Virus record (IMG/VR): IMGVR_UViG_3300024339_000480
Location: 1 to 50,702 of that record
DNA from: a virus
Strand: one strand, 5' to 3'
Length of the DNA stretch: 50,702 nucleotides
Below are positions 1-50,702 of this stretch, in pieces. The position numbers and the translations under genes were made by a program. Each line of letters starts with the position of its first letter. Within the stretch, counting starts at the first letter, position 1. A model generated the notes under the pieces. The model had not been told where the DNA came from, did no database searches, and saw only the letters and a program-made list of their open reading frames with translations.

Positions 1-1465
1 ACCATGCTGGCACAGACCAAAATGTTTTCTTTGTGATCCAAGGTTTAACCCCACGATATATAATATAAATCCACAATGAGAACCCACCCAATAATAACAT
101 CTGGAAGAATCTACCTAATTCCATAAACTCCCAACCCTGCGAACCGAACCAGTATGCCGCCCATCCCGTCATGTATCCTGCTTGACTGAGATAAACACCA
201 ACGATTCCCCCAACACCAACGGTTACGCAAATACCAAATAACAGATTAATTAAGAATTCTTGATGTTTTGGTACTTCGGCTAATCTCGGCAAAAAGAAAA
301 TAGTATATCCTACCCAAGCAACAAAGAACCAATAAATCTGTAATAAGGTATGATAACTTCGTAATATATTAAATGGGAGGATATTTGCTAGTTTATGTGC
401 AAACGGATTTGCAAAATCCATAGCACCTAATATACCAGCCAATACCTGCAACCCAAACATAACAATAGACAATGCAAAGAATTTGTAAGTCGCAAGTTGA
501 GTAGGTCTTACATAACCACTCTCCAAATCAGCAGTGGTTAATGTGGCACCTTTAGCACCCATATCAAATGGCCCACCTGGCATTGTTCTCATTTGCCCAT
601 AAACATACAATACAAGCATAATTCCAATCCACAAAATAAAGATTGATAAGAAACTCCACATCATTAACGATGGCGGTGGTTCGTTGCCAGCTTGTGGATC
701 ATATGGCCAATTAGATGTATAACTGAAATCATCGCCTGGCCGATCTGCGGCAGATGTCCACGAACCCCAATAAAAGAATGCCGCTAAGTTATTTAAATCT
801 GTTTTATCTGTAATATACCCGATTGGGTGAAATGCTTCTGGATGGTTAGCATTGGTAAACATTTGATCATAATACCAGCGAACATACTCAATGCCATATA
901 TTTGAGCATCATTTAAAACAACACGATTTCTTTCTTCGGTGTATGTGTTATTATGCAACTCTTTCTTAACTCTGGTTTCAATTGCACCCTCGTCATATTC
1001 CGAAATATCAAATTTCCATTTCCGAAGTTGGTCATCCTGTGTAACTGATCCAGGTTTTAATTGTTCCGCATAATATCCTTTCATAGCCACTGCCATCGTA
1101 TGCAGAGTTTCTGCTGTGAAATCTGGACCACGTTCAGCTCCATCACCCCAGAATGACCCATAGTTCATTAATCCCCTGAGATGAAATATTTCCTGCCCCT
1201 TCATTATTTCAGCTTCTGTGATAATTACTTCTCCATTGCTTGCTACATAGGTCGGCACGGGTGGCGCACCCATGTAAGTTGCCCCACCCATATATACTAA
1301 CCCCAAAATAGAAATAATTGACACAATCCAAAAATGTGCGAACCAATATTTCTTATTCAATAACAAGGCTGAAACACTATCTTTAAATGATAAAACAGAT
1401 CGTACTGTTTCTGAATCATCCTTAGTTGTGATTATATATTCACCATTTTTAAACTCTGTTGTCAT
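1..1465 (-). CDS. norB: qNOR-family nitric oxide reductase or nitric oxide dismutase, N-terminal part (cut by window edge)
   Basis: An open frame runs off the left edge; 488 residues are visible. Residues 41-60 form a first membrane helix. Residues 90-122 carry the qNOR periplasmic signature (GLMNYG, WGDGAERGPDFTAE, LH). Residues 268-290 form a further helix. Residues 364-390 (LPFNILRSYHTLLQIYWFF) carry the heme-b histidine, H372, and 439-488 match the qNOR segment WFGSQGWEFMELGRF. The family reduces 2 NO to N2O with quinol electrons in the cytoplasmic membrane; the related Nod enzymes are thought to dismutate NO to N2 and O2. The quinol-site His/Glu expected about 21 and 17 residues before the heme-b His are F351 and F355 here, which favours a Nod-like or otherwise non-quinol enzyme. 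The FeB ligands lie outside the window. AAGGAAG sits just before the chosen ATG. The symbol marks the family; it may be nod. Confidence 0.5.
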   Translation of the reverse strand, partial: MTTEFKNGEYIITTKDDSETVRSVLSFKDSVSALLLNKKYWFAHFWIVSIISILGLVYMGGATYMGAPPVPTYVASNGEVIITEAEIMKGQEIFHLRGLMNYGSFWGDGAERGPDFTAETLHTMAVAMKGYYAEQLKPGSVTQDDQLRKWKFDISEYDEGAIETRVKKELHNNTYTEERNRVVLNDAQIYGIEYVRWYYDQMFTNANHPEAFHPIGYITDKTDLNNLAAFFYWGSWTSAADRPGDDFSYTSNWPYDPQAGNEPPPSLMMWSFLSIFILWIGIMLVLYVYGQMRTMPGGPFDMGAKGATLTTADLESGYVRPTQLATYKFFALSIVMFGLQVLAGILGAMDFANPFAHKLANILPFNILRSYHTLLQIYWFFVAWVGYTIFFLPRLAEVPKHQEFLINLLFGICVTVGVGGIVGVYLSQAGYMTGWAAYWFGSQGWEFMELGRFFQMLLLGGFSLWIYIIYRGVKPWITKKTFWSVPAW

Positions 1466-1626
1466 TTTTTCTTCCTTTATTTTAAAAATATCTATAATTT
1501 TATTAATGATCTTGGATACCCAACTAACAAGATATAAGAATCCCATCAATGATATGATTAGCACAATTAAACTAAGTAGATGTATCATTGCTGTTTTGCT
1601 GTTTTGCTGTTTTACTACTTATGCTA
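1466..1626 (-). other. Leader of the NO-reductase gene with an in-frame upstream start
   Basis: These 161 bases separate the 47-aa ORF from the oxidase gene. An ATG at 1588 is in frame with the oxidase start at 1465 with no stop between, so a 41-residue N-terminal extension is possible. It contains a very hydrophobic stretch (LLSLIVLIISLMGFLYLV) able to span the membrane. No ribosome binding site precedes 1588, while a good one precedes 1465, so I prefer the short form. Dual starts or a small leader peptide remain possible. Confidence 0.5.
1590..1613. repeat. Tandem 8-bp repeat (GCTGTTTT x3)
   Basis: Three perfect copies of GCTGTTTT lie directly upstream of the alternative ATG at 1588. On the minus strand the unit reads AAAACAGC. 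It may be simple slippage or may space the upstream start from its signals; no function is visible. Confidence 0.5.
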
Positions 1627-1770
1627 CTAATTATCTATACTATTAATATCCAACGATGCATTAGTTGATGAGCATTTATCCGATTTGATAATTTGTTCTG
1701 CTAACCACCTCATTACCGGAACTGTCATTGAATTGCTAATTGCGAATAGTGCAGTATATATTTTAATCAT
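1627..1770 (-). CDS. Small 47-aa hydrophobic protein
   Basis: The ATG at 1770 overlaps the stop of the preceding SPFH C-terminal frame as TAATG, an arrangement typical of translational coupling in this genome. The product starts MIKIYTALFAISNSMTVPVM, is moderately hydrophobic over its first ~30 residues, and ends in a polar tail (DKCSSTNASLDINSIDN). I do not recognise a family. Position between the SPFH gene and the NO-reductase gene, plus the hydrophobic N-terminus, suggests a small membrane-associated accessory. It has no independent ribosome binding site, so translation would depend on the upstream frame. It could be a chance ORF. Confidence 0.5.
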   Translation of the reverse strand: MIKIYTALFAISNSMTVPVMRWLAEQIIKSDKCSSTNASLDINSIDN

Positions 1771-2012
1771 TATTTTACAGCAGTATTGTTCATATTCCAA
1801 AGAATACTCTGGCCTTCGCCCATCACAGTGGTTGGTACTTCGCCTTTCCATCTTTTTACTTGTTCATACTCAATTACCTGTGGATTAGCCGCAATCGCAT
1901 CAGCCATTGCCTTAATCTTACCGGCATTAGCAATACCAATCATACGGATTGCCTCAGCTTCTGCTTTTGCTTCGACTTCTTTTTGATAAGCAACACCATC
2001 AGCGGCTTTCAT
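1770..2012 (-). CDS. SPFH/prohibitin-like protein, C-terminal fragment in a shifted frame
   Basis: This 80-residue frame continues the SPFH protein encoded at 2009-2740. It begins KAADGVAYQKEVEAKAEAEA, the coiled-coil continuation expected after the QRLEAQRQVNKA that ends the upstream frame, and contains IANAGKIKAMADAIAANPQVIEYEQV, typical of HflC/prohibitin-type tails. Its ATG (2012) overlaps the upstream TGA (ATGA), a -1 frame relation. It could be made as a separate coupled polypeptide, by frameshifting, or be the remnant of a recent one-base indel. No classic slippery heptamer is visible at the junction. Family assignment is firm; the status of the split is not. Confidence 0.5.
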   Translation of the reverse strand: MKAADGVAYQKEVEAKAEAEAIRMIGIANAGKIKAMADAIAANPQVIEYEQVKRWKGEVPTTVMGEGQSILWNMNNTAVK

Positions 2013-2740
2013 ACGGCTTTGTTAACCTGTCGCTGTGCTTCCAATCGTTGGCGTTCAAGTTTATGTTCTTCTTTAACTGCTTCTTGTAAAGCTACCTGTT
2101 TGGATTCAATCGCATTCGTATATGTTTTAGGAAACTGAATATTCTCCAATTGAATACTATTGATAACGATTGGGTATGGTGCCATTGAGGTTACAATAGC
2201 ATCTTGGATCTTATTCATCACCACATTACGATTCTCGATGATCTCTTCTGCTGTATGCTTAGAGATAGCATCCTTAGATCCACTCTTAATTTTAGGGTCT
2301 AGGATACGAGATTTAAATTGATCGATGCCTCCATACTGCTTAAAGATATCAATAGCTTCAACACGATTAACTGTCCAGTTCACAGAGACACTAGCATGAC
2401 TAGGCATCTGTTCAGCAGTAGCAACCGGAATATTCTCCTCTAGGTTCTTCCTAGTACGAACTTCCATCACCTCAACTGAATCTGCTAGTGGTATTTTAAA
2501 ATGAAGACCTGGTTCTACTTGGTATTTTGCCTCACTAAATCGTTTCACCACTCCTACGTGTCCTTCTTCTACTGTATACATTGACCCAACTAACACAACA
2601 ATGGCAAGTATTCCTAACATTATATCTCGTGCCATTGCATTTAGTCGTAATTCTCTTTTAATAATATCATCACCATATCTATCTTTTCCTTCGGTAATTG
2701 TTGTGTATCTCGTTTTCATTTCTTTTGTATCTTTCATCAT
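2009..2740 (-). CDS. SPFH/band-7 (HflC/prohibitin-like) membrane protein, N-terminal part
   Basis: 243 residues. A single membrane helix lies near residues 38-57 (ARDIMLGILAIVVLVGSMYT), followed by the band-7 core: EEGHVGVVKRF, then EPGLHFKIPLADSVEVMEVRT, and a C-terminal coiled coil (VKEEHKLERQRLEAQRQVNKA). The family forms oligomeric membrane scaffolds that influence FtsH-type proteolysis and membrane domains. It ends in a TGA overlapped by the ATG of the C-terminal fragment, so the usual coiled-coil tail is in another frame. Its start overlaps the stop of the 61-aa gene upstream (ATGATG after GGAGAAGT, a good ribosome site). Being beside the NO-reductase gene it may help insert or stabilise that oxidase; this is inference. 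Confidence 0.5.
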   Translation of the reverse strand: MMKDTKEMKTRYTTITEGKDRYGDDIIKRELRLNAMARDIMLGILAIVVLVGSMYTVEEGHVGVVKRFSEAKYQVEPGLHFKIPLADSVEVMEVRTRKNLEENIPVATAEQMPSHASVSVNWTVNRVEAIDIFKQYGGIDQFKSRILDPKIKSGSKDAISKHTAEEIIENRNVVMNKIQDAIVTSMAPYPIVINSIQLENIQFPKTYTNAIESKQVALQEAVKEEHKLERQRLEAQRQVNKAV

Positions 2741-2922
2741 ACTTCTCCTATTCTTTTAGTTTTGTGTTTACATTCATTAATCTCTATAATAAACGACAGT
2801 TTACTAGCATATTCACGCTCATTGGTCAATAGTTGATCAATACTATATCCACATCGCACACCAAGACCAGCACCGATTAATGATACTACAAATTCACAAT
2901 CATTGCAATAGGAACTTAACAT
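2737..2922 (-). CDS. Small 61-aa Cys-containing protein
   Basis: The start is preceded by AGAGGAGTATAAGAAATG, a strong ribosome binding site, and the stop overlaps the start of the SPFH gene, so it is a genuine operon member. The N-terminus reads MLSSYCNDCEFVVSLIGAGL, with a CxxC pair (C6, C9) and two more Cys (C24, C52). The middle is weakly hydrophobic and the C-terminus is basic (ECKHKTKRIGEV). I do not recognise the family. The Cys set might bind a metal, but the spacing matches no standard finger. Confidence 0.5.
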   Translation of the reverse strand: MLSSYCNDCEFVVSLIGAGLGVRCGYSIDQLLTNEREYASKLSFIIEINECKHKTKRIGEV

Positions 2923-2925
2923 TTC

Positions 2926-3654
2926 TTATACTCCTCTTATTTCATTGTTAATATCGATAACAGTTTGTAGCAAATGTAAATCTCTATCATGCACCAATGC
3001 ATTAACATCTTTAGGAAAACACATACCGCCATATCCTAAGTTACCATCCGGACCAGGCACTTGCATATGTGAGTTACCTATCCGCTGATCTAAGTTAACA
3101 CAATCAATAATCTCATCATACAATTGCTGGTTACCAATATGCCTATGAATTTCATTAAAAAAGGTAACCTTAGTAGCTAAAAACGTATTAATTACATATT
3201 TTGCATAGGATGCCGCTTCTATTGATACTCTTTTAATAATATCCATCTGGATACCTGCATTAATTAATATCGTAATCCATTCTTGTGTGTCACTTCCTGC
3301 AAATAAAGCAAATTCTTGTGTTTTAAAATCAGCATCAGAACTTACTTCTCGTAGGAATTCAGGATAATATGTAAAAGGGCATTCTTCATACAACTTAACC
3401 AATACATTGGGATCTACTGTACTTTTTACTAGTAATGGTTTTGATATTCTTTTAATATAATATTCGACTAATGAAGTATTACAAGACCCATTCTTATTTG
3501 CGGGTGTAGGAACACACAAAATATACCTATCACAATCATCTAGCGATCCATTCATTCCTTTCGGTGGGTCAATGATTAAAATATCGTATGTATCTTTTAG
3601 AGCATACTCAATCGCATGTCCTAGAACACCATATCCAATAATACCGATATTCAT
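2926..3654 (-). CDS. UDP-glucose 6-dehydrogenase-like protein, short form
   Basis: 242 residues. It has an N-terminal Rossmann fold with GYGVLGHA (7-14), the middle-domain signature YYPEFLRE (97-103), a helix with AKYVINTFLATKVTFFNE including K152, and the catalytic loop GGMCFPKD with Cys212. The family oxidises UDP-glucose twice to UDP-glucuronate using NAD. The usual C-terminal UDP-sugar binding domain is absent: the protein stops soon after the catalytic Cys, against about 400 residues for cellular enzymes. It may therefore act as a dimer, use another substrate, or be a phage-minimised form. It sits with an SGNH hydrolase, suggesting nucleotide-sugar or surface-glycan work. Family call is firm; substrate is not. 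Confidence 0.5.
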   Translation of the reverse strand: MNIGIIGYGVLGHAIEYALKDTYDILIIDPPKGMNGSLDDCDRYILCVPTPANKNGSCNTSLVEYYIKRISKPLLVKSTVDPNVLVKLYEECPFTYYPEFLREVSSDADFKTQEFALFAGSDTQEWITILINAGIQMDIIKRVSIEAASYAKYVINTFLATKVTFFNEIHRHIGNQQLYDEIIDCVNLDQRIGNSHMQVPGPDGNLGYGGMCFPKDVNALVHDRDLHLLQTVIDINNEIRGV

Positions 3655-3697
3655 TTAGTATAGTTCCAATTAAAAAATTCTATGAACCTCGTAACTT

Positions 3698-3720
3698 AAT
3701 GAGGGCTTACAGTCCTCATT
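3698..3720 (-). terminator. Hairpin at the end of the SGNH gene, weak terminator
   Basis: AATGAGG and CCTCATT (7 bp, 9-base loop) overlap the stop codon of the SGNH gene. On the minus strand a TTTTTT run follows only about 25 bases later, so termination would be weak; mRNA protection is an alternative. Confidence 0.5.
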
Positions 3721-4510
3721 GTATATACGGTTTAATTCTATCAAAATACATTTTAGCTACAGATACATGCCAATCCGGACCTGGATGTTGCCCATCACGT
3801 GCATGGGTTTTTGCACGTATAAAGTGCTCATATAAAATATTACCATCGATCTCTACAATATCTTTGCCTATATGATTTTTTTCTAACTTATCCTCTGCTG
3901 AAGTTATTAACGGTATATTTCTTGTTTTTAACATCTCATTTACAAGCACATAATCTTTTAAAAAGTTATAATTAGTTAACCACGTACCCGATACAAATAG
4001 CGGAGGATAATCTTCGTCGCCGACAAATCTTTGTGTGAACTCATCACCTGGTTCACTAGGTGCTTCTATTCTTGAAGTTGGGGGCCAATATATTACAACA
4101 ATATCAGGTTTTAATATATCTATAGTTTTATATATACTTCTAGAAACATAACTGGTACTAGCACCACTAACCGACACATTATATATACTCACACTTTGAT
4201 TGGTGTCATTTTTAATCATTTGCTTTAAAACAAAAGGCCAAGATTCTTCTTGAGTTACACCTACTCCAACAGTATGACTACATCCACATGTTAATATATT
4301 AATATCAGACCGCTCACTGAAACTATCTGAACGAAAACCATACTCATTAAATGTATATGTTATATCTTTTTTGTATATTGCATCTTCGGGTTTATCAGTA
4401 TCTATCCACTCTACAGTAATATTTGGTGGATACATTATGCTATAAAATAACTCTTGTTTCCATGCTGTTTTTAATTTTGTTCTATATAATGGTTCTGTCT
4501 GTTTCCACAT
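3716..4510 (-). CDS. SGNH/GDSL-type hydrolase
   Basis: 264 residues. The block-I motif is GCSHTVGVG with nucleophile Ser78, where the usual Asp of GDSL is Cys. It is followed by NVSVSGASTS (block II Gly), then a strand WPPTSR, and a C-terminal DGQHPGPDWH that supplies the Asp-His of the triad. SGNH enzymes remove acyl groups from sugars or lipids; in phages they often deacetylate host or virion polysaccharide. There is no signal peptide, so it acts in the cytoplasm or within a virion. It lies between the homing endonuclease and the UDP-glucose dehydrogenase-like gene in one minus-strand run. The substrate cannot be told from sequence. Confidence 0.5.
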   Translation of the reverse strand: MWKQTEPLYRTKLKTAWKQELFYSIMYPPNITVEWIDTDKPEDAIYKKDITYTFNEYGFRSDSFSERSDINILTCGCSHTVGVGVTQEESWPFVLKQMIKNDTNQSVSIYNVSVSGASTSYVSRSIYKTIDILKPDIVVIYWPPTSRIEAPSEPGDEFTQRFVGDEDYPPLFVSGTWLTNYNFLKDYVLVNEMLKTRNIPLITSAEDKLEKNHIGKDIVEIDGNILYEHFIRAKTHARDGQHPGPDWHVSVAKMYFDRIKPYIQ

Positions 4511-4518
4511 GAAGGTAT

Positions 4519-6132
4519 TTAACTACTGCCTAGAACCCATCTTTTTTTACCACAATCCCATAATTTTAATAATCCCATCTCTCTTGTTATTTGACGTTCG
4601 GTTTTATTAGAATCATATCCCTTCTCTACTAACTTGTGTTTAGCAAAATTATAACGATGATACATTTTGTCATCGTTTCTTTTTATGTACCAGTAACTTG
4701 GCTTAATATCAGTCTCTAATACAAATCCCAATGCTTTATACAAATTACCATTACTCCACTCATTGTTCGAGTATGAGATAATTTTTGTTTTTTTATAATT
4801 TTTCATAAAATGTGTTAATAATTTACTAGCACCTCCCTGAATTCTATTAGAACTAGAATATCTTACTAATTCTGTAGTATCTTCGTTTTTTCCAATGCCA
4901 GTTCTACTTAGACTAAAAGTCATTAAAGCAACTAGATCTTCGTTGTATCTTAAACCAACTTGATACTGCGAAGTTGTGTATCCTTGTATATGGTTTTTAT
5001 CTAAAAATTCTCTGTGTTCTTTAATAGAAATATTAGCATCTATTGTACACTTTCGAGCATATATAGAATTCGATACTAGTCCTAGTTTATTTTTTATCGT
5101 TTGTTTAAGTAGTTCCTTTTTCCTATGCCAATGCGTAGAAAAAATAGTAAGCAATTGTATTTTTTTGTCGTCACAAGCTTTATATTTTTGGTAATGGTAA
5201 TCTTTAGTTATATGTTCAACATCTTCGTGATGCCAGTAAACCCCACAATACTCTATAGCTAAATTATAATCAGGGAGATAAATATCTATTTCACGAGGAC
5301 GATTAACATATTCTCCATTTACATATTTTTCTACTGTAATGATTTTTCTTGAATTTTGAACTACGTTAGTAATTTCTAATGATTTTATAAAATTAACAAT
5401 CTCTTGTTCTTCTACAGATTTATACTTCTCACGTAACCCATGAATATATAAATGTCTGTATACTGTTTGTGGATGAACATTAAGATATGTCGCAAGATCC
5501 TCTATTACAGGATACTTTTTGTAATGGTCTTTTAGTAAATTTTTATCCATTAAAATAGCCATCTTTTTATCTGGGAATCTTGTCTCCCAATACTCTAATG
5601 GATGATTTTTAGCATATGTTTCTTTAATCTTACTGGAGTTATTATAATTTTTATTACCGTATTTTTCAAACTTGGTGCGATGATTTTTGTTTATAGCATC
5701 ACGAACTTTATCTTTGTTGTTATAAAATTCTTCGTGTTTTTTTAATGCGTTTTGTGTTTGTCCATTATTAGTAACTCCATATTTTTTTAGTGTAGTTTTA
5801 ACTCTTTTGGAATTAATACTAGCTTTCTTTTCTTGACTATAATTTTGTTTAGATTTAGAAACTTTAATAGATACTGATTTTTTAGCACATTGGCATTTAT
5901 TAGCACGATTACAAAATACATACCCAGTACCAAAATCCTTAAATTTTTTCTTATTCCCTGTAGGACATATTCCATTATGTTGATAAACCGCACTGTAAAT
6001 CATCTCTGCGTATGATTTGGACTCAACTAACGTATTACTTAATACCCATTGATTTAATTCTATACTATTTTTAACTAACCGAGAATAATGCTTAGGTTTT
6101 TCTTTTACTAATGTTAATATTTTTTGTTCCAT
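4519..6132 (-). CDS. Free-standing homing endonuclease, Vsr-like (EDxHD type)
   Basis: 537 residues. The N-terminal region has a Cys cluster (C56, C74, C80, C82) that may bind zinc. Basic repeated segments of NUMOD type follow (LKKYGVTNNGQTQNALKK, FEKYGNKNYNNSSKIK), then a helix-turn-helix at about 206-232 (EDLATYLNVHPQTVYRHL). The nuclease core at about 279-335 has EIDIYLPDYNLAIEYCGVYWH, then KDYHYQKYKAC, matching the Vsr-like PD-(D/E)xK nuclease fold of phage homing enzymes. A C-terminal domain of about 190 residues follows. Such enzymes cut phage DNA and spread their own gene. It lies just past the capsid terminator, a common landing place for mobile genes, and has its own late promoter. 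Confidence 0.5.
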   Translation of the reverse strand: MEQKILTLVKEKPKHYSRLVKNSIELNQWVLSNTLVESKSYAEMIYSAVYQHNGICPTGNKKKFKDFGTGYVFCNRANKCQCAKKSVSIKVSKSKQNYSQEKKASINSKRVKTTLKKYGVTNNGQTQNALKKHEEFYNNKDKVRDAINKNHRTKFEKYGNKNYNNSSKIKETYAKNHPLEYWETRFPDKKMAILMDKNLLKDHYKKYPVIEDLATYLNVHPQTVYRHLYIHGLREKYKSVEEQEIVNFIKSLEITNVVQNSRKIITVEKYVNGEYVNRPREIDIYLPDYNLAIEYCGVYWHHEDVEHITKDYHYQKYKACDDKKIQLLTIFSTHWHRKKELLKQTIKNKLGLVSNSIYARKCTIDANISIKEHREFLDKNHIQGYTTSQYQVGLRYNEDLVALMTFSLSRTGIGKNEDTTELVRYSSSNRIQGGASKLLTHFMKNYKKTKIISYSNNEWSNGNLYKALGFVLETDIKPSYWYIKRNDDKMYHRYNFAKHKLVEKGYDSNKTERQITREMGLLKLWDCGKKRWVLGSS

Positions 6133-6158
6133 ATACGTTAGAGCTTGTTCTTTGCTTG

Positions 6159-6166
6159 TATTTATA
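6159..6166 (-). promoter_or_regulatory. T4-type late promoter (TATAAATA)
   Basis: Minus-strand TATAAATA, an exact match to the T4 late consensus, lies 27 bases before the endonuclease ATG at 6132. The spacing matches the other late elements in this window. It would drive the accessory block down to the NO-reductase gene. Confidence 0.5.
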
Positions 6167-6185
6167 TAATATAATATAATATAAT
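6166..6185. repeat. Pentanucleotide microsatellite (ATAAT x4)
   Basis: Four exact ATAAT units follow directly on the late promoter, in the upstream position relative to minus-strand transcription. The tract is AT-only and probably easily melted or slippage-prone. Confidence 0.5.
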
Positions 6186-6212
6186 AACATAATATTAGTT
6201 AGTAAACATTAA

Positions 6213-6236
6213 AAAAGCACCCCGAAGGGTGCTTTT
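6213..6236 (-). terminator. Terminator after the major capsid gene
   Basis: A perfect 10-bp stem (AAAAGCACCC / GGGTGCTTTT). On the minus strand the loop is TTCG closed by C-G, a very stable tetraloop, followed by T6. It lies 26 bases after the capsid stop and separates the head operon from the accessory block. The A-run on the other side would let it work in both directions. Confidence 0.5.
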
Positions 6237-6261
6237 ATTTACATATAGTAAAAGTAAACTA

Positions 6262-7452
6262 TTACTGGAATGTAAGATTTGCTACTGCGATCTCGCCAAC
6301 ATAATCACCTGCATTACCAAATGAACTAGCAGTATTTGTTAATTCTATGTACCCATAACGAGTCATAAAGCTAACTACTGGTTCGAATGTAGATGGATCA
6401 AGTACTGTTCCTGAACTCATTAATGGAATATATGGGCAGTAGAACGCTGGTGCGTCTGCTTCGCTTGAACCCTTATAACCAACAAGTACTGGAGTGGTAT
6501 CACCAGCATATGAATCAACATATACTTTCATAGCACTATTCAATGTACCAACCATTTTAGTGTTAGTTGGAGCTTCGAATGTACCTTCGGTAGTACGTGC
6601 AAATGCTGAAGTTGTAGCTGACTGTAGGATTGTTAGTGACTGTGGACTAACAACACACCAGTTAGCGGCACCACGTCTAGTACGTTGTGCAACTAGGTTA
6701 GCAGTTCTGTTAATAAGAACAGCTAGAGCGGCATGCTCATCACCTACAAATGTAGCTGTACCTGATACAGTAGCCTGATCAAATGTAAATTCAGTGCTTG
6801 CTAATGAACGTAGAGATAGTAAAATCTCTTGATCAATCTCAGCAGTAATTTCTTGCGCCAGAGCGGCCATAATTTCTGCTTCAACATCAAGTCCATGCAT
6901 AGAATTAGCATCTTGTGCGGCTTCGAAAGTCCAACGTGCTTGCAACTTACGAGTTTTTGCTTCAACAGCTTGTTTCAATAGTTGAACACTGATGTTACGT
7001 CCGCCATCACCTTCGAGTGCGGATGTAGGAGCACCTAGATAATCAGCTTGAGCACCACCACTGCCAGCAGAATATGCTTGAGCAATTTTGAATGGGCTTA
7101 ACGCTTCTTCGCCTGCTGAAGTGCTAGTTGCGGCGGCAGAAGAATCTGCCATTGTACTACCATAACGTACACGCAATGTATGAATTTGACTAACTGGTCC
7201 TTGCATTGGTTGTACACCAACAAGTTCGTTAGCAATAACAGTAGGCATTACTCGTCTAATGACTGGTAAAATTACACGGTTTAACGATGCAATATTACCT
7301 GCGCCAGTAGCACCAACTGATGCGGCCTCTGCTAAGTAACTCTTGGTATTCTCCAATATTACACTCATTGATGAGCGTTTTGTTCCTTGTAAGCCTTCAA
7401 GTAGGGCATCTTTTGTCTCGCTCCAACGGCTTTCTAATAGTTCTTGTGACAT
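6262..7452 (-). CDS. 23: Major capsid protein, T4 gp23 family
   Basis: 396 residues, shorter than T4 gp23 (521) but with the same plan. The N-terminal region ends in SYLAEAASVGAT, where the T4 prohead protease motif (L-A-E then A) predicts cleavage after E42. It is followed by LNRVILPVIRRVMPTVIANELVGVQPM, the conserved T4-type capsid segment, and QIHTLRVRYG. The C-terminal part (FYCPYIPLMSSGTVLDPSTF, MTRYGYIELTN) also matches gp23. It forms the hexameric shell lattice. AGGAGAAAATAAATG gives a strong ribosome site. It follows scaffold gp22 and is followed by the terminator at 6213, which fits the high expression expected of a capsid gene. Confidence 0.5.
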   Translation of the reverse strand: MSQELLESRWSETKDALLEGLQGTKRSSMSVILENTKSYLAEAASVGATGAGNIASLNRVILPVIRRVMPTVIANELVGVQPMQGPVSQIHTLRVRYGSTMADSSAAATSTSAGEEALSPFKIAQAYSAGSGGAQADYLGAPTSALEGDGGRNISVQLLKQAVEAKTRKLQARWTFEAAQDANSMHGLDVEAEIMAALAQEITAEIDQEILLSLRSLASTEFTFDQATVSGTATFVGDEHAALAVLINRTANLVAQRTRRGAANWCVVSPQSLTILQSATTSAFARTTEGTFEAPTNTKMVGTLNSAMKVYVDSYAGDTTPVLVGYKGSSEADAPAFYCPYIPLMSSGTVLDPSTFEPVVSFMTRYGYIELTNTASSFGNAGDYVGEIAVANLTFQ

Positions 7453-7471
7453 TTATTTTCTCCTAAATCAC

Positions 7472-8560
7472 TTAATTAAGACCAGCTAAACGTCTAAGGT
7501 CAATGACATTATCAGTTCTTTTGGTCTCTTTTTCTTTATTACCAGTTACAATCTTACTCTCAGTTAATGCTTGTTTTGCAACAGGCTTTTTAACTTCTTT
7601 ATTAGCAAGAACGGCTGGTAAGTACTTCTCAAAAGCGCCTTGTAAACGAGATGTTTGTACGCTTTCTAATAAATTATGCATAATTTCTGTTTTGTCTTCA
7701 TTTAGAGGACCTAACAGTTCATCCATAATCTTAGCACGATGATTACTTTCGGTAATCATACGTACTTCCTTATTTTTACTTTCAACTAGTACTTTTGCTT
7801 TACTAATTGTGTTTTTAGCTTCATTTAACTTCTTATCTTTAACTGCTACAAGATTATTTAATCTATGAACTTCTTTGCTTTCGTTTAGGTGTGTACCTAA
7901 AAATTCAGCGGCGAATGCTTCATAAATTTTACGTCCAAAGTTATTCTCACGAGCAACTTTGACATCTTCATGTAATTGCGATAATTCGTTATGTAGACTT
8001 TTAGTAACAGCATTTTTAACTTTAGCAGATGATTCTGTAATAAAGTTTTCTTTAAGAGCATTGAGTTTTTCTTTAGCTTCTGCAATAAGACGCACTTTAG
8101 ACTCAACTAAATCACGCTTATCTTCGGTGAACTCAACAATCTCTTTGGATAATGCTTTGCTAACAAAAGATTCCAATTTACTAAATCCTTCTGTTTGCAT
8201 TGTACGGTCTTTACGTAATTCTTTAATTTCCTCTGCCAACTTAGTAACCATAAATTCATTAAATTTTCTTGAATTTTCAGTCATTTTAGCTTGGAATTTG
8301 ACGCGATCTTCAGCTAAAGATTTTTTATCTTCGGCTATTTCCGCGACTTCATTAGAAAGTCCATCTGTTACCATTTTGTCTAATGCTTCAACCATAGTTT
8401 CCTTGTCATGATCGTACTTAATAGCGAACTCCTCGCGCAATTCAGTTTTAATCTCTTCGCGGGTTTCGATTACTTTTTTATCCCACGCTTCCTGAATAGC
8501 TAAACGAGTATCTTCGTTTACTAAATCACTCTCAAGTAAGGGTTTTAATGCATCTAACAT
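7472..8560 (-). CDS. 22: Prohead core scaffold protein, T4 gp22-like
   Basis: 362 residues, almost wholly charged and helical, with long coiled-coil stretches rich in K and E (KELRKDRTMQTEGFSKLE, VKDKKLNEAKNTISKAKVLV) and a C-terminal DNVIDLRRLAGLN. There is little sequence conservation in this family; the call rests on composition, length, and position between protease gp21 and capsid gp23 exactly as in T4. The protein fills the prohead core and is degraded by gp21 during maturation. The start ATG at 8560 follows AAGGAGAATAGAAA, a good ribosome site. Confidence 0.5.
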   Translation of the reverse strand: MLDALKPLLESDLVNEDTRLAIQEAWDKKVIETREEIKTELREEFAIKYDHDKETMVEALDKMVTDGLSNEVAEIAEDKKSLAEDRVKFQAKMTENSRKFNEFMVTKLAEEIKELRKDRTMQTEGFSKLESFVSKALSKEIVEFTEDKRDLVESKVRLIAEAKEKLNALKENFITESSAKVKNAVTKSLHNELSQLHEDVKVARENNFGRKIYEAFAAEFLGTHLNESKEVHRLNNLVAVKDKKLNEAKNTISKAKVLVESKNKEVRMITESNHRAKIMDELLGPLNEDKTEIMHNLLESVQTSRLQGAFEKYLPAVLANKEVKKPVAKQALTESKIVTGNKEKETKRTDNVIDLRRLAGLN

Positions 8561-8572
8561 TTTCTATTCTCC

Positions 8573-9202
8573 TTAAATTTTAAGATCCTTAATTAAAGAC
8601 ACTAGGCCTTTTTTTAAGTACCTTTGCGCTGTTAAACTTCCTCTTGCATCTGCGGCCACTTCTAACATTTTATGGCCATGCTCCATGTTTAACAACCCTT
8701 CATATATTACAGTGGGATAAGCTCCTGGAGCACTTGGCTGGGCAACTACATCCACAGTAACAATTTCAAAATCAGATACATGTCCATTAGATTCGTTAAC
8801 ATTACCACTTCCTCTACTAGACACGCCTAACTTCACACCTGCTCCTAACATAGTCTCTACTAACTGACCCATAGGAGTAGGCAAAATCTTCAATTTACCA
8901 AACCCGTTTGGTCCATCCATCCACATCTCTGTGATCATATGACTTACACGGTCTAAATTTACTTTTAAATCATCTGGATGGTCTAATTCACCTAACACGG
9001 AATAACCACCTGTAATTTGTTCGTTAATATTTTTTACTGCACTACCAATCTCATTGACTGGATAAACACGTTGGTTTGCGTTTTTTACATCCCCTTGAAT
9101 ACATAAACCTCTCATGAAAAGTGATTTTTTATCACCTTCTCCAGATCTCTCTAATATAATGTTAGCCGCATCAAACGATAAATTTTCTCTTAATAAAGTC
9201 AT
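8573..9202 (-). CDS. 21: Prohead protease, T4 gp21
   Basis: 209 residues from the ATG at 9202, chosen because it overlaps the upstream stop (TAATG) and has AGGAGAAGACGAATA before it; a TTG 27 bases earlier is less likely. The herpes-type serine protease fold shows in GELDHP (His75) and LGVSSRGSG (Ser128/129), with NANQRVYP near residue 42, as in other T4 gp21 proteins. It cleaves scaffold, core and capsid N-termini at x-x-Glu sites inside the prohead. It lies between the core proteins and scaffold gp22, in T4 order. Confidence 0.5.
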   Translation of the reverse strand: MTLLRENLSFDAANIILERSGEGDKKSLFMRGLCIQGDVKNANQRVYPVNEIGSAVKNINEQITGGYSVLGELDHPDDLKVNLDRVSHMITEMWMDGPNGFGKLKILPTPMGQLVETMLGAGVKLGVSSRGSGNVNESNGHVSDFEIVTVDVVAQPSAPGAYPTVIYEGLLNMEHGHKMLEVAADARGSLTAQRYLKKGLVSLIKDLKI

Positions 9203-9783
9203 TATTCGTCTTCTCCTTTCTTCTGCCAAAGCCGAGGATCCTTTTTAGGTTCGCTATCATTAGAATCATCACTAGAATCATCAGTGTCTGTTGTGCTATC
9301 AGGAGAACTAGTCGAACTAGAATCATATGCCTTAGCTTTTGGAGATGCCACAGGACTATCCGAATCCGTTGCAGATCCACTACTATCGCTTAGTCCTGTG
9401 CCATCTTCGGTGGCTGGGCTAACAGTAACATCTTTGTTTACTTCTGCATAAGGATTACTGCTATTCTCTGTAGGATCCGGTCCATTAAATGGATCATCTT
9501 CTGCTGTATTGGAGCTAGAATCTTGATTGGTTGGCTTTTCCTTGGTGAATCCGTTAGTACTTGGAATGTTTCCACTATAATTGTTATAAGTAGAATCTGT
9601 ATTAACATCACTTTCTTCGTCAGTTATAGGAGCATCTACACGTTTAAGCTCGACCTCCTCCTCTTTTAAATATTTTGCAAAGATACTCTCTTTTTTCTCA
9701 GCAACAATTGTATGAAGCAACGATTCTGCTTTTTCATGTTCTTCGTTAATAACGAATTCGATTAATTCTTTGAACTTATTCAT
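9202..9783 (-). CDS. Prohead core-type acidic protein, paralog 1
   Basis: 193 residues. The first ~40 residues (MNKFKELIEFVINEEHEKAE) are clearly related to the next gene upstream (MDKFEKLIEYVINDEDQKAE); the rest is a Ser/Asp/Thr-rich disordered tail. In T4 this position holds small acidic prohead core proteins (gp67, gp68) that are processed by gp21. I infer the same role from position, acidity and paralogy. The stop overlaps the gp21 start. The low-complexity tail diverges completely from the paralog's MD-rich tail, so the shared N-terminal helix is probably the functional assembly element. Confidence 0.5.
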   Translation of the reverse strand: MNKFKELIEFVINEEHEKAESLLHTIVAEKKESIFAKYLKEEEVELKRVDAPITDEESDVNTDSTYNNYSGNIPSTNGFTKEKPTNQDSSSNTAEDDPFNGPDPTENSSNPYAEVNKDVTVSPATEDGTGLSDSSGSATDSDSPVASPKAKAYDSSSTSSPDSTTDTDDSSDDSNDSEPKKDPRLWQKKGEDE

Positions 9784-9802
9784 ACGCTGTACCTAAAATA
9801 CC

Positions 9803-10621
9803 TTACGAAGTTAGACTCTTTTTATTTGTTCCCGAATCCTCACCTTTCTCTTTGGACTTCTTTACAGATTTTGGATTTGGCTTAGTAGTTGAGTTCATAC
9901 TCTTAGCAGTTGGTGCTTTGCGACCTTTGTCTTCTGCACTACTAGCCATTACTGGTGTAGCATTAACATTTTTTTTAGCTTTTGCTCCACCGTTATCAGC
10001 ATTTACGCCTTTTCTATTAACACCACCTTCTTCTGATGTTACTGGCTTTGGAGCTGGTTTTAAGTCAACGTTGTCATACATTGCTTTTTTGCTATATTTA
10101 CTTTCCATTTCAGGCTCTTCTTCAACGTCCATGTCCATGTCCATGTCCATGTCCATGTCCATTTCATTGCCAATGTCTGCATCCATGTCAAGATCAGCAT
10201 CTGCTTCACTATCCATTTCATCGCCCATTAGTTCATCAAACTCAGTCATTAGCTCATCTAACTTATCTTCTAAATCAACCACGCGATCCTCGAGATCTTC
10301 TTCGCTGTCGCTGTCCATGTCCATGTCCATTTCATTGTCTATGTCCATTTCATTGTCTATGTCCATTGGCTCTTCTTCGTAGTCCATGTCGTCGTCCAGT
10401 TCCATGTCTAGCTCGTCTCCGTTCATTCCATGTTCATCAGCTTCAACATCACCTAGGATCTCTTTTGGATCACGGTTGAATTGTTCATCCTCGATCTCTT
10501 CGTCCATTAGGTCTTCATAAATGTTACGACTCTTTTCGATTACAATCTCATGAAAGAGATCCTCGGCCTTTTGATCTTCGTCGTTGATCACATATTCAAT
10601 TAACTTTTCAAACTTATCCAT
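9803..10621 (-). CDS. Prohead core-type acidic protein, paralog 2, Met-Asp rich
   Basis: 272 residues. The N-terminal helix domain is shared with the neighbouring gene. An extremely acidic middle follows, with runs such as EMDMDMDMDMDMDVEEE and repeated EMDIDN, and a coiled segment LEDRVVDLEDKLDELMTEFD. The C-terminus is Lys-rich (KSMNSTTKPNPKSVKKSK), giving a strongly bipolar protein. It probably belongs to the prohead core and may condense or exclude DNA. A good ribosome site (ACGAGGAAATAAATG) precedes it. The Met-Asp runs are encoded by hexamer repeats and are likely to vary in length between relatives. Confidence 0.5.
   Translation of the reverse strand: MDKFEKLIEYVINDEDQKAEDLFHEIVIEKSRNIYEDLMDEEIEDEQFNRDPKEILGDVEADEHGMNGDELDMELDDDMDYEEEPMDIDNEMDIDNEMDMDMDSDSEEDLEDRVVDLEDKLDELMTEFDELMGDEMDSEADADLDMDADIGNEMDMDMDMDMDMDVEEEPEMESKYSKKAMYDNVDLKPAPKPVTSEEGGVNRKGVNADNGGAKAKKNVNATPVMASSAEDKGRKAPTAKSMNSTTKPNPKSVKKSKEKGEDSGTNKKSLTS
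10127..10162. repeat. Hexamer tandem repeat GTCCAT x6
   Basis: Six GTCCAT units encode the (Met-Asp)n run of the prohead core protein on the minus strand. A second cluster with an 18-base period lies at about 10310-10370. Being in frame, length changes would not break the gene. Confidence 0.5.
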
Positions 10622-10683
10622 TTTATTTCCTCGTAATTTGTGTTATATAAGAACACCGCAGAAGGCATTCTAATATTCGCTGT

Positions 10684-10713
10684 ATTATAATTACTATTTA
10701 CAACAACTTACAA
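10684..10713 (-). promoter_or_regulatory. Sigma-70-type promoter for the prohead core operon
   Basis: On the minus strand: -35 TTGTAA (10713-10708), 18-base spacer, -10 TATAAT (10689-10684). The predicted start is near 10677, giving a leader of about 55 bases to the ATG at 10621. It directly follows the terminator of the preceding gene. Confidence 0.5.
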
Positions 10714-10732
10714 AAAATGATAGTAAATGCAC

Positions 10733-10754
10733 TAAAAACAGTCAAAAACTGACT
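10733..10754 (-). terminator. Terminator-like hairpin after the 76-aa gene
   Basis: Minus-strand AGTCA / TGACT stem (5 bp, loop GTTTT) followed by GTTTTT. The stem is short, so termination is probably partial. It lies 28 bases after the stop at 10782 and just before the promoter at 10684-10713. The remaining bases of the 10622-10781 gap show nothing else. Confidence 0.5.
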
Positions 10755-10781
10755 ATTTCGGGTAGATTTTTCGAGAATTTA

Positions 10782-11012
10782 CTAAAATGCCGGAAGACCG
10801 GGCTCTTCGGTTGGTGCTGAATACTGTAACTGGATGTCACTTAATTTTTCTTTATGTTCGTAGTTTCTGATGTCATTCATCTGTCTTAGTTTATTAATTT
10901 GCTTTAAGGTAAGACGGGTTTTACGCAAATCATCTTTAGTGATTTGACTATTATCTGCTTCAAGATCCTGATAGCCTGGGATAGCTGGATCATATAATTC
11001 CATTAAGTTCAT
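10782..11012 (-). CDS. Conserved-looking 76-aa protein between portal and prohead core genes
   Basis: The sequence begins MNLMELYDPAIPGYQDLEAD, followed by a charged helix pair (KDDLRKTRLTLKQINKLRQM, IRNYEHKEKLSDIQLQYS) and ends in a Pro-rich tail. I do not recognise it by name. It sits between gp20 and the core proteins, where T4 has gp67, so it may be a small head-assembly or portal-associated factor. There is no ribosome site before the ATG; instead ATAAATA ends six bases upstream, so the transcript could be leaderless. The small size and good codon order make it a real gene. Confidence 0.5.
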   Translation of the reverse strand: MNLMELYDPAIPGYQDLEADNSQITKDDLRKTRLTLKQINKLRQMNDIRNYEHKEKLSDIQLQYSAPTEEPGLPAF

Positions 11013-11029
11013 ACTAATATTTATGCCGT

Positions 11030-13216
11030 TTACACCGTTCCTGGTGCTCCTGGTGCTGGGCTAACTGGTTTAGGCAATGGACCCATTTCGCCTTCTTCAC
11101 CGCCCATTTCTTCCATTCCAGCAAACTCATCGCTCATTGCAATATCACCTTCCATGTCACCTGGCATTATACCAACTCCACGAAGATCACCGCCTGCAGG
11201 TGAAATTTTCTCTTCAGCTGCATTCTCCTCTTTCCAGAGCTTCTCGTTTTCTTGCATCTCTTCTTCTGATAGACCAAGATAACGTTGTAACAGAAAACGC
11301 TTACTTAAATACGGGAATGCTTCTAACCCTGTAAATGAGCTGATTCTAGTTGCATCCAATTCACTCTCTCTATAACTAGCGAAGTTCTGCGGAGGATTAA
11401 ATTGTAAATCAAACAACCCAGCATCAATATTGAATCCACGGAACGCTAAAAACATCTTGAATTCTTTATTTAACGCTGGTATAATTGTATTTTGTAATCT
11501 TTTACAATACTCATTAAATCTATTCTCTTGAATAAGTGCTGTGCCTACTCGGCCATCGCTTATCGGATTCGAATTTTCATCAGGCCCTGTTGGTAAGTAA
11601 CTACTTGGCACACGCAAACCACGGGCTAATTTATTATTAAAATACTTTAAGTCATCTATTTGACCTAAATTTTCACCACCCGGTAAGGTATCTACTTTAG
11701 AACCACGCCCCTCACTCGTTTGAGGGAAAAAATAGTCTTCGTTTGTAGAGTTTTTAATAAAAATCCCAGACTCAATCGCAAACGTATGATGCTCATTATC
11801 TACGTTTAAACACCCTGTATTCATTATTTCTGCAAGATACTCTATCTTTACAACTTTATGATTATAAACTAACTCAGACGTCCTAAACTCTTCCTCATCC
11901 TTAATACCTTTACTATTCTTTCCTAACGATATTAAACTTTCATCTGTAATTAAGTCTTTTGCTTCTACGAACCTTTTACCTAGTACTGGGATTTTATGAT
12001 CTGGTGTGCATGTTAATGTTTCTCCATTATCTAAATGTATTTTTAGAACTTCTGCGTTTTTGCGTGTTTCGCCAGCCCATTTTATTTTACCAGGTACAAC
12101 TTTCCCAGATGCAAGATCTGCACTGTAAACCCAATTCTCTTTGTTATTTTTGTATTCAGCAATTATCTCATTTAATTTTAATGTTCTGCCATCCAATAAA
12201 GGAATTTTTGTTTTTAAGTCAATACATAACGGGTTATATGTAGCATCCAACATATTCTGCCCGCCACCTGCCTGTGTTGGAATCCTACGTTGATGAATTT
12301 CATTCTTAACTCGCTCAACAAAACTCATTGCCATATGACTTGGCATATTACCTACATCAATATAAAATACTCTACGCTCTGGCGCACGTTGAATTCTGTA
12401 GATTAAAACAGCATCCTCTAATAGTTCTTTTTGCTTATATACTTTAAATATATTTTCAAGCACACTTTGTCCGAAAGGCCATATAAAATCCAATCCTTCG
12501 GTTAAACTTAAATGTACAATATGTTTAGCATCTACTGTTGTTTCTTTTATGTTTTGACTAAATCGACCAGTTGTTTGATTTTGTGCCTGTGTAGATGACA
12601 TAGAATTAGTAGCATTATTATATCCACCGCCTGTTGGGGTATATACCATATCCTCTGTAGTTTTTTGCGCCACAGATAAATTCTCAAAGTTTGGGTTAAT
12701 ATCTAATATGACATATTGTTCCGGTGCTTTGCCGTCACTCTCATTTACGATAACCCTAGATACTTTGCTCATATCGATCCAGAACATTTCAAATGTTTCT
12801 GGATCTCGCAAAAAGACTTGATCTCCATACTTAATTGTATTACGGAATAATTTAAAAATTCTCTTATCAAACTGGTTTATCTTAACCCACTGATGTAATT
12901 GTTCTTTGAGAATTTTAATTTCGTTATCTGTTGGTTTTTCCTTAAAATCAAAGTTAAATGCAGTATTATTCTGTTTACTAATTTGAGTGCAAAACTCGGC
13001 TATAATATCCAGACAGGCATTAATTTCACTGTCCGCATCCATAGACTCGTATTGATTATAACGTTCAATTCTATTTGGATGCCCTGAATAAACTTCAGGT
13101 AATTTGCTTTGATAATTTCTAAATGCAAAATTACCACCTTTGCTGGAAGTAGCTCCGCTAACAGGGCTTAATTTGCCTGTTGTATCCACAGTTTTAAAGT
13201 ATTTTTTCCAAGACAT
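11030..13216 (-). CDS. 20: Portal protein, T4 gp20 family, interrupted by a mini-intein
   Basis: 728 residues, of which 569 remain after removal of the intein at residues 331-489. Extein features match gp20: MSWKKYFKTVD at the start, ESMDADSEINACLDIIAEFC (57-76), KYGDQVFLRDPE, LIYRIQRAPERRVFYIDVGNMP, then ATYNPL joined to STNEDYFFPQ, and LPGGENLGQIDDLKYF. The dodecameric portal nucleates prohead assembly and is the DNA gate. The C-terminus is Glu/Gly/Met/Pro-rich. The intein splits the strictly conserved NPL-STNEDYFF segment, so splicing must occur for a working portal. No ribosome site is seen; an ATAAATA element lies just upstream. Confidence 0.5.
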   Translation of the reverse strand: MSWKKYFKTVDTTGKLSPVSGATSSKGGNFAFRNYQSKLPEVYSGHPNRIERYNQYESMDADSEINACLDIIAEFCTQISKQNNTAFNFDFKEKPTDNEIKILKEQLHQWVKINQFDKRIFKLFRNTIKYGDQVFLRDPETFEMFWIDMSKVSRVIVNESDGKAPEQYVILDINPNFENLSVAQKTTEDMVYTPTGGGYNNATNSMSSTQAQNQTTGRFSQNIKETTVDAKHIVHLSLTEGLDFIWPFGQSVLENIFKVYKQKELLEDAVLIYRIQRAPERRVFYIDVGNMPSHMAMSFVERVKNEIHQRRIPTQAGGGQNMLDATYNPLCIDLKTKIPLLDGRTLKLNEIIAEYKNNKENWVYSADLASGKVVPGKIKWAGETRKNAEVLKIHLDNGETLTCTPDHKIPVLGKRFVEAKDLITDESLISLGKNSKGIKDEEEFRTSELVYNHKVVKIEYLAEIMNTGCLNVDNEHHTFAIESGIFIKNSTNEDYFFPQTSEGRGSKVDTLPGGENLGQIDDLKYFNNKLARGLRVPSSYLPTGPDENSNPISDGRVGTALIQENRFNEYCKRLQNTIIPALNKEFKMFLAFRGFNIDAGLFDLQFNPPQNFASYRESELDATRISSFTGLEAFPYLSKRFLLQRYLGLSEEEMQENEKLWKEENAAEEKISPAGGDLRGVGIMPGDMEGDIAMSDEFAGMEEMGGEEGEMGPLPKPVSPAPGAPGTV
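11750..12226 (-). mobile_element. Mini-intein (159 aa) inside the portal gene
   Basis: The insert starts at Cys331 (CIDLKTKIPLLDG, block A). It carries block B GETLTCTPDHKIPV with the Thr-x-x-His motif, and block F VDNEHHTFAIESGIFIKN, ending in Asn489 followed by the Ser490 nucleophile of the C-extein. Between blocks B and F there are only about 60 residues, too few for a LAGLIDADG or HNH homing endonuclease, so this is a splicing-only element. The penultimate residue is Lys instead of the usual His, which can slow Asn cyclisation. Both junctions were checked codon by codon (TGT at 12226-12224, AAC at 11752-11750). Confidence 0.5.
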
Positions 13217-13232
13217 ATCGGTTATTTATCGT

Positions 13233-15677
13233 TCACGCCCTAGCTACTTGCAGTATTTTCTGATTAACACCTATATTCTCTTTCATTGAATGTGCTATTT
13301 CAGTTAATTTGCTAATTTGTTGTTCCAGTAAACTCGTTTGTTGTGTAGTTTGACGCAATTCATTATCAGTACTAGCAACCTCTACTGGTTCTTTGCTAGT
13401 TTTTTCTATTACAGTCCTATCGATTGTTTGTGGTTTATATCCCGATAATGCTGTGCTAACATTAGTCGGTTGTTTTAATTGCTGTTCGACTGGGTCGGCT
13501 AACGATACTCGTTCTAGCTCTTTAGGTTTAACTGGCTGTGCTGGTAGCACATCAGTTGGTTGTTTTAATTCAACACCTGCGTCAATTACACTTTTGATTT
13601 GGTTAACTGCTTCCGGTGATAATGCTTTTTGCTCTTTAGGTTTAACTGGCTGTGCTGGTAGCACATCAGTTGGTTGTTTTAATTCAACACCTGCGTCAAT
13701 TACACTTTTGATTTGGTTAACTGCTTCCGGTGATAATGCTTTTTGCTCTTTTTCAAATAACGGCATACCCAATAGTCGCGACGTATGAGTTTGATCTGTT
13801 ACTAACGGGGTAGTTTTGAGGATATTAATAATATCATCTACTTTCTGATTTAGTATTCTAGCAGTATTACTAGTCGGATCCTTCTCGTTTGCAATTCCTA
13901 ACTGATTTAAGAAGTCGCCTATTCCTACTTGAGTAGAAAGTTGTTGATAAGCTATTTTAGCTCTGTCTTGGTCTCCATTGTATAAGTTAACTAACTGCGG
14001 TAATATAACATCTTTAACGCTAGTTGTTGTTGCATTTATTTGTTTTTCAACAATAGGTGCTAAATCTTTAATTTCATTCTGTATTGCTTCTAGTTCACTA
14101 GTTTTTAAATCGACTGCTTTTTTATTTTTATCGTGTATAGAGCCTTCTTTAGGCCCAAATGTTAATCTTGAGTTAGCTTGATTTGCCTCACGTTGTAAAC
14201 GTGCATTAGTTTCTTGTAGTGTCCTTAAACGAATCTCTTCGACTGTAAGTCGTCTAGTATATGTCTCCTTATCATCAGAAAAGACACCTGTTGTTAATGT
14301 GTTATTAATCCATGTTGTTAACTCCTTCATAGCCCAGGCCATTTTATCAATAGCAGTAGCGGCTAAATTTGAACTTAACATAAGTGTATTAATTTCATTA
14401 CCTGCTGTTTCTAAGTTCTTTTTAGCTTCGGCTAACGATCCAGTCATTGCATCCGAACCACCTGCTTGTGCTTTTTGCGCATTAATAACTTGTTGTTCCC
14501 ATTCGGCACGGTCTTGTATAGTTTTATTAGCAAAATCCATCTGTTCCGCAAACGGTATAAACGTAGATTGAGAATCACCCATAGCTAAACTTAAATTCCT
14601 TGCTACTCCTGCTGTTTGCTGTAATGCTGGTTGTAACTCACTAAACACATTATATGCGTCCTTTTGGCCGCTCTTCAACGCATTAATTAAACCAGCGGCA
14701 TCGCCGCTAGTAGATAAAAATACTTTTCGTGCGGCTTCACTATTAATAAAGCCTGTTGATATATCCCTAATGCCTTGTGCTAATGTTGGACTCATTTTAG
14801 CTAACATAACATTAAGACTTTGTAATTGTTGTGCTTGTTCTTGCTCCATGCCTGTTAATGCGGCACGGAATCTACCTTCACTTGCGGCACGTTCCATTTC
14901 TGCTTGTGCTTCTTTGCGACTTTGTCCTGTTAGTTTTGCAATAGCATCTAACTCTTTACCATATGCTATTGTGCCTTGCCTAATCTTCTCTTGATCTAGT
15001 TGTTGTAAAAAACCTAACCTCTTTTGTAATGTAGCGAATGTAGCGAGTGTCTCTCCGATTTCGTCTGTACTAAAACCTAAGTTTCTAAGTTCAGAATCAA
15101 GCCCTGCACGCATATCGCCCATAATAGTAGAGAATTGATCTGTTGCATCTGTAACAGATCCAGTAAGCATTGCTAACTTAGCGGCATTAGATATGACTAT
15201 CTTTTCAAAGGCAGCCATTGGCATACCAGAACGTTTAAGCTGATCTACGAATCCAGTAACACCTTCAGCTCCGATAGCACCAGCTTGACTCAAGCGTTCA
15301 AATGTTATAAACGCTTCGTCAAAACGCTCAATAGCAAACGAAGCAACATCAGCTAATCCTTCTGCAACCGAACCTATAGCTTTTCCAACAAACGGAATTT
15401 TATCAGCAAATGATCCTAACACACTTCCGGTTGTTTGTACAGCACTATTCAGTACACTAAAATTTGTATTACCACGGCCTAACTGCCCTGCCATTCCAGT
15501 CAACGAGGAAGCGGCACTTAGGCCTGCAGATTTTAGTCCATCTAAAGCGCCTGAACTAGTATTAGCGGCATTAGCTAATGTTTGTAATTGTCCAACAGTC
15601 GGACGCATACCATTGGATAAGGTTCTTGCGATATCATCCATTGCATTTTGTAAGTCATCTGCATTTATTTCAGCCAT
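13233..15677 (-). CDS. Tail tape-measure-like protein
   Basis: 814 residues. A helical Ala/Gly/Leu-rich N-terminal half includes hydrophobic segments (FADKIPFVGKAIGSVAEGLADVA near residues 90-115) and long predicted helices (EKIRQGTIAYGKELDAIAKL, KEAQAEMERAASEGRF), typical of tape measures. The C-terminal third holds a perfect 38-residue duplication and a final coiled coil (LLEQQISKLTEIAHSMKENI). Tape measures set tail length and later enter the host envelope. T4's equivalent is gp29, to which I see no direct similarity, so the call rests on composition, length and the adjacent divergent gp26 gene. The start at 15677 fits a late element 30 bases upstream. Confidence 0.5.
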   Translation of the reverse strand: MAEINADDLQNAMDDIARTLSNGMRPTVGQLQTLANAANTSSGALDGLKSAGLSAASSLTGMAGQLGRGNTNFSVLNSAVQTTGSVLGSFADKIPFVGKAIGSVAEGLADVASFAIERFDEAFITFERLSQAGAIGAEGVTGFVDQLKRSGMPMAAFEKIVISNAAKLAMLTGSVTDATDQFSTIMGDMRAGLDSELRNLGFSTDEIGETLATFATLQKRLGFLQQLDQEKIRQGTIAYGKELDAIAKLTGQSRKEAQAEMERAASEGRFRAALTGMEQEQAQQLQSLNVMLAKMSPTLAQGIRDISTGFINSEAARKVFLSTSGDAAGLINALKSGQKDAYNVFSELQPALQQTAGVARNLSLAMGDSQSTFIPFAEQMDFANKTIQDRAEWEQQVINAQKAQAGGSDAMTGSLAEAKKNLETAGNEINTLMLSSNLAATAIDKMAWAMKELTTWINNTLTTGVFSDDKETYTRRLTVEEIRLRTLQETNARLQREANQANSRLTFGPKEGSIHDKNKKAVDLKTSELEAIQNEIKDLAPIVEKQINATTTSVKDVILPQLVNLYNGDQDRAKIAYQQLSTQVGIGDFLNQLGIANEKDPTSNTARILNQKVDDIINILKTTPLVTDQTHTSRLLGMPLFEKEQKALSPEAVNQIKSVIDAGVELKQPTDVLPAQPVKPKEQKALSPEAVNQIKSVIDAGVELKQPTDVLPAQPVKPKELERVSLADPVEQQLKQPTNVSTALSGYKPQTIDRTVIEKTSKEPVEVASTDNELRQTTQQTSLLEQQISKLTEIAHSMKENIGVNQKILQVARA
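13517..13751. repeat. Perfect 114-bp tandem duplication in the tape-measure gene
   Basis: Two copies of a 114-base unit (13517 and 13631) plus the first bases of a third (13745) encode a 38-residue repeat running from EQKALSPEAVNQIKSV to AQPVKPK. The near-perfect DNA identity shows a very recent duplication, in frame, within a flexible Pro/Gln-rich part of the protein. Confidence 0.5.
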
Positions 15678-15706
15678 AATTTTTTCTACAATAAGTAAGT
15701 ATATTA

Positions 15707-15714
15707 TATTTATT
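15707..15714 (-). promoter_or_regulatory. Late promoter for the tape-measure/head operon
   Basis: Minus-strand AATAAATA lies 30 bases before the ATG at 15677, the same spacing seen at the other late elements in this window. It can also feed the portal and head genes downstream. Confidence 0.5.
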
Positions 15715-15727
15715 AAGATAAAAATGT

Positions 15728-16555
15728 ATGCAACATAACCCTTTAAATAGCTATTTTAGACGACCTAGCATTTATATTAAATTGCCTAGCGGTGGTAAGT
15801 TCTACCCAGCTGGTACTTTAGATATGCCTCCGAACAACGAATTAGCAGTATATCCAATGACTGCTGTAGATGAAATTACATACAGAACACCCGATGCATT
15901 GTTTAATGGAACCGCAGTTGTTGAAGTGATTAAAAGCTGTGTTCCTGCTATTAAAGATCCGTGGACTATACCCAGTATTGATTTAGATACTATCCTATCA
16001 GCAATTAGAATTGCTAGTTATGGCCATACGTTAGAAATCGAGACTACTTGTCCTAAATGCAACGAAGAGGCAAACTACGGAGTTGATTTACGGGAGATAC
16101 TAGAACAATTTGTAACTCCTGATTACTCTAAAAGTGTATCAGCAGGTGATTTACAAGTGTTCTTTAAACCTTTATCTTACCGTGAGATAAATCAAAATAG
16201 TATCATGCAATTCGAAGAACAGAAGTTAACATCCATACTAAGTGATGCCGAGATGGAGCAAGATGAAAAACTAAAACTATTATCAGAATCCTATAGTAAA
16301 ATATCAGAATTAACTATAATAACACTAGCTCAAAACATTAGCTATATACAAACTCCAGATTCTGTAGCTGATAATGCAGAACATATCAACGAATTCTTAC
16401 ACAATTGCGATAGAACAGTGTATAAAAGTATATTCGATCATGCTTCGTCATTTAAAGAAACTACAGAGTTAAAACCATTACACCTCATATGTGAACATTG
16501 CCAACACAAGTACAAGCAACCGTTTACATTAAATATGACGACTTTTTTCGGGTAA
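15728..16555 (+). CDS. 26: Baseplate hub/assembly protein, T4 gp26 family
   Basis: 275 residues. RRPSIYIKLPSGGKFY at the start and NELAVYPMTAVDEITYRTPDALFNG (about 36-60) are the signature of the T4 baseplate/gp26 family. Two CxxC pairs, CPKCNEEANYG (about 112) and CEHCQHKY near the end, look like one split zinc site. Family members act in assembly of the central baseplate hub and tail start. The last codons before the stop contain T TTT TTC, so a share of ribosomes may shift -1 and add 76 residues (see the slippery site). It is transcribed divergently from the tape-measure gene. Confidence 0.5.
   Translation: MQHNPLNSYFRRPSIYIKLPSGGKFYPAGTLDMPPNNELAVYPMTAVDEITYRTPDALFNGTAVVEVIKSCVPAIKDPWTIPSIDLDTILSAIRIASYGHTLEIETTCPKCNEEANYGVDLREILEQFVTPDYSKSVSAGDLQVFFKPLSYREINQNSIMQFEEQKLTSILSDAEMEQDEKLKLLSESYSKISELTIITLAQNISYIQTPDSVADNAEHINEFLHNCDRTVYKSIFDHASSFKETTELKPLHLICEHCQHKYKQPFTLNMTTFFG
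16543..16549 (+). promoter_or_regulatory. Candidate -1 programmed frameshift site (T TTT TTC)
   Basis: The heptamer is in the correct gp26 frame (T, TTT, TTC), two codons before the gp26 stop. A -1 slip leads straight into the downstream frame at CGG (16549), giving a 350-residue fusion with the WHMRGG protein. No strong downstream pseudoknot is evident by eye. Confidence 0.5.
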
Positions 16556-16602
16556 AACTACTAGTCTCTAATTCTGACCAAATTTCAGAACAAATTGATA
16601 AA

Positions 16603-16779
16603 ATGGAGAAAGAAGCTAATAGCATTAAAGATGAAGCAATACATTTAAGCTGGCATATGCGTGGGGGCTTATCCTATGAACATGCTTTATTATTAAGTGT
16701 ATCAGAAAGAGAAGCTATTAATAAGCTAATCAAAAGTAATATGGAAACTACTAAAAACTCAGGTTTACCGTATTTTTAA
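16603..16779 (+). CDS. gp26-linked small protein, probable frameshift product domain (gp51 position)
   Basis: The frame is open from before 16549 and ends at 16779. The first ATG (16603, MEKEANSIKDEAIHLSWHM) would give 58 residues, but it has no ribosome binding site, and the coding continues upstream (RVKLLVSNSDQISEQIDK) to the slippery heptamer in gp26. I therefore favour expression mainly as a gp26 fusion by -1 frameshift, adding 76 residues from 16549. The motif HLSWHMRGGLSYEHALLLSVSERE is helical and conserved-looking. In T4, gene 51 (hub assembly) follows 26, so a gp51-like role is inferred from position only. Alternative: a separately translated small protein. Confidence 0.5.
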   Translation: MEKEANSIKDEAIHLSWHMRGGLSYEHALLLSVSEREAINKLIKSNMETTKNSGLPYF

Positions 16780-16868
16780 GATATAAATTTACTTTATCTT
16801 TATCAACACATCCTACACATCCTACACATCCTATATCGAGACTGGTATGATTAAATTAATTAATTAAT
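16780..16868. repeat. Intergenic stretch with CACATCCTA x3 tandem repeat
   Basis: After the stop come an AT-rich segment and three perfect 9-base units CACATCCTA at 16807-16833, then an AATTAATTAATTAAT tract. No gene is seen. ATATAAAT at 16781-16788 resembles a late -10 element but is not exact. Confidence 0.5.
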
Positions 16869-16926
16869 AAGGAGTAGCTAAAGCTACATCCTTAGCTTGT
16901 CGCTAAAGCAACAGCTATTCTTTTTT
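16869..16926 (+). terminator. Tandem hairpins and terminator after the gp26 operon
   Basis: The first hairpin, 16869-16893, pairs AAGGA-GTAGCT with AGCTAC-(A)-TCCTT (11 bp, one bulge). The second, 16894-16916, pairs AGCTTGTCGCT with AGCAACAGCT (imperfect) and is followed by ATTC and T6 ending at 16926. Together they should stop transcription coming from gp26. Confidence 0.5.
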
Positions 16927-16944
16927 ATAATGTATAATGTATAT

Positions 16945-17035
16945 TTCTTTTAAAATCATATAAGAGTTATGGATACATCCATATGATTTGAAGTTGAGTG
17001 AACATTCACCGCTATAACAATAGCGGTGATTTTTT
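16945..17035 (+). ncRNA. Candidate small RNA with its own terminator
   Basis: Two TATAAT boxes (16926-16931, 16933-16938) precede it, though no -35 is clear. The segment folds into a hairpin (outer 16953-16959/16983-16989, inner 16969-16974/16977-16982 with a 9-base bulge) and ends in a strong terminator: CACCGCTAT / ATAGCGGTG, 9 bp, loop AACA, then T6 (17007-17035). GTGAA at 16998-17002 can instead pair with TTCAC at 17005-17009, which would open the terminator stem, so a regulated switch is possible. No open reading frame of note. Confidence 0.5.
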
Positions 17036-17455
17036 GAAGCGTCACTTCACACCAATAGCATATAACTCTTTGGGAGGGAGGAGGGTTTTGCGATACACCT
17101 CTATTACAATACGAACACGCGACATATAGGCCCCTATTGGCAGACTTCTATATGCTGTTGGATTAAGACTAAGTCTTTGTGCATACCAACTCACTTTTAA
17201 TGTCTCCTATAGGGTTCTGGGAGACTTATTATTTTTCAGGGTTCTTAAAAAATAACTTCTATCTAGCGTTCTAGACCAACTATTAAAACAACAGAAACGT
17301 CTTCCTACATATCGTTTGCGGTAGGAGCATTTAGAGCATCCTTGAATAAGGGTAGTCTGTTGAGTACTCTGCTATTGCTCAGAGTTGGTACCTTCTCATT
17401 CTTAGGAAGGATTCCCGCATGTATCTATCGCCCCATGCTAAAGCTATCAATAGTG
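17036..17455. ncRNA. Candidate large structured RNA, hairpin array
   Basis: No plausible gene. Stems seen: CATATAG/CTATATG 17123/17148; GTTGG/CCAAC 17157/17186 enclosing AAGAC/GTCTT; GTCTCC/GGAGAC 17202/17220; TCTAG/CTAGA 17262/17271; TCCTAC/GTAGGA 17303/17321; ATCCTT/AAGGGT 17338/17348; ACTCTG/CAGAGT 17366/17380; CCTTC/GAAGG 17391/17406; GCATG/CATGC 17417/17434. Long-range complementarity: CCAATAG 17052 with CTATTGG 17134, and AAGAGTTAT 16962 (a bulge) with ATAACTCTT 17062. GC looks higher than in neighbouring coding DNA. It lies between convergent genes, so the transcribed strand is unknown. The density resembles ornate phage RNAs such as GOLLD or ROOL, but I cannot assign a family. Confidence 0.5.
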
Positions 17456-17499
17456 TTATACCTTTTACGAAATACTTTTTATGCTTGTGATTGCCTTTA

Positions 17500-18528
17500 T
17501 TACCAAGTTGAAATATACTTTGTATTGAGTAATTTCTGTCTAATACACTTTGTTGAACATTCTAAGCTATTGAACTTTAAAAATTCATTTTTCCAGAATT
17601 TATTACTTAAAATATCAACAAATTTTTGTTTATTTATATCTAAAATATCTTTGGCTAAATCCATCCATCTTGCGTTGTGTGGGTAATTATTTGCTACCCA
17701 ACAGCAAGGATAAAATTCACCTTGGCTATTTAAGAATACACCTTTATTACCAATATAACATAATGCAGGATATTCGTTACTGTTATATAGTTTAATAGCC
17801 CTCTCTTTGAAAATTTTCTTTAACTCATTGCCTGGACGTACTTTATTAGATAATTTCGTATCTATACGTTCGAATCTACATCCATTGGGGATATAGTTTT
17901 TATTGGATGGTTCTAATGTATCATCTACACCATAAGACGGGTATTTGCTACCAAATTTAGTACTTAATGTTAACTGAAAATTATCAAAATGTAAAGACGT
18001 AGCTAAATCTTTTATTTTATCTAAATTATCTTCGTTGAATTTAAACACAATAGCGGCCCAGTTAGTATATGTTGTGCTATTATATTTTTTAAACTCAGCA
18101 ATGCCGTCTGTTATAGAATTCCAATCTGAGTTTATACGATACATCTCGTTGCTTTGTTGATCCCATCCGTCGATGCTCCAATGTATCTCGTCGCATTTAG
18201 ATAATATTAATGCTAGATCTTTCCACCATTTTTTTGGTTTGTGACTACCGTTTGTAATAAGAACGAGTTCTAACTTCGGATTAATTTCTTTTATCCAATG
18301 GATAATTTTGATTAACTCTTTGCAGTATATTGGATCACCGTTGTTCCCACAAAAAGTAATTTTTTTGATATCCTCAATAACTTCTTTGCCTATATTATTA
18401 ACAAAGAACTGTAATGAAAGTTGCTTATTTAAGTTCGCTAAACTAGTTTCAGCACGAGGGCACCTTGGACATTTTAGTGTACAAACACTACTTGGTTCGA
18501 TGTGCCAATGGTCTAATGCTAGTTTCAT
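17500..18528 (-). CDS. Radical SAM protein with SPASM-like C-terminus
   Basis: 342 residues. The radical SAM cluster motif CTLKCPRC gives C16, C20 and C23; CGNNGDPIY matches the SAM-binding GGEP-like region, and ITNGS and HWSIDG are the next core strands. The C-terminal third has Cys residues (CRFERID, CYIGNKG, CCWVANN, CSTKCIRQ) consistent with an auxiliary iron-sulfur cluster of SPASM type. Such enzymes modify peptides, cofactors or nucleotides; the substrate here is unknown. It is the last gene of the gp55-gp47-gp46 run, four bases after the gp46 stop, so it is probably early or middle expressed. No small peptide substrate is seen beside it. Confidence 0.5.
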   Translation of the reverse strand: MKLALDHWHIEPSSVCTLKCPRCPRAETSLANLNKQLSLQFFVNNIGKEVIEDIKKITFCGNNGDPIYCKELIKIIHWIKEINPKLELVLITNGSHKPKKWWKDLALILSKCDEIHWSIDGWDQQSNEMYRINSDWNSITDGIAEFKKYNSTTYTNWAAIVFKFNEDNLDKIKDLATSLHFDNFQLTLSTKFGSKYPSYGVDDTLEPSNKNYIPNGCRFERIDTKLSNKVRPGNELKKIFKERAIKLYNSNEYPALCYIGNKGVFLNSQGEFYPCCWVANNYPHNARWMDLAKDILDINKQKFVDILSNKFWKNEFLKFNSLECSTKCIRQKLLNTKYISTW

Positions 18529-18531
18529 AAT

Positions 18532-20655
18532 TTATTTTGTGTCTGTATTAAACATCGTGAATCCATCCTCTTTAACTACAGTAAGTACATTATTTACGCG
18601 ACTAGCTAATTCATCCTTGTGACTAATTAACCAGACACTTTTTTTTCTATCTCTAGACATCTCTTTTAAAATAGATAAACTATTTTCGACACCTATTGCA
18701 TCCATTCCTGAATCAATTACTTCGTCGATAAACAATGTGTTAATAGGAGTATATAAATTCTCCCAAACATCACGAAAAGCCCAACTTAATGAAAGTATAA
18801 CTCTATTACGTTCGCCGCGCGATAAATTATCGAAATCTAAATCTCTCCCTAAATCAGTAATTTCGACACTTAGATCGTTTATAAAATTAACTTGCTGGTG
18901 CAATCCAATCTTGCTTGTATAATAAGATAGTCTACTATTTAGATAACTTAAATTTTGCTCAATTATGAATTTACGAACAAAACTATCTTTGTTAGTAAGT
19001 AATTTTAACAAGAAATCCTGATGATCTACTAACATTGACGTTTCGTTGATAATATCGTAATTAATTTTTTGCATTAAGTTAGTTTCCATGTCAACGATTT
19101 GTACGGTATATGGATTTGACTCTTTTTCTTTGACTGCTAACTTAACCTGTGTATTATTAAGTAAATTTTTATGCTCTAGTGCTTGCTTTAATGTATCATA
19201 TAATGTTATTGGTTTAGGTTTGGCATCCCCTAACACAGGTTTGTTTATTTTTGGCTTCGCTAGTGTTGGCATGTCAACGCCCAATGCAGTTAGTGTCGGT
19301 TTAGTGAGTTCACTAATTAATTCAGGTAAAATAGGTTCATCAGGTCTAATAACTTCGTTTGTGTCAGCGATAGTGATTTCTAACTCCGATATAGCATCAG
19401 AGAGAGTATTTGTTTTATCCTTTATAATGTTTAACTCATCTGTTAACTTTTTTAATAAGTTTGTGTGGTTGTGATCGCCAACATCTTGCTTGCATAATGG
19501 GCATTTATTACCTTGTGTAATTGCAATGTTATTAGATACCTCACTTTTTTGTTGGTTTAATATTTCGAGTTCATTGTGTTTGTATTTGTACACATTTAGC
19601 ATACTTTCGTGTGTTTCAAACTCTTGAAGCTGGTCAGTGTATGTGGATTGCAATTCTGTGATAATTGCGTTATGTACATCCACTTCATTACGATATAGTG
19701 TATTGTAATTCTCTAACTCATCATTGAATTGTGTTTGATGCAAATCTTTTACATTATTGTATTCAGCTAAATCGTCGATATATAGCTTTTGAAGTTGATC
19801 AGTTAGTTGGTTGTACTCCTCTAATTTAACACTGAGTATTTGTTTTAATTCGTCTTGTTCGATATTCCATTCATCCACTAGACTATGTTTATTAATCTCG
19901 CCATCGATATCTATTGATTGTAGATCCTTTATATCATTGGATAAACTAGCAATGGTATCGTCGTTGGATGTATTCCATGCTGTTTCACTTAGTTTTATGC
20001 TTTTGATTTGTTCTTGTATTTTTGCATTGGTATTATTGATAGTTGCAATGACAATTTCTTCTTTTTTAATAACATCTTTTGATTCCTTGATTTCATCTCT
20101 TAATATTAGTGCTTTTTCTGATAAGAGGGTGATCCCCATTAGTTCTTCGATAATTTCACGTTGGTCTTTTACACTAAGATTTAAAAATGGCACTGTGTAT
20201 GTATTAAGTGCTACTATATGTTTAAACATTGCATGACTTAACCCTAACACAGAGGTAATCATATGCTGTGTATCACGGCTATCACCTTGGGCATCATCTT
20301 CTTCGGTGTGTTCTTCGTTGTTAATAAAGAATCGAAGGACATTTGGTTTTCTTCCTCGCTCTATTCTGTAGGCTTTGTTATCTTTTGTAAAATCAATACT
20401 AACTAACATATTTTTGATATTGGTTTTATTTATTAAGTTGGGTTTTTTAATATTAGTCAATGCACTGCCGTATAATGCATAGCTTAATGCATTAATAAGT
20501 GATGTTTTCCCAACACCATTTCTTGACCCATTACTACCTAAGTCTAGATTCTCGCCTAGGACTAGTGTAAGATCTGTTCTATTGAGATTAACAGCTTGCG
20601 TAGAGTTGCCTATACTCATGAAATTCTTAATGGTGATATTTTTGAGTTCAATCAT
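18532..20655 (-). CDS. 46: Recombination endonuclease subunit gp46 (SbcC/Rad50-like ATPase)
   Basis: 707 residues. N-terminal KNITIKNFMSIGN and P-loop RNGVGKTSLINALSYALYG (about 45-63). Long coiled coils flank a zinc hook KCPLCKQDVG (about residue 390). C-terminal signature LSRGERNRVILSLSW and Walker B NTLFIDEVIDSGMD are present. With gp47 it forms the Mre11-Rad50-type nuclease that resects DNA ends for recombination-dependent replication and host DNA breakdown. Start and stop overlap or abut neighbours. Unlike T4, gp46 and gp47 are separated by about 1.1 kb holding a split gene. Confidence 0.5.
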   Translation of the reverse strand: MIELKNITIKNFMSIGNSTQAVNLNRTDLTLVLGENLDLGSNGSRNGVGKTSLINALSYALYGSALTNIKKPNLINKTNIKNMLVSIDFTKDNKAYRIERGRKPNVLRFFINNEEHTEEDDAQGDSRDTQHMITSVLGLSHAMFKHIVALNTYTVPFLNLSVKDQREIIEELMGITLLSEKALILRDEIKESKDVIKKEEIVIATINNTNAKIQEQIKSIKLSETAWNTSNDDTIASLSNDIKDLQSIDIDGEINKHSLVDEWNIEQDELKQILSVKLEEYNQLTDQLQKLYIDDLAEYNNVKDLHQTQFNDELENYNTLYRNEVDVHNAIITELQSTYTDQLQEFETHESMLNVYKYKHNELEILNQQKSEVSNNIAITQGNKCPLCKQDVGDHNHTNLLKKLTDELNIIKDKTNTLSDAISELEITIADTNEVIRPDEPILPELISELTKPTLTALGVDMPTLAKPKINKPVLGDAKPKPITLYDTLKQALEHKNLLNNTQVKLAVKEKESNPYTVQIVDMETNLMQKINYDIINETSMLVDHQDFLLKLLTNKDSFVRKFIIEQNLSYLNSRLSYYTSKIGLHQQVNFINDLSVEITDLGRDLDFDNLSRGERNRVILSLSWAFRDVWENLYTPINTLFIDEVIDSGMDAIGVENSLSILKEMSRDRKKSVWLISHKDELASRVNNVLTVVKEDGFTMFNTDTK

Positions 20656-21194
20656 GATAAATCCTTTTCTATTTGCTGAAATTCTATTTTTTCTAAGTTT
20701 TGTAGTAAATTAAAGTTGTGTTCCAAAACATCACTGTGTTCTAAAATAGTATCTTGGATGGTCGCGATAGGAATATTGCATAACCTTTTAATTTCTGATG
20801 TTATTGCAATTATTCTATTTTTAGGATCTTGTATATTATCGTATTCTTCGTTAATAAAAGGTGAAAATGTTTTAAATCCTTTAGACTGTAACCATGCTAA
20901 TGTATTTTGAGCACCAACAATTATAAACATACGTTTACACAATAATGGACGTAATATTTTTTCTGTTGTTTGTGGGTAAGGATAATTGTACACTGTTTCT
21001 GTTACTATATCAATGGCAATATGTTTATACCAACTAGCTTGTAAATCTAGTATATTATTTTCTTTATAATAGTTGGCTTTATTTTTTATTAGTGGATCTT
21101 TGTATGGGTCGCTAGGGGACCCATTAATCGAATTATCAGATATCCAATGTTCGTTAATTCTAGTAAAAGGTGTAGTGTATATTCTGTGATGCAT
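20652..21194 (-). CDS. Glycan-related phage protein, C-terminal half of a split gene
   Basis: 180 residues. It contains IAIDIVTETVY, then EKILRPLLCKRMFIIVGAQN and LAWLQSKGFKTFSPFINEEYD, a pattern known from the C-terminal part of phage and bacterial sugar-transferase-like proteins (TEK-FKP, P-F-I-x-x-G, GF-TF, E-YD). The matching N-terminal half is the gene directly upstream; a stop codon (TAA) followed by ATATG separates the two in another frame. Either two subunits are made by re-initiation or the gene is decaying. The stop overlaps the gp46 start. Confidence 0.5.
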   Translation of the reverse strand: MHHRIYTTPFTRINEHWISDNSINGSPSDPYKDPLIKNKANYYKENNILDLQASWYKHIAIDIVTETVYNYPYPQTTEKILRPLLCKRMFIIVGAQNTLAWLQSKGFKTFSPFINEEYDNIQDPKNRIIAITSEIKRLCNIPIATIQDTILEHSDVLEHNFNLLQNLEKIEFQQIEKDLS

Positions 21195-21196
21195 AT

Positions 21197-21763
21197 TTAA
21201 TTATTGTTATACGCTGTTGCTATTTTATCAAGTAGCCTGTTTTTTTTGATAAAATTAAATATAACGTTCCTGTGTGGACGTTGTACTCCAAGCATGCATA
21301 TTGCATTCTTGTTAATTTTGCTTGTATTTAATGGTATGTCTATTGCAGACGAACTAGCAATGGACGCTGAAGTTAAACATGTTACGCAATTATCTACAAT
21401 TGTTGGAAAATTATATCGATGTTCTAATTTAGGGATTAAAGTAAGAAATTCTTGTTTAATTCCCACGTGATTAGTTATAAACAAGATTGTGCTAAATGGA
21501 ATATCTGATTCCACAAAGGTTTTTATTAAATTATAGATAGATAAACCATAAGAGCAACCAGGGAGGTAGTAATCGGTGTCGTAATGCATTATTAAATACT
21601 TGTCGTCTGGTTGATACTGTTTTTTCTTTGTCTTTTGTAGATGTTGCTTTAATATGTCAAAATCGTGGTCTATAAGACCAAGATCAAAGATGTGAATAAT
21701 ATTAAATTTTTTATTAAAAAAAATCTGAGCGTTTGGTGATAGTCTACTTTTGTTATTAATCAT
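21197..21763 (-). CDS. Glycan-related phage protein, N-terminal half of a split gene
   Basis: 188 residues. YLIMHYDTDYYLPGCSYGLS in the middle and CMLGVQRPHRNVIFNFIKKN near the end resemble the N-terminal part of the same sugar-transferase-like family, where the RPHR segment (L-N-x-RPHR-x-x-L in relatives) is normally followed without break by the half found at 20652-21194. It overlaps the gp47 stop (ATGA), so it is co-translated with the recombination genes. The insertion between gp47 and gp46 is unusual. Function is not known; family recognition is from motif memory, so treat as moderate. Confidence 0.5.
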   Translation of the reverse strand: MINNKSRLSPNAQIFFNKKFNIIHIFDLGLIDHDFDILKQHLQKTKKKQYQPDDKYLIMHYDTDYYLPGCSYGLSIYNLIKTFVESDIPFSTILFITNHVGIKQEFLTLIPKLEHRYNFPTIVDNCVTCLTSASIASSSAIDIPLNTSKINKNAICMLGVQRPHRNVIFNFIKKNRLLDKIATAYNNN

Positions 21764-22776
21764 TGCAGTTCTTGGTATATTTTTATTAGTAAGTTGGCGT
21801 CGTATGCGTCGGATTTAATACAAGTAAGTTGTTCGTTTACTATCTCATCAACTGTTTGTATATGTATATTAGCTTCCGAAACATTGTCACTTTCTAGTGT
21901 TATATTTGGAATAATGGATAATTCACGTAAATTGTATTCTTTGACAAATTTTTCTTTAATATAGCTGGATTCTTCATAACTAATTTCAATGTCTAACAGT
22001 ACCCTAACATACATGTTAGGTTTTAGTAGGTTATTTGCGTTTTCGAGTAAATTACTTAATGCTATTACTTTATAGGATGGAGCTTCTTCCCAGTTATGGT
22101 AAACAGGGTCTTTATCCCATTCTAATACCATACATCCACGATCGTAATCGCCATTATCAGCATAATTTTGAGGGAAGCAATTGCCAATATATTCTATATT
22201 TTTTTGTTTTTGACGAAGATGGAAGTGCCCAGAGAATACATGTTCTACTTTAGAGAAGTCATCTGTGCTAATCTCTCCAGTGTCAGGCATTGTAATACTA
22301 GCGTTCATTTTAAAATGCGGTAGTTCGAAATGCCCAAATACATATTTGGCTTTTATCTTCTTTACTTTTGTATGATCGTTTTTTACTAGCCACGGCACAA
22401 TAGCTACATTATCCTCTTGGAACCACTTATTAATTACTTTAATGTTAGGTAAGTGTTTAGCCCATTCAGCACCATGTATGTCGCGCTTATCTTTGTAGTA
22501 AAGATCGTGATTCCCTGGCAAAAAATAAAAATTCTTAAAAGTTTTACTAAGTTTCTCTAGTGCCTTAAGGCTATAACTCAATGTAAGTAGGTTAATACTA
22601 GATCTATTATGATGCCAATCGCCTAAAAAAAAGCCTGTTTCGCATTTCTCTTTTTTAGCTATGTCGATAGCCCAATCTATGAAATTATTACAATCCTCGT
22701 TGTGTTGAGTGCTATTTGACTTTAGACCATAATGAATGTCAGTGAAGACGAGTGCTTTTTTAAATAAATTTGCCAT
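21760..22776 (-). CDS. 47: Recombination endonuclease subunit gp47 (SbcD/Mre11-like)
   Basis: 338 residues with all metallophosphoesterase motifs: FTDIH (13-15), FFLGDWHHNRSS, LPGNHD, VFGHFELPH and VFSGHFH, giving the two-metal site. It is the nuclease partner of gp46. The ATG lies six bases after a TATAAT box and lacks a ribosome site, so the message may be leaderless. The last codons overlap the next gene by four bases. Confidence 0.5.
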   Translation of the reverse strand: MANLFKKALVFTDIHYGLKSNSTQHNEDCNNFIDWAIDIAKKEKCETGFFLGDWHHNRSSINLLTLSYSLKALEKLSKTFKNFYFLPGNHDLYYKDKRDIHGAEWAKHLPNIKVINKWFQEDNVAIVPWLVKNDHTKVKKIKAKYVFGHFELPHFKMNASITMPDTGEISTDDFSKVEHVFSGHFHLRQKQKNIEYIGNCFPQNYADNGDYDRGCMVLEWDKDPVYHNWEEAPSYKVIALSNLLENANNLLKPNMYVRVLLDIEISYEESSYIKEKFVKEYNLRELSIIPNITLESDNVSEANIHIQTVDEIVNEQLTCIKSDAYDANLLIKIYQELQ

Positions 22777-22812
22777 TGGTGTATTATATATTATTTTGCC
22801 TAGTATTGCTAA
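22777..22812 (-). promoter_or_regulatory. Candidate promoter for gp47 operon
   Basis: Minus strand: -35 TTAGCA (22812-22807), 18-base spacer, -10 TATAAT (22788-22783). The predicted start coincides with the gp47 ATG at 22776. Confidence 0.5.
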
Positions 22813-22844
22813 TTGCTTTGGGAAAAGTTATATCCCCGAAGCAA
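22813..22844. other. Intergenic hairpin between gp55 and gp47
   Basis: TTGCTT/AAGCAA flank GGGA/TCCC, a stable imperfect hairpin. There is no T-run on the minus strand, so it looks like an mRNA end or attenuation structure more than a simple terminator. Confidence 0.5.
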
Positions 22845-22874
22845 CTTTCTTTGATATTTTTTACTGTTAAATAT

Positions 22875-23753
22875 TTACGGGATATTAAGTTGTTTGAATC
22901 TATTTTTTCTTGTTTTTTCAATTTCTGCCTCGTTTGCTAACTGTCTAGTCCAACTTGGGTCTAAACCGTGTTGCTCTAATATGTCATCTCTGATATTTTG
23001 CATCTTCTTTTCTGTTAATAGTATTCTAGTAAAACAATTAGTTATTACAGCAGTATAATAAGCAAATGGATTCTGACTTTTCATCTCGTTGAATTGTAAT
23101 CCAACTTGAACTAATTGCACTAGTGCTTGCCCTCTCATTTCGTCGTTGTATGTATATCCTCGCCAATTGCTACGAGTACCATAACGCTCACATAGCTTCA
23201 TAAACATTTTAGCTAATTCAGCTGATATCTCACCGAGATCTTTATTAAATTCACCTGTATCGAAATCACCCTTCCAATGACTCTTACCGACAATAAATGG
23301 TTGTTTTTTTCCATTGACTCGATAATGAAAGAAAGGTGGAAAATTGCATTTAGTGGGTATCATTATTACATTAGGATCTTCTGATATTTCAACTTCTTCT
23401 TGTATGTTACTAAATTCATCTTTAAATACATCTTTAACCTTTTTTGGCTTTATTTTCTTTTTTGGTTTTTTTTGAATTCTAGGTACGTGTTCATCAGTCA
23501 TAACTCTAAATACTACATCTGTATTAGTAATCGTTTTTAAATCTACGATTTCTCCAGTTTCTTTTGATAATCTAGTTGCTCTAGCTTCACGAGCTTGTTT
23601 TAGTGTCCTAACGTTAATCTCACTTACATCCTCTATGATTAAGTCAAACATATAATCCTTCTCTCGATTAATATATGTACAATATGATGTCTTGCTTAGA
23701 TGAATTTGTTTAAGTATGTCTTTGTTGTTTAAGTAATTAACTTTTCTTGTCAT
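22875..23753 (-). CDS. 55: Late-transcription sigma factor, T4 gp55
   Basis: 292 residues, longer than T4 gp55 (185) because of an N-terminal extension with a basic run (KKPKKKIKPKKVKDV near 98-112). The core GYTYNDEMRGQALVQLVQVG, then FNEMKSQNPFAYYTAVITN and FTRILLTEKKMQNIRDD, is the gp55 version of sigma region 2 (core binding and -10 melting). It recognises TATAAATA-type late elements with the sliding clamp and gp33. It has its own sigma-70-type promoter and is transcribed divergently from the baseplate operon, which begins with a late promoter it would serve. Confidence 0.5.
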   Translation of the reverse strand: MTRKVNYLNNKDILKQIHLSKTSYCTYINREKDYMFDLIIEDVSEINVRTLKQAREARATRLSKETGEIVDLKTITNTDVVFRVMTDEHVPRIQKKPKKKIKPKKVKDVFKDEFSNIQEEVEISEDPNVIMIPTKCNFPPFFHYRVNGKKQPFIVGKSHWKGDFDTGEFNKDLGEISAELAKMFMKLCERYGTRSNWRGYTYNDEMRGQALVQLVQVGLQFNEMKSQNPFAYYTAVITNCFTRILLTEKKMQNIRDDILEQHGLDPSWTRQLANEAEIEKTRKNRFKQLNIP

Positions 23754-23784
23754 TGGAAGTCCCCGTATTGATGCGTTTTATTGT

Positions 23785-23813
23785 ATTATAAAATAAATTT
23801 ATGAGATAGACAA
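23785..23813 (-). promoter_or_regulatory. Sigma-70-type promoter for gp55
   Basis: Minus strand: -35 TTGTCT (23813-23808), 17-base spacer, -10 TATAAT (23790-23785). The start would be near 23778, 25 bases before the gp55 ATG. Host-type control fits an early or middle gene. Confidence 0.5.
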
Positions 23814-23832
23814 GTATTATTTGATTATATAC

Positions 23833-23849
23833 GCATATTGTCAATATGC
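23833..23849. promoter_or_regulatory. 17-bp palindrome next to a late promoter (operator candidate)
   Basis: GCATATTG-T-CAATATGC is a perfect 8-bp inverted repeat with a one-base centre. It touches the CTAAATA element at 23849 and lies between divergent gp55 and baseplate promoters, an ideal place for a repressor. Confidence 0.5.
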
Positions 23850-23855
23850 TAAATA
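23849..23855 (+). promoter_or_regulatory. Late promoter of the baseplate operon (CTAAATA)
   Basis: CTAAATA lies 30 bases before the ATG at 23879, matching the spacing and form of the elements at 30637, 46176 and 48131. Confidence 0.5.
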
Positions 23856-23878
23856 AGATAATAAGGTAATCTATTGTA

Positions 23879-26047
23879 ATGGCATCACAAACTCAAATAT
23901 TATATCAACAATTAATAGACCAAGGTTATAGTCCAGATCGAGCCGCTGACACAGCGATATCGCAGACAGGCGGGGATATAGATGATTTTGAATTCGGAAT
24001 GTACAACGAACTAGTAGATCTTAATGTTATAGAAGAACAAAGAGTTGCCGAGTTAAGAGCTCAAGGTGCTAGGTTCTCGCAAGAAATAACCACAATAGAA
24101 GAACTAGATACACAAACAACAACTTCTGCAACAGGCGGCAATACTGTTACTTTTATTAGTGCCACAAGCGAACATAATAGTCAAAGTATAGAATTAAATA
24201 ATGAAGCCGTTGACGCATCGGAATTAGCTATTGCTCGTAGAGATCAGATATTTAATGAAACACGAGCTAATGGTGGTAGTAAAGGAGATGCATTACGAGC
24301 ATTAAGATCGGATAGTGAATATAAAAGCCTTCAATCAGACGCGGCAGTTGCGTTGCGAAAATCAGTTAACGCAAAGACTGTTGTACCTGCTCGAATTGAA
24401 GTCAGAGATGTAAGTGGAAATTTATTAGATAGTGGTGATAGTATCAATGATGTTGATACTAGCAATTCTACGCAAAATGTAGTAATTAATACAGAACCAA
24501 CAACTACAGTGCCGCTCGATGCTCCTCTAAATGATCAAGATACTTTTACGGAAACAGTAGCAAATCCAGTTTCAACTTTTGGTTTTGACGAACCTACACT
24601 TAATCCGGATAATCCTAACAGGACAATAGGCGGTGGTGTAAATCCATTATTATCTCTAGAAGAACAAGAAGCAGAACTAACGATAATTAATGCAGAAAAC
24701 AGAGGCGGCCCTGTTATTACAGAACCTGCTCCAGTTGATGATTTAGTATTCGATGATGAGCTTGGTGAATTTGTGCCAAGAGAAGATTTAGCTGGTGTCC
24801 CTGGGTTTGATGAAAATCCAACTGGACCATTACCGGTAGATGATCCTTTAAACGTCCAAGATACTTCCACTGAAAACATTACGCCAAATAATTTAGTATT
24901 CGATGAGGAGTTAGGCGAATATGTACCTGCTGAAGATTTAGCTGGTGTCCCTGGGTTTGATGAAAATCCAACTGGACCATTACCGGTAGATGAAGAAGTA
25001 GTCCGGGATGGCTTTGGTTGTTTGCCAGGCGAGACATACGATGATGAAAGCTTAGTTTGTGTACCTAGCGGTCGAACTATTGAAGGCTTACAAGAGGGTG
25101 GGTTAGACGACTTTGGGTGTAAAATTGGGCTTGAGTTTTATGATGACGAGAATGGCATTTGTGTACCAAATGGTAAAAATGCTTCCGATATACAACAGCC
25201 ACCACCTTCTAAGCCTGTTCCAAAGGATGTTCAGGAAGCTAGACGAAAGATTGATAAAGGTGATTGGCGTGTAAGATTAAGTCTAGCACCTAATTCAGAA
25301 TACTTATATAACGATCCATTCGCTAGTGCAGGGATACTTGGCCCGTTAATTGCAACAGATGGTATTATCTTCCCTTACATGCCCAAAATCGATCAGACAT
25401 ATTATGCAACATATTCATCGCACGATTTAACACATAGTAATTACAGAGGGTATTTTTATCAGAATAGTTATCCAGCAGAGGTAATTATTAATGCTAAGTT
25501 CACAGCACAGGATACAAAAGAAGCAAATTATATGTTAGCTGTAGTACACTTTTTGAGAAGTTGTACTAAAATGTTTTATGGGCAGGATTCGGGTAATCCA
25601 CATCGCGGTGCTCCACCACCTTTATTATTTTTGCGAGGGTTGGGTGAATTCCAGTACAACGAACATCCTTGTGCTGTAACAATGTTTAATTATAACTTAC
25701 CGGATGATGTTGATTATATTAAAGCAGGGGATGCTCCTGCTACTAACTTTGATTTTTTAGGCGGTCTTAAAAATAGTGGACATAGGAGTTGGAGTAGTAA
25801 AATTTCTAGACTATTATCATCGGGACTATCCTCTGGAGCGCAAGATACATTTCAATCTAGTACGAGTTTAACTGAAAATAATCAGAAATTTAGTCCATTT
25901 TCTATAGCAGAAGGAGCAACATATGTTCCTACTACATTAGATATACAATTTACTCTATTACCAATACAGACACGTAAACAAGTTAGTCAACAATACAGCA
26001 ATAAGTACTATGGCTATGGAACACTCACACGCAAAGGATTCTGGTAA
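23879..26047 (+). CDS. Baseplate tail-tube cap-type protein (gp48/gp54-like) with long disordered insert
   Basis: 722 residues. The N-terminus (QILYQQLIDQGYSPDRAADT) looks like a small three-helix UBA-like domain. Residues ~90-460 are acidic low complexity with a 50-residue tandem repeat and two Cys motifs (FGCLPGETYDDESLVCVPSG; FGCKIGLEFYDDENGICVPN). The C-terminal ~265 residues (DWRVRLSLAPNSEYLYND, FPYMPKIDQTYYATYSSHDL, FHFL-type helix, LLFLRGLGEFQYNEHPCAV) are the conserved structural part and resemble the tube-cap proteins found before gp53 in marine T4-like phages. T4 gp48 and gp54 are about 320-364 residues, so the insert is extra. gp48 versus gp54 cannot be decided here. Confidence 0.5.
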   Translation: MASQTQILYQQLIDQGYSPDRAADTAISQTGGDIDDFEFGMYNELVDLNVIEEQRVAELRAQGARFSQEITTIEELDTQTTTSATGGNTVTFISATSEHNSQSIELNNEAVDASELAIARRDQIFNETRANGGSKGDALRALRSDSEYKSLQSDAAVALRKSVNAKTVVPARIEVRDVSGNLLDSGDSINDVDTSNSTQNVVINTEPTTTVPLDAPLNDQDTFTETVANPVSTFGFDEPTLNPDNPNRTIGGGVNPLLSLEEQEAELTIINAENRGGPVITEPAPVDDLVFDDELGEFVPREDLAGVPGFDENPTGPLPVDDPLNVQDTSTENITPNNLVFDEELGEYVPAEDLAGVPGFDENPTGPLPVDEEVVRDGFGCLPGETYDDESLVCVPSGRTIEGLQEGGLDDFGCKIGLEFYDDENGICVPNGKNASDIQQPPPSKPVPKDVQEARRKIDKGDWRVRLSLAPNSEYLYNDPFASAGILGPLIATDGIIFPYMPKIDQTYYATYSSHDLTHSNYRGYFYQNSYPAEVIINAKFTAQDTKEANYMLAVVHFLRSCTKMFYGQDSGNPHRGAPPPLLFLRGLGEFQYNEHPCAVTMFNYNLPDDVDYIKAGDAPATNFDFLGGLKNSGHRSWSSKISRLLSSGLSSGAQDTFQSSTSLTENNQKFSPFSIAEGATYVPTTLDIQFTLLPIQTRKQVSQQYSNKYYGYGTLTRKGFW
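24782..24993. repeat. 150-bp period direct repeat in the tube-cap gene
   Basis: A 62-base block is repeated exactly at 24782-24843 and 24932-24993; the flanks between are degenerate copies. It encodes EDLAGVPGFDENPTGPLPVD twice. Confidence 0.5.
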
Positions 26048-26340
26048 TGTATAAATCAACTAGTGCTTATTTCGGAACTGCGATTACTGGTAATTATTTA
26101 GATATAATGGTTAATCGTGGTATACCTAAATTAGATGATGATAAGTTGTTTATAATCAACGAAACATACAGTTTAAGGCCCGATTTATTAGCATTTGATT
26201 TATACAGTGATGCTGATTTATGGTGGGTATTTGCACAACGAAACCCAAATACATTAATAAATCCATTATATGATTTTTTGGTAGGTACAGAGATATATCT
26301 ACCAAAGCTATCGACATTAAAACAGACATTAGGGTTCTAA
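26047..26340 (+). CDS. 53: Baseplate wedge protein, T4 gp53 family
   Basis: 97 residues. The core YSLRPDLLAFDLYSDADLWWVFAQRNPN with DFLVGTEIYLP is the gp53 signature (a LysM-like fold in T4 that clamps wedge to wedge). T4 gp53 is about twice as long, so this is a minimal version. The start overlaps the upstream stop (TAATG) and the stop abuts the next ATG, so translation is coupled on both sides. Confidence 0.5.
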   Translation: MYKSTSAYFGTAITGNYLDIMVNRGIPKLDDDKLFIINETYSLRPDLLAFDLYSDADLWWVFAQRNPNTLINPLYDFLVGTEIYLPKLSTLKQTLGF

Positions 26341-28821
26341 ATGACCGAGATTAAAAATAAACCAGGTATATCTAGCGCAGGTAGAATAGTTCAATCCGAC
26401 AGAAATGCCAAAGCAGAAGGTGCAATAGAACAAGATCCAGCAACTTTGCCTGGCATAGCAGTAACACCAGAAGAATCAAAACTATTAAATAATCAATCAC
26501 AACAATCAATTATTAACTCTAGTGCTACTAGTGCTAATTCAGTGGCTTCGATAGGAGGCAATACTAACGCTATAAAGCCAACATTAGATAACTCTCCAGG
26601 CAGAATATTAAAAGAAGGCGCCCCTGGTTCTACATCACCTGATATATTTAATAAAAAGGGCAAAAAGAATCAAGAAGAAGTAGATAGCAAAGATACTGTT
26701 TTTAAAGAAGGTGCAAGCCCTGTTGCTAGTGAGTTTATAAAGAATATAACTGCACGTCCTAACATATTCACACAGTTTGCTTCAATGACATACTCGATAA
26801 GCATTTATTTAATGAATCCACAACAATATACATCTATGATATCTACGGGTAATAGATCTGTGCAAGGATTAACTCTAATAATGCAGAGTGCTGGGATAGA
26901 TAATAATGATAGTATAGTTAATGGTAATTTCGGTGCTATCAGAAGCGAGTTTTTTCCTGTTGATTTTTATATAGATAAAGTCGAACTAAAAGGTTTAGTG
27001 TCAGGAACATCAGTGAATGCTCCGCATAATGTATTTGAGATGAGTTTTACAATTACGGAGCCTAACGATTTAAGTTTTTTAGAGAGACTGCATGGAGCTG
27101 TACAACAGTATAATATAAACGAGGGTATTAGCAAAGATAGAATTAACTATGCCGCCCAAAACTTTTTAATGGTAGTAAGATTCTATGGATATGATCAACA
27201 TGGGAAAATAGTATCAGGTAGTGATTTAGGTGTAGTGCCTGGAAGTGATACTACTAGTATTACAGAGAAGTTTATTCCATTTCAGTTTTCAGGTATACAA
27301 TTTGGAATTGCCAATCAATTTGTAGAATATCGTTGTAAGGCTGTAGCCCCACAGACACAAGCGATTAGTTCTGCTAGATCTACTATACCGTTTAATGTGG
27401 AACTCGAGGGACAGACGCTACACGCTCTGTTTAATGGGCCGGGAGATGCGGCTACGGTATTACAGTTAGATCATGGCATTAGACCAAGAAGTGATGATAC
27501 TGGATTATCTTTTGCTTTTATTGAAAAACATGCATCTGGGTTAACCGATTCATTAAATGAACATTACAAACGGGAAGCAGAGAAGAAGAATTACGAGATT
27601 CCAGATGAATATATAATCTTTTTTGAAAAAGATAGTAAAATAGATAGAGCTACTGTAGCAAAACCAGGAATAACAGAAAAAGAAAGGACTAGTATGTCCC
27701 CACAAGCTACTGCATCTGATAAGTTGCTAACTAGTAAAGGATCCGTTAATAAAGATAGACGGTTATATTCAGTAACAGCCGGTATGTCTATACTTCAATT
27801 TATCGATTTAGTTATGAGGACAAGTAGTTATATTACTAGTCAACAGAATTTTGTCATTGATGAAGTTACAGGCGAAGCTAAGTTAAACGGAGCATCAAAT
27901 AAAGTCCTCCAATGGTATAAAATTAGAACAGAAGTAACACCGATTGGGTATGACAATAAACGCAACGATTATGCATACCGGATGAAATATATTGTTTCTA
28001 GGTATCTAGTTAACAATGTTAGAACACCTTATTTTCCTATTGCAAAATATAGAGGAGTACACAAAAAGTACAACTACTGGTTCACAGGCGAGAATACAGA
28101 AGTACTAAACTTTACACAAGATTACAACTATTTGTATTTCCAATCGTTTGGTCCAGAACTAAAAGGATTACCGAAGTTACAAAATAATGCCAGAGAGATT
28201 GAAAAGCGTTATTATCAGGCTAGTAGTGCAGAGAGTAGTCAAGGTGGCAAAAATAAATCAAATGAACCTGCGGCTAATGCGGCTGAAATATTATACAGCC
28301 CAGCTGACCAAGCACAAGCTAAGTTAGAAATTTTAGGTGATCCAGACTGGATTGCACAAAGTGAAATATTCTACGGTGCAGATAAAAGTTTAAAAGATGT
28401 GGGTTTAGGACCATTTATGACTGATGGCTCGGTTAATTATGATGCGTCAGAAGTGTTATTCTCTATAAATTACAATACAAACACAGATTATAATTTATTC
28501 ACTGGTATAGCTAATGTTGGTAAAGATAATTACGGGCAGAAGTTAGATAGTGGTATACCTGGAGATTCTAGGATTAGTTTAGTGTATAGGGCTAATACAA
28601 TTACCACTAAGTTATCTAAAGGTAAGTTTACACAGGAATTAGAAGGGACATTAATGTTATTCCCGACAGAAGAGCAACGAGTTAAACAAAATACGGAGTT
28701 AGCAGGTCCACCTGGGTTTCAAACTTCTAATGTTAAGATAGACCCATCTGCAGGTGATGCATTAACTGTGTTACGTGCTCGTGGACATAGTGGAAATCAA
28801 CAAAATACGGATTTTAACTAA
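26341..28821 (+). CDS. Large baseplate hub protein, probable gp27 counterpart
   Basis: 826 residues. The first ~130 are polar and disordered. Then ARPNIFTQFASMTYSISIYL, the hydrophobic LTLIMQSAGI, EFFPVDFYIDKVELKG and FEMSFTITEPNDLSFLERLH form a conserved domain, and YRMKYIVSRYLVNNVRTPYF lies in the C-terminal half. I infer the gp27 hub role because it directly precedes gp5, the spike that sits on gp27 in T4, and because its length suits a hub with extra domains. Sequence similarity to T4 gp27 is not evident by eye. The stop overlaps the gp5 start (TAATG). Confidence 0.5.
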   Translation: MTEIKNKPGISSAGRIVQSDRNAKAEGAIEQDPATLPGIAVTPEESKLLNNQSQQSIINSSATSANSVASIGGNTNAIKPTLDNSPGRILKEGAPGSTSPDIFNKKGKKNQEEVDSKDTVFKEGASPVASEFIKNITARPNIFTQFASMTYSISIYLMNPQQYTSMISTGNRSVQGLTLIMQSAGIDNNDSIVNGNFGAIRSEFFPVDFYIDKVELKGLVSGTSVNAPHNVFEMSFTITEPNDLSFLERLHGAVQQYNINEGISKDRINYAAQNFLMVVRFYGYDQHGKIVSGSDLGVVPGSDTTSITEKFIPFQFSGIQFGIANQFVEYRCKAVAPQTQAISSARSTIPFNVELEGQTLHALFNGPGDAATVLQLDHGIRPRSDDTGLSFAFIEKHASGLTDSLNEHYKREAEKKNYEIPDEYIIFFEKDSKIDRATVAKPGITEKERTSMSPQATASDKLLTSKGSVNKDRRLYSVTAGMSILQFIDLVMRTSSYITSQQNFVIDEVTGEAKLNGASNKVLQWYKIRTEVTPIGYDNKRNDYAYRMKYIVSRYLVNNVRTPYFPIAKYRGVHKKYNYWFTGENTEVLNFTQDYNYLYFQSFGPELKGLPKLQNNAREIEKRYYQASSAESSQGGKNKSNEPAANAAEILYSPADQAQAKLEILGDPDWIAQSEIFYGADKSLKDVGLGPFMTDGSVNYDASEVLFSINYNTNTDYNLFTGIANVGKDNYGQKLDSGIPGDSRISLVYRANTITTKLSKGKFTQELEGTLMLFPTEEQRVKQNTELAGPPGFQTSNVKIDPSAGDALTVLRARGHSGNQQNTDFN

Positions 28822-30230
28822 TGGCAGAAAGTATACAACGAAGCAGAGGTAGGCCGAGTGGATATAAACTCGATAGGGGTAATGTTCCTAATGAAGGTGG
28901 TCCGTTCATCGGCGAAGTAATGAATAATGTAGACCCTACTAAAAATGGTAGGGTACAAGTCTATATTGAAGAACTTGCTAAACCAGATAAAAATGATTCT
29001 TCGGGTTGGAGAACAGTATCTTATCTAACACCATTTTATGGTTCGACACTGCATTCTGGTGTTACAACAGGCGATGGTACATATCCAGGCAACTCTAATT
29101 CGTATGGTATGTGGTTTACAGCACCAGATTTAGGCATTAGAGTAATGTGCTTTTTCGTTAATGGGGATCCTAACTTTGGCTATTATGTAGGATGTGTACC
29201 AGAATCAGGACTTAATCACATGATCCCTGCGGTAGCGGGCAGTGATAAAAACTCTTCTGGAGCACAAACACCTGTAACTGAAATTAATCACAAGAACAAT
29301 GCAATTAACGAAGATCCTAGATTTTTTGATCAAAACAAGCCAGTGCATTCGTATGTTGCTGGCACAATGCTACAACAAGGGCTAGATAAAGACACAGTAA
29401 GAGGTCCAATTAATTCTTCTGCACAAAGAGAAAGCCCAAGTAACGCATATGGTATTACTACACCAGGACGTCCTGTTTATGCAGGTGGTTATTCAGATGC
29501 TACTGTTAAACAAACATTAGAAGCTAACACAGTTACTAAAGCAGATGCAAAAATAATTGGTCGTCGTGGCGGACATAGTTTTGTTATGGATGATGGTGAC
29601 TTAGAAGGTAATAATCAACTAGTTAGAATTAGAACTAGTAAAGGTCATCAAATAACAATGAGCGATGATGGTGATAGTTTTTATATCACTCACGCTAATG
29701 GACAATCATGGATTGAGTTGGGCAAAGAAGGCACAGTTGATGTATATAGTTCTAATAGTGTGAATGTTAGGACAGAAGGGAGTATTAATTTACATGCAGA
29801 CGATGACATTAACTTACAAGCTGGCAGAGCGGTAAACATTAAAGGTAATAGTTCAGTAACACTTGAATCTCCAGCACAAATTGGCATTAAGAGCGATGGC
29901 ACAATAGCATTAGTGTCTAGTGGGCAGACTACAGTAAATTCTGGCGGCAATTTTGCTGTAGTTGCTCCTAGAATTGATTGGCAAGATGCACCGACACTAA
30001 GTGTATCAGCAATACCAACAACTATATACGATGATGTTAAGTACAAGAACGAATGGATACCAGATACAGGCAAAATTACTAGTATTTCGACTCGCGTTCC
30101 GACACACGAACCGTATAACGCTCATAATAGTAGTATAACTGCTACAGCAACATCAATAAACAGAACAACAATGGATGCCGACATAGTGGCATTAATCAAT
30201 AACTTAAAGGTGAATCCACCTAAATATTAG
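28821..30230 (+). CDS. 5: Baseplate central spike, T4 gp5-like, without lysozyme domain
   Basis: 469 residues. The N-terminal OB-fold region has GPFIGEVMNNVDPTKNGRVQVYIEEL (about 27-52), WRTVSYLTPFYG and GMWFTAPDLGIRVMCFFVNG. A linker follows, then GRRGGHSFVMDDGD, LVRIRTSKGHQITMSDDGDS and a beta-helix of short repeats (VDVYSSNSVNVRTEGSINLH, LQAGRAVNIKGNS). This is the VgrG/gp5 spike pattern. T4's internal lysozyme domain is absent between OB fold and helix, as in many marine T4-like phages, so peptidoglycan digestion must come from another protein. Confidence 0.5.
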   Translation: MAESIQRSRGRPSGYKLDRGNVPNEGGPFIGEVMNNVDPTKNGRVQVYIEELAKPDKNDSSGWRTVSYLTPFYGSTLHSGVTTGDGTYPGNSNSYGMWFTAPDLGIRVMCFFVNGDPNFGYYVGCVPESGLNHMIPAVAGSDKNSSGAQTPVTEINHKNNAINEDPRFFDQNKPVHSYVAGTMLQQGLDKDTVRGPINSSAQRESPSNAYGITTPGRPVYAGGYSDATVKQTLEANTVTKADAKIIGRRGGHSFVMDDGDLEGNNQLVRIRTSKGHQITMSDDGDSFYITHANGQSWIELGKEGTVDVYSSNSVNVRTEGSINLHADDDINLQAGRAVNIKGNSSVTLESPAQIGIKSDGTIALVSSGQTTVNSGGNFAVVAPRIDWQDAPTLSVSAIPTTIYDDVKYKNEWIPDTGKITSISTRVPTHEPYNAHNSSITATATSINRTTMDADIVALINNLKVNPPKY

Positions 30231-30240
30231 AGGATAACTT

Positions 30241-30615
30241 ATGGCAAGATTCAAAGGATTTAACACAATTGGACAACACAAGAAGTTTACATTAACGGAT
30301 CGTGATTTAGTTATTCGCGATTTGCTTAATGCTTTAAACATAAGAGAAGGTGAGTTACCAGGCAAACCCGAGTTTGGTACTGGAATTTGGAATTATGTAT
30401 TTGAGCCTAACTTACCAGAGACTGAACGTAGAATTGTTGCAGAGATGCAAGAATTAATTGACGCAGATCCTAGGATTGTTGCAGATAACATCAATGCGTT
30501 CTCACAGGAGAATGGAATAATGATAGAATTAAGGGTTAGGGTATTGCCTAACGTAGAACCTGAGACACTAAAGTTATTGTTTAACGAAGAATCTAACACA
30601 GCTGAAATTGTATAA
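30241..30615 (+). CDS. 25: Baseplate wedge protein, T4 gp25 family
   Basis: 124 residues. DLVIRDLLNALNIREGELPGKPEFGTGIWNYVFEPN is the gp25/lysozyme-like baseplate signature shared with phage and type VI secretion sheath initiators; the EPR-like core motif appears as FEPNLPE. It begins the sheath on the baseplate. It lies between gp5 and gp6 as in T4, ten bases after the gp5 stop with AGAGGATAACTT as a ribosome site. Confidence 0.5.
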   Translation: MARFKGFNTIGQHKKFTLTDRDLVIRDLLNALNIREGELPGKPEFGTGIWNYVFEPNLPETERRIVAEMQELIDADPRIVADNINAFSQENGIMIELRVRVLPNVEPETLKLLFNEESNTAEIV

Positions 30616-30636
30616 TAACCGAACATAATAATTGCC

Positions 30637-30643
30637 ATAAATA
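30637..30643 (+). promoter_or_regulatory. Late promoter for gp6 and the giant gene (ATAAATA)
   Basis: CATAAATAAC lies 28 bases before the gp6 ATG. It is followed by AAAAGG, a modest ribosome site. Confidence 0.5.
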
Positions 30644-30664
30644 ACTAAAATAAAAGGTTTTCTT

Positions 30665-33600
30665 ATGGCAACTACTAGCAGACAGACAAGTATTTTCGGT
30701 GTACAAGATTGGAGAAGTATATATAAAACTTTCAACGAAGCGGATTTTCAGAGTTATAACTTTGAAACATTACGTAAAAGCTTCGTTGATTATTTAGAAC
30801 AATTCTATCCAGAGAATTTTAACGACTTCGTTGAAAGTTCAGAGTTCATTGCGTTAATTGATTTAATGGCTTTTATGGGTCAATCATTAAGCTACAGAAC
30901 AGATCTTAACACTAGAGAAAATTTCATTGATACCGCTGAACGCAGAGACAGCGTCATAAAACTAGCTAATCTAGTTGGTTATACTCCAAAACGGAACGAA
31001 ACATCTACAGGCTTTTTAAAAGTAGATTCTATAAGTACAACCGAGAATGTATTTGACTTTAATAACAATAGTTTAGCTAATGTTACTATTAGGTGGTTTG
31101 ATCAAACTAATCCAGATTGGCAAGAACAATTTACAGCTATTATTAATGCAATGTTAGTAAGTAGTCAATCTATTGGTCGAGCAAGTAATGTTGCCGAAAT
31201 ACTAGGTATTACACATAGTGAGTACACAATTAAGTTGACTAACAACTTACTTCCTGCTATTCCATTTACTTCGACCGTCGATGATATTAATATGACATTC
31301 GAAGCTATACATAGCACATCTGTTAATGACACAAAAATATATGAACCTGCCCCAAGAGCAAGTAATAGTCTTAATGTATTGTACAGAGATGATCATAATG
31401 GATTTGGTAGCACTAATACTGGATATTTTTTCTATTTTAAACAGGGTGTCCTAGATAGTAGAGACTTTACAGTATCAGAGAGAATAGCTAACAGAACAAT
31501 AAATGTTGATATCGAAGGTATTAACAATTCAGATGTGTGGTTATACCAAGTGAATCAAACGACTGGTGATTTAACATTATGGGAACAAGTAGAGAGTGTT
31601 TTTGCTATAAATGAGCAGTCAGGTATTACAGAGAGACAAGTATATAGTATTACTAGTAGATCTAACGATCAGATATCGCTTGTATTTGGTGATGGTGTAT
31701 TTGGTGAAATACCATCAGGATCATTTCGAGTATATGTAAGAAGTGGCAATGGATTAGATTATGTTATTAACCCAGAGAATATTTCTAGTGTATCATTAAC
31801 TATACCATATATTAGCAGGACAAACAAGATCGAGACTGTAACATTTAATGTTAGTCTTCAACAGAACATTAGTAATTCAGAGAGTAGAGAGGATTTAGAT
31901 GATATTAAACTAAATGCTCCAGCTAGATTCTATACACAAAATAGAATGGTAAACGGAGAGGATTATAATAATTTTCCGTATACACAGTTTAGTAGTATTA
32001 TCAAGAGTAAAGCAATTAACCGTTCTAGTGTAGGAGTGAGTAGGTATTTAGATTTAGTTGACCCTACTGGGAAGTTTTCTAGCATTAACATTTTCGGCAA
32101 TGATGGGCTAATATACGAAGAATTCACAGAAGAAGAATTCACATTTACTTTTGTTGACAACAATGACATCGAAACAGCTATTGTAAACCAGTTAGAACCT
32201 ATTTTAGGCCTATCTGGGTCAACGCAATTTTATTATGATAAATTTACTAGACCCGCATTGAATTCTGGAGGGTCGTCCATTGATATGCAGTGGGATCAAA
32301 TTTCTTCTTTGGTTAATGAGACTACAGGGTATTTCACAGAGACAGGAAGTTCAACAGTATTGCCTGTAGGTAGTTCGGAGGCAGACAATAAACAATTTAT
32401 AGTTGAAGGTGCGTTGATTAGGTTCGAACCACCAGTTGGTCAGTATTTCGATAAAAATAATAAGTTACAGTCTGGAGTTCCTTTGCAATCAGGCGACAGA
32501 ACAGTAATATGGGCTAGTGTAATAAACTTAGATGGAAATGGTGCCGCTGTTAACACAGATGGTACAGGACCAGTAACACTCAACAGTTTTGTTCCAACTA
32601 ATGCTATACCAACAGAGGTTGTATCTGTGTTCAATGTTGATCTATCTTTTGACTTTAAACAGGAAATGCTACAACAAATAGAATTATTCCGTAACTTTGG
32701 TATTGGATATGATAATACTATAGGCGAATGGTATATTATAAATAGTGACAACTTAGATACTAGTGGAGAGTTTAGTGATGCGTTTGCTAAAGATACCAGT
32801 AACACAAATAAAGATGCTAGTTGGATAGCTAAGTTCATAGCAACTAATTCAATATATACAGTCTCAGCAAGGTTGCTAAAATATTTCTTCGCTAGTGTAC
32901 TAGAGACTAGGTTCTTTTTTGATTCGCACGACAGAATATTCGATGCAAGCACAGGCCATGTAATAAGCGATACTATCTATGTTTTAAAAACTAATACAAA
33001 AACATCGGCTGGGTCTGAACCGTTATTAACAGAATTAGCATTTGATATTATAGGACAGCCAGTTGAAGCAGATGGATACATTAATAACCATCTGGTAGAA
33101 GTTAGTCTAGCGGGTATCGCCGACCATTTAGAACATTCTCATAGTAGATCTATTCATGGTGATAGTCATCCAGACAGCTTTACTGATTTAGTTAATACAA
33201 CAGTATCGCCGACAGATAGAGTATTCTCGCAAAGAACTGTTGATGCTGATAATTTAGAAAAATTTATTCCATTGGGCGAGAATGTTGTTAATGAAGATTA
33301 CACAACGGAAATATCAATAGAAGATGATATTTCCACATTTGAAGTTGGACAACTATTTTATGCCACAACAGATGATAAATTCTTTGAGGTTACGTTAAAT
33401 GGCGGTGATAAAATCTTAACAGAAAGAACTGATATCATACTTAAAGTGGGCAGAGATGGATTACAGTTTAGATACAACCATAATAGTGGTGAAACTCATA
33501 GAATTAATCCAGGAATAACAAATATCATTGATATCTTCTTGGTAACCTCATCATATCACAATGAGTATAAACAGTACCTAGAGGATTCTACTGATACAAT

Positions 33601-34075
33601 TACCGAGCCTGAGGCACCTACAATAGATGAACTTACCATCGCGTACCAATCGTTGGACGACTTTAAAATGTTAAGTGATAATATTGTGTTAAACAGTGCT
33701 GTATTTAAAACATTGTTTGGAGATAAATCAGAAGATCAACTAAGAGCATTTATTAAAATAGTTAAAGATCGTAAAACTTTAGTGAGTGACAATGAGATTA
33801 AGAGTCGCGTAATAGCCGCTATTAATGAATACTTCGATATTGATAATTGGGACTTTGGGGATACATTTTTCTTCTCTGAGCTATCAGCATTTTTACACAA
33901 TCAATTAGGTGACATAATTGGTTCTGTTGTATTGGTGCCTAAAGATCCAAGCCTAGCATTTGGTGAGTTATATGAAGTTAGATCACAAGCTAACGAAATA
34001 TTCGTTAGTTCAGCAACTGTTAATGATGTTGTAGTTATTAATTCATTAACTACTGAAACATTAGGAGTAGGTTAA
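30665..34075 (+). CDS. 6: Baseplate wedge protein, T4 gp6 (baseplate J-like)
   Basis: 1136 residues, nearly twice T4 gp6 (660). The N-terminal part is typical: NFETLRKSFVDYLEQFYPEN, FIALIDLMAFMGQSLSYRTD (about 60-79), ARENFIDTAERRDSVIKLANLVGY-like segment, and later ISLVFGDGVFGEIPSG, the baseplate J core. Gp6 dimers form the wedge ring. The extra C-terminal region (about 500 residues) has loose beta-rich sequence with FKMLSDNIVLNS and FKTLFGDKSEDQLRAF near the end. One base separates its stop from the giant gene start, so the two are co-expressed. Confidence 0.5.
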   Translation: MATTSRQTSIFGVQDWRSIYKTFNEADFQSYNFETLRKSFVDYLEQFYPENFNDFVESSEFIALIDLMAFMGQSLSYRTDLNTRENFIDTAERRDSVIKLANLVGYTPKRNETSTGFLKVDSISTTENVFDFNNNSLANVTIRWFDQTNPDWQEQFTAIINAMLVSSQSIGRASNVAEILGITHSEYTIKLTNNLLPAIPFTSTVDDINMTFEAIHSTSVNDTKIYEPAPRASNSLNVLYRDDHNGFGSTNTGYFFYFKQGVLDSRDFTVSERIANRTINVDIEGINNSDVWLYQVNQTTGDLTLWEQVESVFAINEQSGITERQVYSITSRSNDQISLVFGDGVFGEIPSGSFRVYVRSGNGLDYVINPENISSVSLTIPYISRTNKIETVTFNVSLQQNISNSESREDLDDIKLNAPARFYTQNRMVNGEDYNNFPYTQFSSIIKSKAINRSSVGVSRYLDLVDPTGKFSSINIFGNDGLIYEEFTEEEFTFTFVDNNDIETAIVNQLEPILGLSGSTQFYYDKFTRPALNSGGSSIDMQWDQISSLVNETTGYFTETGSSTVLPVGSSEADNKQFIVEGALIRFEPPVGQYFDKNNKLQSGVPLQSGDRTVIWASVINLDGNGAAVNTDGTGPVTLNSFVPTNAIPTEVVSVFNVDLSFDFKQEMLQQIELFRNFGIGYDNTIGEWYIINSDNLDTSGEFSDAFAKDTSNTNKDASWIAKFIATNSIYTVSARLLKYFFASVLETRFFFDSHDRIFDASTGHVISDTIYVLKTNTKTSAGSEPLLTELAFDIIGQPVEADGYINNHLVEVSLAGIADHLEHSHSRSIHGDSHPDSFTDLVNTTVSPTDRVFSQRTVDADNLEKFIPLGENVVNEDYTTEISIEDDISTFEVGQLFYATTDDKFFEVTLNGGDKILTERTDIILKVGRDGLQFRYNHNSGETHRINPGITNIIDIFLVTSSYHNEYKQYLEDSTDTITEPEAPTIDELTIAYQSLDDFKMLSDNIVLNSAVFKTLFGDKSEDQLRAFIKIVKDRKTLVSDNEIKSRVIAAINEYFDIDNWDFGDTFFFSELSAFLHNQLGDIIGSVVLVPKDPSLAFGELYEVRSQANEIFVSSATVNDVVVINSLTTETLGVG

Positions 34076-34076
34076 G

Positions 34077-37000
34077 ATGGCGCGATTTCGTTCGGTAGAT
34101 CTGCTACCTGAGATTTTTAAAACTAGCACTAATAAAAAATTCCTAAGTGCTACTCTTGATCAATTAGTTCAAGAACCAAAAGTTAAAAAAACACAAGGCT
34201 TTGTTGGCAGAAAGTTCGGTGCTGGTGTTGATCCTAGCGATGATTATGTATTAGAACCAACTACTATTCGTTCAAATTATCAGTTTGAACCTAGTGTTGT
34301 GTTTGAGCGTGATAATCCAAATGATGTTATTACATATCCTGGCCTAATTGATGCTGTAAACGTTAATGGCGCAAATACAGCACGTCACGATTTATTGTTC
34401 AATAGTGAGATATATAGTTGGGACCCGTTAATTGATTTCGATAAGTTCATTAACTACAGTCAATACCACTGGCTACCAAATGGTCCCGATAGTGTAGATG
34501 TTAGTTCATCTGATATTGTGTTAACGGATAATTTTACTGTAACACAGGATTTCCCTGTCAATGCTTATAATTTAAGTGGGTCAGATGGAGTCAATCCAAC
34601 ACTTACCTTAGTTCGCGGGGGGTCGTATACATTTAATGTTATTCAACCTAGTAATTTTTATATTCAAATAGAGCCTGGTACAGATGGTTTACTAAATTCT
34701 TCTCCTAACATAAACACTCGTTCTGTGCTTGGTGTTGTTAACAACGGCGAAGACAACGGAACAGTTACTTTTAATGTACCAGATGTCGATGCTCAACAAT
34801 TTTACTATGATTTAACGGATATTGAATCTGTAGATTTGGCTACCACTGCACGATTTGATAGCATTCACGGTAAGTATATTAGTGAATTAGTTGATATTGA
34901 CGGTATTACAGATTTAAACAATAGAACTATTGTATTTTTGAATGACACTCCGGGTGATTCGGCTGATTTAGGATGGCAATATCTTGATCTGTTTGATAAT
35001 GAGACAATACCATTCGATTCTGTTAATTTCGACAACACAGTTTTTATTCCTCTGCAAGCAGATAGATACAGTATCTACAGAATAATATATGTGTTGGATG
35101 CAGAAGGTGATCCTTATATAACATTAAATAAAATTCAATCTATCGATAATTTAGAAAAGTTTACAATTGGATTTGGTGATCAGTATGGTAATATTGGGTT
35201 TTATAAGAACTCGACTGGGTTTTTTGAACAAATTCCGTTATTAACCGCAGTACTGAATACGTTGTATTACCAGGACGATACTAATCCATTAATGGTTGGT
35301 GTTATTAACATAGTAGATGAGGCTGAAGCAACTGTATTAAACATAAGTGATATTATCGGTCAGATAAACTACACTAGTGTTAATGATGTAAAGTTCACCA
35401 ATGGTCTAAAAGTAATCTTTAGAGGCAATGTTAACCCAGCATCATTTCAGAACAACGAATATTATGTTGAATGCGTAGGCGAAGGCATTCAGTTAATCCC
35501 GGTAACTAGTTTAGTTACTCCAGAGACATACGTTAATAATCTATCAGAGTCATGGGACAGATTACCATGGGACAGCGATTTATTTGGAGGTGCATTAAAT
35601 GCACCGTTAGATTTAGATTATCTTACAATTAGTAGAGCAAGTCTAGACTTAAATGCTTGGTCTAGAAGCAATAGATGGATACATATTGATGTTATTGAAC
35701 AAACAGCCGAATACAATAATACTACTGCTGTAATTGACAACGAAGTTAAAGCAAAACGACCTATTATTGAGTTTAAGAAAGGACTAAGGTTATTTGATCA
35801 TGGAACACTAAGTAAAGACCCAGTTGATATTATAGATTTTACTGAATTAGATGCATTTAGCAATATCAACGGTATGTTACCTGGTACAGTTCCGCTAATA
35901 GATGGTTATACAATACAAGAAGGCGCAAGAATTATTTTCGCGGCTGATACAGACAATAACGTAAGAAATAAAATATACGAAGTTCGTTTTGAGGATTTTG
36001 ATGGCATAGGTGTAGATCAAATACATTTAGTCCCATCTAGCGACGCCGACGTTGAAATAGATCATGTTGTTGTTATTTTATTTGGCACAACATTACAAGG
36101 CAAAATGTTCAGATACACTGGAACAGAATGGGATGAAGCACAGCAAAAAACAGCAGTGAACCAAGCTCCGTTATTTGATGTGTTTGATACATCCAGTGAT
36201 AGTTTGGCTAGTATAGCTTACACAAATTCTACATTTAGTGGAACTCCGTTGTTTAGCTATCAAGTAGGTGCTGGCGTAAATGACACAGTTTTAGATTTTC
36301 CATTAACATTCCAGAATATCAATAACATAGGTGATATTGTATTCGACAATAATTTGTACAAGGACTCGTTTACATTTACGCTGGTTAATGACGAGTCAGG
36401 GTTAGAGGTAGAGACAACCGCAAAAATAGAGGCTGGGTTCCCGCGTGTATATACATCAAGAACAGATTTTTCAGATAAGCTAGGTTGGACAACCTTTGCA
36501 GAAGATGATGCAATTCATCAGATATTTACTTTTGTGTACGATGCTAATCCACTAGTACTAGATGTTGCGCCAAGGATAGATATCAACATATCAGCAATAA
36601 AAGTGTTCATAGAGAACACTTTTATACTTCCATCCGAATATACTATAGTTGCTGACAATCCCTCGACGACAATTACTTTTACTAGCACAGTAGATATAGG
36701 CAGTAACATTGAAGTTAAAATTATCAGTGAACAGAATAGCCAAGTTGGTTATTATGATATTCCATATAATTTACAGAATAACATTTTTAATGAGAACTCA
36801 GAGACACTAACACTAGGATCAATTAGAAACCATTACACTAGTATTGCACAGAATGTAACTAATTTAGAGGGTGTTATAAACGGATCTAATAATACAAGAG
36901 ATATTGGGTTCTTATCGTCGTTTGGTAATGCAATTATACAACATAGTGCTCCAGTTGCTCCTATGGCTACATTTTTACGCAACGAAGAATATGATTTCTT

Positions 37001-40000
37001 TAAGTCGGTTAAATTTGTATCCGAGCAGTACGAGAAGTACAAAAATCAAGTATTAGATTATGTAGCTAGGAATGATGTATTTGGATTAACAGCTAATATA
37101 ATATTAGATAATGCTATTAAAACCATAACCCACAGTAAATCGCCTACTAGTGCGTTCTACTTGAGTGATATGGTACCTTCTGGCACAGATTTTACGTCTA
37201 TGACATATACAGTTACAGCAATAAGCATAAATTCATTTGCTACAGCTAATGTATATGATTTTACGACTGCTAACCATGCGAGTTTATTAGTATACTTAAA
37301 TGGTGATTTATTGACTGTTGGTATGGATTATACAGTAGCAACAGATGGACCAAGAATAGAAGTATTAGTAACATTAGACGAAGATGATACAGTAGAAATT
37401 AGAGAATATACTAGCACGGTTGGTTCATACATGCCGAGTACTCCCACTAAGTTAGGATTGTATCCAAAATACCTTCCCAAAAAATATGTAGATAGTTCAT
37501 ACATCAACAATACCGAAGTAATTCAAGGCCACGATGGAAGTATTACAGTAGGGTTTGGCGACATCAGAGATGATGTGTTGTTAGAATTAGAAACAAGAAT
37601 TTACAATAACATCAAAGTTAATTCAGTGTTGCCAATAGAACCTGGGGATATAATCCCAGGCAAGTTCCGTAATACATCATATTCTGATATTGATATCACA
37701 AACATACTTAGTACTAGTTTTCTAAGTTGGGTTGGATGGCATAGATTAGATTACAGAACACAAGATTATGATTCTACTAACGAGTTCACTTTTAACTATA
37801 GCACAGCAGGTAGTAGTATAGATAATAGTGTTTTAAAAGGTCATTGGAGAGGGATTTATAAACATTACTTCGATACAGATACTCCACACCTTACACCGTG
37901 GGAGATGCTCGGTCTTACAATTATGCCAACTTGGTGGGAAGATGAATACGGACCTGCCCCTTATACTAGTGGTAATTTAGTCTTGTGGGATGATCTCGAA
38001 GCAGGAATAATCAAAGAACCGGGGAATGAGCACACAGATACTCGTTATGTTCGACCTGGGTTAACAACAATTTTACCTGTTAATAGTTTAGGCGAATTAG
38101 TAAGCCCATTCCAATCTGTAGTAAAGGACTACAATACAGTAGACTTTATGAAGAGCTGGGTAGTAGGCGACGTTGCTCCAGTGGAATCATCTTGGAGACG
38201 TAGCAGTGATTGGCCGTTTGTTGTACAGCGGTTATACGCATTAACCAAACCAGCACAGTTCTTTGCACTATCAGTTGATAGAGATCGTTACGCATTTGAC
38301 ACAACATTACAGCAATTCTTATATGATGGGCGTACTAGGTTAGACACAAGAACAATAGAAATAAGCGATACAGACTCAAAACACAGTTATACAATTTGGA
38401 TTCGTAATTATAACAAGTACCATGGGTTTAATCAACTCACGACTCTAGTGGATGAGTTAGCTAACTTAAATGTAAAACTGTGCTATAGGATGGCATCATT
38501 TACTGATAAGAAATATTTAAAAGTATTTTCTGATAACATTAGCCCTGATAGTGATAAGCCAGGGCTGATAATACCAGACGAAAGCTATCAGTTATTATTG
38601 TATAAGAATCAAATATTTAATGAAATACAGTATTCATCTGTTATTGTACAAAGAACAAGTGATGGGTACGCTGTACACGGCAATAGTATCACAGATAGAA
38701 TATTCAATATATTAAATAGCATTCCAAATCAAAATTTTGATACCTTGACTGTTGGTACTGATGCATTTAGAATCCCCAAAGATTTTACTAATATAATAAC
38801 AGTAGTCCCATATGGGTATGTGTTTACATCAGTTAATGGTGTTGTCGACTTCTTAGTTAGTTACGGTAGGTTCTTAGAAGTACAAGGGTTTATATTTGAC
38901 CGCGAAAACGGTATTGTTAATTGGGTGCAGATGGCACAAGAGTTTATAGCGTGGGCTAATCAAAATTGGATTACAGGTAGTCTAATTAATTTGAACCCAT
39001 CTGCAACAACATTAGAGTTTGATAAAGAATTATCGATCGTTGACAGCATTACACAAGACCAAGCATCATTGCCGTTGGATCAAAATATGCACCCACTAAC
39101 AAGCGACGATTATGTTATTGATAGGCTAGATAACAGTTTTAAAATCACAATGTTGAATGATAAAACAGTTAGCTACCTAAAAGTTAAATTAACTAGCTTC
39201 GAGCACTTGTTAATGTTAGATAACACGAGTATATTTAACGACTTAATCTACAATCCTACATTAGGGTTAAGACAGAACAGAGTTAGAATTAATGGATTAA
39301 CTACATTTGAATGGAATGGTCAAGTAGATGCACAAGGGTTTATATTAAGTCAAACAGATACAGAAGAGTGGAAAAGCAATCGAGAATATAAGAAAGGCAA
39401 TGTTGTTGAATATAAAAATCAACTATGGAGCGCATTAGTTAAGATCGAACCAGCAGAAGAGTTCAATATTAGTACGTGGCAACTGCTAGATTCTAATAGT
39501 ATATCTGACGGTTTATTACCTAATATAGCTAATAAAGCACAACAGTTTACTAATTATTACGACAAAAAAGTTGCTAACTTAGAGACTGATGGTGATCTGT
39601 TAGGGTTTGGGCTAACAGGGTTTAGACAGAGATCTTATCTCGACGCATTAAACTTAGACGATACTAGTCAATATAATGTATACAGTAAGTTAATCCGTGA
39701 AAAAGGTACAAAAGGCAATGTTGATTTATTTAGAAGTATTAAGTTAGATAAACAAGAATACGAATATAATACATTTGAAAATTGGGCTGTTAGAGAGGCT
39801 ATCTATGGAGCTAGTGATAATAACGCATTTATCGATCTATCTCTAAGTTTGACCAACTTACAATCCAATCCGCATGTAATTGAGATTGGGACAACTAGCG
39901 AATTTGTTGGCATTGACCAGTTTATAAACTTAACTGATGTTTACAGACAAAGTGAAGTACATAGTACTAAGAATATTTTACCAATAACTCAACCTAATTT

Positions 40001-43000
40001 AACAACAGATATTAATTTACCGAGTGCAGGTTTTGTACACGAAGATGATGTTGATATTGCGTTATTTGAGTTGAGCAATATTACTAATACACAAGTTAGT
40101 AGTTTAGTAGAAGACTCGACTATCTGGGTTGCCAAAGATAACGCATTCGACTGGAATGTTTATAGAGCAGAAGAGATTAGTGCTACATTGATAACAATAG
40201 GCAGTGGGAGTATTACCCTTACCTTTAACACTTCTTCTGGGTTAGCTATTAACGATAAGATTGCAATACAACATAATAATACAACAATCAGTAGCGTACA
40301 TATAGTAACAGCAGTAGAACCAACGTCGGCGGATAGCATAGAGGTAACTGTGGACAACATTGTCTTAACAGCAGATCAGTTTGGGCAAGTAATTGTTGAG
40401 GGTAGTATAGAAGACGAGATATTCGTACCAAGCGGCGATGATATAGACAATACAGCAGATACAATACTATTCACAGCAGATAGCGAAGTAAAAGTATTTA
40501 AGTTACTATCAGCAAGAATACCAAGTATTAGTAGCAATCCATATACTTCTGGAAAAGTATGGGCAGATGACAACTATACAACATACGAGTTTAATTCGTC
40601 TTCTTCAGTATTTGATGTTGTAAGATCACAGCCAACTTCTATTGTAGATACTAGTTTAATCAATGTTATTAAACTTTACTATAAAGACACGTCGGCAATT
40701 TTGCCTATAGATTTTATTGATCCAATAAACGGTAAAATGCTAGGCGTAGTTGATCAAAATATAGATTATACAGGTGCTGTTGATTTAGCATTGTATAATT
40801 CAGATAATAGTTCTGATACACTGTGGGGCGCAGAACATATTGGAGAAATATGGTGGGATACAATCGATGTTAGATTCGTAGATTATAACCAAAATGATAT
40901 AGATTATGCAAGTAAAAAATGGGGGACTCTATTCCCAGGAAGTACAGTTAGTGTTTATGAGTGGATAGAGAGTGATTTTCCACCTGATCGATATCAAGGT
41001 AAAGGAACTGTTAGGAATACAACAGACTTTACATCAATGGCTAGTATTAACAGTAGTAGAATTATTACAACCAAATATTATTTCTGGGTAACTAATTTAC
41101 CTGATATTAATACTAAAGCAGGCAAGACATTAAGTACTATGTTAATAAGTTCTTATATCTCGTCTCCTGCTGGTTCTGGTGTTTCTTATGCTTCTTTAAT
41201 TAAAGAGAATGTAATAGGATTGCACAATGTACAGAATCTATTAACTAGCGAATCTGTTTTACACATTAATTACGACAAGACATTTAATAATGATAACATA
41301 TTCAGCGAATATTCGTTAATTAAAGAAGATAAAAACACTGACTTCTTAACAGATAATTTATATCTTAAACTGTTAGATAGCTTAATTGGAGTTAATACGT
41401 TAGGAAGTATAGTCCCGGATCCGTTATTAAACGATGCTGAGAAGTACGGTGTTAGTTTCCGTCCTAGACAATCAATGTTTATTGATAAAGAGAAAGCATT
41501 AACGAATTATCTAACAAATTTTAACACTTATATTAAACAATTCGCAATAAGCGAACAAAATGTGTTTAATTTATTGGACAGCAAAGATCCTGTGCCGAGT
41601 GTAGGTAGTTTTGATTTCCAAGTCTTAAACTTAGACGAATTGGCATTCCAAAATTTACTATTAGTGCCAGCAGGATTCAAATATCTTGTGTTAACAGATT
41701 CTAATAACAATAATGGCTGGTCAATATATGAAGTAGATACAAGACCGTCGACATTTTTAGTTTCTACACAATCATTTAGAACTAATCGGTACTGGGATTT
41801 TATTGATTGGCACGACTCGAGCATTAATTCTAGTGTTATTCCAGAAGAGACAGTTACACAATTCTCAGATTTATTAACATTAGATGTAGTAGAGGGAACT
41901 ATTGCAAAAGTAACGACCAACCCTTCTAATAAATTTGAATTTTATAGATTCGATGAAGGAAGCTGGGTTAGAGTAGCATTGGAAGATGGCACAATTGCAA
42001 TTAACATTACAACAGCAAAAGACGCACCAACAGAATTACGCCAAATCTTAAAAGCAATCAATGAAGAAGTTCTAATTGGTGACATGAAGATACAACGTAA
42101 TGTGTTGATGGTGCTGATGTTTAACTACATTCTATCCGAACAAGGTAATGTTAATTGGTTATACAAGACAAGCTTTGTTGATGTTGAAAACAATGTCCGT
42201 GAATTAGCACGATTCCCTGTATTCCAACAAGACAACCATGACATAATTATCGATTATATTACAGAAGCTAAACCGTATCATGTTCTTCTTAAAGAATTCC
42301 TGTTTATATATAATAAATTAGATGAAGTAAACGGTAATGTTACTGATTTTGATGTTCCTGTGTATTTTGACACAACATTTGGTAAATTTATTAGCCCAGT
42401 GCTAGACTATGATGGGGTTATACTAACATCGGATCAAAGTAATTTTGACGAAGATGGCATTGGGTTAAGAGTATCCAACCCTAATATCTGGACTACAAAT
42501 CCATTGGATAGTTGGTTTACTAATCATCTGTTAAGTATAGATAGTATTATTGTATCTAATGGTGGCACTGGTTATAGCGTAGTACCAATTGTAACAATTA
42601 CAGGTGATGCTACGACGCCAGCAACTGCAACCGCTAGAATAGATAGTGCTGGGCAAGTTATTGAAATAACATTAGATACAGCAGGATCTGGATATTTAAC
42701 AACACCAGTTGTAACAATTACAGGTGGCAATGGCACAGATGCATTAGCAGTGCCGATGATGGATAACAATAAAGTTAGATCATTAACTACAATAATTAAG
42801 TACGATAGATATCAATACGATACAACTATTGTTGAGTGGGAACCTAATATATGGCACGATGGTGAACAGTTATTCAGACAAAATAATGTAGTATATAAAG
42901 CAAACTCAACTCATACTCACGCAGTAGATCATACTGCTGATGTGTCCTTGACTGTTACCGCGGACATGTTTTTAAATGCAGACGTTGCTGAGTTTACATA

Positions 43001-45464
43001 CGATACTGTATTGAACCAATACGAAAGGCTAGTTGGTACCACAGTTAAACCAATTTCCGAAGATTTATTTAAGATATTAACAAAAGATATACTCAGCTTA
43101 AAAGCAGATGCAAATACATTTGCTTACAGTGATGGTGTTTTTAACCCTGATAATTTTGATGTTGTAGATTCAGCTACATTAAGCGGCATTGATAGAACTA
43201 TGGGTTACTATGACCCGGATGTTAATGATCCTGGGCTTAATCTTGCGTTATTAATTGATGGCATTGATTATCCTGGTGTAAAAGTTAAAGGTGTGTCATT
43301 CACAAGCACATACTCGGGTGTAGATGTTAGCACAATTGATGCTACTGTGGATGGGCATGGATTTATTACAGCATCGCAAGAGACATATAACAGTCATGCT
43401 CCTGAAGAATTAGTCCCAGGTAGTACATTCGATACATTAAATTTAACAGTACATACAAGACCTGGATTTGATTATACGAACAATGGACATGGGTTTGTAT
43501 TAGCTGAAATGATACATGAGTGTGCTGTTATTCCTTCTACAATTGATTTTACTGGACTAGTAAAACATTTAATTACAGTTACGGTAGTTAACATAACAAC
43601 AGGTAAAACACTGTACGAAGGTGTTAATTATACACTAGATTGGGCAAAACAATTAGTAACAGTAACAACAGGAGTATCAGAAGATGATTTTGTTAAAATC
43701 ATCGCGTATGAGATTGGCGGCGGTAATCAATTATATCGTAATACATACACAGGTAATGAATTTACAGATGGCAATCAATTAACTATTCCAGTTGAGTTAA
43801 ATGATATTACTGACATTTACATATTAGTTAATGGAGTTGAGGTTACAGCATTTACATCTGCGGCTATCAATGCTCCAACTGTCGACACAACATTAGTTAC
43901 AACAGACGTAGATACAGTAACAGCAGATGCTAGTGTTCCAGATACATTAGATTTAACAGTAATTGACTTTACAGCGGTGTATACATCGAACGACTTTATT
44001 TCGGTAACAGTATTCGGTGGTCAATCATTGGAACATGATCTTGTGACATCTGCTGGTGTTGAAGTAGAGTTAAATAGTCACCCAGAATCTGAAGTGTTTA
44101 TATCTGATGGTAGCACAACTAGCTTTACTTTAGGTATTGATATAAACGCTAGTGATTTAACGCCAGGCAAGAATAAATTAAATGCTATTGTTGAACACAA
44201 TGGCCTAAGGTTGCGTCCACCCGAAGGGATTCAATACATAGGCAATGGCACAACAACAGTGTATCGATTACCAACAAGTGGTGGAATAAATCATGATTTA
44301 ATTGTAGATGCTGACGTATTTGTGTTTACTAGAGAAACAGGAATACAGAATGCTCCATGGACATACGAAGAGTTAAAAATATTAACAACAGATTATACTA
44401 TAAGTCCTATTACTGGAGATGCTAGGTTTATAACATTTACAACACCGCTAGCACTAGATAACGAGATTGAAATATATATCACAACCAAAGCACGATATTC
44501 GTTTAGTAATGGATGGACTGGCACAACACCAGCGACACCTGATTTAATAATCAGCAGTACTGTTACGCTTGATGCATTGGATACTATTGCAATTACAGCA
44601 TGGCGCGAAGTTAGTGCATCAAGGGTATTAACGAATGTGTTTAAGGGACCGTTAGATTCAGAATTATTTGATAGTACACCTTTCGACACTATTGGCTTTG
44701 ATAATAGCGACGAAATTGTTGCTTTGTTTGGCACCGCAAATGTTTTTAACATTGGAAGAACGACCACAGATGATAGGTTGTGGGTTACATTTAATGGAAG
44801 AGTTCTAACATCAGATATAGATTATACACTAAGTGGAACCGTAGTTGTGATACCTGATATTGTAGTAGAAACGTTAATAGCAGATGATGTGGACGATTTT
44901 GATGTTGTTATTACTAGTTTTACACCTAATGTTGTACCTAGTAGCTTATCATACAGAGTATTTGATGATATGCGTGGTAATAAAGCAATGTATAAAGTAT
45001 CGGATACAAATACAACATACATAACCACCGCAATATTACCAACAGACAACACAATTTATGTAGAGACTGCTAGTGTATTAGAAGATCCTAATCTACCAGC
45101 AGGTAAGTTTGGTATTTTAAACGTAAATGGCGAGAGGATTACGTTTAGAGATAGGACATTAACTACAGCCGATACAATTACAATTACAGGTGATAGTGAT
45201 ATTACTATTGATTCTACTGATTCTATAACAGGATTGCGGAGAGGAACAGCAGGTACAGCAGTTATTGCACACCCAGTTGGTTCTACTGTGGTTGATTCGA
45301 GTGAGAAGAGTTTATTAGCATTCCGAGAAGCAAGTTCTAATCCATATCCAACTACATTAACGGATGGGGAATTCTTAGATGTTGGACTTATTGGATATAA
45401 TCGGAGTCTAGGGTCTCCTGTACAAGAGCAAGACACAATAGCAGTGAATTTTATCAAACGTTAA
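34077..45464 (+). CDS. Giant 3795-aa baseplate/tail structural protein in the gp7 position
   Basis: One uninterrupted frame of 11.4 kb. The N-terminus reads MARFRSVDLLPEIFKTSTNK, followed by SEIYSWDPLIDFDKFINYSQ and HWLPNGPDSVDV (about residues 117-142), motifs I associate with large post-gp6 proteins of marine T4-like phages. A Trp/Tyr-rich domain near 1270-1310 reads WEMLGLTIMPTWWEDEYGPA. The residues near 2822-2890 hold two GxGYxxxPxVxITG repeats; the C-terminal part is Thr/Asp-rich beta repeats. It follows gp6, where T4 has wedge proteins gp7 and gp8, so a fused or enlarged wedge/fibre-anchor role is inferred. No enzymatic motif was recognised. Confidence 0.5.
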   Translation: MARFRSVDLLPEIFKTSTNKKFLSATLDQLVQEPKVKKTQGFVGRKFGAGVDPSDDYVLEPTTIRSNYQFEPSVVFERDNPNDVITYPGLIDAVNVNGANTARHDLLFNSEIYSWDPLIDFDKFINYSQYHWLPNGPDSVDVSSSDIVLTDNFTVTQDFPVNAYNLSGSDGVNPTLTLVRGGSYTFNVIQPSNFYIQIEPGTDGLLNSSPNINTRSVLGVVNNGEDNGTVTFNVPDVDAQQFYYDLTDIESVDLATTARFDSIHGKYISELVDIDGITDLNNRTIVFLNDTPGDSADLGWQYLDLFDNETIPFDSVNFDNTVFIPLQADRYSIYRIIYVLDAEGDPYITLNKIQSIDNLEKFTIGFGDQYGNIGFYKNSTGFFEQIPLLTAVLNTLYYQDDTNPLMVGVINIVDEAEATVLNISDIIGQINYTSVNDVKFTNGLKVIFRGNVNPASFQNNEYYVECVGEGIQLIPVTSLVTPETYVNNLSESWDRLPWDSDLFGGALNAPLDLDYLTISRASLDLNAWSRSNRWIHIDVIEQTAEYNNTTAVIDNEVKAKRPIIEFKKGLRLFDHGTLSKDPVDIIDFTELDAFSNINGMLPGTVPLIDGYTIQEGARIIFAADTDNNVRNKIYEVRFEDFDGIGVDQIHLVPSSDADVEIDHVVVILFGTTLQGKMFRYTGTEWDEAQQKTAVNQAPLFDVFDTSSDSLASIAYTNSTFSGTPLFSYQVGAGVNDTVLDFPLTFQNINNIGDIVFDNNLYKDSFTFTLVNDESGLEVETTAKIEAGFPRVYTSRTDFSDKLGWTTFAEDDAIHQIFTFVYDANPLVLDVAPRIDINISAIKVFIENTFILPSEYTIVADNPSTTITFTSTVDIGSNIEVKIISEQNSQVGYYDIPYNLQNNIFNENSETLTLGSIRNHYTSIAQNVTNLEGVINGSNNTRDIGFLSSFGNAIIQHSAPVAPMATFLRNEEYDFFKSVKFVSEQYEKYKNQVLDYVARNDVFGLTANIILDNAIKTITHSKSPTSAFYLSDMVPSGTDFTSMTYTVTAISINSFATANVYDFTTANHASLLVYLNGDLLTVGMDYTVATDGPRIEVLVTLDEDDTVEIREYTSTVGSYMPSTPTKLGLYPKYLPKKYVDSSYINNTEVIQGHDGSITVGFGDIRDDVLLELETRIYNNIKVNSVLPIEPGDIIPGKFRNTSYSDIDITNILSTSFLSWVGWHRLDYRTQDYDSTNEFTFNYSTAGSSIDNSVLKGHWRGIYKHYFDTDTPHLTPWEMLGLTIMPTWWEDEYGPAPYTSGNLVLWDDLEAGIIKEPGNEHTDTRYVRPGLTTILPVNSLGELVSPFQSVVKDYNTVDFMKSWVVGDVAPVESSWRRSSDWPFVVQRLYALTKPAQFFALSVDRDRYAFDTTLQQFLYDGRTRLDTRTIEISDTDSKHSYTIWIRNYNKYHGFNQLTTLVDELANLNVKLCYRMASFTDKKYLKVFSDNISPDSDKPGLIIPDESYQLLLYKNQIFNEIQYSSVIVQRTSDGYAVHGNSITDRIFNILNSIPNQNFDTLTVGTDAFRIPKDFTNIITVVPYGYVFTSVNGVVDFLVSYGRFLEVQGFIFDRENGIVNWVQMAQEFIAWANQNWITGSLINLNPSATTLEFDKELSIVDSITQDQASLPLDQNMHPLTSDDYVIDRLDNSFKITMLNDKTVSYLKVKLTSFEHLLMLDNTSIFNDLIYNPTLGLRQNRVRINGLTTFEWNGQVDAQGFILSQTDTEEWKSNREYKKGNVVEYKNQLWSALVKIEPAEEFNISTWQLLDSNSISDGLLPNIANKAQQFTNYYDKKVANLETDGDLLGFGLTGFRQRSYLDALNLDDTSQYNVYSKLIREKGTKGNVDLFRSIKLDKQEYEYNTFENWAVREAIYGASDNNAFIDLSLSLTNLQSNPHVIEIGTTSEFVGIDQFINLTDVYRQSEVHSTKNILPITQPNLTTDINLPSAGFVHEDDVDIALFELSNITNTQVSSLVEDSTIWVAKDNAFDWNVYRAEEISATLITIGSGSITLTFNTSSGLAINDKIAIQHNNTTISSVHIVTAVEPTSADSIEVTVDNIVLTADQFGQVIVEGSIEDEIFVPSGDDIDNTADTILFTADSEVKVFKLLSARIPSISSNPYTSGKVWADDNYTTYEFNSSSSVFDVVRSQPTSIVDTSLINVIKLYYKDTSAILPIDFIDPINGKMLGVVDQNIDYTGAVDLALYNSDNSSDTLWGAEHIGEIWWDTIDVRFVDYNQNDIDYASKKWGTLFPGSTVSVYEWIESDFPPDRYQGKGTVRNTTDFTSMASINSSRIITTKYYFWVTNLPDINTKAGKTLSTMLISSYISSPAGSGVSYASLIKENVIGLHNVQNLLTSESVLHINYDKTFNNDNIFSEYSLIKEDKNTDFLTDNLYLKLLDSLIGVNTLGSIVPDPLLNDAEKYGVSFRPRQSMFIDKEKALTNYLTNFNTYIKQFAISEQNVFNLLDSKDPVPSVGSFDFQVLNLDELAFQNLLLVPAGFKYLVLTDSNNNNGWSIYEVDTRPSTFLVSTQSFRTNRYWDFIDWHDSSINSSVIPEETVTQFSDLLTLDVVEGTIAKVTTNPSNKFEFYRFDEGSWVRVALEDGTIAINITTAKDAPTELRQILKAINEEVLIGDMKIQRNVLMVLMFNYILSEQGNVNWLYKTSFVDVENNVRELARFPVFQQDNHDIIIDYITEAKPYHVLLKEFLFIYNKLDEVNGNVTDFDVPVYFDTTFGKFISPVLDYDGVILTSDQSNFDEDGIGLRVSNPNIWTTNPLDSWFTNHLLSIDSIIVSNGGTGYSVVPIVTITGDATTPATATARIDSAGQVIEITLDTAGSGYLTTPVVTITGGNGTDALAVPMMDNNKVRSLTTIIKYDRYQYDTTIVEWEPNIWHDGEQLFRQNNVVYKANSTHTHAVDHTADVSLTVTADMFLNADVAEFTYDTVLNQYERLVGTTVKPISEDLFKILTKDILSLKADANTFAYSDGVFNPDNFDVVDSATLSGIDRTMGYYDPDVNDPGLNLALLIDGIDYPGVKVKGVSFTSTYSGVDVSTIDATVDGHGFITASQETYNSHAPEELVPGSTFDTLNLTVHTRPGFDYTNNGHGFVLAEMIHECAVIPSTIDFTGLVKHLITVTVVNITTGKTLYEGVNYTLDWAKQLVTVTTGVSEDDFVKIIAYEIGGGNQLYRNTYTGNEFTDGNQLTIPVELNDITDIYILVNGVEVTAFTSAAINAPTVDTTLVTTDVDTVTADASVPDTLDLTVIDFTAVYTSNDFISVTVFGGQSLEHDLVTSAGVEVELNSHPESEVFISDGSTTSFTLGIDINASDLTPGKNKLNAIVEHNGLRLRPPEGIQYIGNGTTTVYRLPTSGGINHDLIVDADVFVFTRETGIQNAPWTYEELKILTTDYTISPITGDARFITFTTPLALDNEIEIYITTKARYSFSNGWTGTTPATPDLIISSTVTLDALDTIAITAWREVSASRVLTNVFKGPLDSELFDSTPFDTIGFDNSDEIVALFGTANVFNIGRTTTDDRLWVTFNGRVLTSDIDYTLSGTVVVIPDIVVETLIADDVDDFDVVITSFTPNVVPSSLSYRVFDDMRGNKAMYKVSDTNTTYITTAILPTDNTIYVETASVLEDPNLPAGKFGILNVNGERITFRDRTLTTADTITITGDSDITIDSTDSITGLRRGTAGTAVIAHPVGSTVVDSSEKSLLAFREASSNPYPTTLTDGEFLDVGLIGYNRSLGSPVQEQDTIAVNFIKR

Positions 45465-45501
45465 TGTTAATGTTATTTAAAAAAAAAAGGTAAATATAAC
45501 A

Positions 45502-46161
45502 ATGCAAGATGATCAAGTTAAAACAGTCAAAATATTGAAAAAAGAAGATAAAAAACCAGACGAGACTGGCACGATTCAAGTTGAAGGGCATATTAAGATA
45601 TTTGATCCAGACACTAAAGAAGTATTCGTCGAAAAAAGAAATGCAATTCATTACGAGCATATGTCAGAAGCATTAGTACAGAGTTTCGCAAACAAGAATT
45701 TAGGATATATCTATTCGATGTCATTTGGCAACGGCGGGTCAACCGTGGATCCAACTGGAATAATTACATATTTGCCAACTAATACAACAGGGCAAAATGC
45801 CGCCTTATATAACGAGACATACAGCAAAGTCGTTGATGATAATTCAACAACTAATACCGATATTAGCAGGAATAATTTAACAGTATCACACGTAGTAGGT
45901 AATGTATATACCGATGTATTAGTTAATTGTTTACTTGATTTTGGTGAGCCGGCAGGTCAGCAAGCATTTGATAATAGTACAAACCTAGATGGTAAGTTTG
46001 TATTTGATGAATTAGGGTTAAAAAGCTGGAATGGAAGTGTAAGTGATCTTAAATTAATAACACACGTTATCTTTCATCCAGTACAAAAGAGCTTAAACAG
46101 ACAGATCCAAATCGAATATACTATTCGAATACAAACATTAACGAATTTAAGTTCAACATAG
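45502..46161 (+). CDS. Structural protein of unknown role, baseplate module
   Basis: 219 residues with EGHIKIFDPDTKEVFVEKRN near the start, SMSFGNGGSTVDPTGIITYL in the middle (about 74-93), and a beta-rich end (RQIQIEYTIRIQTL). I do not recognise a named family. It lies between the giant protein and fibre-like genes and looks like a beta-sandwich virion protein. AAAAAAAAGGTAAATATAACA precedes the ATG, a usable ribosome site. Confidence 0.5.
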   Translation: MQDDQVKTVKILKKEDKKPDETGTIQVEGHIKIFDPDTKEVFVEKRNAIHYEHMSEALVQSFANKNLGYIYSMSFGNGGSTVDPTGIITYLPTNTTGQNAALYNETYSKVVDDNSTTNTDISRNNLTVSHVVGNVYTDVLVNCLLDFGEPAGQQAFDNSTNLDGKFVFDELGLKSWNGSVSDLKLITHVIFHPVQKSLNRQIQIEYTIRIQTLTNLSST

Positions 46162-46175
46162 GTACCAAAATAGAC

Positions 46176-46182
46176 ATAAATA
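46176..46182 (+). promoter_or_regulatory. Late promoter for the fibre gene (ATAAATA)
   Basis: CATAAATAAGT lies 30 bases before the ATG at 46206; ACGGAGATATAA supplies the ribosome site. Confidence 0.5.
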
Positions 46183-46205
46183 AGTAAAAAGACACGGAGA
46201 TATAA

Positions 46206-48134
46206 ATGGCTTATAGCATAAATTTAACAGATGCAACATTATTCGCAACTGTAGCGGATGGCACACAAAACACCAGTAGTTCAATGACGATCATCGGCAA
46301 GAACTTTTCGGGTTATGGTGAACAATTAGGTGAGAATTTTATTCGTCTGCTGGAAAGTAATGCAAATACGTCAGCTCCTAGTGCTCCATTAATAGGGCAA
46401 TTATGGTATGATAAGACAACTAATCTTATCAAAGCCTACAATGGCACTATTTTTAAGAGTTTAAGTGGAGCAGAAGCTAGTTTAACCGCACCAACATCGC
46501 CGATAGAAGGTGATTTATGGTTTAAAAATGATGATGATCAATTATATATTTACAATGGTGCCGCGTTTATATTGGTTGGACCACAAACAATTGCAGGATT
46601 AGGGTTAACTGGCGCAGTAGTAGAAGTTATTACTTCGGGCGCAACAACAATAAACCATACTGTTACTAAATTATATATCGAAAATACAGTAGTTGGTATA
46701 TGGAATGAAGATGCTGAGTTTACACCTGATGTTGCTATTACTGGGTTTGCAACGGTTAAGCCTGGTTTGCAAATGTCAACTACTGTTACAGGTGCATTAT
46801 TTCAAGGCACTGCTACAGATTCGCAATTACTTGATGGCATTGATAGTACTGGATTTCTAAGTGCATTATCAGATGATACAACTGCAGGGACATTAGGTGT
46901 CTTAAATGACGGCGGATTAGCAGTTGGTGTAGATAGTGATTTTACTGTTACAGTATCAGGCACTGATGTTACATTAGCTAATGCAACAGTTGGCGGCGAT
47001 ATGACTATTACCGTAGACGGCGTTGATGTTTTAAAATTCAACGATAGCGGGGTAGGGTCAAACGAGATGACTGGTCATTTCCTTCCAGCAACACACGATA
47101 CATATGATTTAGGTAGTGCTGATGTAAGATGGAAAGATTTATACATGACAGGAACATCTATTTATATGGGTGCTTCTGGCGCAACAGATGGTAAAATTTC
47201 ATGGGACAATGCAACTAGTACCTTCGCCTTCGAAGATGCAAGCGGCGGTACTGCTAATGTATCGAGTAATGTATCAGCCGGTAATGTTCAGCTTGGTGTT
47301 ACTACAGCTAACACAATCGACACTACGTCAGGAGGCTTAGTACTTGATAGTGCCGACGGTACTGTTATAATTAACGGTAATGTATCAGCCGGTAATGTTC
47401 AGCTTGGTGTTACTACAGCTAACACAATCGACACTACGTCAGGAGGCTTAGTACTTGATGGCGCCGACGGTACTGTTATAATTAACGGCAATTTAACCGT
47501 ATCTGGCACAACCACTACAGTTGATTCAACTACATTGAATGTAGTCGATCTTAATATTACTGTGGCCAATGGAGCGGCATCAGCGGCCGCGGCTAATGGT
47601 GCAGGTTTAACAGTTGATGGCCCAGCAGGTGCAACAATTACATATACAAATACTAACAATAGTTGGAATTTTAATAAAGATTTACAAATGGGAGCTAATA
47701 ACATCGTAACATCAGGTGAGTTCCAAGGTAAAGCAACATCAGCAGAGTACGCTGACTTAGCAGAGCGTTTCGAAGCAGATGAGATATATGTTCCCGGTAC
47801 AGTAGTGGAACTCGGCGGCGATAAAGAAGTAACACAATGTAACACTGATGCAAGTGAAAACGTATTTGGTGTTGTAAGTACAGATCCAGCTTATTTAATG
47901 AATTCAGGTATAGGCAATGATAATACACATCCTCCTATTGCATTAGCTGGTAGAGTACCAGTAAATGTTATTGGAGTGATAAACAAAGGCGATCGTTTAG
48001 TTACAGCAGGGAATGGGTTAGCTAGAGCCGCAAAAACAGGCGAAGCAACACTATTTAATGTAATAGGACGAGCATTAGAGAATAAGACTACTATTGGTAG
48101 TGGAAATATTGAACTAATCGTAAAGATTAACTAA
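46206..48134 (+). CDS. Tail fibre-like protein with repeat shaft and G2-type C-terminus
   Basis: 642 residues. The N-terminus has two copies of a short module (PLIGQLWYDKTTNLIKAYNG; PIEGDLWFKNDDDQLYIYNG), common in phage fibres for attachment. A beta-helical shaft with ATHDTYDLGSADVRWKDLYM follows, then a perfect 37-residue duplication. The C-terminus AEYADLAERFEADEIYVPGT and FGVVSTDPAYLMN plus ALAGRVPVNVIG resembles the G2/endo-type self-cleaving tail of fibres. Host recognition or fibre shaft is the likely role. It has its own late promoter. Confidence 0.5.
   Translation: MAYSINLTDATLFATVADGTQNTSSSMTIIGKNFSGYGEQLGENFIRLLESNANTSAPSAPLIGQLWYDKTTNLIKAYNGTIFKSLSGAEASLTAPTSPIEGDLWFKNDDDQLYIYNGAAFILVGPQTIAGLGLTGAVVEVITSGATTINHTVTKLYIENTVVGIWNEDAEFTPDVAITGFATVKPGLQMSTTVTGALFQGTATDSQLLDGIDSTGFLSALSDDTTAGTLGVLNDGGLAVGVDSDFTVTVSGTDVTLANATVGGDMTITVDGVDVLKFNDSGVGSNEMTGHFLPATHDTYDLGSADVRWKDLYMTGTSIYMGASGATDGKISWDNATSTFAFEDASGGTANVSSNVSAGNVQLGVTTANTIDTTSGGLVLDSADGTVIINGNVSAGNVQLGVTTANTIDTTSGGLVLDGADGTVIINGNLTVSGTTTTVDSTTLNVVDLNITVANGAASAAAANGAGLTVDGPAGATITYTNTNNSWNFNKDLQMGANNIVTSGEFQGKATSAEYADLAERFEADEIYVPGTVVELGGDKEVTQCNTDASENVFGVVSTDPAYLMNSGIGNDNTHPPIALAGRVPVNVIGVINKGDRLVTAGNGLARAAKTGEATLFNVIGRALENKTTIGSGNIELIVKIN
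47268..47489. repeat. 111-bp tandem duplication in the fibre shaft
   Basis: Two copies with a 111-base period encode NVSAGNVQLGVTTANTIDTT and on to GTVIING. They are almost identical in DNA, differing mainly at a Ser/Gly codon (agt to ggc) in LVLDSAD/LVLDGAD and at a GGT/GGC codon. A recent in-frame duplication. Confidence 0.5.
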
Positions 48135-48137
48135 ATA
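48131..48137 (+). promoter_or_regulatory. Late promoter (CTAAATA)
   Basis: CTAAATAAA overlaps the fibre gene stop and lies 30 bases before the ATG at 48161; AAAGGAAGAGAACA is a strong ribosome site. Confidence 0.5.
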
Positions 48138-48160
48138 AAATAATATAAAGGAAGAGAACA

Positions 48161-49138
48161 ATGGCATATACAACAGGTAATTTAATATTAGACGATCATT
48201 ACAATGAGTTTGCAAACAATGCGGCTAATAACATCAATAAGGTATGGGGTGCAGGATCTAGTAATTTTGGTTATGGACAGACTAATACAATTAGTAATGT
48301 AAGTGCTGGAACAACTATTTCGGCAACGCAATGGGCAGATTTATTAAATAGAATAAGTTCGGCCGCATCGCATCAAAACTCTAGTATTACTAGTATTACT
48401 AATCCAGTGTCAGAAGATACAATTAGTGCTTATACAGCATTAAGTGGAAACGTTACAACAATTAATACTAATAAGTTAAATGTATTGCAGAATGGTTCAG
48501 ATTCATCAAGCTCGTCTACTTATACATCTACATGGATTGCTAGTACTCAGCATATTTGGACGGTTACATTTAATTCGGATGCTCATGCACGTTATTTCTT
48601 TAATGCGGGCGGACAAATTCGTTTATCATTTAATTTATTAAATGAATCTAGCAATTCTAAAGACGTCGACTGGAATGATTTAACAAACGAGTGTGGAACA
48701 GTAGTGTTTACAGGTGGCTCGGGTAGTTCAGTAAATAACGCTGATTCACAAACATATACAGGCACAAATAGAGTAGGTGGTAGTGGTGCAACGCCTACTG
48801 TTGCTACTTCTACTGGACACAGTGATTTAACTACATCGAATGTGCAAATATTTAAGCAATTCTCCGACAATGCAACATATTCAAGTAATTATATTGCAAT
48901 TTTAGCTCGAGCAGATACTACTTATCCAGCGAATGTATTAACATTCACTGTAAACTGGGTCGATAATGCGGCTGATACACAAACTGATTCGGTTGGTAAT
49001 TCATTAACGCAAGATAATGTTACTGGTGACACAAGGGTTACTTTAACAATTCGACCACCGTCGACTACAAATCTTAATGCAGATACATGGACTGGAACAG
49101 GAATTGCAGTATTTGCAACTACACCTACTGGATCGTAG
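48161..49138 (+). CDS. Virion-associated fibre/receptor-type protein
   Basis: 325 residues. The N-terminus MAYTTGNLILDDHYNEFANN with WGAGSSNFGYGQTN and ATQWADLLNRISSAAS recalls small structural proteins common in marine T4-like phages. The C-terminal part is a Ser/Thr/Asn-rich beta domain (YFFNAGGQIRLSFNLLNESS; RVTLTIRPPSTTNLNADTW), like a jelly-roll or receptor-binding head. No enzyme motif is seen. It has its own promoter and is followed by a strong terminator, so it ends the baseplate/tail block. Confidence 0.5.
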   Translation: MAYTTGNLILDDHYNEFANNAANNINKVWGAGSSNFGYGQTNTISNVSAGTTISATQWADLLNRISSAASHQNSSITSITNPVSEDTISAYTALSGNVTTINTNKLNVLQNGSDSSSSSTYTSTWIASTQHIWTVTFNSDAHARYFFNAGGQIRLSFNLLNESSNSKDVDWNDLTNECGTVVFTGGSGSSVNNADSQTYTGTNRVGGSGATPTVATSTGHSDLTTSNVQIFKQFSDNATYSSNYIAILARADTTYPANVLTFTVNWVDNAADTQTDSVGNSLTQDNVTGDTRVTLTIRPPSTTNLNADTWTGTGIAVFATTPTGS

Positions 49139-49157
49139 TTAAAAACTACTAAGTTTT

Positions 49158-49190
49158 AATAAAAGAGGCAAATGCCTCTTTTATTTTGAT
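49158..49190 (+). terminator. Strong terminator after the tail module
   Basis: A perfect 12-bp stem (AATAAAAGAGGC / GCCTCTTTTATT) with loop AAAT and flanking T-rich sequence. The A/T symmetry suggests it works on both strands. Confidence 0.5.
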
Positions 49191-49198
49191 TAAATTTC

Positions 49199-49207
49199 TG
49201 TTATACT
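49199..49207 (+). promoter_or_regulatory. Extended -10 promoter (TGTTATACT)
   Basis: TG-T-TATACT places the start at about 49214, which is the ATG itself. No clear -35 is present. The message would be leaderless. Confidence 0.5.
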
Positions 49208-49213
49208 ATTACA

Positions 49214-49513
49214 ATGGACGAAGTTATTAAAAATGTTAAGGTTCGTTTTGATCATAATCAAAATAAACAAATACTAAAAGAGAAGTACGAAAGCAAAATG
49301 TTATTCGCATTACAAGGTGGAATGTGGGAAGCAGGACCTGATTTATTATCAACTCTGTCGGTCTGTTTAGACGATACAGCCGTTTTAACAGATCTATATA
49401 ATACGCCAGTACAAATTAATACCAAAGATTTATATAACGAAGCTCAAATGCGTTGGCAAGAACAGATGAATGCTTGGTTAGTAGAATACGAACAGTCTAG
49501 CAGAGAACGATGA
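49214..49513 (+). CDS. Small conserved-looking 99-aa protein
   Basis: Starts MDEVIKNVKVRFDHNQNKQI, then FALQGGMWEAGPDLLSTLSV and a C-terminal amphipathic helix (YNEAQMRWQEQMNAWLVEYE). I do not recognise a family. The layout resembles small phage proteins located between fibre and glycosyltransferase genes. There is no ribosome site; the promoter position suggests a leaderless message. Four bases overlap the next gene (ATGA), so the two are coupled. Confidence 0.5.
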   Translation: MDEVIKNVKVRFDHNQNKQILKEKYESKMLFALQGGMWEAGPDLLSTLSVCLDDTAVLTDLYNTPVQINTKDLYNEAQMRWQEQMNAWLVEYEQSSRER

Positions 49514-50319
49514 GTAAAGGTTGTTTAATAGTAGCGTTTAACAACAAAGATATAGACTATGTAAAATTAGCAAATTATAGTGTTAAGAATATTCAACGTC
49601 ACTTAGGCGTTAGTACTACTCTTATTACAGACCAAGAAGTTAAGTTTAAACATAACTTCGACCAAATAATTATCGTAGATAAACCTAACAGTAGTCCAAG
49701 AAATTTTCGTGACTTAGATAAAGCTGTGAATTGGATTAACTTCAATCGTTATCAGGCATTTGATTTTACTCCGTACGATCAAACCATATTGTTAGATGCA
49801 GATTATATCGTTGCTAGTAATCAGTTAAGTATTTTGTTTAAGTTAGACCGGAGTTTTTTATGCCATCGACATTCGTATGATATTGCTAGTCTAAATCCTA
49901 CTTTACCTAATACTTTTGGGTTATATAAAATGCCAATGGATTGGGCTACTGTGATTTATTTTAAGAAAGATAAAGTAGCTGAGAATATTTTTAATACAAT
50001 AAAAATGGTTCAAGATAATTACTCTCACTATGCATTATTATATAACTTTAATAATCGTCCTTTCAGGAATGATTATGCGTTAAGTATTGCGTTAAATATA
50101 AACAATGGGCATTTTAACAACATAAATGACTATTATATACCGTGGGATTTAGTATATGTTGATCCCAGACACGATATTAAAAGAATGGATTCAGATACAT
50201 ATCAAGTCAACTATTCACGCGAAGTAAATAAAAAATCTATGCTGTATAGAGTTATAGTTAAAGATCAAGATTTGCACGTTATGGGAAAGTCTTATTTAAA
50301 AAAATTATATGAAGATTGA
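49510..50319 (+). CDS. Glycosyltransferase, GT-A type
   Basis: 269 residues. The N-terminus MSKGCLIVAFNNKDIDYVKL with VKNIQRHLGVSTTLITDQ is the nucleotide-sugar binding half of a GT-A fold, and QTILLDADYIVASN carries the DxD metal motif (DAD, about residues 97-99). FDFTPYD precedes it, and CHRHSYDIA and WATVIYFKKD lie further on. The donor and acceptor are unknown; phage enzymes of this kind glycosylate virion proteins or DNA. It overlaps the 99-aa gene upstream and the next transferase downstream. Confidence 0.5.
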   Translation: MSKGCLIVAFNNKDIDYVKLANYSVKNIQRHLGVSTTLITDQEVKFKHNFDQIIIVDKPNSSPRNFRDLDKAVNWINFNRYQAFDFTPYDQTILLDADYIVASNQLSILFKLDRSFLCHRHSYDIASLNPTLPNTFGLYKMPMDWATVIYFKKDKVAENIFNTIKMVQDNYSHYALLYNFNNRPFRNDYALSIALNINNGHFNNINDYYIPWDLVYVDPRHDIKRMDSDTYQVNYSREVNKKSMLYRVIVKDQDLHVMGKSYLKKLYED

Positions 50320-50702
50320 AGCAGAGCAAGGTTACCTAATTGTCGCAGTAAATAATGATAGTACAGATTATATTGCCTGTGCTAGAGTATTAGCAAAGAG
50401 TATACATTATTGGATGCCTAATGCTAAGGTTTGTTTATTAACAGACAAAGAGATTATAGAGCCAGCATTTGATTATATTAAGATATTGCCATATGGTGAT
50501 CAGTCTACTTCTAATTGGAAACTTAACAATGACTGGCAAGTATTTTGGGCTAGTCCATTTCGCGAGACTATTAAAATAGAAGCCGATATGATTGTTACTA
50601 GTGATATTAGTCATTGGTGGGATATGCTTAGGCATCGTGATGTTGTTATTACAACAGGGTGTCGTAATTTTAAAAACGATATTTCTGATAGTAGATTTTA
50701 TC
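50309..50702 (+). CDS. Second glycosyltransferase, partial (cut by window edge)
   Basis: Visible residues begin MKIEAEQGYLIVAVNNDSTD and include LAKSIHYWMPNAKVCLLTDK and FRETIKIEADMIVTSDISHW, the same plan as the preceding transferase with EAD in the DxD position. It is a diverged tandem paralog. The ATG lies 11 bases before the end of the upstream gene, so translation is coupled. The frame is open at the window end. Confidence 0.5.
   Translation, partial: MKIEAEQGYLIVAVNNDSTDYIACARVLAKSIHYWMPNAKVCLLTDKEIIEPAFDYIKILPYGDQSTSNWKLNNDWQVFWASPFRETIKIEADMIVTSDISHWWDMLRHRDVVITTGCRNFKNDISDSRFY

Follow-up and report, generated by a model that had tools for sequence, protein, structure and literature searches.

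The DNA analysed, referred to here as the window, is the entire record IMGVR_UViG_3300024339_000480, which comprises 50,702 bases. Its hallmark genes encode a T4-type portal protein (gp20), a head protease, the major capsid protein gp23, baseplate proteins, an SbcC/D-like nuclease and a late sigma factor, the last of these located at positions 22875-23753. The gp23 product (6262..7452, minus strand) is 62-65% identical to that of PA5oct, Vibrio phage 2.275.O and similar phages with genomes of 285-470 kb, and the portal, protease and gp23 genes follow one another in this order in the window as well as in PA5oct and Vibrio 2.275. The window is likely to represent a fragment of the genome of a PA5oct-related T4-like jumbo phage from an uncultured community. 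The portal gene (11030..13216, minus strand) carries an intein-like insert of ~158 residues, which begins with Cys after NPL, ends with IKN before Ser and matches the Pfam family Intein_splicing (1.4e-8), while the PA5oct portal protein aligns on both sides of it. A radical SAM-like gene (phrog_21308; 17500-18528, minus strand) adjoins sbcC, and a single frame of 3,795 residues (34077-45464, plus strand) is found in the baseplate/tail region. Neither tRNA genes nor Rfam matches were detected in the window.

The gene block that follows gp23

The gp23 gene belongs to a same-strand block in which it is followed by a homing endonuclease, an unnamed gene, a UDP-glucose dehydrogenase-like gene, a small frame, a Band_7 gene and, as the last gene seen, a gene resembling nod. 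The homing endonuclease gene (4519..6132, minus strand) corresponds in its position behind gp23 to the gene for the Hef-like homing endonuclease in PA5oct, and the unannotated gene beyond it (3716..4510, minus strand) has homologues on three related gp23-bearing viral contigs. The short UDP-glucose dehydrogenase-like gene (2926..3654, minus strand) is assigned to phrog_9148, while the phage-type Band_7/SPFH (HflC-like) gene (1770..2740, minus strand), which lies directly upstream of the nod-like gene, is 47.5% identical to an Alteromonas phage homologue. The Band_7 gene is present as two frames, split at approximately position 2010 by an ATGA overlap. In Alteromonas phage AD45-P1 the homologue is a single frame that can be aligned with each of the two pieces; the split therefore reflects a frameshift, programmed frameshifting or faulty assembly.

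The motif [A/C]TAAATA was observed 21-36 nt upstream of seven gene starts (e.g., at 6159-6166 and 15707), as compared to 0.17 expected by rotation, and probably serves this phage as its late promoter. One such late-promoter-like motif, TATAAATA (6159..6166, minus strand), is located 33-34 nt before the start of the homing endonuclease gene, and transcription of the block, down to the nod-like gene, could start from it. Since this motif precedes the homing endonuclease gene and a terminator-like site is absent from positions 1-4000, read-through into the nod-like gene is plausible.

The nod-like gene itself (2..1465, minus strand) is interrupted where the record ends on the left, such that only the N-terminal half of its product, i.e., 488 residues, is encoded. 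The minus-strand frame is open from position 1588 to the record edge, corresponding to 529 residues from the first ATG (1588) or 488 residues from the ATG at 1465. The start at 1465, as proposed in the preliminary description of this DNA, is preferred because it is the only one that is preceded by a Shine-Dalgarno-like sequence (AAGGAAG, 1471..1477, minus strand); the start at 1588, which would add a helix, is less likely. The encoded protein matches the Pfam family PF22085 NorB_cytochrome_c-like (1e-45), in keeping with a quinol-dependent NO reductase (qNOR)-like fold with an N-terminal cytochrome c-like domain, and also matches the solved qNORs in the PDB (Geobacillus 3ayf, 1.4e-66). An AlphaFold model of the protein (mean pLDDT of 80) returned 3ayf (E 5.8e-22) and 8bgw (3.4e-20) in Foldseek comparisons with qNOR structures, while no viral structure resembling the model was found in BFVD. 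These Pfam, PDB and model matches, together with the phage hallmark genes, confirm the earlier proposal of a qNOR-type N-terminal half inside a phage genome.

Quinol-site residues and clade placement

Residues of the quinol site are numbered according to Geobacillus 3ayf, the numbering having been verified against the published positions His328, Glu332, Phe336, His508, Glu512, His559, His560 and Asp746 (PMC10286720, PMC3413370). His328 and Glu332, along with replacement of His560 by Asn, are the residues that discriminate between qNOR and Nod (PMC10286720, PMC3413370). In the window protein, the quinol-site loop segment LAGILGAMDFANPFAHK (392..442, minus strand) is three residues shorter than that of qNOR: His328 aligns with M349, while the position of Glu332 falls within the three-residue deletion, plain counting at +4 giving N353. 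Both members of the His328/Glu332 pair that typifies canonical qNORs are therefore replaced, as in Nod. The loss of this pair had been anticipated, although the residues then named, F351 and F355, were wrong. The conserved low-spin heme-b ligand His372 (codon at 350..352, minus strand; Geobacillus 355 in the alignment) is retained in all usable alignment rows.

A scan of genome contigs retrieved proteins from gammaproteobacterial MAGs with 71-73% identity to the window protein, followed by proteins with 52-58% and then by a broad group with 33-44% identity, and the set of relatives was widened with members from further genomes. In an IQ-TREE phylogeny of 50 rows, based on the N-terminal half alone, the window protein falls within a clade, here called clade A, with support of 100/100, and is sister to the gammaproteobacterial proteins of 71-73% identity (98/93). 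Canonical qNORs form a separate clade (100/100) in which the window protein is not included, and clade A stands apart from both the qNOR and the qNOR-related groups. Quinol-site residues and tree together rule out a canonical qNOR. The Nods of Methylomirabilis oxyfera and strain HdN1 are not among the rows of this tree, and clade A is called Nod on the basis of its signature residues.

All 16 of the bacterial members of clade A, which are full-length, exhibit N560, Q581 and G746 in the site table. His328 is lost throughout the clade, being replaced by Met, Thr, Ala or Glu, and the short loop is nearly always present. The group with 33-44% identity to the window protein (clade B) also displays N560 and Q581, with Gly or Ala at 746, while mostly keeping His328; canonical qNORs keep His328, usually have an acidic residue at 332, and possess HH, E581 and D746 where the sequence could be read that far. 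A Glu-to-Gln change near the catalytic centre and a His-to-Asn ligand change have been reported for putative Nods (PMC3413370), and an H328T/E332R pattern for the NC10 and aquifer nod clusters (PMC10286720). Thr is found at 328 in four clade A members (L009, L175, L176 and L183), and L009 reads T-x-x-x-R, i.e., the published nod pattern. In a Flavobacteriales MAG (Tobar13m), a clade A nod-like gene lies beside a second qNOR-fold gene with 36% identity to the window protein (L020, 2378-3751 and 5001-6383).

Judged from these alignments, the phage protein very probably belongs to this Nod-signature clade. Since the full-length members of clade A all carry the Nod signature, the C-terminal half of the phage protein, which contains the FeB ligands and positions 581 and 746 past the record end, is expected to carry it as well. 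An intact C-terminus of qNOR type, which had been named beforehand as a ground for rejection, was not seen. The earlier suggestion of a possible phage Nod thus stands as regards a phage gene that has lost the quinol pair and that falls in a clade with the Nod signature, but not as regards the residues it named. A viral Nod-like NorB had been published before (PMC8115048).

Origin of the gene and its proposed function

The nod-like gene lies on a contig bearing viral hallmark genes, with phage-type neighbours and codon usage and not in a host island, as is required of a viral AMG. Its location at the very edge of the contig would nevertheless be compatible with an assembly artefact in which a bacterial nod fragment was fused to phage DNA. 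This would agree with the lack of a second viral copy: neither such a copy nor the missing C-terminal half was found in INPHARED by tblastn with the window half and a full-length relative, or in IMG/VR using single-protein, qNOR, N-half and C-half peptide patterns, which divergent copies may escape. Similarly, no exact match to the left end of the record was found, and tblastn detected no nod-like gene in 80 gp23-bearing viral loci. However, with the codon usage of the remaining window genes as reference, the nod-like gene obtains -1.049 per codon and falls within the span of -0.84 to -1.07 covered by those genes; on the same scale, values of -1.20 to -1.35 result for the bacterial orthologues L006-L008. 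Moreover, the adjoining Band_7 and UDP-glucose dehydrogenase genes are of phage type, no tested gene of the window apart from the nod-like one has a match in the bacterial nod loci, and the DNA of the nearest bacterium is merely ~70% (~69.5%) identical. An artefact of this kind is considered highly improbable, and the codon usage and phage-type neighbours give no sign of the join to bacterial DNA that had been named as a potential objection. Marginally less improbable, yet still very unlikely, is a non-functional passenger, i.e., a gene that was truncated or only recently acquired and sits in the hypervariable region behind gp23. The homing endonuclease and the split Band_7 gene in the same region are compatible with such a passenger, as is the fact that just half of the gene is seen. 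Set against this, the 488 codons contain no stop, so that the frame is not broken as had earlier been envisaged; the protein matches 134 of 136 clade-invariant columns, its two deviations being as few as those of most bacterial clade members, and all 44 superfamily-conserved columns; pN/pS is 0.21-0.24 at saturated dS; and codon usage is adapted to the phage. Selection on the gene looks purifying, and it is because of this, the phage-like codon usage and the phage-type upstream neighbours that a chimera or a decaying passenger appears unlikely.

In the explanation that we favour overall, a nod-type gene would have been acquired by a PA5oct-related T4-like jumbo myovirus from a gammaproteobacterium or a close relative of that donor. 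The gene, which closes the head-gene block and lies within the variable stretch that follows gp23, would probably be transcribed within a late unit, and its product would insert into the inner membrane of the infected cell and bind NO at the heme b3/non-heme metal site. With the quinol site lost, the enzyme would act in a quinol-free manner, most likely by converting 2 NO to N2 + O2. A denitrifying host living at low oxygen would thereby be rid of toxic NO and provided with O2. The chances that this account of a donor-derived, quinol-free and most likely NO-dismutating phage enzyme is correct are about evenly balanced; for the phage gene, we infer the C-terminal signature residues as well as expression, activity and benefit. 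Nod itself is termed putative in the papers cited here, and dismutation to N2 and O2 is unproven for the family.

A serious rival, and the main one, is that the Nod-clade phage enzyme reduces or detoxifies NO, forming N2O with electrons from some source other than quinol bound at the canonical site. The benefit would then lie in clearing NO from a denitrifying host while the infection proceeds, and O2 would not be produced. We assign this reading a considerable probability that nonetheless falls short of an even chance. It draws on the argument that the ODZ qnorB-like genes encode N2O-producing NO reductases (PMC5723336), on the activity of a viral NorB having been left undecided between NO reduction and dismutation (PMC8115048), and on the availability of a fate for N2O, nosZ being carried by 14 of the 16 nod-bearing genomes. 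It is weakened by the loss of both quinol-site residues in clade A, by the separation of clade A from clade B, which mostly keeps His328, and by the presence of a canonical cNorB in at least one donor relative. This relative, with 71% identity, also carries NirS, and the cytochrome d1 (NirS-type) family was matched in 13 of the 16 nod-bearing genomes, a few of them weakly. Because of the nosZ genes in 14 of 16 genomes and of cNorB and NirS in the 71% relative, it is not evident that the donors are oxygenic denitrifiers. The argument that the donors possess no NO reductase besides the nod-like enzyme is weakened by the same cNorB, and a relative with 73% identity has two further heme-copper proteins to which no specific name could be assigned. 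In genome G001, two heme-copper oxidase-family proteins without a good specific NCBIfam match (L194 and L203) share a contig with NirS-type genes, and may represent non-canonical NO reductases. A Pfam search for AMO, indicative of a methanotroph donor, gave no match in five nod genomes, although the control likewise gave none.

That the phage encodes a working NO dismutase, which would release O2 inside infected cells in low-oxygen water, feed O2-dependent host or phage enzymes as well as respiration, and detoxify NO, is a tentative proposal with well under an even chance. If active, the enzyme could enable infected cells in oxygen-poor water to convert NO to N2 and O2 or, failing that, to dispose of NO, and viruses would thereby share in nitrogen loss and hidden oxygen production. 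The favoured origin, if true, would mean that bacteria and jumbo phages exchange nod-type genes. A further viral case with a testable quinol site and a clade placement also makes it less likely that the earlier single report was an accident, and the phage gene is a concrete candidate for expression.

Comparison with known systems

Pseudomonas phage PA5oct (Arenbergviridae) and Vibrio phage 2.275.O share with the window the order of the head genes and a gp23 of 63-65% identity, and PA5oct also possesses a homing endonuclease directly after gp23, yet both phages are without the nod-like gene. Canonical qNORs, represented by those of Geobacillus stearothermophilus (3ayf) and Alcaligenes (8bgw), resemble the window protein in fold, in the N-terminal cytochrome c-like domain and in the heme-b His, but are ~34% or less identical to it and possess H328 and E332, along with HH at 559/560, E581 and D746. 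The qnorB-like, or qNOR-related, proteins of clade B, which derive mostly from Bacteroidota, are like clade A in having N560, Q581 and Gly or Ala at 746, while differing from the window protein in that they mostly have His328 and a full-length loop and form a separate clade (89/92).

The closest counterparts are the gammaproteobacterial proteins L006, L007, L008 and L169, which form the sister group of the window protein (71-73% identity) and share its quinol-site loop with Met at 328 and the three-residue deletion. Unlike the phage gene, these are chromosomal and encode products of 782-798 residues, with NirS-type and NosZ genes in the same genomes; no phage genes were found alongside these four nod-like genes. 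The putative Nods of M. oxyfera (DAMO_2434/2437) and HdN1 (PMC3413370) likewise combine the qNOR fold with a lost quinol site, and have in common with the relatives of the window protein the His-to-Asn change at 560 and the Glu-to-Gln change near the catalytic centre. These Nods are host-encoded, and their link to the phage protein consists of the signature residues and of the published T/R pattern in clade members.

Among viruses, norB has been described on a Caudoviricetes virus from a hydrothermal vent (PMC12043954), and a Nod-like NorB gene followed by nirK was reported in 2020 on the T4-like myovirus scaffold St16_omz_317 from anoxic ETSP waters (PMC8115048). As in the window, the latter is a T4-like myovirus encoding a qNOR-fold protein with a Nod-type quinol site, and its published description adds a Nod-type active site. 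The two differ in that norB is followed by nirK on the St16_omz_317 scaffold, which also carries gp43 and gp44, whereas the gene in the window is cut, lies behind Band_7 near gp23 and has its nearest kin in gammaproteobacterial MAGs (71-73%). The best hits of the St16_omz_317 protein, at 57-62%, are about as similar to it as the wider clade A is to the window protein, and a kinship between the two viral proteins, compared by description only, is possible. The phage gene described here is not the first viral Nod-like case but a further member, carried by a PA5oct-related jumbo phage.
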